Assembly (NCBI RefSeq): GCF_022539315.1 | Contig: NC_066338.1 | Location: forward strand, 372,001-436,000 | Direction of reading: 5' to 3' | Length of the DNA: 64,000 nt | Origin: Serinus canaria | Lineage: Eukaryota > Chordata > Aves > Passeriformes > Fringillidae | Shown here: in pieces, positions 1 through 64,000 of the stretch | Layout of the letters: each line of letters begins with the position of its first letter | Numbering within the stretch: the first letter of the stretch is position 1 | Made by a program: the position numbers and the translations under genes | The notes under the pieces: generated by a model | Databases searched by the model: none | The model's input: only the letters and a program-made list of their open reading frames with translations | What the model was told of the DNA's origin: nothing

Positions 1-3000
1 TTACTTTTTTTTTTCGTCTCGGAGCTGGTAAGTACTCAATTAGCTTCCTGAAAAACCTCGAGAGATTCTCGCTGTGCTGGCACAGTTTTCCCTTGAGAGA
101 AAGCCTGGAAAAGTTTTTTCGCTAAGATGTAGGCGGCAGGAGCTTCAGAAGACGGGTTACCGCAACTCGCCGGAGGTAGGTGCCTGTCCCCGGCGTCTTT
201 CGGCAGAAGCCGCGGTCCGGAGCGCACCGCGACCGTCACGATGCGCTGTGCGCGAAAGAGCCCCTTCTTCGCCTCCGGGCGACGGAGGGCTCGGCAGATG
301 CTGACATGCGAAGAACGAAGGCGCAAAGCACCTTTTGATTCAGTGAACTGCTCTCAAACTGAGCCAGGTAAAGATCTAACCACTTTTCAGACATTTCAAC
401 TTGCTTGAACTTAGGAATGGAAAAAGGTCTCGGAGAACTTTTCTCTGCATCTTTTTTAGGTATTTGAGGCACTCCGTGGGGAATCTTAATTTTTGTTTAC
501 GTCTCGGAGCTGGTAAGAACTCGACTAGCTTCATGAAAAGCGTCGAGAGATTCTTGCTGTGCTGGCACAGTTTTTTCTTGAGAGAAAGCCTGGAAAAGTT
601 TTTTCGCTAAGATGTAGGCGGCAGGAGCTGCAGAAGACGGGTTACCGCAACTCGCCGGAGGTAGGTGCCGGTCCCCGGCGTCTTTCGGCAGAAGCCGTGG
701 TCCGGAGCGCACCGCGACCGGCACAATGCTCTGTGCGCGAAAGAGCCGCTTCTTCGCCTCCGGGCGAAGGACAGCTGGGCAGATGCTGTAACGCGAAGAA
801 CGAAGGTGCAAAGCACCGGGATTGAGTGCACAGCACTCAAACTGAGCCAGGACAAGAACGAACCACTTTCCAGATGTTTAAACTTACTTGAACCTAGGAA
901 GGGAAAAAGGTCTCGGAGAACTTTTCTCTGCATCTTTCTAAGGTATTTGAAGCACTCCGTGGGGAATCTTAATTTTTGTTTTCGTCTCGGAGCTGGTAAG
1001 AACTCGACTAGCTTCATGAAAAACGTCGAGAGATTCTTGCTGTGCTGGCACAGTTTTTCCTTGAGAGAAAGCCTGGAAAAGCTTTTTCGCTAAGATGTAG
1101 GAGGCAGGAGCCTCAGAAGACGGGTTACCGCAACTCGCCGAAGGTAGGTGCCGGTTCCCGGCGTCTTTCGGCAGAAGCCGCGGTCCGCAGTGCACATCGA
1201 CCGGCACAATGCTCTGTGCGCGAAAGAGCCACTTCTTCGCCTCCAGGCGACGGAGAGCTCGGCAGATGCTGTAACGCGAAGAACGAAGGTGCAAAGCACC
1301 TTTTGATTCAGTGAACTGCTCTCAAACTGAGCCAGGACAAGAACTAACCAATTTTCAGACTTTTCAACTTACTTGAACCTAGGAATGGAAAAAGGTCTCG
1401 GAGAACTTTTCTCTGCATCTTTTTAGGTATTTGAAGCACTCCGTGGGGAATCTTACTTTTTCTTTTCGTCTCGGAGCTGGTAAGAACTCGACTAGCTTCC
1501 TGAAAAACGTCGAGAGATTCTTGCTGTGCTGGCACAGTTTTTTCTTGAGAGAAAGCCTGGAAAAGCTTTTTACGCTAAGATGTAGGCGGCAGGAGCCGCA
1601 GAAGATGGGTTACCGCAACTCGCCGAAGGTAGGTGCCGGTTCCCGGCGTCTTTTGGCAGAAGCCGTGGTCCGGAGCGCACCGCGACCGGCACAATGCTCT
1701 GTGCGCGAAAGAGCCGCTTCTTCGCCTCCGGGCGAAGGACAGCTCGGCAGATGCTGTAACGCGAAGAACGAAGGTGCAAAGCACCTTTTGATTCAGTGAA
1801 CTGCTCTCAAACTGAGCCAGGACAAGAACTAACCACTTTTCAGACTTTTCAACTTACTTGAACCTAGGAAGGGGAAAAGTTCTCAAACAACATTTCTCTG
1901 CATCTTTCTAAGGTATTTGAAGCACTCCGTGGGGAATCTTTTTTCTTTTCGTCTCGGAGCTGGTAACAACTTGACTAGATTCATGAAAAACGTCGAGAGA
2001 TTCTTGCTGTGCTGGCACAGTTTTTTCTTGAGAGGAAGCCTGGAAAAGCTTTTTCGCTAAGATGTAGGCGGCAGGAGCACCAGACGACGGGTTACCGCAA
2101 CTCGCCGAAGGTAGGTGCCGGTTCCTGCGTCTTTCGGCAGAAGCTGCGGTCCGGCGCGCACTGCGACCAGCACAATGCTCTGTGCGCGAAAGAGCCGCTT
2201 CTTCGCCTCCGGGCGACGGAGGGCTCGGCAGATGCTGAGACGCGAAGAACGAAGGTGCAAAGCACCGGGATTGAGTGCACAGCACTCAAACTGAGCCAGG
2301 ACAAGGACTAACCACTTTCCAGATGTTTAAACTTGCTTGAACCTAGGAAGTGAAAAAGGTCTCGGAGAACTTTTCTCTGCATCTTTTTAAGGTATTTGAA
2401 GCACTCCGTGGGGAATCTTACTTTTTCTTTTCGTCTCGGAGCTGGTAAGTACTCGACTAGCTTCCTGAAAAACGTCGAGAGATTCTCGCTGTCCTGGCAC
2501 AGTTTTTCCTTGAGAGAAAGCCTGGAAAAGCTTTTTCGCTAAGATGTAGGTGGCAGGAGCCTCAGAAGACGGGTTACCGCAACTCGCCGAAGGTAGGTGC
2601 CGGTTCCTGCGTCTTTCGGCAGAAGCCGCGATCCGGAGCGCACCGCGACCAGCACAATGCTCTGTGCGCGAAAGAGCCGCTTCTTCGCCTCCGGGCGACG
2701 GAGGGCTTGGCAGATGCTGAGACGCGAAGAACGAAGGTGCAAAGCACCGGGATTGAGTGCACAGCACTCAAACTGAGCCAGGACAAGAACGAACCACTTT
2801 TCAGACATTTCAACTTGCTTGAACTTAGGAATGGAAAAAGGTCTCGGAGAACTTTTCTCTGCATCTTTCTAAGGTATTTGAAGCACTCCGTGGGGAATCT
2901 TACTTTTTCTTTTCGTCTCGGAGCTGGTAAGAACTCGACTAGCTTCATGAAAAACGTCGAGAGATTCTCGCTGTGCTGGCACAGTTTTTTCTTGAGAGAA

Positions 3001-4782
3001 AGCCTGGAAAAGCTTTTTCGCTAAGATGTAGGCGGCAGGAGCCGCAGAAGACGGGTTACCGCAACTCGCCGAAGGTAGGTGCCGGTTCCCAGCGTCTTTT
3101 GGCAGAAGCCGCGGTCCGGAGCGCACCGCGACCGGCAAAATGCTCTGTGCACAAAACAGCCGCTTCTTCGCCTCCGGGCGACGGAGGGCTCGGCAGATGC
3201 TGAGACGCGAAGAACGAAGGTGCAAAGCACCGGGATTGAGTGCACAGCTCTCAAACTGAGCCAGGACAAGAACGAACCACTTTCCAGAGATTTAAACTTA
3301 CTTGAACCTAGGAAGGAAAAAGGTCTCGAGAACTTTTCTCTGCATCTTTCTAAGGTATTTGAAGCACTCCGTGGGGAATCTTACTTTTTCTTTTCGTCTC
3401 GGAGCTGGTAAGTACTCGACTATCTTCCTGAAAAACGTCGAGAGATTCTCGCTGTGCTGGCACAGTTTTTTCTTGAGAGAAAGCCTGGAAAAGCTTTTTC
3501 GCTAAGATGTAGGCGGCAGGAGCAGCAGAAGACGGGTTACCGCAACTCACCGAAGGTAGGTGTTGGTTCCCAGCGTCTTTCGGCAGAAGCCGCGGTCCGG
3601 AGTGCACCGCGACCGGCACAATGCTCTGTGCACAAAACAGCCGCTTCTTCGCCTCCGGGTGACGGAGAGCTCGGCAGATGCTGAGACGCGAAGAACGAAG
3701 GCGCAAAGCACCGGTATTGAGTGCACAGCTCTCAAACTGAGCCAGGACAAGAACTAACAACTTTACAGATGTTTAAACTTACTTGAACCTAGGAAGTGAA
3801 AAAGGTCTCGGAGAACTTTTTTCTGCATCTTTTTTAGGTATTTGAAGCACTCCGTGGGGAATCTTACTTTTTCTTTTCGTCTCGGAGCTGGTAAGAACTC
3901 GACTAGCTTCATGAAAAACGTCGAGAGATTCTTGCTGTGCTGGCACAGTTTTTTCTTGAGAGAAAGCCTGGAAAAGCTTTTTCGCTTACATGTAGGCGGC
4001 AGGAGCAGCAGAAGATGGGTTACCGCAACTCACCGAAGGTAGGTGCCGGTTCCCGGCGTCTTTTGGCAGAAGCCGCGGTCCGGAGTGCACCGCGACCGGC
4101 ACAATGCTCTGTGCGCGAAAGAGCCGCTTCTTCGCCTCCGGGCGACGGAGCGCTCGGCAGATGCTGATATGCAAAGAACGAAGGCGCAAAGCACCGGGAT
4201 TGAGTGCACAGCTCTCAAACTGATCCAGGACAAGAACTAACCACTTTCCAGATGTTTAAACTTACTTGAACCTAGGAAGGGAAAAAGGTCTCGGAGAACT
4301 TTTTTCTGCATCTTTTTAAGGTATTTGAAGCACTCCGTGGGTAATCTTACTTTTTCTTTTCGTCTCGGAGCTGGTAAGAACTCGACTAGCTTCATGAAAA
4401 ACGTCGAGAGATTCTTGCTGTGCTGGCACAGTTTTTTCTTGAGAGAAAGCCTGGAAAAGCTTTTTCGCTTAGATGTAGGCAGCAGGAGCCGCAGAAGATG
4501 GGTTACCGCAACTCGCCGAAGGTAGGTGCCGGTTCCCGGCGTCTTTCGGCAGAAGCCGCGCTCCGGAGCGCACCGCGGCCGGCACAATGCTCTGTGCGCG
4601 AAAGAGCCGCTTCTTCGCCTCCGGGCGACGGAGCGCTCGGCAGATGGTGACACGCGTTAAAGGAAGGCGCAAAGCACCTTTTGATTGAGTGCACAGCTCT
4701 CAAACTGATCCAGGACAAGAACTAACCACTTTCCAGACCTGTAAACATACTTTAACATAGGAAGGGAAAATTTCTTGGACAA
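1..4782. repeat. Satellite array, ~10 monomers of ~483 bp
   Basis: The landmark cgtctcggagctggtaag recurs at about 15, 500, 983, 1467, 1950, 2432, 2914, 3395, 3878 and 4361, a spacing of 481-485 bp. The first monomer is cut by the window start. Each monomer has a CpG-rich core (gcgcgaaagagccgcttctt region) flanked by AT-richer sequence. Two variants exist at one site: ccttttgatt (copies 1, 3, 4, 10) and ccgggattga or a close form (the others). The many short ORFs are the same few frames repeated in every monomer and are not taken as genes. The last monomer is the most divergent and abuts block Y at 4783. Confidence 0.95.
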
Positions 4783-5760
4783 CCCCACTACTTCTAAAAT
4801 GCTATTGAGAAGCAAAAAACAACCCATTCAAACAACTAAGTCTCTGCTCCAATCTGTATAAAAAAAGCAGTCCATTATCTGCTGTCTTAGCAGATTCTTT
4901 AGCTTCTGTTAATATGGCAACCTTTTCTTGCTCTTCTGGATTAGAACCAAATTCTTACAGCATATAAGGAAATATAGGTTTGCTGTATCTTATATATCTT
5001 ATATTCTATATCCTATATTCATATATACAGAAGTCCAGCAAGGAATTCAGACCTCAAAAGAAGTTCCTGTAGAACAAGATTCAGCACAACGTTTAGACAT
5101 AATAGATATTTTTCAGGAAAAGTGGCCAAACGGAATCTTTTTAGACTTCTTTTTGATCATGGCTGCTTTCTTCCAGAACCTCACCTAAGTTGCTTGAAAC
5201 TAGCTGCAATATTACGGTAAGCAGTGCTGTGAATGTAGGATATCTTCATTCTTCTCTTCCATTGAAAATCTCAAGTGGAGTCGCGTCACTTGTCTTCAAA
5301 ATTCTGGATTTCCTTGCAAACTGGTGAAATAATTTTAAATAATTTGTTCTGTTCATACAGTTTATACCTTTTATTCAAAATGATAAAAAATCCATTCAGA
5401 TATGGTCTGCAATAATATGGCAGAGAGAAGATGAACCAGACTGGCCTACAAAAGGAAGAAGTGAAGCACATTTTGGGAATTTGGAGGACCTTATGTTGAA
5501 TTATTCAACTAAAGAAAGAATTTAAATAAACCCTACCCAAATTCAATCAGTGATGCACAGACAGGGAAAAAGAACTAATTACTACTAATATTACTTCTTT
5601 CATTCTCCAACAAGAAGTGCAATGATCCTCTTGAATGCACAGAAGATTGTTGGAAAAGACAGCAGCCTTCTTCTTCCCAACATCTTCCTCAGAACTCCAG
5701 GAGACAAATCATTTGAGCTATGAGGATCTTTCTCCCTGTCAAATTCCCAGAGCATAGCCA

Positions 5761-6162
5761 ATGTTCTCTTCCTTTAGGGATCCTCGCCTCCCTGAGGAAA
5801 TGGTGGATAGTCTACAGCCCTGGTACATCAGCCAGACACTCCGCCTTATTTCCCATGGCTTCTGCACCAAGGACATCATCTCCACTGGCTTTCTAGCCAA
5901 AATAAATGCAAGGCACAACAAAGAACATAGCCAAAACCTTGAGCACAGCTTATGGGCTTTGAAAGAAAAATATCAGGATGGCAATACTGGAACTTCTGAT
6001 CCAACCTTAAGGAAACCTTTCTTTAGAGGTGTTGGGAAAGATGAAAGTTTGACAAGAAAGTCTCACAGATATGTATGCTTGGCAGAAAGATTTTTGAATG
6101 TGGAGTCTGAAGAAAGAATAGAGTTGGAAGCAAGTTTTCATCTAGAAGAAATGAATTGCTGA
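5761..6162 (+). other. Unrecognised open frame conserved in three Y copies
   Basis: A 133-codon open frame (MFSSFRDPRLPEEMVDSL at its start). Homologous stretches at 16455-16818 and 21298-21702 are split by a frame change after about 80-90 codons, so only this copy is continuous. I recognise no domain, signal peptide or membrane segment. The conservation may come only from recent duplication of the DNA. It could be a relic of a host exon, part of a retroelement, or chance. Confidence 0.2.
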
Positions 6163-6377
6163 GCCAGTCTTACTGGATAATCAAGGAGGCAAAGGGTATG
6201 TTAGTTAGAAGGTGCTTTTATGACTTAGAGCAAAGGATAAACCCACCCCAAAGAAGAAGATGTTTTTACCAAGCAGGAAGATAGCACAGGCAAACAAGTC
6301 AGCAAATGTGGCAAGCAGTAAAAAGTCTCCGAATTTTCCACTGCCAAGAAAACTGTAAAACGACTTTCAGCTTCCAC

Positions 6378-6677
6378 TGTAATGTACTGACTTTTAGTGA
6401 GTGGAGAATAGTAACATGACTATGGTAATTAGAGTAGTTATGATAGGCTATAGATAAGAGTTAAGGGATAGATTGGTTCTACGGTATGAAGATGCTCAGC
6501 AAAGTATATAATGCATTGTAACCAAAACCAAAGTCTCTCCAGGCCTGCCTGCAGCTAGAGCTGACAGCTGTAGGCACAGGCTCTGTCACCCATGACCCTG
6601 GGCTGCTGCTACGTCTTGGATGGAATAAACTGCATTTTGGAGAGCCACCTGGAGTCTTGCATCTCATTTAGGCTCTT
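6378..6677 (+). mobile_element. LTR-like sequence at the end of Y (copy 1)
   Basis: It starts TGTAATG and ends CTCTTACA (5-bp TGTAA/TTACA inverted ends). It holds a TATA-like element (agtatataatg, about 6502-6512) and AATAAA near 6624, in the order expected for U3-R-U5. Copies of ~305 bp lie at 17035-17339 and 21921-22225. Downstream, gaggcgcccacattttagtg resembles a degenerate Lys-type primer-binding site in copy 1 only. No target-site duplication was found around the other copies, so the limits are tentative. Confidence 0.45.
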
Positions 6678-6884
6678 ACAGAGGCGCCCACATTTTAGTG
6701 GGCGAAGTAAGAGACCTCCAGGCGAACTCAGTAGGAAGTGGCTGCAAGGATCAGGCACCTGGAACCCTTGTTTTTCCCATTCCTGCAAAGTGAAAAAAAG
6801 CCTGGGACCAAGGCCATTTGGTAACATATTGACTAAGGGGACTCAGTCCCTACTACCAATTGGGGTCGAACTCTTGTACTTAAC
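6678..6884. other. Unassigned stretch after the LTR-like end
   Basis: This sequence is not shared with Y copies 2 and 3. The first ~20 bases look like a degraded primer-binding site. The rest (a reading frame runs through it from 6592) gives no recognisable product. Confidence 0.3.
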
Positions 6885-7056
6885 GTGGGCTTCGTAGTCT
6901 CAGTCCCTTCTACCTACTGGGATGTAACTACTGTACTCCATGTGAGCTTTGTGCTCTCAGTCCCTTCTACCCACTGGGGTGTAACTACAGTACTCGGTGT
7001 GGGCTTCATGCTCTCAGTCTCTTCTACCCACTGGAGTGTAACTACGGTGCTCAGTG
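6885..7056. repeat. 57-bp minisatellite, about 3 units
   Basis: Three consecutive 57-bp units share the core ctctcagtcccttctaccca and end in tgtaactac plus a variable tail. A degenerate fourth unit begins after 7056. Because 57 is divisible by three the translation also repeats every 19 residues, but no coding function is evident. It lies just 3' of the minus-strand env fragment. Confidence 0.85.
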
Positions 7057-7074
7057 TGGGTTTTGTTGTAGCAT

Positions 7075-7689
7075 TTATCTTATAAATTTATGAACTAAGC
7101 CTTTGAAACCTAAGGGGTCGGTCAAGTTATTTTGCCAGCGGCATGCCACATAAGTCGGTTTAGCTAAAGTAAAATTATGCCAGCAATCAATTGGTTCATT
7201 TTTACAATCCTTTATAATTGCAACATTGTTAGTTTTGGGACCTAGAGTGTAATTAGCAACATAATCCTGGCGGCAACAGAGAGTAAGGGGAATTTGTTTG
7301 GCACACTCCCACTTCTTTGGAGGACAGAGTCCCTCTGGAGGGATAGCCAGATAATTTTTTCCACCTGGTTCCATAACATATCGGGCATCTGTAATGGAGG
7401 TGGCTTTCTCATAGAGAATCCTTCCATTTTTTTTGCATGCTCTCACAATGGACTCACCGATTGTTCCAGTTAGAGTTCTAGTCCAGTCCTTCTGATCCCA
7501 TCCCCACTCACTTGGATGATATACCTCAGAGTCATGCAGCACTATAGGCTCTAGGTTCGGGGGGTGTCCTGCGGGATACCATCCTAGAACATTAGCGTGA
7601 TGGATGGTAGCTTCAGACCATGACCACACAGCAGGATTGTGTCCATGGAGTTGTGGTAGGATGCAGAAAAGTGCCACCAGTGTTCTCAT
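7075..7689 (-). pseudogene. env: Endogenous retrovirus env fragment, N-terminal SU-like part
   Basis: A 204-residue open frame on the minus strand. It begins with a signal-peptide-like segment (MRTLVALFCILPQLHG), followed by a cysteine-containing ectodomain that includes a CC pair (about residue 140) and three N-glycosylation sites (NYT, NFT, NLT) near the C-terminus. The ATG lies 4 nt past the stop of the pol fragment upstream, matching pol-env order. No furin site, fusion peptide or membrane anchor is present, so the rest of SU and all of TM are missing. The sequence stops where the minisatellite region begins. The Env assignment rests on position plus glycoprotein character; I could not place the family. 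Confidence 0.6.
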
Positions 7690-7692
7690 GGT

Positions 7693-8040
7693 TTAGATGA
7701 TTCTCATGTCCCCCAGGGTTCTTCTGTAAAAGTGAAAACAACAGAAATCCTGCCACTGAGGGGCAGAAAAGAGTTCAAATGATGGGATTATCCAGCGTCT
7801 ATTTATCCTATGCTCTTTCCCTAGAGCATCAGAGGCTACCCATGCATGTTTATTCAGCGGGGTTTTCAGCACTAGTGGTACTTCCCCTACAGTAGGGAGG
7901 TCCGCCAGAACAGGTTGTCTAGGGTAATGCGCTGCATCTTTTGAATCATCAGGTCCTCGTAGTGAGGGAAAGATGTTTGGAGCTGTCAGGCAAAAGGCAG
8001 TGATTTTGGGACATCCATTCACATCCCATCTGCCGTTCAC
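7693..8040 (-). pseudogene. pol: Endogenous retrovirus pol fragment, integrase C-terminal part
   Basis: An open frame of 115 codons whose middle (QPVLADLPTVGEVPLVLKTP and the following WVASDA / HRINRRWIIPSF stretch) resembles the beta-rich C-terminal domain of retroviral integrases, probably of class III or foamy-like type. The stop lies immediately before the env ATG and in the same frame. It is separated from the catalytic core fragment upstream by frame changes. Family placement is inference. Confidence 0.6.
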
Positions 8041-8480
8041 TCCTTCAACCGCTTCCCATAACTGAACGTCCCAATTTGACTTCAGCAGTCATTTCAAAAT
8101 ACCATTGGTCCTTTCTACAATTCTGTTAGCTTGAGAGTAATAAGGGGTGTGGAAAGTCCACTTACTTCCTTCACCTTTTGCCAATGCTGTACACCTCTAG
8201 CAGTGAAGTGGCACCTGTTGTCAGACTGAATTTCCTGTGGCTTTGGGAAAGTTCCAAACCACCCCTGCAAAGCTTTAACCATATTATCACCTGGAGCTCT
8301 TTTAAAAGCATCAGCTTCAACCAACCCAGATACTGGTTTGCTGTTGCATATAGGTAGAACCTTCCAAAAGGAAGGCCTTGTAAAACCATGGCTGAGGCAC
8401 GTTACTTTGGCTAAGCAGAAAAGGACTATGGGAAAGTGAGGCAGCTGAATCAGAGGTAGATCAACAAATTCTAGAAGCAT
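8041..8480 (-). pseudogene. pol: Endogenous retrovirus pol fragment, integrase catalytic core
   Basis: The frame at 8115-8480 contains GWFGTFPKPQEIQSDNRCHF, the region around the second catalytic Asp of a DDE integrase. A different frame at about 8070-8165 contains SQANRIVERTNG, matching the region of the catalytic Glu. The two are therefore split by a frameshift near 8165, and an in-frame stop follows the Glu region. The first catalytic Asp region is only weakly visible. Pol similarity ends near 8490, so RT and everything 5' is absent. Confidence 0.65.
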
Positions 8481-8489
8481 TGGGTGTTC

Positions 8490-9697
8490 ACAGCGTGGTG
8501 TATGGCGCTTGGTTGAATTATGTTTGTTGTGGCTTAAAGCTATGCAACTGATAAAGGCCTGACTGCTTCAAGAGCCTGGCTTTTGCAAGAAAGCGGCTCT
8601 CCTTTGCACCTGCCTGGGGACTCTGCGTCACTACGGACCCTCATGCCCAGTTTGCCAAGGAGATGATGAGTAGGAATGTTGCAGAGCTGCTGTGTGCATA
8701 TTAAAGGAACGGCAGAGAGTGAAGTGGTGGACATTTCTGGGCTTTAGTACAATGCTGCTGCATTGGTGCCAGTTTAGTCGGTTTTCCATCAGTGGCATTT
8801 CTGTCTAGAAGTACACTGCCCAGAGTCTTTCTAGCATTTGATGCCACTTCCTTACTGCTGTTTTAATACCTTCCTTCAGTTTAAGGGATGATACAATCTT
8901 TACATTTGGAAGTTTCCTCTTAGGAAACACGATGCCAGAGGAGTCATTGCTCCCTTTTCTTTTGCCTCCTTCGTAATTTTGATAGACTCATTTCACATTT
9001 CTGCTAATGTCAATAAGAACTCTGAGACTACCTAGTGGGATTGTAGCTCGCAGCTGCTTTCCTCTTTCCTACTGCTTCATACCAGATGTGACTTAATGGC
9101 CTCATTTTGCAATCAGCATTTTGCTGTGGTTTGCTAAAAACTGGCATGCACTGCCAACTCACAACTTGTGTGTTGTCATTTGAGGGGCTTTGATGGGTTC
9201 CTTTCTGAGATTGCCATGCGCTGGACTTTCACAGTCACAAAGACTTCATCCACCATGGGTTGAATTTCAGTATTTAATACACTTTCCTGGAATGTAGGCA
9301 ACCTAGCAGCAAGTACTGAATTCACTGCAAGCTCTGTCTTCCCAAAGGACCATTCAAAAACATTGCTTTTCCCCTCTGTCCAATCTGCCAGTTTTTCGAT
9401 GGAGTATTTGGTACCTTAAATGAACCTCTTAGAAGGGAGCTCATCACAGACAATATCTCAGGCTTTCTTGGAGCCAAAACTTGCTCCTTTGGAGCTCAAT
9501 TCCATTCACAGTGCATTTAAGATGTTTTTTTTCACTGAAGCCATTCAGCAATGCCTCTTCTCTTCTAAAACATGATGCACGTGACCAGGATGGATCCCTG
9601 TGAAAGGTTCTATAGATATCAAAGTTCATGCCCAAAGGACTGTGCTGGAGGAAATCAAATACTAGTCTAGTATTTTGAATCCAAATAATTCCTCCCA
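8490..9697. other. Unassigned region with minus-strand open stretches
   Basis: No known element was recognised. On the minus strand, about 74 codons are open from 9401 to 9180 (IEKLADWTEGKSNVFEW near the start), and 97 codons are open at 9737-9444, in frames interrupted by stops. This pattern could be a degraded gag or a processed pseudogene. The upper end of the second stretch lies within block X. Confidence 0.25.
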
Positions 9698-11172
9698 ATG
9701 AGGCCCGACAGGATTGTTTGGCTTTGAATCTGAGCACGTGGACAGTAGTGAATGGCCCACAGGATTAAAACAGTGTAGATTCTTCTCCTTTTTTTCTGTA
9801 TGGCTCAGAGACTGAAAAGCCAGCTACAAAATGGTAAATACATTCCTCCAGATTCAAAAATTGGCCTTCTTAATTTGCATCTCCACCATAATAACAGATG
9901 GTTAGAACTAAAATACAGATGGCAATTGTATCGCTTCTCAGAAATGAAACTGGAACTGGCCCATGGTCCTTAGCAGTAGCTCCAAATTTTTCAGCAAAAG
10001 GCATTGCAAACGTATTTTAACTTTACAGTACTTTTCTGTCTCATGCTTTAATCTCAAGGATGCAGGCAGAAAAAAAAAAAAAAACCTCCACAAAAAAGCA
10101 AGCCCCTACCAAATTGATAAGAAGCAAAATAAGTAACATATATAGAAATAGAACCCATGGTTTTTAACTCCCAAGCTGGTCTTCTCAACACACTCTCTAA
10201 AATGGAATTGTTTCCCCATCTGCTTTGAAACATTTTGCAGAAAAAAAACACTCTAAGGTCCTGAGAGGTGTTTTGTTCAAAAATCACTTCTTCTGGCTTT
10301 CTGTCCATAATGGAGTAAGGTGACTGCGCTGGCAGCTGGCCAAAGGAGGTAGGAAGAGTAATCATCATCCCAAACACTGGGGCTAAAGAAATTTCCACAG
10401 AAAATTACCTGCCCTATTACTTGTTCATGTGTTGGGTTGAATGGTCAGAATCTCTTTCCGTTTTTTCCAATTCAGAGAATGTTCTATTTCACAGAATTCC
10501 AGCCCCTCAAGCATCAGTCCTGCCAGAACAGCCTGCCATAGGGGGCTGTCATGGGGGATCTGCTAATGTCCACTGACTATTACCAGTCTAGTGCTTGTCA
10601 CTGTTGCAGATCAAGAACTTCTGAATAGTTTTGATTCATGCTCTTTGAGGGGTTGAAAACAAGAAAAGAATGACTAGACATTTCCATGATCAAATCCCCT
10701 GATGGAATAAAAATAGGAACATACTCAATGTAGTCGTTGTTCTAAGAAGGGAGATGAAGGGTCCAAAAGATTACTTGCATACTTCCTGTTCTAAATCCCT
10801 TGTTATCTGGCAAATTGCAAAAGATTGCAGGCTTTCGCCAAAATGCAAACCAGTTTCAAATGTGAAGCCTTACATTTGACTGGATATAAAACTTCATCAA
10901 CCATTTGTAAATCTTTGAGATTGTTATGTACTTCCTATTAATACCCTGAGGTTTAGAGCTGCAAATCAGAGAGAAAAGAATGCTATTTTGAATTCGTTCT
11001 ATTAATTCGTTCTATTCGTTCTATTAGAGAATGCTTGTCGGCACGCTCTCCTCTTGGTTTTCACTTCGGAAACTCTGTACGAAAGAGTGCATTAATGCTA
11101 GAGCTCTGCATCAATTATTTTCAACAGTTTCCCCTGTAATTCTTCTTTCAAGGCAAACCGATAAAAATCCAC
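9698..11172 (+). repeat. Duplicated block X, copy 1
   Basis: Collinear with 14001-15466 and, over its last part, with 19490-20351. Landmarks are gaatctgagcacgtggacag, an A-run near 10070-10084 and ttcttctggctttctgtcc. The copy ends at the assembly gap; in the other copies the sequence continues from this point straight into block Y. No recognisable gene. Confidence 0.9.
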
Positions 11173-11672
11173 NNNNNNNNNNNNNNNNNNNNNNNNNNNN
11201 NNNNNNNNNNNNNNNNNNNNNNNNNNNNNNNNNNNNNNNNNNNNNNNNNNNNNNNNNNNNNNNNNNNNNNNNNNNNNNNNNNNNNNNNNNNNNNNNNNNN
11301 NNNNNNNNNNNNNNNNNNNNNNNNNNNNNNNNNNNNNNNNNNNNNNNNNNNNNNNNNNNNNNNNNNNNNNNNNNNNNNNNNNNNNNNNNNNNNNNNNNNN
11401 NNNNNNNNNNNNNNNNNNNNNNNNNNNNNNNNNNNNNNNNNNNNNNNNNNNNNNNNNNNNNNNNNNNNNNNNNNNNNNNNNNNNNNNNNNNNNNNNNNNN
11501 NNNNNNNNNNNNNNNNNNNNNNNNNNNNNNNNNNNNNNNNNNNNNNNNNNNNNNNNNNNNNNNNNNNNNNNNNNNNNNNNNNNNNNNNNNNNNNNNNNNN
11601 NNNNNNNNNNNNNNNNNNNNNNNNNNNNNNNNNNNNNNNNNNNNNNNNNNNNNNNNNNNNNNNNNNNNNNNN
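11173..11672. other. Assembly gap, 500 N
   Basis: Exactly 500 N, a conventional placeholder. ORFs drawn across it are artefacts. Left and right flanks come from blocks in opposite orientation. Confidence 0.99.
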
Positions 11673-13062
11673 AAAGGATTTCAAGACCATTTCATCCAAA
11701 CTGCTACTACCACCCTAACTAGGAGGACGTCAGCTTGTATTCTGACTCTGTCAGTGGTTTTCTTTTGTGTTCTTGCATGTAATTGGTTTTTCCCCCTTTT
11801 CCTAATAAATTGTATTTCTGACTTGGAGTCTTGCTGCAATGCCGGATTTCTTCAGCCCGACTAGCTCCCGACACCGACAGCGAGAGTGGGCAGCCCCAAG
11901 AAAGCTGTCGAATCCGGGCTGCAGCTGTAGGGCACAGCTGCTCTACGGCACAAGTGGACTGCCTTGGGGATAGAACTGCGCTGAGGGCAGGGACAAGGAA
12001 CAGGGAGAGGTCTTCTGTATGTCTTTCAGTTTACTCCCTGGTGGGTCAAGGACACTGAAAGACACTGACTCAAAGGCATACATCAGCTTCTAAAAGGGGG
12101 GAGGTCCCAGGGGAGGATACAGTAATTAATCAAGTGGGAGAAAGTGGGGGTGGAACACAAGGCAGGGAATACAATGTTTAAACCAGTAGGGGGACTACAA
12201 GGGAGGAGAATAACTTGAACAAACCAGTGGGGTTTCAAAGGGCACAAAATTGATAGGGAAGTTTCTAGAGAAAGTGGCGGGCTTGGGGAGGGGTTGATGT
12301 TCAATTGGAGAAGGAACAGGGAACAAAAGAGCAGGTCTGTGGGGAGATGGACAGCTTGGGCAAAAACCAAAACTGCAAGGGGGAAAGGAACAATCCATTA
12401 ATAATAACATATGCTAGATCAGCACAAAATTGGAAGGATTATAAAACGGACTACTAGAACTGCATTACAATAATAAATACCCACTGCAACTGATTGTCGC
12501 ACTGGTTGTGCTTTCAAACCAGGAGAGGTACAAACCCAAAAGTTTCCCAACTTCAAAGTCAACTGGCTGCAGTTTTGATTTCCTTCTTAAATATATCACT
12601 GAGGCACTACCAGCTTCTGTAATTGGCTTAGCAGCATGTCTGTTCTTAGTGCCAAGCAGGGATTCACTTTGCCAGGCATGGAGGAAGTTTCTAGGAGCTT
12701 TCCACAAAAAATCACTTCTGTGGCTGGCTAAAAATTTTTCGTTTGGCCGCTTTTCTTGAAAAATATCTAATATGTCTCAACGTTGTGCTGAATCTTGTTG
12801 TACAGACACTTCTTTTGAGGTCTGAACTCCTTGCTGGACTTGTGTATCTAAGAACCAGATACAGCAAACCTATGTTTCATTATATGCTGTAAGAATTTGG
12901 TTCTAATCTAGAAGAGCAAGCAAAGGTTGCTATATTAATAGAAGCTAAAGAATCTGCTAAGAAAGCAGGTAATGGACTGCTTTTTTTATACAGATTGGGG
13001 CAGAGATTTAGTTGTTTGATGGGGTTCTTTTTTGCTTCTCAATAGAATTTTAGAAGTGGTGG
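11673..13062 (-). repeat. Inverted, internally deleted copy of the Y region
   Basis: 11673-12727 is the reverse complement of about 17570-18590. 12728-13062 is the reverse complement of the first ~330 bp of Y (15467-15800). About 1.8 kb present in the direct copies is missing at the join near 12728. On the plus strand the left end shows an AATAAA (cctaataaattg, near 11805) and an LTR-like end ...ctcccgaca at 11873. Confidence 0.85.
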
Positions 13063-14000
13063 AGTTTTCCAAGAACTTTTTCCCTTCCTAAGTTAAAGTA
13101 AGTTTAAACGTCTGGAAAGTGTTTAGTTTCTGTCCTGGCTCAGTTTGAGAGCTGTGCACTCAACCCCGGTGTTTTGTGCCTTCGTTCTTCGCTTTAGAGA
13201 ATCTGCCAAGCTCTCCGTCTCCCGGAGGCGAAGGAGCGGCTTTTTCGCGCACAGGGAATTGTGCCGGTCACGGTGCGCTCCTAACCGCGGCTTCTGCTGA
13301 ATGACGACGAGAACCGGCACCTACCTTCGGGGAGCTGCGTATGCCCGTCTTCTGCGGCTACTGCTGCCTACTGCCTGTCCTTTCTCTAAGGACAAATATT
13401 ATGCCAGCACAGCAAGAATCCCTCGAAGTTTTTCGAAGCTAGTCGAGTTCTTACCAGCTCCGAGACGAAAAGAAAAAGTAAGATTCCCCACGGAGTGCTT
13501 CAAAGAGCTTCGAAAGATGCAAAGAAAAGTTGTCCAAGAACTTTTTCACTTCCTATGTTAAAGTAAGTTTAAACGTCTGGAAAGTGGTTAGTTCTTGTCC
13601 TGGCTCAGTTTGAGAGCTGTGCACTCAATCCCGGTGCTTTGTGCCTTCCTTTAACTCGTCTCAGCATCTGCCGAGTGCTCTGTTGCCCAGCGGCGAAGAA
13701 TCGGCTTTTTCGCGCACAGAGCATTGTGCCGGTCGCGGTGCACTCCGGACCGCGGCTTCTGCCGAAAGACGCCGGGAACCGGCACCTACCATCGGCGAGT
13801 TGCGGTAACCCGTCTTCTGCGGCTCTTGCCGCCTACATCTCAGCGAAAAAGCTTTTCCAGGCTTTCTCTCAAGAAAAAACTGTGCCAGCACAGCAAGAAT
13901 CCCTCGACGTTTTTCATGAAGCTAGTCGAGTTCTTACCAGGTCCGAGACGAAAAGAAAAAGTAAGATTCCCCACGGAGTGCTTCAAAGAGCTTAGAAAGC
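13063..14000 (-). repeat. Two satellite monomers in inverted orientation
   Basis: Reverse complement of the 1-4782 satellite. Landmark taaagtaagtttaaacgtctgg occurs near 13094 and 13558, giving a first repeat of about 464 bp. The second monomer resembles array members closely, while the first is more divergent. The satellite-Y junction is the same as at 4782, and the far end joins block X directly at 14001. Confidence 0.9.
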
Positions 14001-15466
14001 ATGAGGCCCAACAGAATATTTTGGCTTTGAATCTGAGCACGTGGACAGTAGTGAATGGCCCACAGGATTAAAACAGTGTAGATTCTTCTCCTTTTTTTCT
14101 GTATGGATCAGAGACTGAAAAGGGAGCTACAAAATGGTAAATACATTCCTCCAGATTCAAAAATTGGTCTTCCTAATTTTCATCTCCACCATAATAACAG
14201 ATGGTTAGAACTAAAATACAGATGGCAATTGTATCGCTTCTCAGAAATGAAACAGGAACTGGCCCATGGGCCTTAGCAGTAGCTACAAGTTTTTCAGCAC
14301 AAGGCATCTCAAAAGTATTTTAACCTTACAGTACTTTTCTGTCTTGTGCTTTAATCTCAAGGATGCAGGAAAAAAAAAAAAAAAAAAAACCCCTCCACAA
14401 AAAAACAAGCCCCTACCAAATAGATAAGAAACAAAATAAATAACATATACAGAAATAGAACCCATGGTTTTTAACTTCTAACCTGGTCTTCTCAACACAC
14501 TCTCTAAAATGGAATTGTTTCCCAATCTTCTTTGAAACATTTTGCAGCAAAAAACATTATAAGGTCCTGAGAGGTGTTTTGTTCAAAAACCACTTCTTCT
14601 GGCTTTCTGTCCATAAGCGGAGTAACCTGGCTGCGCTGGCAGCTGGCCAAAGGAGGTAGGAAGAGTAATCATCATCCACAACACTGGGGCTAAAGAAATT
14701 TCCACAGAAAATTACCTGCCCTATTACTTGTTCATGTGTTGGGTTGAATGTTCAGAATCTCTTTCCATTTTTTCCAATTCAGAGAATGTTCTATTTCACA
14801 GAATTCCAGCCCCTCAAGCATCAGTCCTGCCAGAACAGCCCACCATAGGGGGCTGTCATGGGCGATCTGCTAATGTCCACTGACTCTTACCAGTCTAGTG
14901 CTTGTCACTGTTGCAGATCAAGAACTTCTGAATAGTTTTGATTCATGCTCTTTGAGGGGTTGAAAACAAGAAAAGAATGACTAGACATTTCCATGATCAA
15001 ATCCCCTGATGGAATAAAAATAGGAACATAATCAATGTAGTCGTTGTTCTAAGAAGGGAGATGAAGGGTCCAAAAGATTACTTGCATACTTCCTGTTCTA
15101 AATCCCTTGTTATCTGGCAAATTGCAAGAGATTCCAGGCTTTCGCCAAAATGCAAACCAGATTCAAATGTGAAGCCTTACAGTTGACTGGATATAAAACT
15201 TCATCATCCATTTTTAAATCTTTGAGATTGTTATGTACTTCCTATTAATACCCTGAGGTTTAGAGCTGTAATTCAGAGAGAAAAGAATGCTATTTTGAAT
15301 TCGTTCTATTAAATCATCTTGTCGGCACTCTCTCCTCTTGGTTTTCACTTCGGAAATTCTGTACGAAAGAGGGCATTAATGCATAGAGCTCTGCATCAAT
15401 TCTTTTCAACAGTTTCCCCTGTAACTCCTCTTTCAAGGCAAACCTATAAAAATCCACACTTTCTTA
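14001..15466 (+). repeat. Duplicated block X, copy 2
   Basis: Collinear with 9698-11172 (offset 4303 at the left end). It contains an A-run at about 14370-14388. From 14593 on it belongs to the first unit of a tandem duplication. No gene recognised. Confidence 0.9.
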
Positions 15467-18400
15467 CCCCACCACTTCTAAAATTTTATTGAGAAGCAAA
15501 AAAGAACCCCAATGAAACAACTAAATCTCTGCTCCAATCTTTATTAAAAAAGCAGTCCATTACCTGCTTTCTTAGCAGATTCTTTAGCTTCTATTAATAT
15601 GTCAATCTTTGCTTGCTCTTCTAGATTAGAACTAAATTTTTACATCATATAAGAAAACATAGGTTTGCTGTATCTGATTCTCAGACACAGACGTCCAGCA
15701 AAGAGTTCAGACCTCAAAAGAAGCGACCGTACAACAAGATTCAGCACAACGTTGAGACATATTAGCTATTTTTCTGGAAAAGTGGCAAAAAGGAAACTTT
15801 TTAGACTTCTATATGATCATGGCTGCTTGCTTCCAGAACCTCACCTAAGTTACTTGAAACAGGCTGCAATATCACTGAAAACAACGCTGTGAATGTAGGA
15901 CATCGTCATTCTTCTCTTCCATTGAAAACCTCAAGTGGAGTCGCGTCACTTCTCTCCAAAATTCTGGATTTCTTTGCAAACTGGGAAAATAATGATAAAG
16001 TGTTCTGTTCATACAGTTTAAGCCTAATGCTCAAAATGAAAAAAAAAATCCATTCAGATATGGTCTGCAATAATACAGCAGAGAGAAGATGAACCAGACT
16101 GGCCTACAAAAGAAAGAAGTGAAGCAGAATTTGTGATATTGGAAGACCTTGTGATTAATTATTCAAATAAATACAGAAATCAAATACAACCTATTCAAAT
16201 TCAATCAGTGATGCACAGATAGAGAAAAAAAACTATTTACTACTAATATTTCTTTCATTCTCCAACAAGAAGTGCAATGATCCTCTTGAATGCACAGAAG
16301 ATTGTTGGAAAAGACAGCAGCCTTCTTCTTCCCAACATCTTCCTCAGAACTCCAGGAGACAAATCATTTGAACTATGAGGAGCTTTCTCTCTGTCAAACT
16401 CCCAGAGCATAGCCAATATTCTCTTCCTTTAAGGATCCTCGCCTCCCTGGGTAAGTGGTGGATAGTCTACTGCCCCGGTACCTCAGCCAGACACTCCGTC
16501 TTATTTCCCATGGCTTCTGCACCAAGGACATCATCTCCACTGGCTTTCTAGCCAAAGTATATGCAAGGCACAACAAAGAACATAGCCAAAACCATGAGCA
16601 CAGCTTATGGGCTTTGAAAGAAAAATCTCAGGATGGCAATACTGGATCTTCTGATCCAAACCTTCAGGAAATCTTTCTTTAGAGGTGTTGGGAAAGATGA
16701 AAGTTTGACAAGAAAGTCTCACAGATATGTATGCTTGGCAGAAAGATTTTTGAATGTGGAGTCTGAAGAAAGAATAGAGTCGGAAGCAAGTTTTCATCTA
16801 GAAGGAAAGAATTGCTGAGCCAGTCTTACTGGATAACCAAGGAGGCAAAGGGTATGTTAGTTAGAAGGGGCTTTTATGACTTAGAGCAAAGGATAAACCC
16901 ACCCCAAAAAAGAAGATGTTTTTACCAAGCAGGAAGATAGCACAGGCAAACAAGTCAGCAAATGTGGCAAGCAGAAAAAAGGTCTCCGAATTTTCCACTG
17001 CCAAGAAAACTGAAAAACAACTTTCAGCTTCAACTGTAATGTACTGACTTTTAGTGAGTGGAGAATAGTAACATGACTATGGTAATTAGAGTAGTTATGA
17101 TAGGCTATAGATAAGAGTTAAGGGATAGATTGGTTCTACTGTATGAAGATGCTCAGCAAAGTATATAATGCATTGTAACCAAAACCAAAGGCTCTCCAGG
17201 CCTGCCTGCAGCTAGAGCTGACAGCTGTAGGTACAGGCTCTGTCACCCACCACCCTGGGCTGCTGCAACGTCTTGGATGGAATAAACTGCATTTTGGAGA
17301 GCCGCCTGGAGTCCCGCATCCCTCATTTAGGCTCTTACATGGAGGTGAAAAACTCTTCTGTGTATTGTACAAAAAAATAGCTATGTAATCTAGAGTTGCA
17401 TGACCCAATATTTCTATTGAACTGGAACAATTTTTATCAATACTATGGATCCACTTCTTTTCAGTGTGTTTGGTAAAAAACGTAAAGTATCGTTTAAAAG
17501 GAATTATTGGATGCGTACTGAGTACTAAGTATTAGTTAAGGTGTTGGTATGGCATGGCTTGGTTTTTGGTGTGGAGGGAAGAAACCAGCCACAGAAGTGT
17601 TTTTCTGTGGAAAGCTCCTAGAAACTTCCTCCATGCCTGGCAAATTGAATCCCTGCTTGACACTAAGAACAGACATGCTGCTAATCCAATTACAGAAGCT
17701 GGCAGCACCTCGGTGATATATTTAAGAAGGAAATCAAAACTGCAGCCAGTTCACTTTGAAGTTGGGAAATTTTTGGGTTGGCACCTCTTCTGGTTTGAAA
17801 GCACAACCAGTGAGACACTGTTGCAGTGGTTGTTTATTATTGTAATGCAGTTCTGGTGGTTTGTTTTATAATCCTTCATTTTTTGTGCTGTTCTAGCATA
17901 TGTTATTATTAATCGATTGTTCCTTTCCCCCTGTAGTGTTGGTTATTGCCCTAGCTGTCTATCTCGCCCAAATACCTGCCCTTTTGTTCCCTGTTCCTTC
18001 TCCCAGTGTACATCAACCCTTCCCCAAGCCTGCCCCTTTCTCTAGAAACTTCCTATCATATTTGTGCCCTTTGAAACCCCATTGGTTTGTTCAAGTTATT
18101 CTCCTCCCCTGTAGTCCATCTACTGGTTTAAACATTATATTCCCCGCCTTGTGTTCCACCCCCACTTTCTCCCAGTTGATTAATGACTGTATCCTCCCCT
18201 GGGACCTCCCCCCATTTAGATATTGATGTATACCTTTGAGTCAGTGTCTTTCAGTGTCCTTGACCTTCCAGGGAGTAAACTGAAAGACATACAGAAGACC
18301 TCTTCCTGTTCCTTGTCCCTGCCCTCAGCACAGTTCTATCCCCAAGGCAGTCCACCTGTGCCATCGAGCAGCTGCAGCCCGGTTTCGACAGCTTTCTTTG

Positions 18401-19489
18401 GGCGGCCCACTCTCGCTGTCCATGTCAGGAGATAGTCGGGCTGAAGAAATCCGGCATTGCAGCAAGACTCCAAGTCAGAAATACACTTAATTAGGAAAAG
18501 GGGGAAAAACCAATTACATGCAAGAACACAAAAGAAAAACCACTGAGAGAGTCAAAACACAAGCTGATGTCCTCATAGTTAAGGTAGTGGTAGCATTTTA
18601 GATGAAATCGTCCTGTTGAAAAGGTGATTCTGTAGAAATCATCTGGTAGCTCTTGTCCTCTGGAAAACCAGTGGGTAAGGGTGGCCATTCCTCTGGGAAT
18701 GCAATGGAAAGACTGCTTGTTGCGTCCCAAAACCCAGATGATATCCAGGTGGGGATGCTTAGCTCCTCCCCTTTGCGCGGAGCACCTCGAAATGGGCTGA
18801 TATCATTCTGAGTCATACTATGGGTCTTTGATTACCCGTTAAAAAGCAATGGCTCCTGGATGGAGTTTTCTCGGAGTCATGTGGCAAGACATTAATGGGT
18901 CCATTAAGAGAAGGTAAGGAAAAAAAGATGCCACCCCGGGTTTCCGCAGTTCTTGAGGGTGGGAATAGAATGCATTTTTATATTGTAATCTAGGACAATA
19001 CAGGATGCAGGTTTTTGCTTAAGCAGGAAGTTTGTATGGATTTGAAAAATATCCTCATACCAGAGGCACAAAAGTATTCTCCTACCCCTTTTAATCATCT
19101 TCAAATGAAGCAATTCTCACAATAACCTAACGCATGAATGACTTGCAAGTGAGTTGAAGGAATATGCCAAAGATAAGTAGTGTTCAACTGCAGAGAATTG
19201 TTTAGGGACATCATAGCCTAATATTTTAAATCAGGAAGCATGGATGGACGGGTCTTTTTTCCTTAGTTGACTACAGAACCAGCGGTCCTTTGCAGGAGGG
19301 TGTTTGGATTTAGGATGACACTGGCAACTAAGAGCATGGCTACATAGAAGGTGCTACTTTTAGACCAGAACATTCAACTACTTAAAGGCAAATAGGAGAA
19401 TAGCTGATTAGTGACACCGCAGACAGGAAGAGTCTGCGGCTTACCCCGTGGGAACAATAGTAGCACATTTCAATTTTAGAAAACCATGC
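14593..19489 (+). repeat. Tandem segmental duplication, unit A
   Basis: The unit runs from ttcttctggctttctgtcc (14594) to gaaaaccatgc (19489), where it joins a second copy of its own start (19491), giving a period of 4897 bp. It contains the end of X, all of Y (from 15467), the 305-bp LTR-like stretch (17035-17339), and a second LTR-like stretch on the minus strand (18423-18891). No intact gene was seen. Confidence 0.92.
18423..18891 (-). mobile_element. LTR-like sequence on the minus strand (unit A)
   Basis: Read on the minus strand it starts TGTCTTGCCACATGAC and ends CTGACA (CCGACA in the other copies). It is 469 bp here and 468 bp in unit B once the nested solo LTR is subtracted. A polyadenylation signal AATAAA survives in the inverted copy (near 11805) and is mutated here (cctaattaag). 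No target duplication or clear primer-binding site was found, so this is a tentative LTR call. Confidence 0.4.
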
Positions 19490-22400
19490 CTTCTTCTGGC
19501 TTTCTGTCCATAAGCGGAGTAAGGTGGCTGCGCTGGCAGCTGGCCAAAGGATGTAGGAAGAGTAATCATCATCCACAACACTGAGGCTAAAGAAATTTCC
19601 ACAGAAAATTACCTGCCCTATTACTTGTTCATGTGTTGGGTTGAATGTTCAGAATCTCTTTCCATTTTTCCCATTCAGAGAATGTTCTATTTCACAGAAT
19701 TCCAGCCCCTCAAGCATCAGTCCTGCCAGAACAGCCTGCCATAGGGGGCTGCCATGGGCGATCTGCTAATGTCCACTGACTCTTACCAGTATAGTGCTTG
19801 TCACTGTTGCAGATCAAGAACTTCTGAATAGTTTTGATTCATGCTCTTTGAGGGGTTGAAAACAAGAAAAGAATGACTAGACATTTCCATGATCAAATCC
19901 CCAGATGGAATAAAAATAGGAACATAATCAATGTAGTCGTTGTTCTAAGAAGGGAAACGAAGGGTCCAAAAGATTACTTGCATACTTCCTGTTCTAAATC
20001 CCTTGTTATCTGGCAAATGGCAAGAGATTCCAGGCTTTCGCCAAAATGCAAACCAGATTCAAATGTGAAGCTTTACAGTTGACTGGATATAAAATTTCAT
20101 CATCCACTTTTAAATCTTTGAGATTCCTGTTAATACCCTGAGGTTTAGAGCTGTAATTCAGAGAGAAAAGAATGCTGTTTTGAATTCGTTCTATTAAATT
20201 ACATTGTCTGCACTCTCTCCTCCTAATTTTCACTTCGGAAACTCTGTACAAAAGAGTGCATTAATGCATAGAGCTCTGCATCAATTCTTTTCAACAGTTT
20301 CTCCTGTAATTCCTCTTTCAAGGCAAACCGATAAAAATCCACACTTTCTTACCCCACCACTTCTAAAATTCTATTGAGAAGCAAAAAAGAACCCCAATGA
20401 AACAACTAAATCTCTACTCCAATCTGTATAAAAAAAGCAGTCCATTACCTGCTTTCTTAGCAGATTCTTTAGCTTCTATTAATATGGCAACCTTGGCTTG
20501 CTCTTCTAGATTAGAACTAAATTTTTACAGCATATAAGGAAACATAGGTTTGCTGTATCTGATTCTTAGACACAGACGTCCAGCAAAGAGTTCAGACCTC
20601 AAAAGAAATGTCTGTACAATAGGATTCAGTAACACGTTGAGACATATTAGCTATTTTTCCGGAAAAGCGGCCAAAGGGAAACTTTTTAGACTTCTACACG
20701 AACATGGTTGCTTGCTTCCAGAACCTCACCTAAGTTACTTGAAACAGGCTGAAATATCCCTGTAAACAATGCTGTGAATGTAGGACATCGAAATTCTTCT
20801 CTTTCGTTGAAAACCTCAAGTGGAGTCGCGTCACTTCTCTTCAAAATTCTGGATTTCTTTGCAAACTGGGAAAATAATGATAAAGTTTTCAGTTCTTGCA
20901 GTTTAAACCTAATGTTCAAAATGAAAAAAATATCCATTCAGATATGGTCTGAAATAATACGCCAGAGAGAAGATGAACCAGACTGGCCTACAAAAGAAAG
21001 AAGTGAAGCAGAATTTGGGAATTTGGAAGACCTTATGTTGAATTATTCAAATAAATAAAGAATTTAAATAAACCCTACCCAAATTCAATCAGTGATGAAC
21101 AGACAGAGAAAAAGAACTAATTTCTACTAATATTTCTTTCATTCTCCAACAAGAAGTGCAATGATCCTCTTGAATGCACGGAAGATTGTTGGAAAAGACA
21201 GCAGCCTTCTTCTTCCCAACATCTTCCCCAGAACTCCAGGAGACAAATCATTTGAGCTATGAGGAGCTTTCTCTCTGTCAAACTCCCAGAGCATTGCCAA
21301 TGTTCTCTTCCTTTAGGGATCCTCGCCTCCCTGAGGAAGTGGTGGATAGTCTACAGCCCCGGTACATCAGCCAGACACTCCGCCTTATTTCCCATGGCTT
21401 CTGCACCAAGGACATCATCTCAACTGGCTTTCTAGCCAAAATATATGCAAGGCACAACAAAGAACATAGCCAAAACCTTGAGCACAGCTTATGGGCTCTA
21501 AAAGAAAAATCTCAGGATGGCAATACTGGATCTTCTGATCCAAACCATCAGGAAACCTTTCTTTAGAGGTGTTGGGAAAGATGAAAGTTTGACAAGAAAG
21601 TCTCACAGATATGTATGCTTGGCAGAAAGATTTTTGAATGTGGAATCTGAAGAAAGAATAGAGTTGAAAGCAAGTTTTCATCTAGAAGAAAAGAATTGCT
21701 GAGCCAGTCTTACTGGATAACCAAGGAGGCAAAGGGTATGTTAATTAGAAGGGGCTTTTATGACTTAGAGCAAAGGTTAAACCCACCCCAAATATATGAA
21801 GATGTTTTTACCAAGCAGGAATATAGCACAGGCAAACAAGTCAGCAAATGTGGCAAGCAGAAAAAAGGTCTCTGAATTTTCCACTGCCAAGAAAACTGTA
21901 AAACAACTTTCAGTTTCCACTGTAATGTACTGACTTTTAGTGAGTGGAGAATAGTAACATGACTATGGTAATTAGAGTAGTTATGATAGGCTATAGATAA
22001 GAGTTAAGGGATAAATTGGTTCTACGGTATGAAGATGCTCAGCAAATTATATAATGCATTGTAACCAAAACCAAAGGCTCTCCAGGCCTGCCTGCAGCTA
22101 GAGCTGACAGCTGTAGGCACAGGCTCTGTCACCCATGACCCTGGGCTGCTGCAACGTCTTGGATGGAATAAACTGCATTTTGGAGAGAAGCCTGGAGTCC
22201 CGCATCCCTCATTTAGGCTCTTACATGGAGGTGAAAATCTCTTCTGTGTATTGTACAAAAAAATAGCTATGTAATCTAGAGTTGCATGACCCAAGATTTC
22301 TATTGAACTGGAAAAATTTTTATCAATATTATTGATCCACTTCTTTTCAGTGTGTTTGGTAAAAAACGTAAAGTATCGTTTAAAAGGAAGTATTGGATGT

Positions 22401-23549
22401 GTACTGAGTACTACAGATAATTTAAGGTGTTGGTTTGGCATGGCTTGGTTTTTGGTGGGGAGGGAAGAAGCCAGCCACAGAAGTGATTTTGTGTGGGAAG
22501 CTCCTAGAAACTTTCTCCATGCCTGGCAAAGTGAATCCCTGCTTGGCGCTAAGAACAGACATGCTGCTAAGCCAATTACAGAAGGTGGCAGTGCCTTGGT
22601 GATATATTTAAGAAGGAAATCAAAACTGCAGCCAGTAACTTTGAAGTTGGGAAACTTTTGGGTTGGCACCACTTCTGTTTTGAAAGCACAACCAGTGAGA
22701 CATTCTGTTGCAGTGGGTGTTTCTTATTGTAATGCAGTTCTAATAGTCCGTTTTATAATCCTTCCTATTTTGTGCTGTTTTAGCATATGTTATTATTAAT
22801 GGATTGCTCCTTTCCCCCCTGTAGTGTTGGTTTTTCCCCAAAGACCTGCCCTTTTGTTTCCTGTTCCTTCTCCCATTGAACATCAACCCCTCCCCAGGCC
22901 CGCCACTTTCTCTAGACACTTCCCTATTAATTTTGTGCCCATCGTAACTCCATTGGTTTGTTCAAGATATTCTCCTCCCCTGTAGTCCCCCTACTGGTTT
23001 AAACATTGTATTCCCCGCCTTGAGTTCCACCCCCAATTTCTCCCAGTTGCTTCAAGATTGTATCCTCCTCTGGGACCTCACCCCTTTTACAAGTTGATGT
23101 ATGCCTTTGAGTCAGTATCTTTCTGTCCTTGACCTTCCAGGGAGTAAACTGAAAGACATACAGAAGACCTCTCCCTGTTCCTTGTCCCTGCCCTCAGTGC
23201 AGTTCTATCCCCCAAGGCAGTCCACTTGTGCTGTAGAGCAGCTGTGCCCTACAGCTGCAGCATGGATTCGACAGCTTTCTTGGGGTGCCCCACTCTTGCT
23301 GTCGGTGTCGGGAGCTAGTCGGGCTGAAGAAATCTGGCATTGCACCGAGACTCCAAGTCAGAAATACAATTTATTAGGAAAAGGGGGAAAAAACTATTAC
23401 ATGCAAGACTACACAAAAGAAACACTGAGAGAGTCAAAACACAAGCTGACATCCTCATAGTTAGGGTAGTGGTAGCATTTTAGATGAAATGGTCCTGTTG
23501 AAAAGGTGATTCTGTGGAAACCATCTGGTAGCGCTTGTCCTCTGGAAAA

Positions 23550-23555
23550 CCAGTG
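23550..23555. repeat. Target-site duplication ccagtg (left)
   Basis: ccagtg directly precedes the solo LTR and is repeated at 24255-24260. Unit A has a single ccagtg followed by ggtaagggtgg at the same place, which is the empty site. Confidence 0.93.
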
Positions 23556-24254
23556 TGTTGTGGTGTGTGTTCAGTTCCCAATTGAGATATCTGCCCCGTT
23601 TTGTATTGTTTTTTGATGCTTCCCCCAGATACAACCCTATACCCAGTTCGATGGTTCAGTCCTGGTTCCCCCTTTCCCTCGAATGGTGTCCACCCCGTCT
23701 GGGCTCACTGCCAAGCCCTTGTCTCCACCCCCGTTCCCCTGGCAACTGCCCCTTTCCGTTATATTTTCTCCTCCTCCAGAGCCCCGTTCATCTCCTGAAA
23801 ACCCCCATTCTTCCAGAAACTTCTCCCTTCCACAGGGGGTGATTGGGCAGGTGCCCTGAGCCCCTCCTTTGTTCGTGTATCACTTGTTGCCACCGGTGTC
23901 AGTCATGTTGAATTCCCCTCCTCAGTTTCCCCCGATTGGTTCTTGTACACCCCTTTATATACTGCTTCTCCCCCTTTTGTCCCTGTCTTTTCCCGCCTGG
24001 ACCAGGTGGAGAAAATGATACATTAAAACCACTGGACTACACCGGGCGTGTTAAGACCCTCTTTTCTCTCCGGCTTCTCCGCCTTGCCGCTCCTCTCGAT
24101 ACTGTTGCTTTCTGCCGAAGGCGCAGCCCGGACGTCCCTGCCGGATCCGGGTAGTGCCCCCCGCTGCTAGCTGCTGCTGTGCTCCGAGCTAGCCCCGGCC
24201 GCCTTCTCCCCCGCTCGGACGGGAGGGAAGTGCTTTCGACGCAGCAGCGCGGCA
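23556..24254 (+). mobile_element. Solo LTR of a class II (ERVK-type) endogenous retrovirus
   Basis: A 699-bp insertion starting TGTTGTGGTG and ending GCGCGGCA, flanked by the 6-bp repeat ccagtg, as expected for class II elements. It carries a TATA box (tttatata, 23954-23961) and a polyadenylation signal variant (attaaa, 24022-24027), followed by a GC-rich U5. There is no internal sequence, so it arose by LTR-LTR recombination or only the LTR was retained. It is nested inside the minus-strand LTR-like stretch of unit B (23306-24478). Confidence 0.93.
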
Positions 24255-26069
24255 CCAGTGGGTAAGGGTGGCCGTTCCTCTGGGAATGCAATGGAAAGAC
24301 TGCTTGTTGTGTCCCAAAACCCAGATGATATCCAGGTGGGGATGCTTAGCTCCTCCCCTCTGGGCGGAGCATCTCGCAATGGGCTGATATCGTTCTGAGT
24401 CATGCTTTGGGTCCTTGATTACCCATTAAACAGCAATGGCTCCTGGATGGAGTTATCTCTGAGTCATGTGGCAAGACATTGATGGGCCCATTAACAGGAG
24501 GTAAGGAAAAAAAGATGCCAGCCCTGGTTTCCACAGTTCTTGAGGGTGGGAATAGAATGCATTTTTATAATGTAAGCTAGGACAATACAGGATGCAGGTT
24601 TTTTCTTAAGAAGGAAGTTTGTATTGATTTGTAAAGTATCCTCATACCAGAGGCACAAAAGTATTCTCCTACCCCTTTTAATCATTTTCAAATGAAGCAA
24701 TTCTAACAATAACCTAACGCATGAATGACTTGCAAGTGAGTTGAAGGAGTATGCCAAAGATAAGTAGTGTTCAACTGCAGAGAATTGTTTAGAGACATCA
24801 CAGCCTAATATTTTAAATCAGGAAGCATGGATGGATGGGTCTTTTTTCCTTAGCTGACTACTGAACCAGAGGTCCTTTGCAGGAGGGTGTTTGGATTTAG
24901 GATGACACTGGCAACTAAGAGCATGGCTCCATAGAGGGTGCTGCTTTTAGACCAGAACATTCAAATACTTAAAGGCAAATAGGGGAATAGCTGATTAGTG
25001 ACACCGCAGATAGAAAGAGTCTGCGGCTTACCCCGTGGGAACCATAGTAGCACATTTCAGTTTTAGAAAACCATGCATTTCAGAGGACCAAGCATCAGTA
25101 AAAATAAAAGGTGGAGTGCTCTTCTTATCAGAAGCATGTTCCTCCATATGAGAGTATTTAGGAAAGGACAGTGCTTTACATAAGGAAAGGTGTGCCAGTT
25201 ACAAAACCTTCAGAACAGGGCAAGACAAACTTATACATTTTATTTGCTCTTTTCATTTCAGCTGCAAAAAAATGGTTTTTTTAAGACTGAATTTTATGAA
25301 TTCTGCAACACTATCTTTTTGAATGTCTTCATACCCATATTAAACCCTGAGGTTACAAAGAGAACAGCAGTGGAAGGAAACCTGGTCCATCTCCCCCTCC
25401 CTGTAGCTTTAGGCCAATAAGTGATTAGAAGTTGGTCACTTCATTTGAGATAAATAGCTTTACTAAGAGAGAATATTATCCAGCCTTGATCTTTCCTTTG
25501 GAGCTGATCCACTTTTTAGTCATCAATTCTTAACTCAGCTGGCGAGAAACAATGGCATTACGTCCAGGGATGTTAGAGTGCGGTGATGGGAAATGAAGCT
25601 TTCATCTTCAGGTCCTTGCTTCAGTAAATATTCCAAATACATCAGGAGGAAAATTGGAAGACCAGTAATCACCACTCAAATGACCTAATTTGAATAGTCT
25701 GCACGCATAAGAGACATCAAGCAGATGCTCTCATCTGTTAGGGGAATACCCAGCCAGTACATTATTGTCTACTTAGGAGGCAATACATTTGGAAATCATT
25801 GACTTTTTTCTATTGCATGTGAAATAGAAAAAATTTCTTTTCACTCACTCTTCAAGTACCTGTTAAAATGTCCTCTTATCCCATGCAAATTTCTATGAGC
25901 ATAGTCATTGAATTGGTAAGAATTCCATAAAGTCCACAGGCCCTGTTGAGATAGATGCAAAGGTCTCAAGGGTGTTAGCAGATGTTCTTCTGAGGCCACT
26001 CCTGATCATGTTTGATGGATCATGGTGACGTGAAAGGGCCCAAAACCTGGATGAAAGCAAATGTCACCC

Positions 26070-26680
26070 ATCTTCACAGAAGGCAACTAGGAGGACTCAG
26101 AAAAGTACAAGCCAGCCAGCCTCATTTTGATCCCCAGGAAGTTTAGTTGATGGAGTAGCTATTCCTGGAAAGCATTGCCAGGCACATGAAGGAGGACAAA
26201 AGAATGTAGTCAGCATGGATTTACCAGGGGAAATTCGTGCTTGACAACTTTTGAAACTCCTTCGGTGAATGAACTCTCCTGGTAGATGAAGAGAATATTG
26301 TCTGCCTGGGCTTCAGGGAAGTTTCTGATGTTTATCTACATCGCAGTGCACATACATACGGGAAGGAATAGTGCAAAGAGCAGGGAACCAGTGTCTTTTC
26401 AATGATGCTCAGTGAAAAGACAAGAGGCAGTGGGCACACACTGAAATACAGGAGATTGCCTCTGAACATCACAAAATTATTTTTTACTGTGACGGTGACT
26501 GAACCATGGCACAGAGTGTCCAGAAAGATGGTGGAGACTGGATCATTGAAGACATTAAAGGTAGGCCCAGATATAATCCTGGGCAACGGGCTCTAGGTAT
26601 CCTGGTTGAAGCAGGGGGATTGGACTTGGTGAGCCCCACAGACCCCTTCCACCCTCATTCATTCTGTGCTAGTGAATTCT
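26070..26680 (+). mobile_element. CR1 LINE fragment (RT part joined to 3' end)
   Basis: 26080-26330 matches the CR1 RT-coding stretch (cagcatggatttaccagggg, gcttgacaac, cctggtagatgaagag). 26395-26670 matches the CR1 3' region (caagaggcagtgggcacaca, gtgacggtgactgaaccatg, ggattggacttggtgagc). Sequence between the two is shortened, so this is a 5'-truncated, internally deleted copy. It predates the P duplication, because P2 holds it at 45140-45740. Confidence 0.85.
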
Positions 26681-28689
26681 CTTAGAGATGCATTTCAAGG
26701 ACTGGCATGACAAAGCTCTGTGCAGAGCCAGATCCAAGTGGACATGGGATTTAAGTTCCTGAAGTAGTGTTCAAGAAGAATGTTAAACTCCGGGATAACT
26801 GTCCCTTCCATAACTTCTCTCCCATGAATCCCTCTCATGGGAAAATTCCCCAGCTAGAGAAAGATCTTCTGAGACGCATGCTTAAGACTGACACTGGCTG
26901 GGCAAATTTCTCCCTATGTGTGTCTAAGACCAGTTAGGACCTTTACCAAAAGTGTTGTCAACGCAGTCACAGATAGCATATTGTTATAAAGTGACAACTT
27001 ACATCAAAATGGCAAATACTGGTCCACCAAATGTATTAATGTATGTGAATTATCTACTTGGATTCAAATAAAAATAAAGAGGTGGTATTTATTTAACTAT
27101 TTCATTGCAATATTCATAAGGGAAGAAAAAGACCTATGTTCTTAACTTTCTCAACTCTAACAAAGATTTAAAACATTCCTTGTAAAAAGCGTATCTTAAT
27201 GATTGGTCTTTGCAACAATTTTGGTTGGGAAAAAAATTTCAAAAATTGTGTAGAGAGTTGCAAAGAAGCCAAGAAAATAGGAAAGAAACAAACACAGAGA
27301 AAAAGAGTCATCTTGAGTCTGCTAGCTATTTCTAGAAGTAATCTGCTAGAAAAAGGAAGCACCAGTTGAATTTTAAACGTGTTCATGCACTTGATTCATT
27401 ATCGGTCAATGGAAAAACCAGTCCTTTTGCACAATTTCCCCCAGCAACAAAAACTCCAACAGGTTGACACCACCATCATGCCTGTCCCAGACGTATTTAA
27501 AAGAGAAATTATGATCTTCTTGAAAATCTGTTTGCGTAAAAACTGCAATACATTGGAGGGATTCTCCGCATTCTCATTCCTCCATGCGGCTTGAAAGTAT
27601 ATTTGATAAAATATGCAAGAAAGCATGTGATTTACAAGGTAGAGTAAAATAGATGACTTGGGAATTGAATAATATCTTTTGGATATGAAACTTCATATCC
27701 ACTCTCTGTGGAGTTTCTAAAGAAAATGATGGAGCTGAGACATGAATCTACCACTACAAGTGTTAAGCAAACATAGACACTCCCCTTCACATGCCCCCCC
27801 TTCCGCACACACCTAGGCACGCACAGAGATCAGCATAGCAGATCATGAACACCTTGGAAAAGACTGAAATGCTAAATGCCTCTCTTGTGGGCAAAATAGC
27901 CAGTGCACTGTTTCAAATATCTGGTACACAAATTTGGTTTAATATCTGCCTCATATTTAAAACACAGCTTTTCATTGAATTCTGTTTGCAGAATATTTTC
28001 CTTTCATTTGTTCCTTTAAAATTACTTAGTTCTATGTCTAGGAATATTTTCTTCTAAAAGAAGAAAAAATTATAGATGTCTTTTCAGAAGAAAACATTGG
28101 TTTATAAAATTTTAAACCATCATGGTATGGAAGAATTTATTTGTCCCTCACGAAGGTGAAATAAGTATTTTGATCATAGATCATTTACAGTGAAATACTT
28201 GACTTTTTTAAGACGCTTTCAATCAGTTTTGATCCTCATTGCTTATTCATTGCGAGCAGTAATTTTTCAGTGCATGGAAAGTGTGTGTGGTACATCCACA
28301 TTGGTTCAAACACCAGTTCCAACTAATGGCTGAACCACAATAAATAATGTCCTGAAGGATATTTTGCCGCCTTCTTTGGCACTTCATGGAATCCTAATGA
28401 TTGGGATGAAGTGTTGAAATACAGAGATTTTCTCTCCGAGTGTCCCATTTGTAAACCCATCCGTTGTGTTTGATGTTGTAGTTCTCATCTCTTTTAAAAT
28501 TTGATACCTTCTGCATGCCTTTTATTAACCTTTCTGTTACAGTAGTGAAAATGACAGAGAAATGCAATTTTGTACACCTTTGAATTTACCCCAAGAGCTG
28601 AGAGAAAATTTGCTCCGATACTTCAATCTGAGTTTCTTCTATAGTCAAGCTCTGTTTATCTACCATCAAGGGTGGCATTTGTTGCTGTT

Positions 28690-28850
28690 CAAAGCCTCAT
28701 CCAAGCTGACCTTGAATACGTTCAGGGATGAGACTAACACAACTTCTCTGGGCAACCTGTTCCAGCACCCCAAGAGCAAAAAAATGTCTTCCTTTCTTCT
28801 AATCCAGATCAGAAATACTAAATCTAGGCATATCAACTTTGAGGAAAGGT
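28690..28850 (+). mobile_element. CR1 LINE 3'-region fragment
   Basis: catccaagctgaccttgaat, tctctgggcaacctgttcca and cttccttctaatccagat are typical of the CR1 3' region. It is present in all three P copies (P2 42970-43120, P3 58031-58185). Confidence 0.8.
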
Positions 28851-30283
28851 TTGAACTTCTTTTGATTTGAAACACATTTGATATGAATACTAACTTACAG
28901 ATGACTGAATCCTGTTGATGGCCTTTGAGATTGACACTTTTTGAAAGAGTGCATGGAATTGAAAATTAAAACCTGTAACATTAAAAACTCCTTGCCATTT
29001 TCTTTATCCTCTGACATTCAAAATTGCATATGTCAGATACCTGTGCTTCATGCAAATGTCTCTGATACACTCGGACAAATGCTTTTCTTTCAGACTAAAT
29101 TGCTGTTTAAGGTAGAACACTAGTACTAGTGAAGGTTTTTCTGGGCATGGGGGGATTTGTGTGCACAAGAGGTTTTATCCAAACTGGAAAATTCATCCCA
29201 GCTGCGTTCTGTTCATCATTCTTACTGCATCAGGCCTGAAGATTCTGTGAAAAGTAGCCTGTGGACCTTGAACATAGCTCATGTGAAACAGATGAGAGGT
29301 GATGGAGAAGTTGAGGGAGAGAATAAAGAGCATATGGCCCAGTATAGGCACCAGAAGGTACTTTTTCATGCGAACAATTGTTTAGCACCATTTGAAGGCT
29401 GTGTTTATCAAACAGGGCTGAAGCAGGTCTTCAAAATATGCGGTAGATCAAAATCCATTGAAGCAAATGACCCTGGCCAGTCACCTTGCTGCTGATAATT
29501 CACCCTCCATACCAGCTGATCAGGCTTAACAACGCTGCTGCAAATGTATTAAGGCACGTTTTCACAGAGGCAGGGGAAAATCCCCTTGGATGATGACTCC
29601 AAGGGAAAACATGATGGAGCAAGTTAGGTACCCTTATCTACTGTGCAATATCGAAGTCGTTGAGTTCACTATCTGTAAGTATCACTTTAGAAAAAAAATG
29701 TTTGATCCTCAAAACAATATTTCCTATGTCCTGTCTACCCGCTTCATTTCAGCCAATGAATAGGCTATGTTCCATCAGCAAAGTGTTCATGATCATATGC
29801 TTCTTTAAACTGTGATAATTCTTTTTTTTTTTTTTTAAATCAGACACTGTTTCTTCCTAAGATTAAGATGTCCATGGGTAGGGCTGTAATTAGGTTCACT
29901 GTTAACCAATATCCTTCTTGTTATCTTTTTATTAAAGTACTGACATGTAACATCAGTCTGAGAGCTGAAACAAACCCCTTCATTTGCTATTTGCCAAGTA
30001 TCACCTATGTGATAGAAATTCTACTTGATAAATCACATCCATACATTTCCATAAAATACTACTAGTAATGCCTTCACAACCTGTTCTTCATCGTTAGGGA
30101 TTTTGGCGAAGTGAAAGATTGGAACATAAGCAAAAGGGCATTTGTTCAAGATGCTCCAGAAAGAGCTGTGGTTTGTTCTTTACTTTGCTGCCTATGTTAG
30201 CAGCAAACTGTAAAAAAAAGAAAGATAAATAGGAAGAGCATTACTTTCAGTCTAAATTTGGAAATGATGTTTGGAATACCCTG

Positions 30284-30486
30284 TGTCCTAGGGTGACTGT
30301 TATCCCCATTCGTGTGTATGTAATTTATGCTGGATATTATGTTCTGTGCCTTTAAGACTGGCAGAGTGAGAGGTTTGTTTTGGGCCTCCTATCAGCTACT
30401 CGGCGGGACATACAGATAGCACCAGAGCATGTTGCGGCTTCTCTGCTTTTTGCCCTGCTTTTTGCTCTCGCTCTGCTTCGCTTGCT
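30284..30486 (+). mobile_element. 5' part of an LTR (TGTCCTAGGG family), cut by the gap
   Basis: Starts TGTCCTAGGGTGAC, like the complete LTR at 47811. It interrupts segment P immediately after ccctg. The uninterrupted site is visible in P2 (caggg at 41507-41511, opposite strand) and in P3 (56557-56561). If the family makes 5-bp duplications, ccctg is the predicted left copy. The right end is hidden in the N gap. Confidence 0.75.
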
Positions 30487-30986
30487 NNNNNNNNNNNNNN
30501 NNNNNNNNNNNNNNNNNNNNNNNNNNNNNNNNNNNNNNNNNNNNNNNNNNNNNNNNNNNNNNNNNNNNNNNNNNNNNNNNNNNNNNNNNNNNNNNNNNNN
30601 NNNNNNNNNNNNNNNNNNNNNNNNNNNNNNNNNNNNNNNNNNNNNNNNNNNNNNNNNNNNNNNNNNNNNNNNNNNNNNNNNNNNNNNNNNNNNNNNNNNN
30701 NNNNNNNNNNNNNNNNNNNNNNNNNNNNNNNNNNNNNNNNNNNNNNNNNNNNNNNNNNNNNNNNNNNNNNNNNNNNNNNNNNNNNNNNNNNNNNNNNNNN
30801 NNNNNNNNNNNNNNNNNNNNNNNNNNNNNNNNNNNNNNNNNNNNNNNNNNNNNNNNNNNNNNNNNNNNNNNNNNNNNNNNNNNNNNNNNNNNNNNNNNNN
30901 NNNNNNNNNNNNNNNNNNNNNNNNNNNNNNNNNNNNNNNNNNNNNNNNNNNNNNNNNNNNNNNNNNNNNNNNNNNNNNNNNNNNNN
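30487..30986. other. Assembly gap, 500 N
   Basis: Exactly 500 N between an LTR of one family and the truncated 3' LTR of the ERVK provirus. Adjacency across it is not demonstrated. Confidence 0.99.
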
Positions 30987-31264
30987 AGCGACCGCATGGC
31001 TCCAACGCCTTTTAAGCTCACAGGAAGGTGGTGGGGGAGGACAGGTGAGCCACCAACCAGGTGGGAGGGGGAGGGTCTCAGGGAACAATGACATCTGGAC
31101 AGGCCAATGACCGCAGGCCTGAAGGCATCTTTTGAACTTCTGCCAATCTCATGATGCCCTTCCTGAAATGTGGATCTTGATACAGTAATCCGGAACTGGG
31201 CAGGGGACAGGCAAGGAGGAAGTAGTCACAGCTGAGGGGAAGAACCTAGCTTTACACCACAACA
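30987..31264 (-). repeat. ERVK provirus 3' LTR, truncated by gap
   Basis: Minus-strand start TGTTGTGGTGTAAAGC at 31264. It runs into the gap before the R/U5 part. Sequence is the same as 39631-39909 apart from about two positions. Confidence 0.93.
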
Positions 31265-31275
31265 TCTCCCCCTAG
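31265..31275 (-). promoter_or_regulatory. Polypurine tract of the ERVK provirus
   Basis: Minus strand reads ctagggggaga directly before the LTR TGTTG. This is the usual plus-strand DNA primer site during reverse transcription. Confidence 0.85.
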
Positions 31276-31428
31276 TTTTGTTTAAAAAGAAGAGAACTGG
31301 GTTCATGGTCAGAAATTTTGCCAAACCATGGTTGGTAAATTGGCTCCTCCTCTGCAGGAGAATCAGTGTTTTCTACTGAGGCTTCTGTGTCATCTATTTG
31401 AACACTAAGGGCTTCTAAATGGTACACT

Positions 31429-32686
31429 TCAGGAGGGGGGGGGTGAGCTTGAAATCAACTTGAGAACCATGCGTTTGATCAAACTAAAAACAAGGCTAAC
31501 AACTATAATAACAATAATTAAAATAAACAATACTAAAAACAAAGTTTTCAGAATAGATCTCAGCCAGCCCGAGAGTCCCCAGTCTTTGAACAATCCACTC
31601 AGCCAGTCGTCAGTTTCTCTCTTGATGTCGTTCACCATGATTTTCATCTTGTCGATTGTGGCATGGATGTCCTCTGCTTTTGATGACAAGTTAAGGCAGC
31701 AGAGGCCTTCAAATTCTTCACAGCGATGGTTGTGCAGAAGGAGCAGATAGTCTATGGCTGCCCTATTCTGAATGGTGGTTTGCATGGTAATTTCCTCATC
31801 TGATAAGAGGTCACTCAGGGCAGTAGAAGTGAGATTTGCCTGTTTTGCAACCCAGCATTCCAATCGGCCTAATTCTCCCATGCTTTTTGCTGCCGATATC
31901 CATGGCAGGAGGACTGTAATTGCAGTGGCCTTAAGTCTGGACCAGTGAACAATTTCTGAATTACAGTCAGGGTCTAATTGCCTTAGGTCTCTTTTTTGGA
32001 TAGCCAATGTGTGTGTGTTGTTTTTTCTTTGCCAAAGTATTAGGTTTGTTCGATTTGGGGTCAACAGGCTCAGCTTACCAAAGGTACACGGACCTCCGAG
32101 CAGATGAGGAGGGAGACCTGCCCATGCTCTGTCTCCACATATTAAAAACACACCTCTTGGGAGTTCACGAGGCTTATAATCACCACTAGATGAGTGCATG
32201 ACTAGGACTGAATTTTCACACCAGTTTTTATCTGCGTAGTGTGGGTTGCTAGGATCAGGATAAGTGTTATGTTTAGTTTCATGATATGATAAGTGGGAAT
32301 TGAATTTAAAGTGAACGCAAAAGGTTGCATTCATGGAGCCTAAGAGATGGAACTCTTGTGGCTCCCTTTTTGGCACTGGTAATGTTCTCGCCCACTCCTG
32401 CCAAAACAGTAAGGGATTGTCAGCAGGGTAGCGGCCAGGAGAAGGTGCGAGTGAGTTAACTTCATTTAAAGCATTCCACATTTCATTTGGGAACTCTGAG
32501 AATTTGAAGGGAACTCCCACCAGGCAAGTTGACAAGGGGTCAAGCTGTCGCTGTGGAGAGACAAATGTGATCTTGCCCAAGGGCTTTGGCCAAGGTGGTC
32601 CATACGTTCGCTTTGGGCTGAGGGACTATCCAGGAAATCGCTGGAGAAATGATCGCAAGTAGGACGAGGAGCAGGCTCGGTCTCAT
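31429..32686 (-). pseudogene. env: ERVK provirus env (SU-TM), one frameshift
   Basis: The start is the ATG at 32686 followed by a signal peptide (MRPSLLLVLLAIISPAIS). That frame meets TGA at 32542-32540, while the rest of Env is open in another frame (32580-31429, 383 codons), so one indel near 32540 breaks the gene. Downstream residues (numbered in the 383-codon frame): several N-glycosylation sites in SU; a weak basic cleavage site (QKR, 195-197); a fusion-peptide-like region after 215; a conserved immunosuppressive-type region (270-286); a CX6CC motif (Cys287, Cys294-295); and a membrane anchor at about 345-367. The CX6CC makes it a gamma-type Env joined to a class II pol. A C9 run near the C-terminus (around 31437-31445) may also alter the tail. 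Confidence 0.92.
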
Positions 32687-32754
32687 GGCGTCTCAAGACT
32701 GCACACAAACTGCAGGATCTAAACCGGTAAAAGGAAACTTAAAACAAACATGTA

Positions 32755-34440
32755 TCACAAACTATTCCAGATAGGAGGCTTAAATGGAATTTCTTCCAGA
32801 GAATGCGCACGGCGTTTTCTTCTCCAGGCAGCATTAGCAACCTGGGGTGCTTCAGTAGATTCTTCTGAGACTTTGGGAACATAGGGCTTTACCCATTTGG
32901 AAGGAACCCACTTTAAACCAGAGGGGGTGGACACACAGGAATATCCACGACCCCAAGTAACTAATTTGTAAGGTCCCACCGTTTTCCAAGTCTCAGGGTC
33001 TTTTACTAAAACCGGAGGCTTTTCTTTCATCAACATGTGACTGCTCCCCCCAAAATGGCGTAGGATGGGCGGATTTAAGCTGTCAAAGGAACAATTCAGA
33101 AAATTAATTGTGAACAGTGCCCTGGACAACCGGATGTGGGGAGGTTCTACTTTCAGAACCTGATGTTGCTGATCCAGGACTCTCTTGATATCACGGTGAG
33201 TCCTTTCTACTATGACTTGACCAGTAGGGGAGTAGGGGATGCCAGTTTTGTGCCCTACTCCCCATTGTTGCAGGAAGTTTCCAAATTCCTTGGATTTGTA
33301 AACAGGTCCATTATCAGTTTTCAGCTCCTTGGGGATGCCCATGAAAGAAAAGGCTTGTAAGAGGTGCTTAATGGCATCGATAGACGATTCTCCTGTGTGG
33401 GCAGAAGCATAGACCACTCTAGAAAAGGTATTTACACTAACATGAACGTATTTCTGCCGTCCAAATGACTGTATATGTGTAACATCCGTTTGCCACAGCT
33501 CACAACTGTTCAATCCCCTTGGGTTTGCTCCTGTACTCACTGTAGGGAGTGCATGTTGTTGGCAATTTGGGCATGTGTCTACAATTGCTCTGGCCTGTTC
33601 TCGAGTGATGCGAAACTGACGAACCAGGCCAGGTGCATTTTGGTGGAAAAGTTGGTGGCTGATTTTTGCCTGTTCAAAAACATTTGGGAGAGTGGCCATC
33701 TCTGCAGGCGCAGCGAGAGCATCTGCCCTTCTGTTGCCTTCAGCGATAAACCCTGGCAAATTGGTGTGTGAACTGACATGCATCACATAAAATGGTTGCT
33801 CTCGGTGGGTGACTAACTTTACAAGTTTTGAGAGTAATTCGAAAAGTGCGATGTTAGACACCTCTTGCAGTATTGCTTGATCTGCCCTGGATACTACTCC
33901 TGCCACATATGCAGAATCTGTAATCAAATTGAATGGTTCTGAGAATTTTTCAAAAGCTCTAACAACTGCAGCCAATTCTGCAACTTGAGGTGAACCTTCC
34001 ACCTCAGCAATGTCTGTCTCCCACTGCTGGGTTTGAGGATCTTTCCAAGTCATAACGGACTTGTGAGACCTCCCAGATGCATCTGTAAAGACAGTCAGAG
34101 CCTTTTTTAAAGGTCTCCTACTTAGAGCACTTCTCAATTTCAGAGTGAATTGAGCATCTTGTTCGAACATCTTGTGGGCAGGCCTCTGGACAGAAATTTG
34201 TCCTGAATAGGAATCCAGAGCAAATTGCAACACTACATTTTCTTGAAACAATTGTTCTAATATTTTCATAGTGTTTTGGCCCGATTTTAACTCAATTGGA
34301 ATGTAAATGCACCCAAAGTCACATCCTGCTAACTCCCTGATTCTGGTCCTTGCTTTCCGGATCAGTTCTGCTACCAGCTCTTGAGGCTTTGTCATTCTCT
34401 TGGACCTTTTGTGACTGAGGAAAACCCATTCTATGATGAA
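32755..34440 (-). pseudogene. pol: ERVK provirus pol, RNase H and integrase part
   Basis: An open frame of 546 codons from the ATG at 34395, continuing open a little upstream. RNase H residues are visible at Asp105 (FTDAS), Glu140, Asp160 (ITDSAYV) and Asp224. Integrase has the zinc-binding HHCC set (His247, His251, Cys275, Cys278), the catalytic triad Asp304, Asp361 and Glu397 (GQVIVERTH), and a Trp-rich C-terminal domain. All key residues are present. It is not initiated separately in the virus; it is the 3' part of pol, separated from RT by a one-base frame change near 34445. Its stop lies about 70 nt before the env ATG. Confidence 0.95.
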
Positions 34441-35198
34441 GAGAGGATTGGTCTCTGGTCTTGGTCCTCTTTTGGTGTATCTTTTGCCTTAAGTGTTTGT
34501 TCTTCCTCCCACTGGAAAATGATTCCATGGAGGTATGGCAATTTACCTAAGATGATAAAATTGAATGGCAGGTCAGGTTGACATCGGTGGGCCTGTCTTG
34601 TGGACATTGCAATCTGAACCTTTTCTAGAGCTTTCCGTGCCTCTGGGGTAACAGACCTAGGAGCACCCAGGTCCTCTCCCCCTTTCAATAAATCGAAAAG
34701 AGGGGCAAGGTCTTCGATTGTCAGACCAAGCCATGGCTTTACCCAGTTTAAAGACCCACACAACTTGTGGGCATCCGCAAGGGTCTTGATTTTTGGATTG
34801 ATTTCTAGTTTTTGAGGAACAGCGGTCCTATTTCCAATTTTTAGGCCCAAATATTTCCAAGGTGGCGTCTTTTGAATTTTCTGTTCTTGGAGCTCGAACC
34901 CTGCAATAATCAATGCATCGATCGTTAGGTCAAGTGCATGTGTGAGTAGATCATCATTGGGGGCACACACAAGGATATCATCTATATAATGATAGATGAT
35001 GGCCTTTTCTGCGGCTGCACGCACTGGGGAAAGCAAGGAAGAGACATACTGTTGGCAGATTGCTGGCGAGACTTTCAGTCCTTGAGGAAGAACCGTCCAA
35101 TGGTACCTTTTCATAGGGGCTTCCATGCTAAAGGTAGGGACTGAAAAGGCAAAACATGGTGCGTCGTCAGGGTGTAAGGGAATGTGGAAAAAAACCAA
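34431..35198 (-). pseudogene. pol: ERVK provirus pol, RT palm, thumb and connection part
   Basis: A 255-codon open frame with LPQG (37-40), the polymerase active site YIDD (71-74), and the thumb/connection region ending in WVKPWLGLT and following sequence. It is bounded upstream by a frame change in a T7 run (35188-35194) and downstream by a second frame change near 34445 that brings the stop at 34431. YIDD rather than YMDD is a conservative variant. Confidence 0.94.
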
Positions 35199-36420
35199 TC
35201 TTTTATATCAATAACAGCTAGTTTCCAATCTTGGGGAAGCATAGTAGGGGATGGCATACCAGGCTGGGGGGAACCCATATCTTCAATTACATTATTAATT
35301 TGTCGGAGGTCGTGGAGGAGCCGCCATCTTTTTTTGTCAGCTTTCTGAATGACAAAAACAGGAGAGTTCCATGGGGACATGGTCTCTACAATGTGACCCT
35401 TTTTTAATTGCTTCTCTACTGGCTCTTCAAGCGCCTTTATTTTTTGTTTACTGAGCGGCCATTGTTTCACCTCAACTGGGTTGTCAGTTTTCCACTTCAG
35501 TTTATGGGCGGGGCGCTGTTCAATGACCGCTGTACAAAAATCCTGTGGGGAGTCTGGAATATCAATTGTGACACCCCACTGGGCCATTAAATCTCTCCCT
35601 AATAATGGTTCCGAATAATCTAACACGAATGGAAGGATATTTGCCAATTGTCCGTTTGGTCCCTCAATTTGGATGACGCTCTTGGATTGTCTTGCCAATT
35701 GCAGACCTCCTACACCTTGAACGTGACCAGCAACATCTTGCAAAGGCCAATGTGCTGGCCAGTCTTGTACTGGGATCACTGTGCAGTCTGCACCTGTGTC
35801 TACAAGCATTTCAATACATTTAGACTCTTCACCCCCACTGACATTACACCAGATTTTGGGTTTATCTTTCCCAATAACTTGGACCCGGGCAACTGTGGGC
35901 TCTTGTTTCTCGGTGCTTTCAGGTAAACACGGCACAGGGATAGCTTGAGCAACAATTTGTCCTTTGGGAAGAAACAGGGGTGGGTGAAAACAGTGCAGCC
36001 CGAGAATGAATTGCTCACGATCTGGTGTTGTCATTCCTGGAGCAATTTCAATCTCTTGTGGTGTGTGATTGGTGTCCCCAAAGATGATGTACTTACAGTG
36101 AACTCGGTGCCAGGTACCTTCCTGTTCTGGATTGACCGAGACAAAATGCCAGTTAGTGTCTTTTAGGTGGAGTGATTCTGACAGCAGCAACCTGTAAGAC
36201 TTATTGACAGAAGATGTGGTTAACATGGGTTCACTTAAGTCACGACAAAGTTTGTTTGGACTAGTAGACAATGGACTACCAGACGTGGTCATTGAAGCAT
36301 CTGCTTCACTCACAGAAATAGTAACATCCCCGCACACTTGGTTTATTTTGTTTCCCCCATTCTCTTGGCCTGCTCTTTCTGTGTCTGTGTGCCTGGCAGG
36401 CCGGCGGCGCTCCCTTTTCA
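35111..36420 (-). pseudogene. pro-pol: ERVK provirus pro and N-terminal RT
   Basis: The frame is open from the gag stop region to 35111. Numbering from the codon at 36337, residues 85-135 look like a degenerate dUTPase-like segment (ending PPLFLPKGQIVAQAIPVP) lacking a recognisable catalytic Asp-Tyr motif. The aspartic protease has DTGA at 180-183 and LLGRD at 245-249. RT fingers follow, with DIKDWF at 377-382. Protease and RT share one frame, so only one -1 shift (at the gag stop) is needed to make Gag-Pro-Pol. The frame is lost after residue 383 at the T7 run (35188-35194). There is no proper initiation codon, as expected for a frameshift product. Confidence 0.93.
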
Positions 36421-36427
36421 GTTTTTT
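36421..36427 (-). promoter_or_regulatory. -1 ribosomal frameshift heptamer A AAA AAC at the gag stop
   Basis: On the minus strand the last gag codons read CAA AAA AAC TGA. A AAA AAC fits the X XXY YYZ rule in the gag frame, lies directly before the TGA (36420-36418), and the -1 frame leads openly into protease. A downstream pseudoknot was not modelled. Confidence 0.85.
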
Positions 36428-37525
36428 TGTTGTTGTTGATTCTCTGGGAGCGTTTGCAGTTCTCTCCCCCCACCATTTCTAAATTCATCAAATTGCTTTT
36501 TCAGGGGGCACTGGCTACTCCAGTGCCCAAGGCTGTTGCAAAGCAGGCATGGCTTCGTGGGGTCAACCATTGCTGGTCTTCGCTGCTGCCCAGGGTGCTG
36601 CTGTTCTGAGGGAATAGGCGCAGGGCTGGCAACGGCAACACGCTGAGGGAATCTTGATTTGGTGTCTTCAGCAACAGTCATCAGAGGCACTTTCCTGTTA
36701 CAGACTAGAAGCATATCTTTTAGTGTAGGGGGGGGTTCTAGGGGAAGACTTAAAATTGCTGCTCGACACTGTTCATTTGCATTTGTAAATGCCATTTCCT
36801 CTAAAACTTCTTCCCTTGCATTTTCTTTTTTTATTTGGATTTCAATAGCCCTAGTTAACCTTTCTACAAATTTTAAAAAAGGTTCTGATGGTAGCTGTTT
36901 GATCTTACTATAAGGCTCTAAAGGCCCCTCGGATTGGAGGGAAAAGAATGCTTTTTCAGCTGCATCTTTCACGTTCTCGAGTGTTTCTACAGGAATTACA
37001 GTAGCTTGGATTGAGGGTAAAGACCATTGGCCCTCACCGGAGAGATGCTCAATGGTAATTGGCAAGCCATTGGTATCTTTTGCTGTGTTTGGATCAGCCT
37101 GCAAGCTTGGGAGGGCTTCTTTTAGCAGTTGTTTCCATGCTAATTCCCATAATTTGAATTCTGTAAAGGTCATGAGGCATGAGAAAAGCTGTTTTAAATC
37201 ATGTGGGACTACTAGAGTCCTGCTCAGTTCAGAATTTAAAAGGCCACGATAATATGGGCTGTGTGGGCCATACTCTTTATGAGATTTACAGATTTCTTTA
37301 ATCAATTGTCGTCCGAAAGATCTCCAACTAGCAGTTGGGGCTGCTCCCCCTTGTACTGCAGGCTGATATGTAACAGGAGCGAAGGACAAAGTCGGACCCT
37401 GAATTGGGTCTGCAACTTCTTGTCCTGTATCACTTGAATCAGAAGTGGGAGCACGGATACAGCTGTGGGGAGAAGCAGTGGGCATGCCCTCACCGTGGGA
37501 ACCCGGGGAGGGGGTAGGGAAATAA

Positions 37526-37598
37526 TGGGCACAGGGGGCGGGGCCACCGTGGGAACAGGGGGCGGGGCCACCGTGGGAACAGGGGGCGGGGCCACAGT
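37526..37598. repeat. 24-bp tandem repeat inside gag, ~3 units
   Basis: ggcggggccaccgtgggaac recurs three times at 24-bp spacing. It encodes the SHGGPAPC-type repeat in the proline-rich part of Gag and keeps frame. Confidence 0.88.
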
Positions 37599-38379
37599 GG
37601 GACGTCACATCGGCAGACACCCCCTGGGAGGAGTAGAGGGGCGGAGCTGAGGGTACAGCAGGAAAGGGGGAGGGAAGGGAGGTGTCACGAGGAGCAGGAG
37701 GGGAGGGGGGTGGGGGAGGAATTTTGGGATGCTTAGGAGGATCTTGGGAAGAAGACGGCCAGGTATGGGAAGGTGCCACATGGCATCTTCTATCTTGTGG
37801 ACTCCCTAGGGCATGGGGGCCATTTTGGGGATCACTGCTCTCCGAAAAGCTAACACGTGCTCTGGGTTTCAGAGCAGGAGACGCAGGGTTTTGAGAAAGA
37901 TTCCAAGCTGTCTGGCTAGGACTATTTGGAGAGAGAGAATCAGGCATTTTAAAATGCTCAGGAAGTTGAGTTTTCTGAGCATTAGCAGAATGTGCACGCT
38001 TTAAGATACTAAGTTTAGGGGTAAAAGGTTTAGAAGTGGGAGGCGGAGAGACAGGGAGAGCAGGGGTACATTGCTTGTATTTAGGCTTTTTCTTCAGTTC
38101 CTTTTGCTTGAGCAAGGCTGTTCAAATTTGTAAACCCCAGTACACAAATTTAGCTGAAGAAATATCTCCAGACTGTCCTAAGGTTATTAATTCATTTCCT
38201 ACTTTATCCCAAAAATTAATATCATGGACTTCTTCAGGAGAAATTTGTGGGAAGTGTAGAAAAAGCCATTTTATAAACGGTTTCAATTTACCTTTAGAGA
38301 ATTTAACATTACCACTGACTAAAATCGCAATAATATTATAATACACTCCTTTTTGTGCAGCGCTTAAATTTGAGCCCAT

Positions 38380-39367
38380 TTTAGATGTAAAAAGCGCAGT
38401 ACAAAAAGTCCCGCCGACTGGAAATAAAGCCAAATCAACTACCGATTTCTAAAAAAAACTACTGACTAGAAGCGATAACGAGCAGACGTTAGCTTTTCAC
38501 AATGCAGCAGAGTACCCTGCTTTTAAAATAGCCGCGGCAACAGTGCTGACTTGGGAACTGCCCTGCCGCTGTGGAGGACAGAAAAAGCCTCCCCCGCCGG
38601 CTCCACGTGGCGAAGCCAAAACTGGGGCCGCCCCGCACCATGTGTAGAGATGAGAAAGCACCCCCCGCGCACCGCGCTGCGAGAGCCACCCCCCTGCACC
38701 GAGAGAGAGCAGCCCCGCCCCACGCCACGTGTAGAGAGCTCACCACACACCGAGCCGAGAGAGAGCAGCCCCCCCCCCCCCACGCCACGTGTACAGAGCT
38801 CCCCCACACCGAGAGACAACACGCTGCAGTGCCGAGCAGGGAGGGAAGGGTTGGGAGAGCTCTCCCGCTCTTCCACTGGCACCGCGAATTATAAAAGTGG
38901 CAAAGACACGCCGTAGTGAGCTATGTCTAACACAATATCGCTCCGGAATAAAACAAACAACCCACGGCAGGGTCAAAACAGTTCTCACGGCAGAGACTGT
39001 TTAAAAGCGAACAGTTTCACGGCAGAAACTTTTTTTTTTTTTTTTTTTGAGATTCTACTCCCTCTAAAGGGCACAGATACTCACCGAAATCGAAGTTGTT
39101 GATGGCGGTAAAAGCAGGACGTCTCTTCACTGGAACAGGACCCCCGCGGGCAAAAAGGGGGGCTCCACTATTCTCCCCTGGAAAATTGCTAACCAGAAAG
39201 GAGCTAATTTTCTAGGAGTACCGAACATTGCACAAGACTTCTTCTGGGAGATTGATCCCCAAGTCTTTGCTGAGAGCAATGCATTCAAAGCTCTCTAGCA
39301 GATGCTCAGCTGCCTTGAAGGTTTTCCGAGGTTCTGAGATTACTTCTTGGGCATTCAAATTCGATGT
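38380..39367 (-). other. ERVK provirus leader (5' untranslated region)
   Basis: About 990 nt between the PBS and the gag ATG with no convincing coding. It holds a ~55-bp GC-rich tandem duplication (about 38699-38812, cacgccacgtgta core), three ctgccgtg repeats (38945-39030 region), and a 19-nt T run on the plus strand (39030-39048, an A tract in the viral sense). It probably contains the packaging signal and splice donor, which I could not pinpoint. Confidence 0.6.
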
Positions 39368-39385
39368 GCCTCACGTTGGGCGCCA
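39368..39385 (-). promoter_or_regulatory. Primer-binding site, tRNA-Lys type
   Basis: Minus strand TGGCGCCCAACGTGAGGC resembles the Lys(1,2)-type primer-binding site of class II retroviruses, with one or two mismatches. Confidence 0.85.
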
Positions 39386-39390
39386 GTTAT

Positions 39391-39909
39391 TGCTTTCTCT
39401 TGTGTTAAAAGTGGCTACTGGGGATATTTCTCCTCAGAGACACCTTCGGCTCGCAAGCAGTTACTATTAAGCACTCGAGATAGGCCCATGCAAAGCGGAA
39501 CTAAGTTTACCTCTAGTAGAAAAGTCCAGGTGATAGTGAAGAGAAAGAGAGCGTGTTCTGCCGGAGAGTTAAATCCAGAGTTTATTCCAAGGCATTACAG
39601 TTCCGAATCTCAGTACTGCTCCGAACAGACAGCGACCGCATGGCTCCAACGCCTTTTAAGCTCACAGGAAGGTGGTGGGGGAGGACAGGTGAGCCACCAA
39701 CCAGGTGGGAGGGGGAGGGTCTCAGGGAACAATGACATCTGGACAGGCCAATGACCGCAGGCCTGAAAGGCATCTTTTGAACTTCTGCCAATCTCATGAT
39801 GCCCTTCCTGAAATGTGGATCTTGATACAGTAATCCGGAACTGGGCAGGGGACAGGCAAGGAGGAAGTAGTCACAGCTAAGGGGAAGAACCTAGCTTTAC
39901 ACCACAACA
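39391..39909 (-). repeat. ERVK provirus 5' LTR
   Basis: Minus strand starts TGTTGTGGTG at 39909. A TATA-like cttaaaagg lies near 39655 and AATAAA at 39586-39581. The 3' limit is uncertain: aaagca at 39391 leaves 5 nt to the PBS, whereas ttttaaca (ending 39403) would pair better with TGTT. Confidence 0.88.
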
Positions 39910-42900
39910 GACGCCTGTAAGACTGTGGCAGGAGGCTTTTTCTAGAACAATGTGCAGTTCTTCCCAATTCTATTTTTCCCTCCAATTACTTTGTACACTA
40001 ATATTTTTACACAGTCTTCCAGCAGTGGCATTTTACTCCTGGGGTAGAGTATTGCCCTGCCAGCTTTGGAATTCACTCGACTGTAGTTGTGTTCAAATTT
40101 GCTGATGGGACAAGGGTTTTTTGCTGAACACACTTTAGCAAGCAAGAGAGCTTCTTGGTCTTCAGATGCTATGAATCCCAGAAAAAGATGAATGAAGTGG
40201 TGACATGCCTTGTGTTTTGAAGAGAGATAAAAAACTTATTTCTGGGGTCACCTCCCTTTTGGACCAGAAAGCGCACAGAGGGCTTTGAAGCAGCACTTTC
40301 AGCCTATTTGCATTGACTAGGAAATCTGAGACAGAGCTTGCCCCAAGGTTTCTGCAAAAATGCTCTTTAATGCAACTGTTAACCAGACAATATCTCTGGG
40401 AAAATTTGCAGGGGCAGAAAGCAAGCCCTTCCTGGGAAATCTACAGAAACATTTCAGAAGTTATTCCCACTCACTGTTGCTAAGCTCTGCTGTCTAGCTG
40501 TCAGATATGCTTGGGACCATGTTGAACTAATTCTAAACGATGTTCTGAGGCTGCAATTTTGAGTGAACATAGGCATTTTCCATATGTGTCATATGGAAAA
40601 TATTTCTATTGGTAAAAATGAGTTTCACGGAAAACAAGAACAACATGGTAGAAAAAAAACTACATCACTAGAAGGAAGATGCTCAGAATTCCTCTTTTGA
40701 ATTTACACAGAATCAATATTTTCTACATAAGGTTGTGAAACTTATGAAGAAGTAGAAGTACATTCCACCTGACTGGTGCACAAGTTCATGTTTCCAACTT
40801 ACAAAAAACATATTATTCAAAGAAAAATGTTCTGCGTTGTGGAAAAGTAGCCCATTAGTAATTTTATCAAAGGTAGGATTAGATCAAGTTTTCCTACCAG
40901 ACAGTAGCAGTACTATGAAAAGCCTTTTGGCATCTATTTGACTAGAGGAAACTTGAGCAAGCAGAAGTGTCTTTCCCTGCTGCAAGCTGTACTTCCTATT
41001 TGCTACTGCTGCTTAAACATTGTCGAAAGAAAACTTGTCAAAATAAGACTACTGTATACAAGCAACTGGAACTATCCATTGCATTCCCTCCAATTTCAAC
41101 TAGAAAATATCAGACACACACTCTCGTTGAATATTCAAATGCATAGATGGAGTATACCATCACTAAGAAATGGGAACGCTGGACAAAGGAGCAAATGCAG
41201 ATGAATTTCAGAGAAGGAAATTATTGGAGATCTAACTGCAGTCCCTTGACTTTGCAAGAAATGATGCCCAGTAAATCCCAACCTGAAACATAAAGAACTC
41301 TGTTTTTGAAATGGGTTGCATCTATAGTCCTCTGTTCTTCCTATATGAAGAAACTGTGTTTGGAATCAATCTTCCAAGTGGTACAGCTAAAGACCTTAGA
41401 TACTTCAAAATTTGGGTTTTTTTCCAGAAGCAACTGTCTCAAAACCTCTTTAAACTGACTTTTCCCCTTAAGATGCCAAATTTTAAAAGAGCACCTTGTC
41501 ATTTAACAGGGTATTCCAAACATCATTTCCAAATTTAGACTGAAAGTAACGCTCTTCCTAGTTATCTTTCTTTTTTTTACAGTTGCCTGCTAACATAGGC
41601 AGCAAAGTAGAGAACAAACCACAGCTCTTTCTGGAGCATCTTGAACAAATGCCCTTTTGCTTATGTTCCAATCTTTCACTTCACCAAAATCCCTAACGAT
41701 GAAGAAAAGGTTGTGAAGGCATTACTAGTAGTATTTTATGGAAATGTATGGGTGTGATTTATCAAGTAGAATTTCTATCACATAGGTGATACTTGGCAAA
41801 TAGCAAATGAAGGGGTTTCTTTCAGCTCTCAGACTGATGTTAGATGTCAGTACTTTAATTAAAAGGTAACAAGAAGGATATTGTTTAACAGTGAACCTAA
41901 TTACACCCCTACCCATGGACATCTGAATCTTAGGAAGACACAGTGTCTGATTTAAAAAAAAAAAAAGAATTATCACAGTTTAAAGAAGCATATGATCATG
42001 AACACTTTGCTGATGGAACATAGCCTATTCATTGGCTGAAATGAAGCGGGTAGACAGGACATAGGAAATATTGTTTTGAGGATCAAACATTTATTTTCTA
42101 AAGTGATACTTACAGATAGTGGACTCACCAACTTCGATATTGCACAGTAGATAAGGGTACCTAACTTGCTCCATCATGTTTTCCCTTGGAATCATCATCC
42201 AAGGGGATTTTCCCCTGCCTCTGTGAAAATGTGCCTACCTTTTTCACAATACTTTTGCAGCAGCATTGTTAAGCCTGATCAGCTGGTATGGAGGGTGAAT
42301 TATCAGCAGCAAGGTGACTGGCCAGGGTCATTTGCTTCAATGGATTTTGATCTACCGCATATTTTGAAGACCTGCTTCAGCCCTGTTTGTTAAACACAGC
42401 CTTCAAATGGTGCTAAACAATTGTTCGCATGAAAAAGTACCTTCTGGTGCCTATACTGGGCCATATAATCTTTATTCTCTCCCTCAACTTCTCCATCACC
42501 TCTCATCTGTTTCACATGAGCTATGTTCAAGGTCCACAGGCTATTTTTCACAGAATCTTCAGGCCTGATGCAGTAAGAATGATGAACAGAACGCAGCTGG
42601 GATGAATTTTCCAGTTTGGATAAAACCTCTTGTGCACACAAATCCCCCCATGCCCAGAAAAACCTTCACTAGTCCTAGTGTTCTACCTTAAACAGCAATT
42701 TAGTCTGAAAGAAAAGCTTTTGTCTGAGAGTATCTGAGAGATTTGCATGAAGCACAGATATCTGACACATGCAATTTTGAATGTCATAAGAAAAAGAAAA
42801 TGGCAAGGAGTTTTTAATGTTATCGGTTTTAATTTTCAATTTCATGCACTTTTTCAAAAAATGTCAATCTCAAAGGCCATCAACAGGATTCAGTCATCTG

Positions 42901-42969
42901 TAAGTTAGTATTCATATCAAATGTGTTTCAAATCAAAAGAAGTTCAAACCTTTCCTCAAAGTTGATATG

Positions 42970-43120
42970 CCTAGATTTAGTATTTCTGATCTAGATTAGA
43001 AGAAAGGAAGACTTTTTTTTGCTCTTGGGGTGCTGGAACGCTGGAACAGGTTGCCCAGAGAAGTTGTGTTAGTCTCATCCCTGAACGTATTCAAGGTCAG
43101 CTTGGATGAGGCCTAGAACA
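42970..43120 (-). mobile_element. CR1 LINE 3'-region fragment (P2 copy)
   Basis: Reverse complement of the fragment at 28690-28850. It contains ggaacaggttgcccagagaa and aaggtcagcttggatgagg. Confidence 0.8.
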
Positions 43121-45139
43121 GCAACGAATGCCACCCTTGATGGTAGATAAACAGAGCTTGAATATAGAAGAAACTCAGATTGAAGTATCGGAGCAAATTT
43201 TTTCTCAGCTCTTGGGGTAAATTCAGAGGTGTACAAAATTGCATTTCTCTGTCATTTTCACTACTGTAACAGAAAGGTTAATGAAAAGGATGCAGAAGAT
43301 ATCAAATTTTAAAAGAGATGAGAACTACAACATCAAACACATGGGATGGGTTTCAACATGGGACACTCTCGGTGAGAAAATCTCTGTACTTCAACACTTC
43401 ATCCCAATCATTAGGATTCCATGAAGAGCCAAAGAAGGTGGCAAAATATCCTTCAGGACATTATTTATTGTAGTTCAGCCATTAGTTGGAACTGGTGTTT
43501 GAACCCATGTGGATGTACCACACACGCTTTCCATGCACTGAAAAATTACTGCTCGCAATGAATAAGCAATGAGGATCAAAACTGATTGAAAGCGTCTTAA
43601 AAAAGTCAAGAATTTCACTGTAAATGATCTATGATCAAAATACTTATTTCACCTTAGTGAGGGACAAATAAATTCTTCCATACAATGATGGTTTAAAATT
43701 TTCTAAACCAATGTTTTCTTCTGAAAAGACATCATCTAATTTTTTCTTCCTTTAGAAGAAAATATTCCTAGACATAGAACTAAGTAATTTTAAAGGAACA
43801 AATGAAAGGAAAATATTCTGCAAACAGAATTCAATGAAAAGCTGTGTTTTAAATATGAGGTAGATATTAAACCCAATTTGTGTACCAGAGATTTGAAACA
43901 GTGCACTGGCTATTTTGCCCACAAAGAGAGGCATTTAGCATTTCAGTCTTTTCCAAGGTGTTCATGATCTGCTATGCTGATCTCTGTGCGTGCCTCGGTG
44001 TGTGCAGAAGGGGGGGCATGTGAACGGGAGTGTCTATGTTTGCTTAACACTTGTAGTGGCAGATTCATGCCTCAGCTCCATCATTTTCTTTAGAAACTTC
44101 ACAGAGAGTGGATATGAAGTTTCATATCTAAAAGATATTAATCAATTCTCAAGTCACCCATAGTATTCTACCTTGTAAATCACATGCTTTCTCTTATATT
44201 TTATCAAACATACTCTCAAGCCGCATGGAGGAATGAGAATGCGGAGAATCCCTCCAATGTCTTGCAACTTTTACGCAAACAGATTTTCAAGAAGATCATC
44301 ATTTCTCTTTTAAATACGTCTGGGACAGGCATGATGGTGGTGTCAACCTGTTGGAGTTTTTCTTGCTGGGAGAAATTGTGCAAAAGGACTGGTTTTTCCA
44401 TTGACCAGTTACTGAATCAAATGCATGAACACATTTAAAATTCAACTGGGGTTTCCTTTTTCTAGCAGACTACTTCTAGAACTAGCTAGCAGACTCAAGA
44501 TGACTCTTTTTCTCTGTGTTTGTTTCTTTCCTATTTTCTTGGCTTCTTTGCAACTCTCTACACAATTTTAGAACGTTTTTCCCAACTCAAATTGTTTCAT
44601 AGACCTATAATTAGGATACGCTTTTTTCAAGGAATGTTTTAAATCTTTGTTAGAGTTGAGAAAGTTAAGGACATAGGTCTTTTCCTTCCCTTATGAATAT
44701 TGCAATGAAATAGTTAAATAAAGACCACCTCTTTATTTTTATTTGGAATCCAAGTAGATAATTCCCATACAGTAATACATTTGGTGGACCAGTATTTGCC
44801 ATTTTGATGTAAGTTGTCACCTCTTAACAATATGCCTTCTGTGACTACGTTGACAACATTTTTGGTAAAGGTCCTAACTGGTCTTAGACACACATAGGGA
44901 GAAATTTGCCCAGCCAGTGTCAGTCTTAAGCATGCATCTCAGAAGATCTTCCTCTAGCTGGGGAATTTTCCCATGAGAGGGATTCCTGGGAGAGAAGTTA
45001 TGGAAGAGATATAACTTGGAGTTTAATATTCTTCTTGAACACTACTTCAGGAACTTAAATCCCATGTCCACTTGGATCTGGCTCTGCACAGAGCTTTGTC
45101 ATGCCAGTCCTTGAAATGCATCTCTAAGAGAATTCACTA

Positions 45140-45740
45140 GCACAGAATGAATGAGGGTGGAAGGGGTCTGTGGGGCTCACCAAGTCCAATTCCCCTGCTT
45201 CCACCAGGATACCGAGAGCCCGTTGCCCAGGATTATATCTGGGCCTACCTTTAATGTCTTCAATGATCCACTCTCCACCATCTTTCTGGACACTCTGTGC
45301 CATGGTTCAGTCACCGTCACAGTAAAAAATAATTTTGTGATGTTCAGAGGCAATCTCCTGTATTTCAGTGTGTGCCCACTGCCTCTTGTCTTTTCACTGA
45401 GCATCATTGTAAAGACACTGGTTCCCTGCTCTTTGCACTATTCCTTCCCATATGTATGTGCGCTGCAATGTAGATAAACGTCAGAAACTTCCCTGAAGCC
45501 CAGGCAGACGATATTCTCTTCATCTACCAGGAGAGTTCATTCACCGGAGGAGTTTCAAGAGTTGTCAAGCACGAATTTCCCCTGGTAAATCCATGCTGAC
45601 TACATTCTTTTGTCTTCCTTCATGTGCCTGGCAATGCTTTTCAGGAATAGCTACTCCATCAACTAAACTTCCTGGGGATCAAAATGAGGCTGGCTGGCTT
45701 GTACTTTTCTGATTCCTCCTAGTTGCCTTTTGTAAAGATG
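45140..45740 (-). mobile_element. CR1 LINE fragment (P2 copy)
   Basis: Reverse complement of 26070-26680, with the same internal deletion, so the insertion and deletion predate the P duplication. Confidence 0.85.
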
Positions 45741-46693
45741 GGTGACATTTGCTTTCATCCAGTCTTTGGGCCCTTTCCTCAGTCACCATGATCCATCAAA
45801 CATGATCAGGAGTGGCCTCAGAAGAACATCTGCTAACACCCTTGAGACCTTTGCATCCATCTCAACAGGGCCTGTGGACTTTATGGAATACTTACCAATT
45901 CAATGACTATGATCATAGAAATTTGCATGGGATAAGAGGACATTTTAACAGGTACCTGAAGAGTGAGTGAAAAGAAATTTTCACTATTTCACATGCAATA
46001 GAAAAAAGTCAATGATTTCCAAATGTATTGCCTCCTAAGTAGACAATAATGTACTGGCTGGGTATTCCCCTAACAGATGAGAGCATCTGCTTGATGTCTC
46101 TTATGCGTGCAGACTATTCAAATTAGGTCATTTGAGTGGGGATTACTGGTCTTCCAATTTTCCTCCTGATGAATTTGGAATATTTACTGAAGCAAAAACC
46201 TGAAGATGAAAGCTTCATTTCCCATCAGCGCACTCTAACATCCCTGGACGTAATGCCATTGTTTCTCGCCAGCTGAGTTAAGAATTGATGACTACAAAGT
46301 GGATCAGCTCCAAAGGAAAGATCAAGGCTGGATAATATTCTCTCTTAGTAAAGCTATTTATCTCAAATGAAGTGACCAACTTCTAATCACTCACTGGCCT
46401 AAAGCTACAAGGAGGGGAAGATGGACCAGGTTTCCTTCCACTGCTGTTCTCTTTGTAACCTCAGTGTTTAATATGGGTATGAAGACATTCAAAAAGATAG
46501 TGTTGCAGAATTCATAAAATTCAGTCTTAAAAAACCATTTTTTTCAGCTGAAATGAATAGAGCAAATAAAATGTATAAGTTTGTCTTGCCCTGTTCTGAA
46601 GGTTTTGTTACTGGGACACCTTTCCTTATGGAAAACACTGTCCTTTCCTAAATACTCTCATATGGAGGAACATGCTTCTGATAAGAAGAGCAC

Positions 46694-47193
46694 NNNNNNN
46701 NNNNNNNNNNNNNNNNNNNNNNNNNNNNNNNNNNNNNNNNNNNNNNNNNNNNNNNNNNNNNNNNNNNNNNNNNNNNNNNNNNNNNNNNNNNNNNNNNNNN
46801 NNNNNNNNNNNNNNNNNNNNNNNNNNNNNNNNNNNNNNNNNNNNNNNNNNNNNNNNNNNNNNNNNNNNNNNNNNNNNNNNNNNNNNNNNNNNNNNNNNNN
46901 NNNNNNNNNNNNNNNNNNNNNNNNNNNNNNNNNNNNNNNNNNNNNNNNNNNNNNNNNNNNNNNNNNNNNNNNNNNNNNNNNNNNNNNNNNNNNNNNNNNN
47001 NNNNNNNNNNNNNNNNNNNNNNNNNNNNNNNNNNNNNNNNNNNNNNNNNNNNNNNNNNNNNNNNNNNNNNNNNNNNNNNNNNNNNNNNNNNNNNNNNNNN
47101 NNNNNNNNNNNNNNNNNNNNNNNNNNNNNNNNNNNNNNNNNNNNNNNNNNNNNNNNNNNNNNNNNNNNNNNNNNNNNNNNNNNNNNNNNNNNN
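46694..47193. other. Assembly gap, 500 N
   Basis: Exactly 500 N. The left flank is segment P2 still matching P1, so the true end of the inverted repeat is not seen. Confidence 0.99.
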
Positions 47194-47810
47194 ACCTTCC
47201 TTGCTGATGTTATGATGCATGAACCAAAGCCAAGTGATGTCTACTACTTAAGACAGATGTTCTAACTGCTTACTAGAATATGTTCTTACTGTTTTAAAGC
47301 AATCCCCCGAACATTAAGAACAAGAGATTACATCATGAAGTAATGAAGTGCTTTGGTTGAAAGTAAAATGCATTTGAAGGAAATGGGTTTGGGGGCGAGC
47401 ACAGCAAGAGCTCAGTTCTTGTATTTTGGGATAGTAAGGATTTAGGGGAGGAAACAAAACTGTGGTGAGTTTTACTCTTGAGTTGATTGCTCTTTCACTT
47501 TGAATTAACTGCTTTGCATGTCAGCTTACCCATCACTATCACTATCAATGAGAAGAATACTGTCTTCCTTCCTGCCCAAAGGATGTTTCATTATGCCTGT
47601 GATGTCAGGGACTTAAAAGCGAAAAACATTGGGATTGAAAGGAAGTACCTGCATGCCAGAAGGTAACTGTAGTGAGCTGTGTTTCCTCCTCAGCTTCACT
47701 GTGATAGTAGAATTTGAATGAGCAGTTCCAAAACTGCTAATTAAATTGAGATGAAATATCTATTTAAATATCTTATGAGATATGTCTGGTGACATATCTC
47801 AATAGAGCAG
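47194..47810. other. Single-copy-looking sequence, nothing recognised
   Basis: AT-rich, with no convincing ORF, RNA gene or known repeat. Confidence 0.5.
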
Positions 47811-48489
47811 TGTCCTAGGGTGACTTTATGATGCTTGTATCCCCAGCCATCTGTTCTGGTAATGCTGGATATGATATTCTCTGCCTTCAATACTGGTTCT
47901 GAGAGCAATGGTGGAGAAGAGAAAAGCTTGGAAGTTGATACCAGAGACTGCGCCCCTTCAAAAGAAACACTTCTCCACATTCTGCAGTGCACTGTGTTGT
48001 CTGGGCACTGACGGAGCAGAACAGAGAGCTCATTTGCTTTTGAGTTGGTTTAGCTGGCTGAGGCAGAATTTTCCCTGGACTGGTTTTATTTTTTCCCTTT
48101 CCCTTTTCTTCGAACGTTTCGAATCTGCCCCAGACAAGGACCTGGGGAGTGCTGGGAGCTTGTACTTTGTCGCCTATGGGGGCATACTCTGGGCAGCAGC
48201 CTACCCCAGTGCTGGAGAGATTGATAACAGAGTGTGCACCCACAGGAGAGACTTTCTGATTTGTCGTCTCTTTAGAGCGGCAAATGAGTTTTGTCTTTTG
48301 GTATTGCTTATTTTTTGTGCTGGGGAGTGTTTTGCCTGTTAAATAAACAGATTTATCCCACTTCTCTCTGAGGAAATTTTCCCCAAACCAGTGGAGGGGA
48401 GGGGCCGTGTGGGTGCGCTTTCTTGGGCAGCGGGTCGGGGAGGGGAGCCTTTTTGAGGTTTTCTGTCAAATTTGCCCTAAACCAGGACA
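47811..48489 (+). mobile_element. Solo LTR, TGTCCTAGGG family (class III-like)
   Basis: 679 bp with inverted ends TGTCCT...AGGACA and a polyadenylation signal (ttaaataaaca, near 48340), followed by a GC-rich U5. Same family as 30284. The flanks (gagcag before, atcggg after) do not form a target duplication, so the element may be old or may be a product of recombination between different insertions. Confidence 0.8.
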
Positions 48490-48504
48490 ATCGGGAGATG
48501 CGAC

Positions 48505-48600
48505 TTAGAGAATGATGGAATCACTTTGGTTGGAAAAGACCTTTAAGAACATTGAGTCTAAATGGAATTAACAAATGCAACCATCAAGAAGTGCTTTGCT
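48505..48600 (-). mobile_element. Possible CR1 3'-end fragment
   Basis: gatggaatcactttggttgg plus aaaagacctttaagaacatt resembles the reverse complement of a CR1 3' end. Short and divergent. Confidence 0.45.
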
Positions 48601-51016
48601 GTTTGAAGAGGACATGGTTTGTCTGGTAAGCTTTGCAAGTATTTGTGTCACCCAAGCACACATGTCCAATGCATTACATGGGAATATGTTAAGAAACCTG
48701 TGCAGATCAACAGAGTGATTCTCAGAGTAGGATATTTGCATGTTTCATCTTTCTTCCTGACTTCTTCAAATGAATTCTTTTTAGAAAGTAATGATTGGAA
48801 TTGTTACTCTTTTGACAGTTCTGAGTGTATTACTGACCTTTTTGGCATATGAATGCCAAAGGAGTTAATTCACTTAGTTTTTCAGATAAAGACCAAGATT
48901 TAGTGTTGCTTCAGCTGGAGGCAGAAACATTGAAATCCTCCCGCCTCCTTCTTAGTACCTAATTTCTATTACAAAATCAGGACACAATCTTGTCCCTTAA
49001 GGTCCAGTTAGCTCAGTTTATACCAACAGGGTGACATTAGCAGGGCTGACATTAGGCTGCACACAGAAGCCCTCAGTGTGCTGCTCTAGCAGAAAGTAAT
49101 TCCAAGCAGTTGGACAATGCCAGTGCTGACTTTGGATCACCAGAAGAGTAGAACGAGACAGATTTAATGGAGAGGTGTCTGCAGAAAGTGGCCTGAAGAA
49201 GACAACAGAAATCCCAGCTGTGTGTTTACAGAAATCATTTGAATGCCATTTCCAGAAAAAGATCTTCAAATCTAGCTAGCTTTTTCTGCAGATTATTTGT
49301 AAACTATATGCATGACATGGACAGTTTCACTGAGCATCTGAAATACAGCTGTGTTTAAGTGGATTGAATCAGGGTTAGGAAGCAGCAGAATAAAGCTTTT
49401 CAGGAACACCTGACATCCAAGTCCCGCAGAAATAGATCCGTATTTTATGTCCTGATGTTTTTTAAAAGAATGGGTGACCATTTAGCTACCTCACAGTTTT
49501 CATCAGAAATACAAAGAAAATTTTAAATTCACATGTTTTATAGCTTGAATATTTTAATTTGTTTATTTCCTGCTTTCCAATGCAGTTCTACAAATATGAT
49601 TAGGTAATGAGAACTCATGCTATATAAAACTATTTAATGCTATGCTTCCAAGTTAAGGCCATGTATTTCCTGGGACTGTTTCAGAAAAAAAGGCCTATCT
49701 GGATTCTCTCTTCTCCACGCTCATTATTCGATGAAACTCATTTCAATATTCTATTTTGACTTGACATGATGCAATATTATATTCAGAAATTCAAGGCTCT
49801 ACTGTTAGATTGTTTACATGGTTTTCTGGCCATTCTGACTTTGCACAACCACCACTCTTTGCAGCTATATATTTTATGCAGTAAGGCATCACAGGGATCT
49901 GAGAGAAGTTTTAATGTGAAGCAGAACTAACATGCAAACTACACATGACATACTCGACATATTTCACTTCAGAAAGTTACAGTATGCTTAAACAGGATGA
50001 AATATGAAAGAAATATCTACAAGATATTTCCAAGATGTAGACTTAAGACATTTCTACATCTTGGAAATCTATTACCTGAACTTTGAGTCAGTTGACAGGA
50101 CTCTGTCGAAAAGCAAATGTGAAGTCCAAGGAGAAGAGCAGATGGTGTATTGGGCTGGTGGACAGAAGATTGCCATGAAGGTTGATGTAAGCAAGATTGC
50201 ATCCTATAAAGATAGCATCTGCTTCTGCTGGTGGCAACATTGAGAATTTGTGCCACTGGCCTAGTTTTCTTGGGACTTTTGAGCTGTACGCTCTTGAGGG
50301 CTTGCAGATGTGAATGAATCTGTCCTTTGATCTTTTCTTTCTTTTGAATGTCTATGACCGGTTTTGGTCTTGTGTACTGTACTGTATTGTTTTATAAACA
50401 GACATCTTTCCACTGTTTGAAAGCTGTAATTGAAAGGTAGATTGCAATTATGAGCTGGCTGTCAAAAGAATTAATTGTCTGCTTTAAGCAAACTAGCAAT
50501 AGAAACATTCAATCCACTCCTGTGATACAGATTCATTTGGAATTTACAGGGTAATTTACATGAGTGGTTGTACTGCATGTGCAATAAATATGACTTGCTT
50601 GGTTTCTAATGATGATAACAGTCCTCTTTGTATTACTCTAAGAATTGAATCCACCATCATTCTTTTCCTATTATTATTATTATTGTGCTGTAAAGGAAAA
50701 AGTTTTTCACGAACCAAGGAGTAAAATGCATGCATTTAGCATCATTCTTGCAGGTAGTCCTCAATTCTAAAAAGACCTCTCAGAAGCTGCATCAAACGGG
50801 AAAGCTAGACAGATAGCAGAATGCAGAACCTGCCGTTTAGGATCGAGTACAAAATGACGCCCAAGAAATTCTTCATGGATGCTGCATAAGTACAAAGATG
50901 CCCTTATTTCAAGGTGAAAAATAGTCAATGTGAAACTTGTTCGATGAATAAAAAACTATGCTAATCAAGAGACTAGAGTACCCAATGTGCTACAAGGCTT
51001 TTTTGTACTTAACATC
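48601..51016. other. No gene recognised
   Basis: AT-rich sequence with a short (TAT)n run near 50669-50685. Short ORFs here (for example 50004-50243) show no domain. Confidence 0.5.
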
Positions 51017-51022
51017 ATTCCC
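51017..51022. repeat. Target-site duplication attccc (left)
   Basis: attccc precedes the 5' LTR and is repeated exactly after the 3' LTR at 54244-54249. Confidence 0.95.
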
Positions 51023-51410
51023 TGTCACCGACATAGTTTATGAAAAATCCTTTACTTAGGAATTTTCCTCTCCTGAGAGCTGAGAAGCCTCAGGAACGGA
51101 CTGTAAACAATTCTTATCTGCTGCTGTGGAATGCAACGGGGAGAAAGCTGTGATTGGCCCCGTCAGACTGTTTCCAATTAAGAGCCTATCACAATTCACC
51201 TGTCCAGCCTGTCTCAGGCTGAGAAGACTTCAGTTTACACATTCCTATTCTATTCTATTCTTAGCTTTGTAGTGAAATTCTTCTCTTTATTCTTTTAGTA
51301 TAGTTTTTCTATCTTATATATCATATAATAATAAACCAAGCCTTCTGATACATGGAGTCAACTGTCTTGTCTCTTCCCTCATCCTGGGACCCCCAGAAAA
51401 CCCTGTAACA
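51023..51410 (+). repeat. 5' LTR of the compact element
   Basis: Starts TGTCACCGAC and ends CCTGTAACA. A TATA-like ttatata lies at about 51315, close to AATAAA at 51330-51335, so the exact promoter is unclear. Confidence 0.93.
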
Positions 51411-51412
51411 AA

Positions 51413-51430
51413 TGGTGACCTCCGAGTGAC
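51413..51430 (+). promoter_or_regulatory. Primer-binding site of the compact element
   Basis: TGGTGACCTCCGAGTGAC, two nt after the LTR. The first eight bases fit a tRNA-Trp-type site and the rest fits only with gaps, so the tRNA identity is tentative. Confidence 0.6.
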
Positions 51431-51728
51431 AAAAGGAGCACCACCACGAAAGGTGAACACCGAGGACAGAACTGAGAGATGGTGCCTCGAGTGAAGAAAT
51501 CACCACAATTGGACCCTGAGTGAAGAAGAATTCTTCATTTGGTAAGCCCAGAGGAGCATTGCTACATTTGGGTGAACCCCGAGTGTTTAGCATTGATGGT
51601 CACCTACACCAGGGACCACAGGAGTGGCTTCTAGCCAGGAGCTGAAGAACTGACAATCCTGAAATTGGACAGAGTTCACAGCCGAGGCTGGCCACAGAGA
51701 GAACCTTTCGGAAAGTCTCCGAGACGAG

Positions 51729-53087
51729 ATGTCCGGGAGTCTTCGCGGCACAGAGCAGCCTGCTGAAGCCCAGAGGACACTGTTGCAAGGTACTGTTTAC
51801 ACTGCCCTTCCTGAAAATGCTGCCCTTCGTGTGAGGCAGATTCGGTTATGGCAGAGGGTGCCTATGGAGATGGAGGTTCCATTCTCTCCCTCAGAGGAGA
51901 AAATTATTGACCTCTGGCGAAAATGGGGTGATGAGGACAGCATTCCTATGCTAACGACACATTTCTATGAGTTTTTCCGGTGGGCAAAACACCATGGCTT
52001 TTTCTCTGATGTGCTGTATGCCTTTGACTCATATGTTTGGGAATGCATGGAATTCATTATCAGAGGTCTTGTCTACCGGGGACTCGGTTTTCCTTCGATC
52101 TACCAGCATTTCAGAACTCTCTTCCCAGTTTTGAAACGGAAAGCATTAGCATATCAGTGGATTGCAAATGCACGGGGTTTGTCTCCCTTCTCGCTGGAGC
52201 TGGAAAAAGGCAAGCCTGTCCGAATCCGCTGCCTGGAAATCTCCAGCCCCCCCGAATCGGAGCGGGGGGGTGACGCTTTGCCCGCGGCAGAAGAGAAGTT
52301 TTTTTCTTCGACCTTGGAGCAGGCGCCGACGGACCTGCCTCCCCCCCCTCAGAGGGGAGGTGGGTTGGCTCTGTCATCTGAACCGGGGCCAAGGGCCCCA
52401 CCCCTGCCCGCCCCAGAGGAGGGGCCGGTCCCTGCAGCCCCTCCCACAGGCCCGCCTCTGGCCGGGGTGGATCCATCGCTTCCAACAGAGCTTGTCGGCG
52501 GTTCCGGGACGAAAGCACCGCCCTCCGAGGCTTCGCCCGCGTTGCTAGGCGACACACTCAACAGCAGCGACGATCGACGGCAGCCCGTCCTGGAGTTGGG
52601 ACCTGCAGCCTCTCCCGCGGGCCCGCCTCCGGCGGGGGTCAGTCCCACGCCGTCCGCGCCAGTCCCTCCCGCGCCCGACCCTCCAGCAGAGCCCATACGG
52701 GCTCCGACCGCGGCGGCTGCCGCGGCACCCGCGATCAGCCGGGACCCTCCCCCGAGCTTTTCGGGCTGTCCCGAGGCTGCCCCTGCGAGGGGAGCTGGGA
52801 CGGGGGAAGGGGACTCAGGCTTGCCCCTCCGTGGGGGGGATGTGGCTAGGCAGCTGATCGCAGGCTCGGACCGCCTGCTTGCTTTTAATCTCGGTGTTTT
52901 TCGCGGGCTGACCCCGGTCTTGTTCGGGGTTTCCTGCTGGGGGTTGGAATGCCTGACTCCCCCTGCGCGCCCTTGCGGCGTGGGGGAGGGGGCTCCTGAG
53001 CCGTCTGCCTCCGGTCCCCAGCCCACAGGGGGTGGTGCCGAGGGACAGACAGAGGGAACGTCTTCTGCATTTACGATGCAGACGTAG
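51729..53087 (+). CDS. Gag-N-terminus-like protein of the compact element (452 aa)
   Basis: An uninterrupted ORF from ATG 51729 to the stop ending at 53087. Residues ~50-160 form a helical matrix-like domain (SPSEEKIIDLWRKWG; FFRWAKHHGFFSD). Residues ~175-350 are Pro/Ala/Gly-rich and likely disordered. The C-terminal ~90 residues match nothing I know. There is no capsid homology region, zinc knuckle, protease or late-domain PPxY. The spacing pattern of the N-terminal domain matches the Gag start of the provirus at 59967 (LFLWAREQGFFSD). It may help packaging or membrane targeting, or interfere with a helper particle; function is unknown. That the ORF stays open despite LTR divergence is noteworthy. 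Confidence 0.8.
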   Translation: MSGSLRGTEQPAEAQRTLLQGTVYTALPENAALRVRQIRLWQRVPMEMEVPFSPSEEKIIDLWRKWGDEDSIPMLTTHFYEFFRWAKHHGFFSDVLYAFDSYVWECMEFIIRGLVYRGLGFPSIYQHFRTLFPVLKRKALAYQWIANARGLSPFSLELEKGKPVRIRCLEISSPPESERGGDALPAAEEKFFSSTLEQAPTDLPPPPQRGGGLALSSEPGPRAPPLPAPEEGPVPAAPPTGPPLAGVDPSLPTELVGGSGTKAPPSEASPALLGDTLNSSDDRRQPVLELGPAASPAGPPPAGVSPTPSAPVPPAPDPPAEPIRAPTAAAAAAPAISRDPPPSFSGCPEAAPARGAGTGEGDSGLPLRGGDVARQLIAGSDRLLAFNLGVFRGLTPVLFGVSCWGLECLTPPARPCGVGEGAPEPSASGPQPTGGGAEGQTEGTSSAFTMQT

Positions 53088-53511
53088 GAGACACAGTGCA
53101 AAGTGAGCATCGCTCATCTGCTGTGGGGACAAAGCACCCCCAGACATGGGGTGTGGTTCCCTGGGAAAGCTTTTCTTCCCCAGCTGCTGGTCTGCGTCAG
53201 TTCAGCGGGGCTGAAGCGTTCGGTCACTCATGCTGCTAGGATATCGGCAGCTGTGTGCCGGATTGAGAGAACACAGAGCCCGCTCCGTGGGCGGGGTCTG
53301 GGCTGTTTGGCTCGGTTCCCTGGGCCAGGGCCTCCCTGCCAGCGCCTGTTGGGTTTGGGGGCTTTGCTTTCCCCGTTGGGGCCTGGGCCACCGTTCTGTG
53401 AGCCAGGTCTGGGGTCCCTGTTCCCTCCACGGGGGCCGGGGCCCCCGCAAACGGTGGCTGGTGCACCAGCCTGTTTGGGGCCTCAGTGGGCTATTGTCTG
53501 CTACTGCTCTT
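53088..53511 (+). other. GC-rich internal region, unassigned
   Basis: GC-rich sequence between the ORF and the A tract. Reading frames exist on both strands but show no recognisable domain. It could be eroded gag/pol or captured sequence. Confidence 0.4.
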
Positions 53512-53537
53512 AAAAAAAAAAAAAAAAAAAAAAAAAA
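53512..53537 (+). repeat. Internal A26 tract
   Basis: 26 consecutive A in the sense strand of the element, ~320 bp before the 3' LTR, followed by ttaaataaaaaggg. It marks a sharp change from GC-rich to AT-rich sequence. Confidence 0.95.
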
Positions 53538-53855
53538 TTAAATAAAAAGGGTTGAAAGAGCTAGCAGCTCAGAAAATTTTGCAAGCCTGTTTCAGGACCA
53601 AAAGGGACTTTTCAGCACTGTCAAAGAAGAACATCTTCAGTTTGGACTTTTTCCTAAAACTCAGCTATTTGGACTTGAAGCAATGAACTTTCCTGGGACT
53701 GTTTTTGCATTTTCTTCTATTTTAAGATTGTTTTGGTGATGTGATGGGAATTTGGTTTTTGCAGGTGAAGAGTTTCCCTGATGGTTCCACACCAGAATTT
53801 GATTGACCTTTTGATTTCATTTTCTTTATATTTTTCTAAAATTAAAAGGGTGAGA
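53538..53855 (+). other. 3' untranslated part and PPT of the compact element
   Basis: AT-rich, with no ORF. It ends aaaagggtgaga directly before the LTR, a polypurine tract. Confidence 0.7.
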
Positions 53856-54243
53856 TGTCACCGACATAGTTTATGAAAAATCCTTTACTTAGGAATTTTC
53901 CTCTCCTGAGAGCTGAGAAGCCTCAGGAACGGACTGTAAACAATTCTTATCTGCTGCTGTGGAATGCAATGGGGAGAAAGCTGTGACTGGCCCCGTCAGA
54001 CTGTTTCCAATTAAGAGCCTATCACAATTCACCTGTTCGGCCTGTCTCAGGCTGAGAAGACTTCAGTTTACACATACCTATTCTATTCTTAGCTTAGCTT
54101 TGTAGTGAAATCCTTCTCTTTATTCTTTTAGTATAGTTTTTATATCTTATATATCATATAATAATAAACCAAGCCTTCTGATGCATGGAGTCAACTGTCT
54201 TGTCTCTTCCCTCATCCTGGGACCCCAGAAAACTGCTGTAATA
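53856..54243 (+). repeat. 3' LTR of the compact element
   Basis: 388 bp, same limits as the 5' LTR, ending tgtaata (C to T in the terminal CA). Followed by the attccc duplication. Confidence 0.93.
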
Positions 54244-54249
54244 ATTCCC

Positions 54250-54960
54250 AGCATGAAAAAGTACTATTTTTATTGTAGATTGTTTAGGAGTGCACAACAG
54301 ATTGGAAAAAATGTGCTTTTGTTTTTTCTATTTATAAGAACTGTGTATCATTCTAAGAGATACTAGAAACAGGTTGTTGAAAACAATGTTGTTTTAAAGG
54401 TTAATTCTATGCCTTGGTTGCATTCTCTTCTCACTAGTTCAAGAGCTCAGACTTACCTGCATTCTAATGCTTTTTTATATTCCTGATGGCACGGCTTAGA
54501 CATCCTTGTCTCTATTACCATCATGATTTCCATATCAAGTGATGAGAATTTTTCTTCATGATTGGTGAAGTTAAGTGTCATAACATTAATGTCAATTCAA
54601 TTTGAAGGGTTTTTTCAAAAGGAATTTCTTCCTTCCTAATGAAGGAATCTCTTACTTCTTAATGAAAACCATTGGCAATAGCAAACCTACTCAGTTTTTC
54701 AGGAAGTGATATAATACACCTGTAGAGTACAAAGTTCTGCAAGTTGTTTTTTCACCAGAAGAAGAAAACCGCTGTTTTCGTCTTCTATCACCGTAGACTT
54801 TATTCAAAACCTTTTTAATCCTTTGAATTTCTATTTATAGCTAATTACTATTCTACTAAGAAATGGCTGTACTTGTAGTAGGGAAACATCAAGGTGCAGT
54901 AATATTTTATCTTGAACAAAATTTGAAAAACCCCAACAGTTAAAAATGATATCTGAAAAT
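54250..54960. other. No gene recognised
   Basis: AT-rich sequence between the compact element and segment P3. No ORF with a recognisable domain. Confidence 0.5.
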
Positions 54961-57900
54961 GACGTCTGTAAGACTGTGGCAAGAGGGTTTTTCCAGAACA
55001 ATGTGCAGTTCTTCCTAATTCTATTTTTCCCTCCAATTACTTTGTACACTAATATTTTTACGCAGTCTTCCAGCAGTGGCATGTTACTCCTGGGGTAGAG
55101 TATTGCCCTGCCAGCTTTGGAATTGACTCGAATGTAGTTGTGTTCAAATTTGCTGATGGGACAAGGGTTTTTTGCTGAACACACTTTAGCAAGCAAGAGA
55201 GCTTCTTGGTCTTCAGATGTTATGAGTCCCAGAAAAACTTGAATGAATGGTGACACGCCTCGTGTTTTGAAGAGAGATCAAAACCTTATTTCTGGGATCA
55301 CCTCCCTTTTGGTACAGAAAGCGCACAGAGGGCTTTGAAGCAGCACTTTCAACCTCTTTACATTGACTAGGAAATCTGAGACAGAGCTTGCCCCAAGGTT
55401 TCTGCAAAAATGCTCTTTTGATGCAACTGTTAACCAGACAATATCTCTGGGAAAATTTGCAGGGGCAGAAAGCAAGCCCTTCCTGGGAAATCTACTGAAA
55501 TGGTTCAGAAAGTATTCCCACTCACTGTTGCTAACCTCTGCTGTCTAGCTGTCGGATATGCTTGGGACCATGTTGAAATAATTCTAAACAATGTACTGAG
55601 GCTGCAATATTGAGTGAACATAGGTATTTTCCATATGTCTCATATGGAAAATATTTCTTTTGGTAAAAATAGTTCCACAGCAAACAAGAACAGCATGGTA
55701 GAAAAAAACCTACATCACTAGAAGGAAAATGCCCAGAATTCCTCTTTTGAAGTTACACAGAATCAATATTTTCTACATAAGTCTGTGAAACTTATGAAGA
55801 AGGAGGAGTACATTCCACCTGACTAGTGCACAAGTTCATGTTTCGAACTTACAAAAAACATACTATTCAAAGAAAAATGTTCTGTCTTGTGGAAAAGTAG
55901 CCCATTAGTAATTTTATCAAAGGTAGGATTAGATCAAGTTTTCCTACAAGACAGTAGCAGTACTATGAAAAGCCTTTTGGCATCTATTTGACTACACGAA
56001 ACTTGAGCAAGCAGAAGTGTCTTTCCCTGCTGCAAGCTGTACTTCCTATTTGCTACTGCTGCTTAAACATTGTCGAAAGAAAACTTGTCAAAATAAGACT
56101 ACTGTATACAAGCAACTGGAACTATCCATTGCATTCCCTCCAATTTGAACTAGAAAATATCAGACACACACTCTCGTTGAATATTCAAATGCATAGATGG
56201 AGTATACCATCACTAAGAAATGGGAACGCTGGACAAAGGAGCAAATGCAGATGAATTTCAGAGAAGGAAATTATTGGAGAGCTAACTGCAGTCCCTTGAC
56301 TTTACAAGAAATGATGCCCAGTAAATCCCAACCTGAAACATAAAGAACTCTGTTTTTGAAATGGGTTGCATCTATGGTCCTCTGTTCTTCCTATATGAAG
56401 AAACTGTGTTTGGAATCAATCTTCCAAGTGGTACAGCTAAAGACCTTAGATACTTCAAAATTTGGGTTTTTTTCCAGAAGCAACTGTCTCAAAACCTCTT
56501 AAAACTGACTTTTCCCCTTAAGATGCCAAATTTTAAAAGAGCACCTTGTCATTTAACAGGGTATTCCAAACATCATTTCCAAATTTAGACTGAAAGTAAC
56601 GCTCTTCCTATTTATCTTTCTTTTTTTTACAGTTGTCTGCTAACATAGGCAGCAAAGTAGAGAACAAACCACAGCTCTTTCTGGAGCATCTTGAACAAAT
56701 GCCTTTTGCTTATGTTCCAATCTTTCACTTTGCCAAAATCCCTAACGATGAAGAAAAGGTTGTGAAGGCATTACTAGTAGTATTTTATGGAAATGTATGG
56801 GTGTGATTTATCAAGTAGAATTTCTATCACATAGGTGATACTTGGCAAATAGCAAATGAAGGGGTTTCTTTCAGCTCTCAGACTGATGTTACATGTCAGT
56901 ACTTTAATAAAATGATAACAAGAAGGATATTGTTTAACAGTGAACTTAATTACAGCCCTACCCATGGACATCTGAATCTTAGGAAGAGACAGTGTCTGAT
57001 TTAAAAAAAAAAGTAAGGAATTATCACAGTTTAAAGAAGCATATGATCATGAACACTGTGCTGATGGAACACAGCCTATTCATTGGCTGAAATGAAGCGG
57101 GTAGACAGGACATAGGAAATATTGTTTTGAGGATCAAATATTTATTTTCTAAAGTGATACTTACAGATAGTGAACTCACCAACTTCGATATTGCACAGTA
57201 GATAAGGGTACCTAACTTGCTGCTTCATGTTTTCCCTTGGAATCATCATCCAAGGGGATTTTCCCCTGCCTCTGTGAAAATGTGCCTACCTTTTTCACAA
57301 TACTTTTGCAGCAGCATTGTTAAGCCTGATCAGCTGGTATGGAGGGTGAATTATCAGCAGCAAGGTGACTGGCCAGGGTCATTTGCTTCAATGGATTTTG
57401 ATCTACCGCATATTTTGAAGACCTGCTTCAGCCCTGTTTGTTAAACACAGCCTTCAAATGGTGCTAAACAATTGTTCGGGCTTTGGACCGCATGAAAAAG
57501 TACCTTCTGGTGCCTGTACTGGGCCAGATACTCTTTATTCTCTCCCTCAACTTCTCCATCACCTCTCATCTGTTTCACATGAGCTATGTTCAAGGTCCAC
57601 AGGCTACTTTTCACAGAATCTTCAGGCCTGATGCAGTAAGAATGATGAACAGAACGCAGCTGCGATGAATTTTCCAGTTTGGATAAAACCTCTTGTGCAC
57701 ACAAATCCCCCCATGCCCAGAAAAACCTTCACTAGTACTACTGTTCTACCTTAAACAGCAATTTAGTCTGAAAGAAAAGCTTTTGTCTGAGAGTATCTGA
57801 GAGATTTGCATGAAGCACAGGTATCTGACATATGCAATTTTGAATGTCATAAGAAAAAGAAAATGGCAAGGAGTTTTTAATGTTACCGGTTTTAATTTTC

Positions 57901-58030
57901 AATTCCATGCACTTTTTCAAAAAGTGTCAATCTCAAAGGCCATCAACAGGATTCAGTCATCTGTAAGTTAGTATTCATATCAAATGTGTTTCAAATCAAA
58001 AGAAGTTCAAACCTTTCCTCAAAGTCGATA

Positions 58031-58185
58031 TGCTTAGATTAAGTATTTCTGATCTAGATTAGAAGAAAGGAAGACATTTTTTTGCTCTTGGGGTGCTGGA
58101 ACGCTGGAACAGGTTGCCCAGAGAAGTTGTGTTAGTCCCATTCCTGAACGTATTCAAGGTCAGCTTGGATGGGGCTTTGAACAGC
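58031..58185 (-). mobile_element. CR1 LINE 3'-region fragment (P3 copy)
   Basis: Third copy of the fragment at 28690-28850, reverse orientation. Confidence 0.8.
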
Positions 58186-58448
58186 AACAAATGCCACCCT
58201 TGATGGTAGATAAACAAAGCTTGAATATAGAAGAAACTCAGATTGAAGTAGAGGAGCAAATTTTTTCTCAGCTCTTGGGGTAAATTCAAAGGGGTACAAA
58301 ATTGCATTTCTCTGTCATTTTCACTACTGTAACAGAAAGGTTAATGAAAACTAATCAGGAGACAACAAATTTTAAAAGAGATGAGAACTACAACACCAAA
58401 CACATGGGATGGGTTTCAACATGGGACACTCTCGGAGAGAAAATCAGT

Positions 58449-58507
58449 GTTGAAGTACAGAAGTACACTGTTGAAGTACAGAAGTACACTGTTGAAGTAC
58501 AGAAGTT
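58449..58507. repeat. 21-bp tandem repeat, ~2.8 units
   Basis: gttgaagtacagaagtacac repeats at 58449, 58470 and 58491. P1 and P2 have a single related unit, so the expansion is private to P3. Confidence 0.92.
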
Positions 58508-59554
58508 CCAAAGAAGGCGGCAAAATATCCTTCAGGACATTATTTATTGTAGTTCAGCCATTAGTTGGAACTGGTGTTTGAACCAGTGTGGATGTACCAC
58601 ACACGCGTTCCATGCACTGAAAAATTACTGCTCTCAATGAATAAGCAATGAGGATCAAAACTGATTGAAAGCGTCTTAAAAAAGTCAAGTATTTCACTGT
58701 AAATGATCTATGATGAAAATACTTATTTCACCTTAGTGAGGGACAAATAAATTCTTCCATACCATGATGGTTTAAAATTTTATAAACCAATGTTTTCTTC
58801 TGAAAAGACATCATCTAATATTTTCTTTTTTAGAAGAAAATATTCCTAGACATAGAACTAAATAATTTTAAAGGAACAAATGAAAGGAAAATATTCTGCA
58901 CACAGAATTCAATGAAAAGCTGTGTTTTAAATATGAGGTAGATATTAAACCAACTTTGTGTACCAGATATTTGAAACAGTGCACCGGCTATTTTGCCCAC
59001 AAAGAGAGGCATTTAGCATTTCAGTCTTTTCCAAGGTGTTCATGATCTGCTGTGCTGATCTCTGTGCATGCCTAGGTGTGTGCGGAATGGGGGGGCATGT
59101 GAAGGGGAGTGTCTATGTTTGCTTAACACTTAAAGTGGCAGATTCATGCCTCAGCTCCATCATTTTCTTTAGAAACTTCACAGAGAGTGGATATGAAGTT
59201 TCATATCCAAAAGATATTAATCAATTCCCAAGTCATCCATTTTACTCTACCTTGTAAATCACATGCTTTCTCTTATATTTTATCAAATATACTTTCAAGC
59301 CGCATGGAGGAATGAGAATGCGAAGAATCCCTCCAATGTCTTGCAACTTTTACGCAAAGAGATTTTCAAGAAGATCATCATTTCTCTTTTAAATACGTCT
59401 GGGACAGGCATGATGGTGGTGTCAACCTTTTGGAGTTTTTGTTGCTGGGTGAAATTGTGCGAAAGGACTGGTTTTTCCATTGACCAGTTACTGAATCAAG
59501 TGCATGAACACATTTAAAATTCAACTGGGGTTTCCTTTTTCTAGCAGACTACTT

Positions 59555-59850
59555 TGTCGCCCTGATTTTGTAAAACTTTGTAAAGCCTTCTGATGCTTAT
59601 ATTCTTTCAACAAACTTTCACACACACAATTCTGTAAATAACCTATGTTTTGCATTCTTTCATGGAGGTGGAGAGAATTGATGGACCCTTGGTCTGTCCA
59701 GTGGCATTGGAGAGGTGGCACTGTCACCCTCCAATCCACTGTCACCTTTGGAAAACTATAAATGTTGGAGTCAGAAAATAAAGGTTCTCTTTTTTTGTTC
59801 CCCTCGTGAGCAGAAGTGTCTGTGTCATCATTTCGTGCCTTATCTCAGCA
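59555..59850 (+). repeat. 5' LTR of a class II provirus running off the window
   Basis: 296 bp starting TGTCGCCCTG and ending CTCAGCA. TATA box tataaat at 59757-59763 and AATAAA at 59777-59782. It interrupts P3; the empty site is ctacttctag in P2 (44470). The predicted right duplication (ctactt) lies outside the window. Confidence 0.9.
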
Positions 59851-59852
59851 TC

Positions 59853-59870
59853 TGGTGAACCCTTTCGTGT
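59853..59870 (+). promoter_or_regulatory. Primer-binding site of the class II provirus
   Basis: TGGTGAACCCTTTCGTGT, two nt after the LTR. The primer tRNA is not identified with confidence. Confidence 0.55.
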
Positions 59871-59966
59871 GAATTTGAGACCTCGAGTGTCGCGCGGCCT
59901 TGCTGGGTGAGGTTGTATCCTTTCCCCCCCTTGCTTGCTTGGCGTTGCCTGCTGCTCTTATGAGAG

Positions 59967-61438
59967 ATGGCAGCCTCTGTGAGTTCCTCGGATGATTCTG
60001 TTCTTTTAGAACTCTGGAAAGTTCTCCTCGACCGGAGGGGAGTTTCCCTTTCCTGGAGTGAGTTTGAGAGTCTGTTTCTGTGGGCCAGAGAGCAAGGGTT
60101 TTTTTCGGACCCTTTGGAGGCGCCCTCTAGGGAGGCGTGGTCTCGCATGGGGGATCGTCTCATGGTTGCTCTCCTTGACGATTGTTCGGTGGATGTGAGA
60201 TCGCTGATGGTGCACTGGCAAAAGTTGAGTGACGTTTGGCGGGGGTCTCCTCGTTATAGCTCTCAGTGTTCCCTAGGGACCCCTTCTGTCTCGGATGTGG
60301 AGGAGGGGGAGTCTGATTTTCTGTATGACGCAGGACCCTCCCCCCCACCCCGAGAGGGATAGCTGGGGGGCAGCTCCGCCTCTGAGGGCGATGTCTGTTC
60401 CCCCGGGGTGGATTGGGCTCCTGCCCAGCTGGTCCCGAGCCCGGCGGGGGGTGCCCCGTGGGCATCTGGGGGCTCGGTGGAGCCGGGGGGTCGCCCTCGC
60501 CCCCTGGCGGGACGGGGAGGGACCCTCCCTCCCTGTGTGCCTTCCCGGTGCCTGGGGACGGCGGGCAGTCACGGGCCCCGCTACCGCCTCTGTTTGACTC
60601 TGATTCCGTGATGACTCTGTGTCCGCACTGTGGTGTATCCACCAAGTACCCCCTGGCTGCAGTGGGGATGGCTTCGCCTCCCCCTGGGTCTGTCGCTGAC
60701 ATGCTGTTGGGCACGGGGCATTTTAGTGATGTTCAGGGGCAGGTTGGCTATGATCCTCTTGTGCTTCAACAGGCCCACGAGCTGGGCGTGGCGGCACTGA
60801 TTCAGGCTGTGGAGGTGGCTGCTCCGCAGGCGCCGTATGAGACCATTCGCCAAAGGGCTGATGAGCCGTTCATGGACTATGCAATGCGGCTGTCAGCAGC
60901 TCTGGAGAGGCAGGTGTCTGATGCTATGACAAGGGATCGCCTCCTTTCGAACATGTTAAAACTTAACAGCAATGAGGCTTGTAGGAGGGTCATAGCGGCT
61001 CTGCCTGCAACTGCTACTATCGCAGACATAGCAGAGGCCTGTTCGAATTTCAACCTTGTGAGGCCAAAGTTGGGTGCCGTGGCTACTGCTGTGCAGCCAG
61101 TCTGGGCGGCGCCGCAGAGCCACTGGCCGCAGCAGGGGAATGCACAGAATGGCAAGAAGCGGGGGAAGAAGACGCAGAAGGCCAAATATCCCATGTTTTT
61201 ATGTGGTCGGTGTGGACGGCCTGGTCACATGTCCAATGCTTGCAAGGCGACGGCTCATGTTAATGGCCAGGCTTTGCCGGGTTCGGGAAACTGGAAGCAG
61301 AGCTCCCCGGGGAGATGCGCTCTGACACAAGTCTCTCTCCAGACCCTGGAGCCGATGGAGGTCTGCTCTGCCGGCTTGCGGCCAGCACCCGCGGATCAGC
61401 AGGTGCAGATGTCTGCACCGCAGCAACTGTTGTCTTAG
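59967..61438 (+). pseudogene. gag: Class II provirus gag, frame disrupted
   Basis: ATG 59967 opens a 131-codon matrix-like frame (LWKVLLDRRGVSLSW; LFLWAREQGFFSD) that stops at 60362. A C7 run at 60340-60346 is a likely place for the frame change. A second frame (open from about 60386 to 61438) carries the capsid C-terminal part with a major homology region (about 60845-60910) and one zinc knuckle (CGRCGRPGHMSNAC). Total coding span is about 490 codons, short for Gag, and the capsid N-terminal domain is not recognisable, so a deletion is likely in addition to one or two frame changes between 60340 and 60600. Confidence 0.88.
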
Positions 61439-62087
61439 AATCTTGTCGGATACACAAGATTCCCCTGGATGCTTTTGGTCCCTTGGGTAGAGGCATGAGT
61501 GCTCTCCTGATGGGGAGGTCTAGCGCCACCATTCAGGGCATCATTGTGCACCTGGGGCTCATTGATGCAGACTTCACAGGGCAGATTTGTGCCATGGTTT
61601 CCACACCCACCCCCCCGTCACAATCCCAAGAGGGACGCGCATTGCTCAACTTGTGCCTTTTAAGTCCTCTGTTCGCAGGACGGCTGACTGGTCACGTGGT
61701 GTGGGCGGCTTTGGATCCACTGGGTCGCCTCAAGTTCGCTGGATCACCGTTCTGTCCAAGGACCGTCCCGAGATGCTGTGCACCCTGTCCAACCCTGGTG
61801 CGACGCCATCGGACATCCGCCTCCGCGGACTTCCTGACAGTGGGGCTGATGTCACGATTCTCTCCCTTGCTGCCTGGCCCCCGGAGTGGCCCCTGGATCC
61901 GGTGGAGACGCCTGTCACAGGACTGGGAGGGACGGCGCAATGTTTCGTGAGCCAGCGACCCGTGCTGGTCGCAAACTCGGAGGGACAGACGGCCTGGGTT
62001 AGGCCTCATGTTACCTCTACCCCTGCTAACCTCTGGGGGAGGGATGTTCTGTCCGCCTGGGGGGTGCGCATCGGGACGGGTTTTTGA
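61315..62087 (+). pseudogene. pro: Class II provirus dUTPase-protease region, one frameshift
   Basis: The first frame (to 61950) has dUTPase motifs: RGSAGADV, GRSS and GLIDADFTGQI (Phe where Tyr is usual). A frame change in a C7 run near 61611-61617 moves coding to a second frame (61587-62087), with a basic IPRGTRIAQL segment, the aspartic protease site DSGA (residues 84-87 of that frame; Ser as in alpharetroviruses) and a GRDVL motif. The protease frame ends at TGA 62085-62087, directly at a slippery heptamer. It overlaps the gag end in the -1 frame, but I found no convincing slippery site there. Confidence 0.88.
62078..62084 (+). promoter_or_regulatory. Probable -1 frameshift heptamer G GGT TTT at the pro stop
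   Basis: In the protease frame the end reads ACG GGT TTT TGA. G GGT TTT fits X XXY YYZ, and the -1 frame continues openly as RT. Confidence 0.65.
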
Positions 62088-62839
62088 TGGGGGCCACTGC
62101 GACGAAGGGCGCAGACTGTTCTACGCCTCCTATACGGTGGCTGGTAGACAAACCTGTTTGGGAGAACCAGTGGCCCCTCCCTCATGAAAAATTGGTCGCC
62201 CTTCGAAATCTGGTGCAGGAGCAGTTGGACCAGGGTCATCTGGAGCCTTCTACCAGTCCCTGGAACACTCCTGTCTTCTGCATCAAAAAGAAATCTGGGA
62301 AATGGAGGTTGTTGCAAGACCTCCGAAAGGTCAATGCCGTGATGGAAGGCATGGGAACGTTGCAGGTGGGCATGCCATCGTCTACCATGCTTCCCGCGGA
62401 CTGGCCGATCCTCATTGTGGATCTGAAGGATTGTTTCTTTACAATTCCTATGCATCCCAATGACAGGCCGAAATTTGCCTTCACGGTGCCAGCAATTAAC
62501 AACGCTGAGCCGGCACAGAGATATCAATGGAGGACGCTGCCCCAGGGCATGCGCAATTCCCCAGCCATATGCCAATGGTATGTGGCCCAGGCCTTGTCTG
62601 GAGTTCGCAAGCAGTTTCCTGATGCACGTCTGTATCATTATATGGACGACATTTTGGTGGCTGCGTCCACCCAGGATGAGCTGCTGAGGATTCAGCCTCG
62701 GTTGCTGGATGCTTTGCATGCTCATGGGCTGCAAGTGGCTCCAGAAAAGTTCAACAACAACCACCTTGGAAGTATTTGGGGGTCAAAATTCTGGAACAGA
62801 CAATTTGTCACCAAGAGGTGCAATTTGTGCATTCAGTGA
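62084..62839 (+). pseudogene. pol: Class II provirus pol, RT first part
   Basis: A 251-codon frame with the fingers/palm motif VDLKD (112-116), LPQG (152-155) and active site YMDD (186-189). Useful coding ends near 62750, where a one-base frame change leads to a short out-of-frame tail stopping at 62839. There is no true initiation codon; expression would be by frameshift from pro. Confidence 0.94.
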
Positions 62840-64000
62840 AGACACTGAATGATGCTCAGAAATTGGTAGGTTTCATCACTTGGTTGCGTCCATATTTGGG
62901 ACTGACCGATGCACAGCTGTCTCCACTGTATGATTTGTTGAAAGGAGACAATGATCTAAAGTCACCTCGCACATTGACCCCTGAGGCGCAAAAGATGCTG
63001 GAGGTGGTTCAGCAAGCTGTTTCGGCTTGCCAAGTTCATCGCATTGATCCCTCCGTTGATGTCACTGTATTCATCACCACTCCAGATTCGCATCCCACAG
63101 GTATCATTGGACAGTGGAGTGACAAATGGTCCGATTCCTTGCACATCTTGGAATGGGTTTTCCTGCCCCATCAGCCGCAGAAGATGGCAACTGCATTGTT
63201 TGAGCTAATCGCTCGCTTGATAATCAAATGCCGGCAACGGTGTTTGCAATTGATGGGTGCGGATCCCGCAAAGATTGTACTCCCGGTGCAACGGGAGGAT
63301 TTTGACTGGAGCTTTGCAAACATTGTGTCCCTGCAGAGTGCTCTGGAAAACTTTTCAGGGCAGATCACTTATCATCTGCCCAGCCATAAGCTGTTGCATG
63401 TGGCGAAATTCACACGAATGTCTTTGCGGCCCAAAAATAGTCAGGAACCCGTGCAAGGACCCACCGTCTTCACTGACGGTTCCGGGAGGACAGGAAAGGC
63501 CATTGTTACCTGGAAGGATGGATCTGAGTGGCAGGTTTTGGAAGGTCATGAGGATGGATCAGCCCAATTGGTTGAACTGAGGGCTGCTGTCATGGCATTT
63601 GAGAAATTTTCCCAGGAGCCTTTCAACTTGGTCACGGATTCCGCCTATGTGGCCGACATCGCGCAGCGATTGGGTCATTCGGTTTTGAAGGAGGTCAGTA
63701 ATCCTGCCTTGTTCCATTTGCTGAAGACCTTGTGGCGTGCCATTCAGGCTCGGGTTCATCCCTTTTATGTTCTGCATGTGAGGAGTCACACCTCTTTGCC
63801 AGGCTTTATAGTGGAAGGTAACGCGAGGGCTGACAAGTTGGCTAACCCAGCGTGGGTAGCACCTCAGCCTGATACACTCGCGCAGACCAAGGCATCACAT
63901 GGGTTTTTCCACCAAAACGCACATACCCTGCAGAAGCAGTTTCAGCTGACGCCAACTGAGGCTCGTGACATTGTTGAGTCGTGTGATGACTGCCACGGGC
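62750..64000 (+). pseudogene. pol: Class II provirus pol, RT thumb, RNase H, integrase start (cut by window end)
   Basis: This frame (codon at 62761) is open to the window end, about 415 codons. It holds the RT thumb/connection, RNase H with Asp (VFTDGSG, about 63463-63483), Glu (VELRAAV), Asp (VTDSAYV) and Asp (GNARADKLA), then the integrase zinc-binding region with its HH and CC pairs ending near 63990. All visible catalytic residues are kept. It is separated from the RT active-site part by the frame change near 62750. Confidence 0.93.

What the first reader, a model, noticed from the sequence alone, without database searches (positions are those of the whole stretch)
51023..54243. Complete pol-less LTR element encoding one long matrix-like protein
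Seen: matched 388-bp LTRs, PBS, PPT, exact attccc target duplication, and a single intact 452-codon ORF with no capsid, zinc knuckle, protease, RT, integrase or Env. Known: non-autonomous LTR elements rely on helper enzymes. Inference: a defective family that kept only the Gag N-terminus plus a long Pro/Ala-rich extension, possibly selected as a packaging aid or as a Gag interference factor.
Basis: partly seen in the sequence, partly recalled or inferred. Interest (0 to 1): 0.75.

Follow-up and report, generated by a model that had tools for sequence, protein, structure and literature searches.

The report
Songbird retroelement keeping a partial Gag
This is one copy of a many-copy songbird virus-like element that lacks its own enzymes and most of its shell protein, keeps one partial shell protein that selection has preserved, and appears to be copied by the machinery of a more complete retrovirus of a kind found next to it in the same genome.

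Summary
Confirmed as an element: 388-bp LTRs, PBS, PPT, 6-bp duplication, one ORF, no capsid, zinc knuckle or pol found. All 150 scored MA places match (437 candidates), and 17 of 19 fetched copies show both LTRs.

Corrections: this copy's 452-codon ORF ends at an in-frame stop; ten fetched siblings run 547-652 codons and carry a conserved C-terminal block, not only a Pro/Ala tail.

The MA part is not neutral: dN/dS falls from 0.90 (close pairs) to 0.33 (distant pairs); slope 0.20, reached by 0 of 200 neutral simulations. MA matches the gag start of the class II ERV at 59.55-65.16 kb; its model's best solved matches are MMTV matrix.

New evidence on mobilisation: at eight loci this element's 5' half is joined, by three kinds of junction, to RT 97-98% identical to that ERV's; seven run into this family's 3' LTR, and one was seen to have paired LTRs and a target duplication. 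Best reading: a trans-mobilised parasite of a class II ERV that keeps a selected MA-plus-C-terminal protein. The protein's role is inferred.

The parts
51017..51022 (+). target-site duplication ATTCCC, left copy
   Evidence: read; such duplications in 13 of 17 fetched two-LTR copies (read by eye)
51023..51410 (+). 5' LTR, 388 bp, starts TGTCACC, ends TGTAACA
   Evidence: 40 of 40 scored genome hits at 93% or more, 2466 candidates
51413..51430 (+). primer binding site, tRNA-Trp-like (the tRNA assignment is recalled)
   Evidence: TGGTGA found just after the 5' LTR in 18 of 18 loci inspected (L049-L066) and in the window
51411..51728 (+). leader
   Evidence: 40 of 40 scored genome hits at 95% or more, 283 candidates; a shorter leader type (only about 206-318) in part of the copies
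51729..52226 (+). MA-like domain (166 codons) of the ORF
   Evidence: 150 of 150 scored genome places match, 437 candidates; helical model resembling MMTV matrix; purifying selection
52227..52754 (+). Pro/Ala-rich linker, variable in length between copies
52755..53087 (+). conserved C-terminal block (from the FSGCP motif), with the in-frame stop that ends the window ORF
53088..53511 (+). rest of the C-terminal region, same frame, open to the poly(A) in the ten long fetched copies; at about 53450-53480 a short tract alike to the RT start of the ERV
53512..53537 (+). internal poly(A) tract; one of the places where chimeric copies switch to ERV pol
53538..53855 (+). AT-rich 3' region ending in the polypurine tract (AAAAGGGTGAGA)
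   Evidence: 40 of 40 scored hits at 94% or more, 319 candidates; 16 nt across the PPT-LTR edge identical to the ERV's
53856..54243 (+). 3' LTR, 388 bp
54244..54249 (+). target-site duplication ATTCCC, right copy
59555..64000 (+). candidate helper: class II ERV (LTR 59555-59847, MA 59967-60359, capsid and CCHC 60470-61435, protease 61566-62084, RT from 62117, RNase H and integrase zinc domain to the window end; integrase core and 3' LTR lie beyond the window, about 1.16 kb of it, in L047). In this copy the gag frame is broken after MA

Best explanation
A non-autonomous class II (betaretrovirus-like) LTR family of finches. Its RNA is made from the LTR, carried into particles and reverse transcribed and integrated by enzymes (and probably capsid) from a class II ERV of the type at 59.55-65.16 kb. 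It keeps one protein: a Gag matrix domain, a Pro/Ala-rich linker and a conserved C-terminal block. The matrix part has been under purifying selection while the family multiplied, so the protein gives its own RNA an advantage, most likely by steering the RNA or itself to the helper's assembly site. Shown: family, structure, recent insertions, selection on MA, and joined copies of this element with that ERV family's pol. Inferred: that this ERV lineage was the helper, and what the protein does.
Confidence: 0.75

Rival explanations
1. A complete element with the same LTR and the same MA exists (or existed) and is both parent and helper; the MA-plus-pol loci are its damaged copies, and the gag-only family lost pol from it.
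For: Eight places have this kind of pol at 97% or more directly beside this family's LTR, one more at 90%; for one of the eight (C27:5327630) the 5' half was not seen. The end of the element's coding region keeps a tract alike to the RT start.
Against: At the eight junctions read, the sequence passes from this ORF straight into RT, without capsid, zinc knuckle or protease between. RT is out of frame with the ORF in 7 of 8. The four chimeric MAs on the tree lie among gag-only copies, not apart from them, though the root is a midpoint. Three junction kinds are not expected from simple loss.
Confidence: 0.2
2. The protein is a Gag interference factor: capsid-less matrix competes with helper Gag for membrane or partners, and the host or the element is favoured by damping the helper.
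For: MA kept without a recognisable capsid or zinc knuckle; purifying selection on MA.
Against: The selection seen acts on lineages that went on multiplying; a factor that only blocks the helper would not spread its own RNA (argument, not a test). Motifs that would show how it acts are not shared: P[TS]AP in 7 of 13 proteins, PPxY in 2, YPxL and CCHC in none.
Confidence: 0.2
3. The ORF has no protein function; open frames are leftovers of recent copying and the constraint is on RNA (packaging signal in gag).
For: Copies are young; 31 of 150 places already have stops in MA (my count). Frames 1 and 2 also show pN/pS below 1 in 5 of 8 cases.
Against: The codon-specific signal in MA is below every one of 200 neutral simulations on two of three measures and below 199 on the third. 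Frame 0 has the lowest pN/pS in all four segments. 45-56% identity in MA and the C-terminal block persists to the distant P0004.
Confidence: 0.08

Closest known systems
ERVL-MaLR elements of mammals (THE1, MST, MLT)
   Same: LTR element whose internal region holds only one putative gag ORF, no pol or env, unable to propagate alone (passages of PMC10735291)
   Different: Class II-like matrix and 6-bp duplications here; no capsid or zinc knuckle recognised; host is a songbird; joined copies with an ERV's pol are preserved
TR-GAG elements of plants
   Same: Two LTRs and a single GAG ORF; transposition of one observed in Arabidopsis (abstract and passages of PMC8704663)
   Different: The Arabidopsis example encodes a 562-aa GAG and is highly similar to a potentially autonomous element; here only matrix plus an unrelated C-terminal block remains
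Bovine ERVK[2-1-LTR] D-type elements
   Same: Non-autonomous ERVK elements that recombine with, hence can be co-packaged with, competent ones (abstract and passages of PMC10924933)
   Different: D-type elements lack functional genes; here one ORF is kept and its MA part is selected
ETn/MusD and deer-mouse mysTR-related non-autonomous ERVKs
   Same: ERVK parasites with replaced internal sequence and a shared stretch before the 3' LTR (passages of PMC10089650)
   Different: The deer-mouse subfamilies lack obvious coding capacity; here coding capacity is kept

Membership tests
LTR retroelement (non-autonomous) | paired LTRs, PBS, PPT, target duplication | tested here: met
LTR retroelement (non-autonomous) | no reverse transcriptase or integrase in the element | tested here: met
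   no Pfam match; internal length 2269-2561 in 17 fetched copies
Class II (ERVK, betaretrovirus-like) | 6-bp target duplication (rule as stated for songbird LTRs in PMC6523648 only in general; the 6-bp value is recalled) | tested here: met
   13 of 17 fetched copies and the window (by eye; in L051, L059 and L065 the LTR end was moved by one or two bases, and L059 repeats 7); 3 do not match, 1 not determined
Class II (ERVK, betaretrovirus-like) | betaretroviral matrix fold | tested here: inconclusive
Class II (ERVK, betaretrovirus-like) | pol phylogeny | not testable with these tools
   the element has no pol; the candidate helper matches Gag_p24, zf-CCHC_5, RVP, RVT_1, RVT_thumb, RNase_H, but no pol tree was made
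ERVL-MaLR | only a gag ORF inside | tested here: met
   (matrix part of gag only)
ERVL-MaLR | class III origin with 5-bp duplications (duplication length recalled) | tested here: not met
   6-bp duplications
TR-GAG | GAG ORF recognised by a gag domain model | tested here: not met
   0 Pfam families for the window ORF at E 1 and for L057, L064, P0001 and P0004 at E 5

The most novel reading that the evidence does not exclude
A retroviral satellite with its own dedicated protein: a matrix-anchored, capsid-less Gag derivative whose conserved C-terminal block (no relative outside the family found) has taken over RNA capture, so the element delivers its RNA into a helper's particles in preference to the helper's genome, and now and then picks up the helper's RT-integrase by template switching.
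Probability: 0.3. Interest if true: 0.85.

Novelty: new variant of a known kind. Interest (0 to 1): 0.6.

Why it matters
Gag-only parasites are known, but what the kept protein is for is open. Here the protein is reduced to matrix plus a new conserved block without recognisable capsid or zinc knuckle, its matrix part is measurably under selection, and the element has left joined copies with the pol of an identified ERV family in the same genome. That makes the helper, and the role of a capsid-less Gag, directly testable.

Tried and rejected
Private deletion of one gag-pol copy: rejected, structure shared by 17 of 19 fetched copies. Neutral relic ORF: rejected for MA. Host-derived C-terminus: not tested; P0005 (an 'atherin-like' canary model) shares a piece with the ORF, which I read as element sequence in a gene model. 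Frameshift in the window ORF: my first reading, wrong; it is an in-frame stop. Late domains: P[TS]AP in 7 of 13 proteins, PPxY in 2, YPxL and CCHC in none. Whole-protein model of P0001: pLDDT 37, nothing beyond MA worth a search. Viral contigs: 24 pattern matches, none confirmed. Protein database: five proteins in all, four finch and one unnamed assembly protein, P0004. Foldseek and BFVD rows other than mammary tumour virus matrix or gag were not followed. Rfam and tRNA scans of the window found nothing. Papers: eight searches, seen as listings. Seen beyond that: PMC6523648 (outline, abstract, part 1 of the Results section, passages); passages, in part from the abstract, of PMC10924933, PMC8704663, PMC10735291, PMC10089650, PMC8310711. 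In those eight searches I saw no paper describing a matrix-only songbird element; that is no proof of absence.

Full report
What is there. The element at 51023-54243 is as described: two 388-bp LTRs (96.4% identical), ATTCCC on both sides, a PBS, a PPT and one ORF of 452 codons without any Pfam or PDB sequence match. The window lies at C27:372001-436000 of a 1.05-Gb assembly of 684 contigs. Two canary (Serinus canaria) proteins are listed on contigs of exactly the lengths of C27 and C31, so the genome is most likely the common canary; this is an inference.

It is a family. The LTR gives 2466 first-look candidates, of which the 40 scored are all at 93% or more; the leader 283, 40 scored; the MA part 437, 150 of 150 scored matching; the 3' region 319, 40 scored. 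I fetched 19 loci of the family (L048-L066): 17 have both LTRs and the order LTR, leader, MA, Pro-rich, C-terminal, poly(A), AT-rich, LTR; L048 has lost its 3' half; L066 is a chimera whose 3' LTR lies in L067. I chose many of them for long frames or paired LTRs, so they are not a random sample. LTR divergence (K2P) runs from 0 (L050) to 0.09 (L060), median 0.016. By eye, 13 of 17 and the window have a target duplication (in three of them after moving the LTR end by one or two bases; L059 repeats seven bases), 3 do not, 1 is undetermined. Of the 150 MA places 50 lie on C31 and 20 on C27, together 34.5 Mb. Such pile-up recalls the avian W chromosome as a refuge of ERVs (passages of PMC8310711), but I did not test whether C31 is the W.

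The ORF. In this copy it stops in frame after 452 codons; the same frame then stays open for about 135 codons. Ten fetched gag-only copies run 547-652 codons to or past the poly(A), and by my count 29 of the 150 places list a stop-to-stop frame of more than 500 codons and 31 of 150 have a stop inside MA. Relatives are annotated in house finch (P0001, 635 aa), and one comes from an unnamed assembly (P0004, 634 aa). Between a canary copy (L057) and P0004 identity is 45% in MA, 32% in the Pro-rich part, 52% in the C-terminal block and 37% after it; with P0001 75, 58, 79 and 68%. So the C-terminal block is at least as conserved as MA. No relative of it outside the family was found.

Selection. Of 36 MA copies, four of other lengths were left out; three of the remaining 32 hold one stop each, whose codons were skipped. 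dN/dS is 0.90 for pairs with dS under 0.05 and 0.33 for dS 0.20-0.30. Neutral simulation on the same tree gives a mean ratio of 0.72, a slope of 0.49 and a farthest-quarter ratio of 0.68; observed 0.49, 0.20 and 0.36, reached by 1, 0 and 0 of 200. Across the long ORF, pN/pS in the reading frame is the lowest of the three frames in all four segments (0.60-0.68). The margin is small in MA (0.61 against 0.70) and in the C-terminal segment (0.68 against 0.73), and the ten copies used all have open frames, which favours that result a little.

The helper. The ERV at 59.55-65.16 kb has capsid, CCHC, protease, RT, RNase H and integrase and LTRs 97.6% alike, but its own LTR is unlike this family's. In this copy its gag frame is broken after MA. 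A search with the 3' end of the chimera (L067:421-800) listed 41 matches: 8 in which such a pol runs at 97% or more into this family's LTR, one more at 90%, 31 that end at about the LTR edge, and one LTR piece. Seven of the eight lie 4.1-4.3 kb after an MA place; for the eighth (C27:5327630) the 5' half was not looked at. One further MA place (C387) shows pol end and LTR piece as a split match. At these eight MA places (L066, L078-L084) the switch was read: poly(A) to ERV position 62142 or 62143 (L066, L080, L083), a shared tract near 53479 to 62134-62136 (L078, L081, L084), and to 62247 (L079, L082); the RT stretches beyond are 97.0-98.4% identical to the window's ERV. RT is in frame with the ORF in one of the eight. 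In L066 the second switch lies at the PPT, where element and ERV share 16 nt. Switches at short shared stretches are what reverse transcription of two RNAs in one particle gives; in cattle, recombination between competent and defective ERVKs was taken as evidence of co-packaging (passages of PMC10924933). Four chimeras (of the eight; the other four MAs were not fetched) were placed on a tree of 35 MAs: they fall in a starred group of 14 (95/97) with ten other copies; two changes are needed and one origin is not excluded. For two of the other rows (L017, L026) the 3' part was not matched in the fetched stretch, so gag-only is not shown for them. So recombination is shown; that it happened three times is suggested by the junctions but not proven by the tree.

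What it most likely does. The RNA is copied in trans; the protein is kept for a reason that acts on the copying lineage. A matrix domain can bring protein and bound RNA to the site where helper Gag assembles; the conserved C-terminal block may bind RNA or Gag. This step is inference.

Compared with the known. It works like MaLR and TR-GAG elements and like defective ERVKs, and differs in keeping only the matrix end of Gag plus a new conserved block. It is not a MaLR by duplication length and kind of matrix. I file it as a new variant of a known kind.

Noticed in passing
window 30987-39909, minus strand: A young ERV: 279-bp LTRs 99.3% identical, long ORFs that read like gag, protease, RT, integrase and a 398-aa env (by eye; not searched), and a tRNA-Lys-like PBS (recalled) near 39385.
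   Followed up: no
window 1-4770: About 10 head-to-tail copies of a 483-bp unit, 93% alike; a stretch at 12.7-14.0 kb is 86% alike to part of it, inverted.
   Followed up: no
window 25116-30284 / 41506-46693 and 39910-44475 / 54961-59554: Large segmental duplications (96% inverted, 95.5% direct); L047:1666-3750 continues one of them beyond the window.
   Followed up: no
L050 and L053, MA region: Copies with a clearly different MA (77-78% at DNA level, alignment ends at 408 of 498) under the same LTR and 3' parts; L050 has identical LTRs. A swapped or fast-changing MA variant.
   Followed up: partly
P0001, P0002 (house finch), P0003, P0005 (canary): Gene models named 'proline-rich protein 36-like', 'basic proline-rich protein-like', 'uncharacterized' and 'atherin-like' match this element's ORF in whole or in part.
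   Followed up: partly
window 6842-7692: A 57-bp tandem repeat of 3.8 copies next to a 205-aa minus-strand ORF that reads like env (7075-7692; not searched).
   Followed up: no
window 53512-53560: An internal poly(A) of 26 bases followed by a second PPT-like stretch (AAAAAGGG); all ten long fetched frames run into such lysine codons. Origin unexplained.
   Followed up: partly
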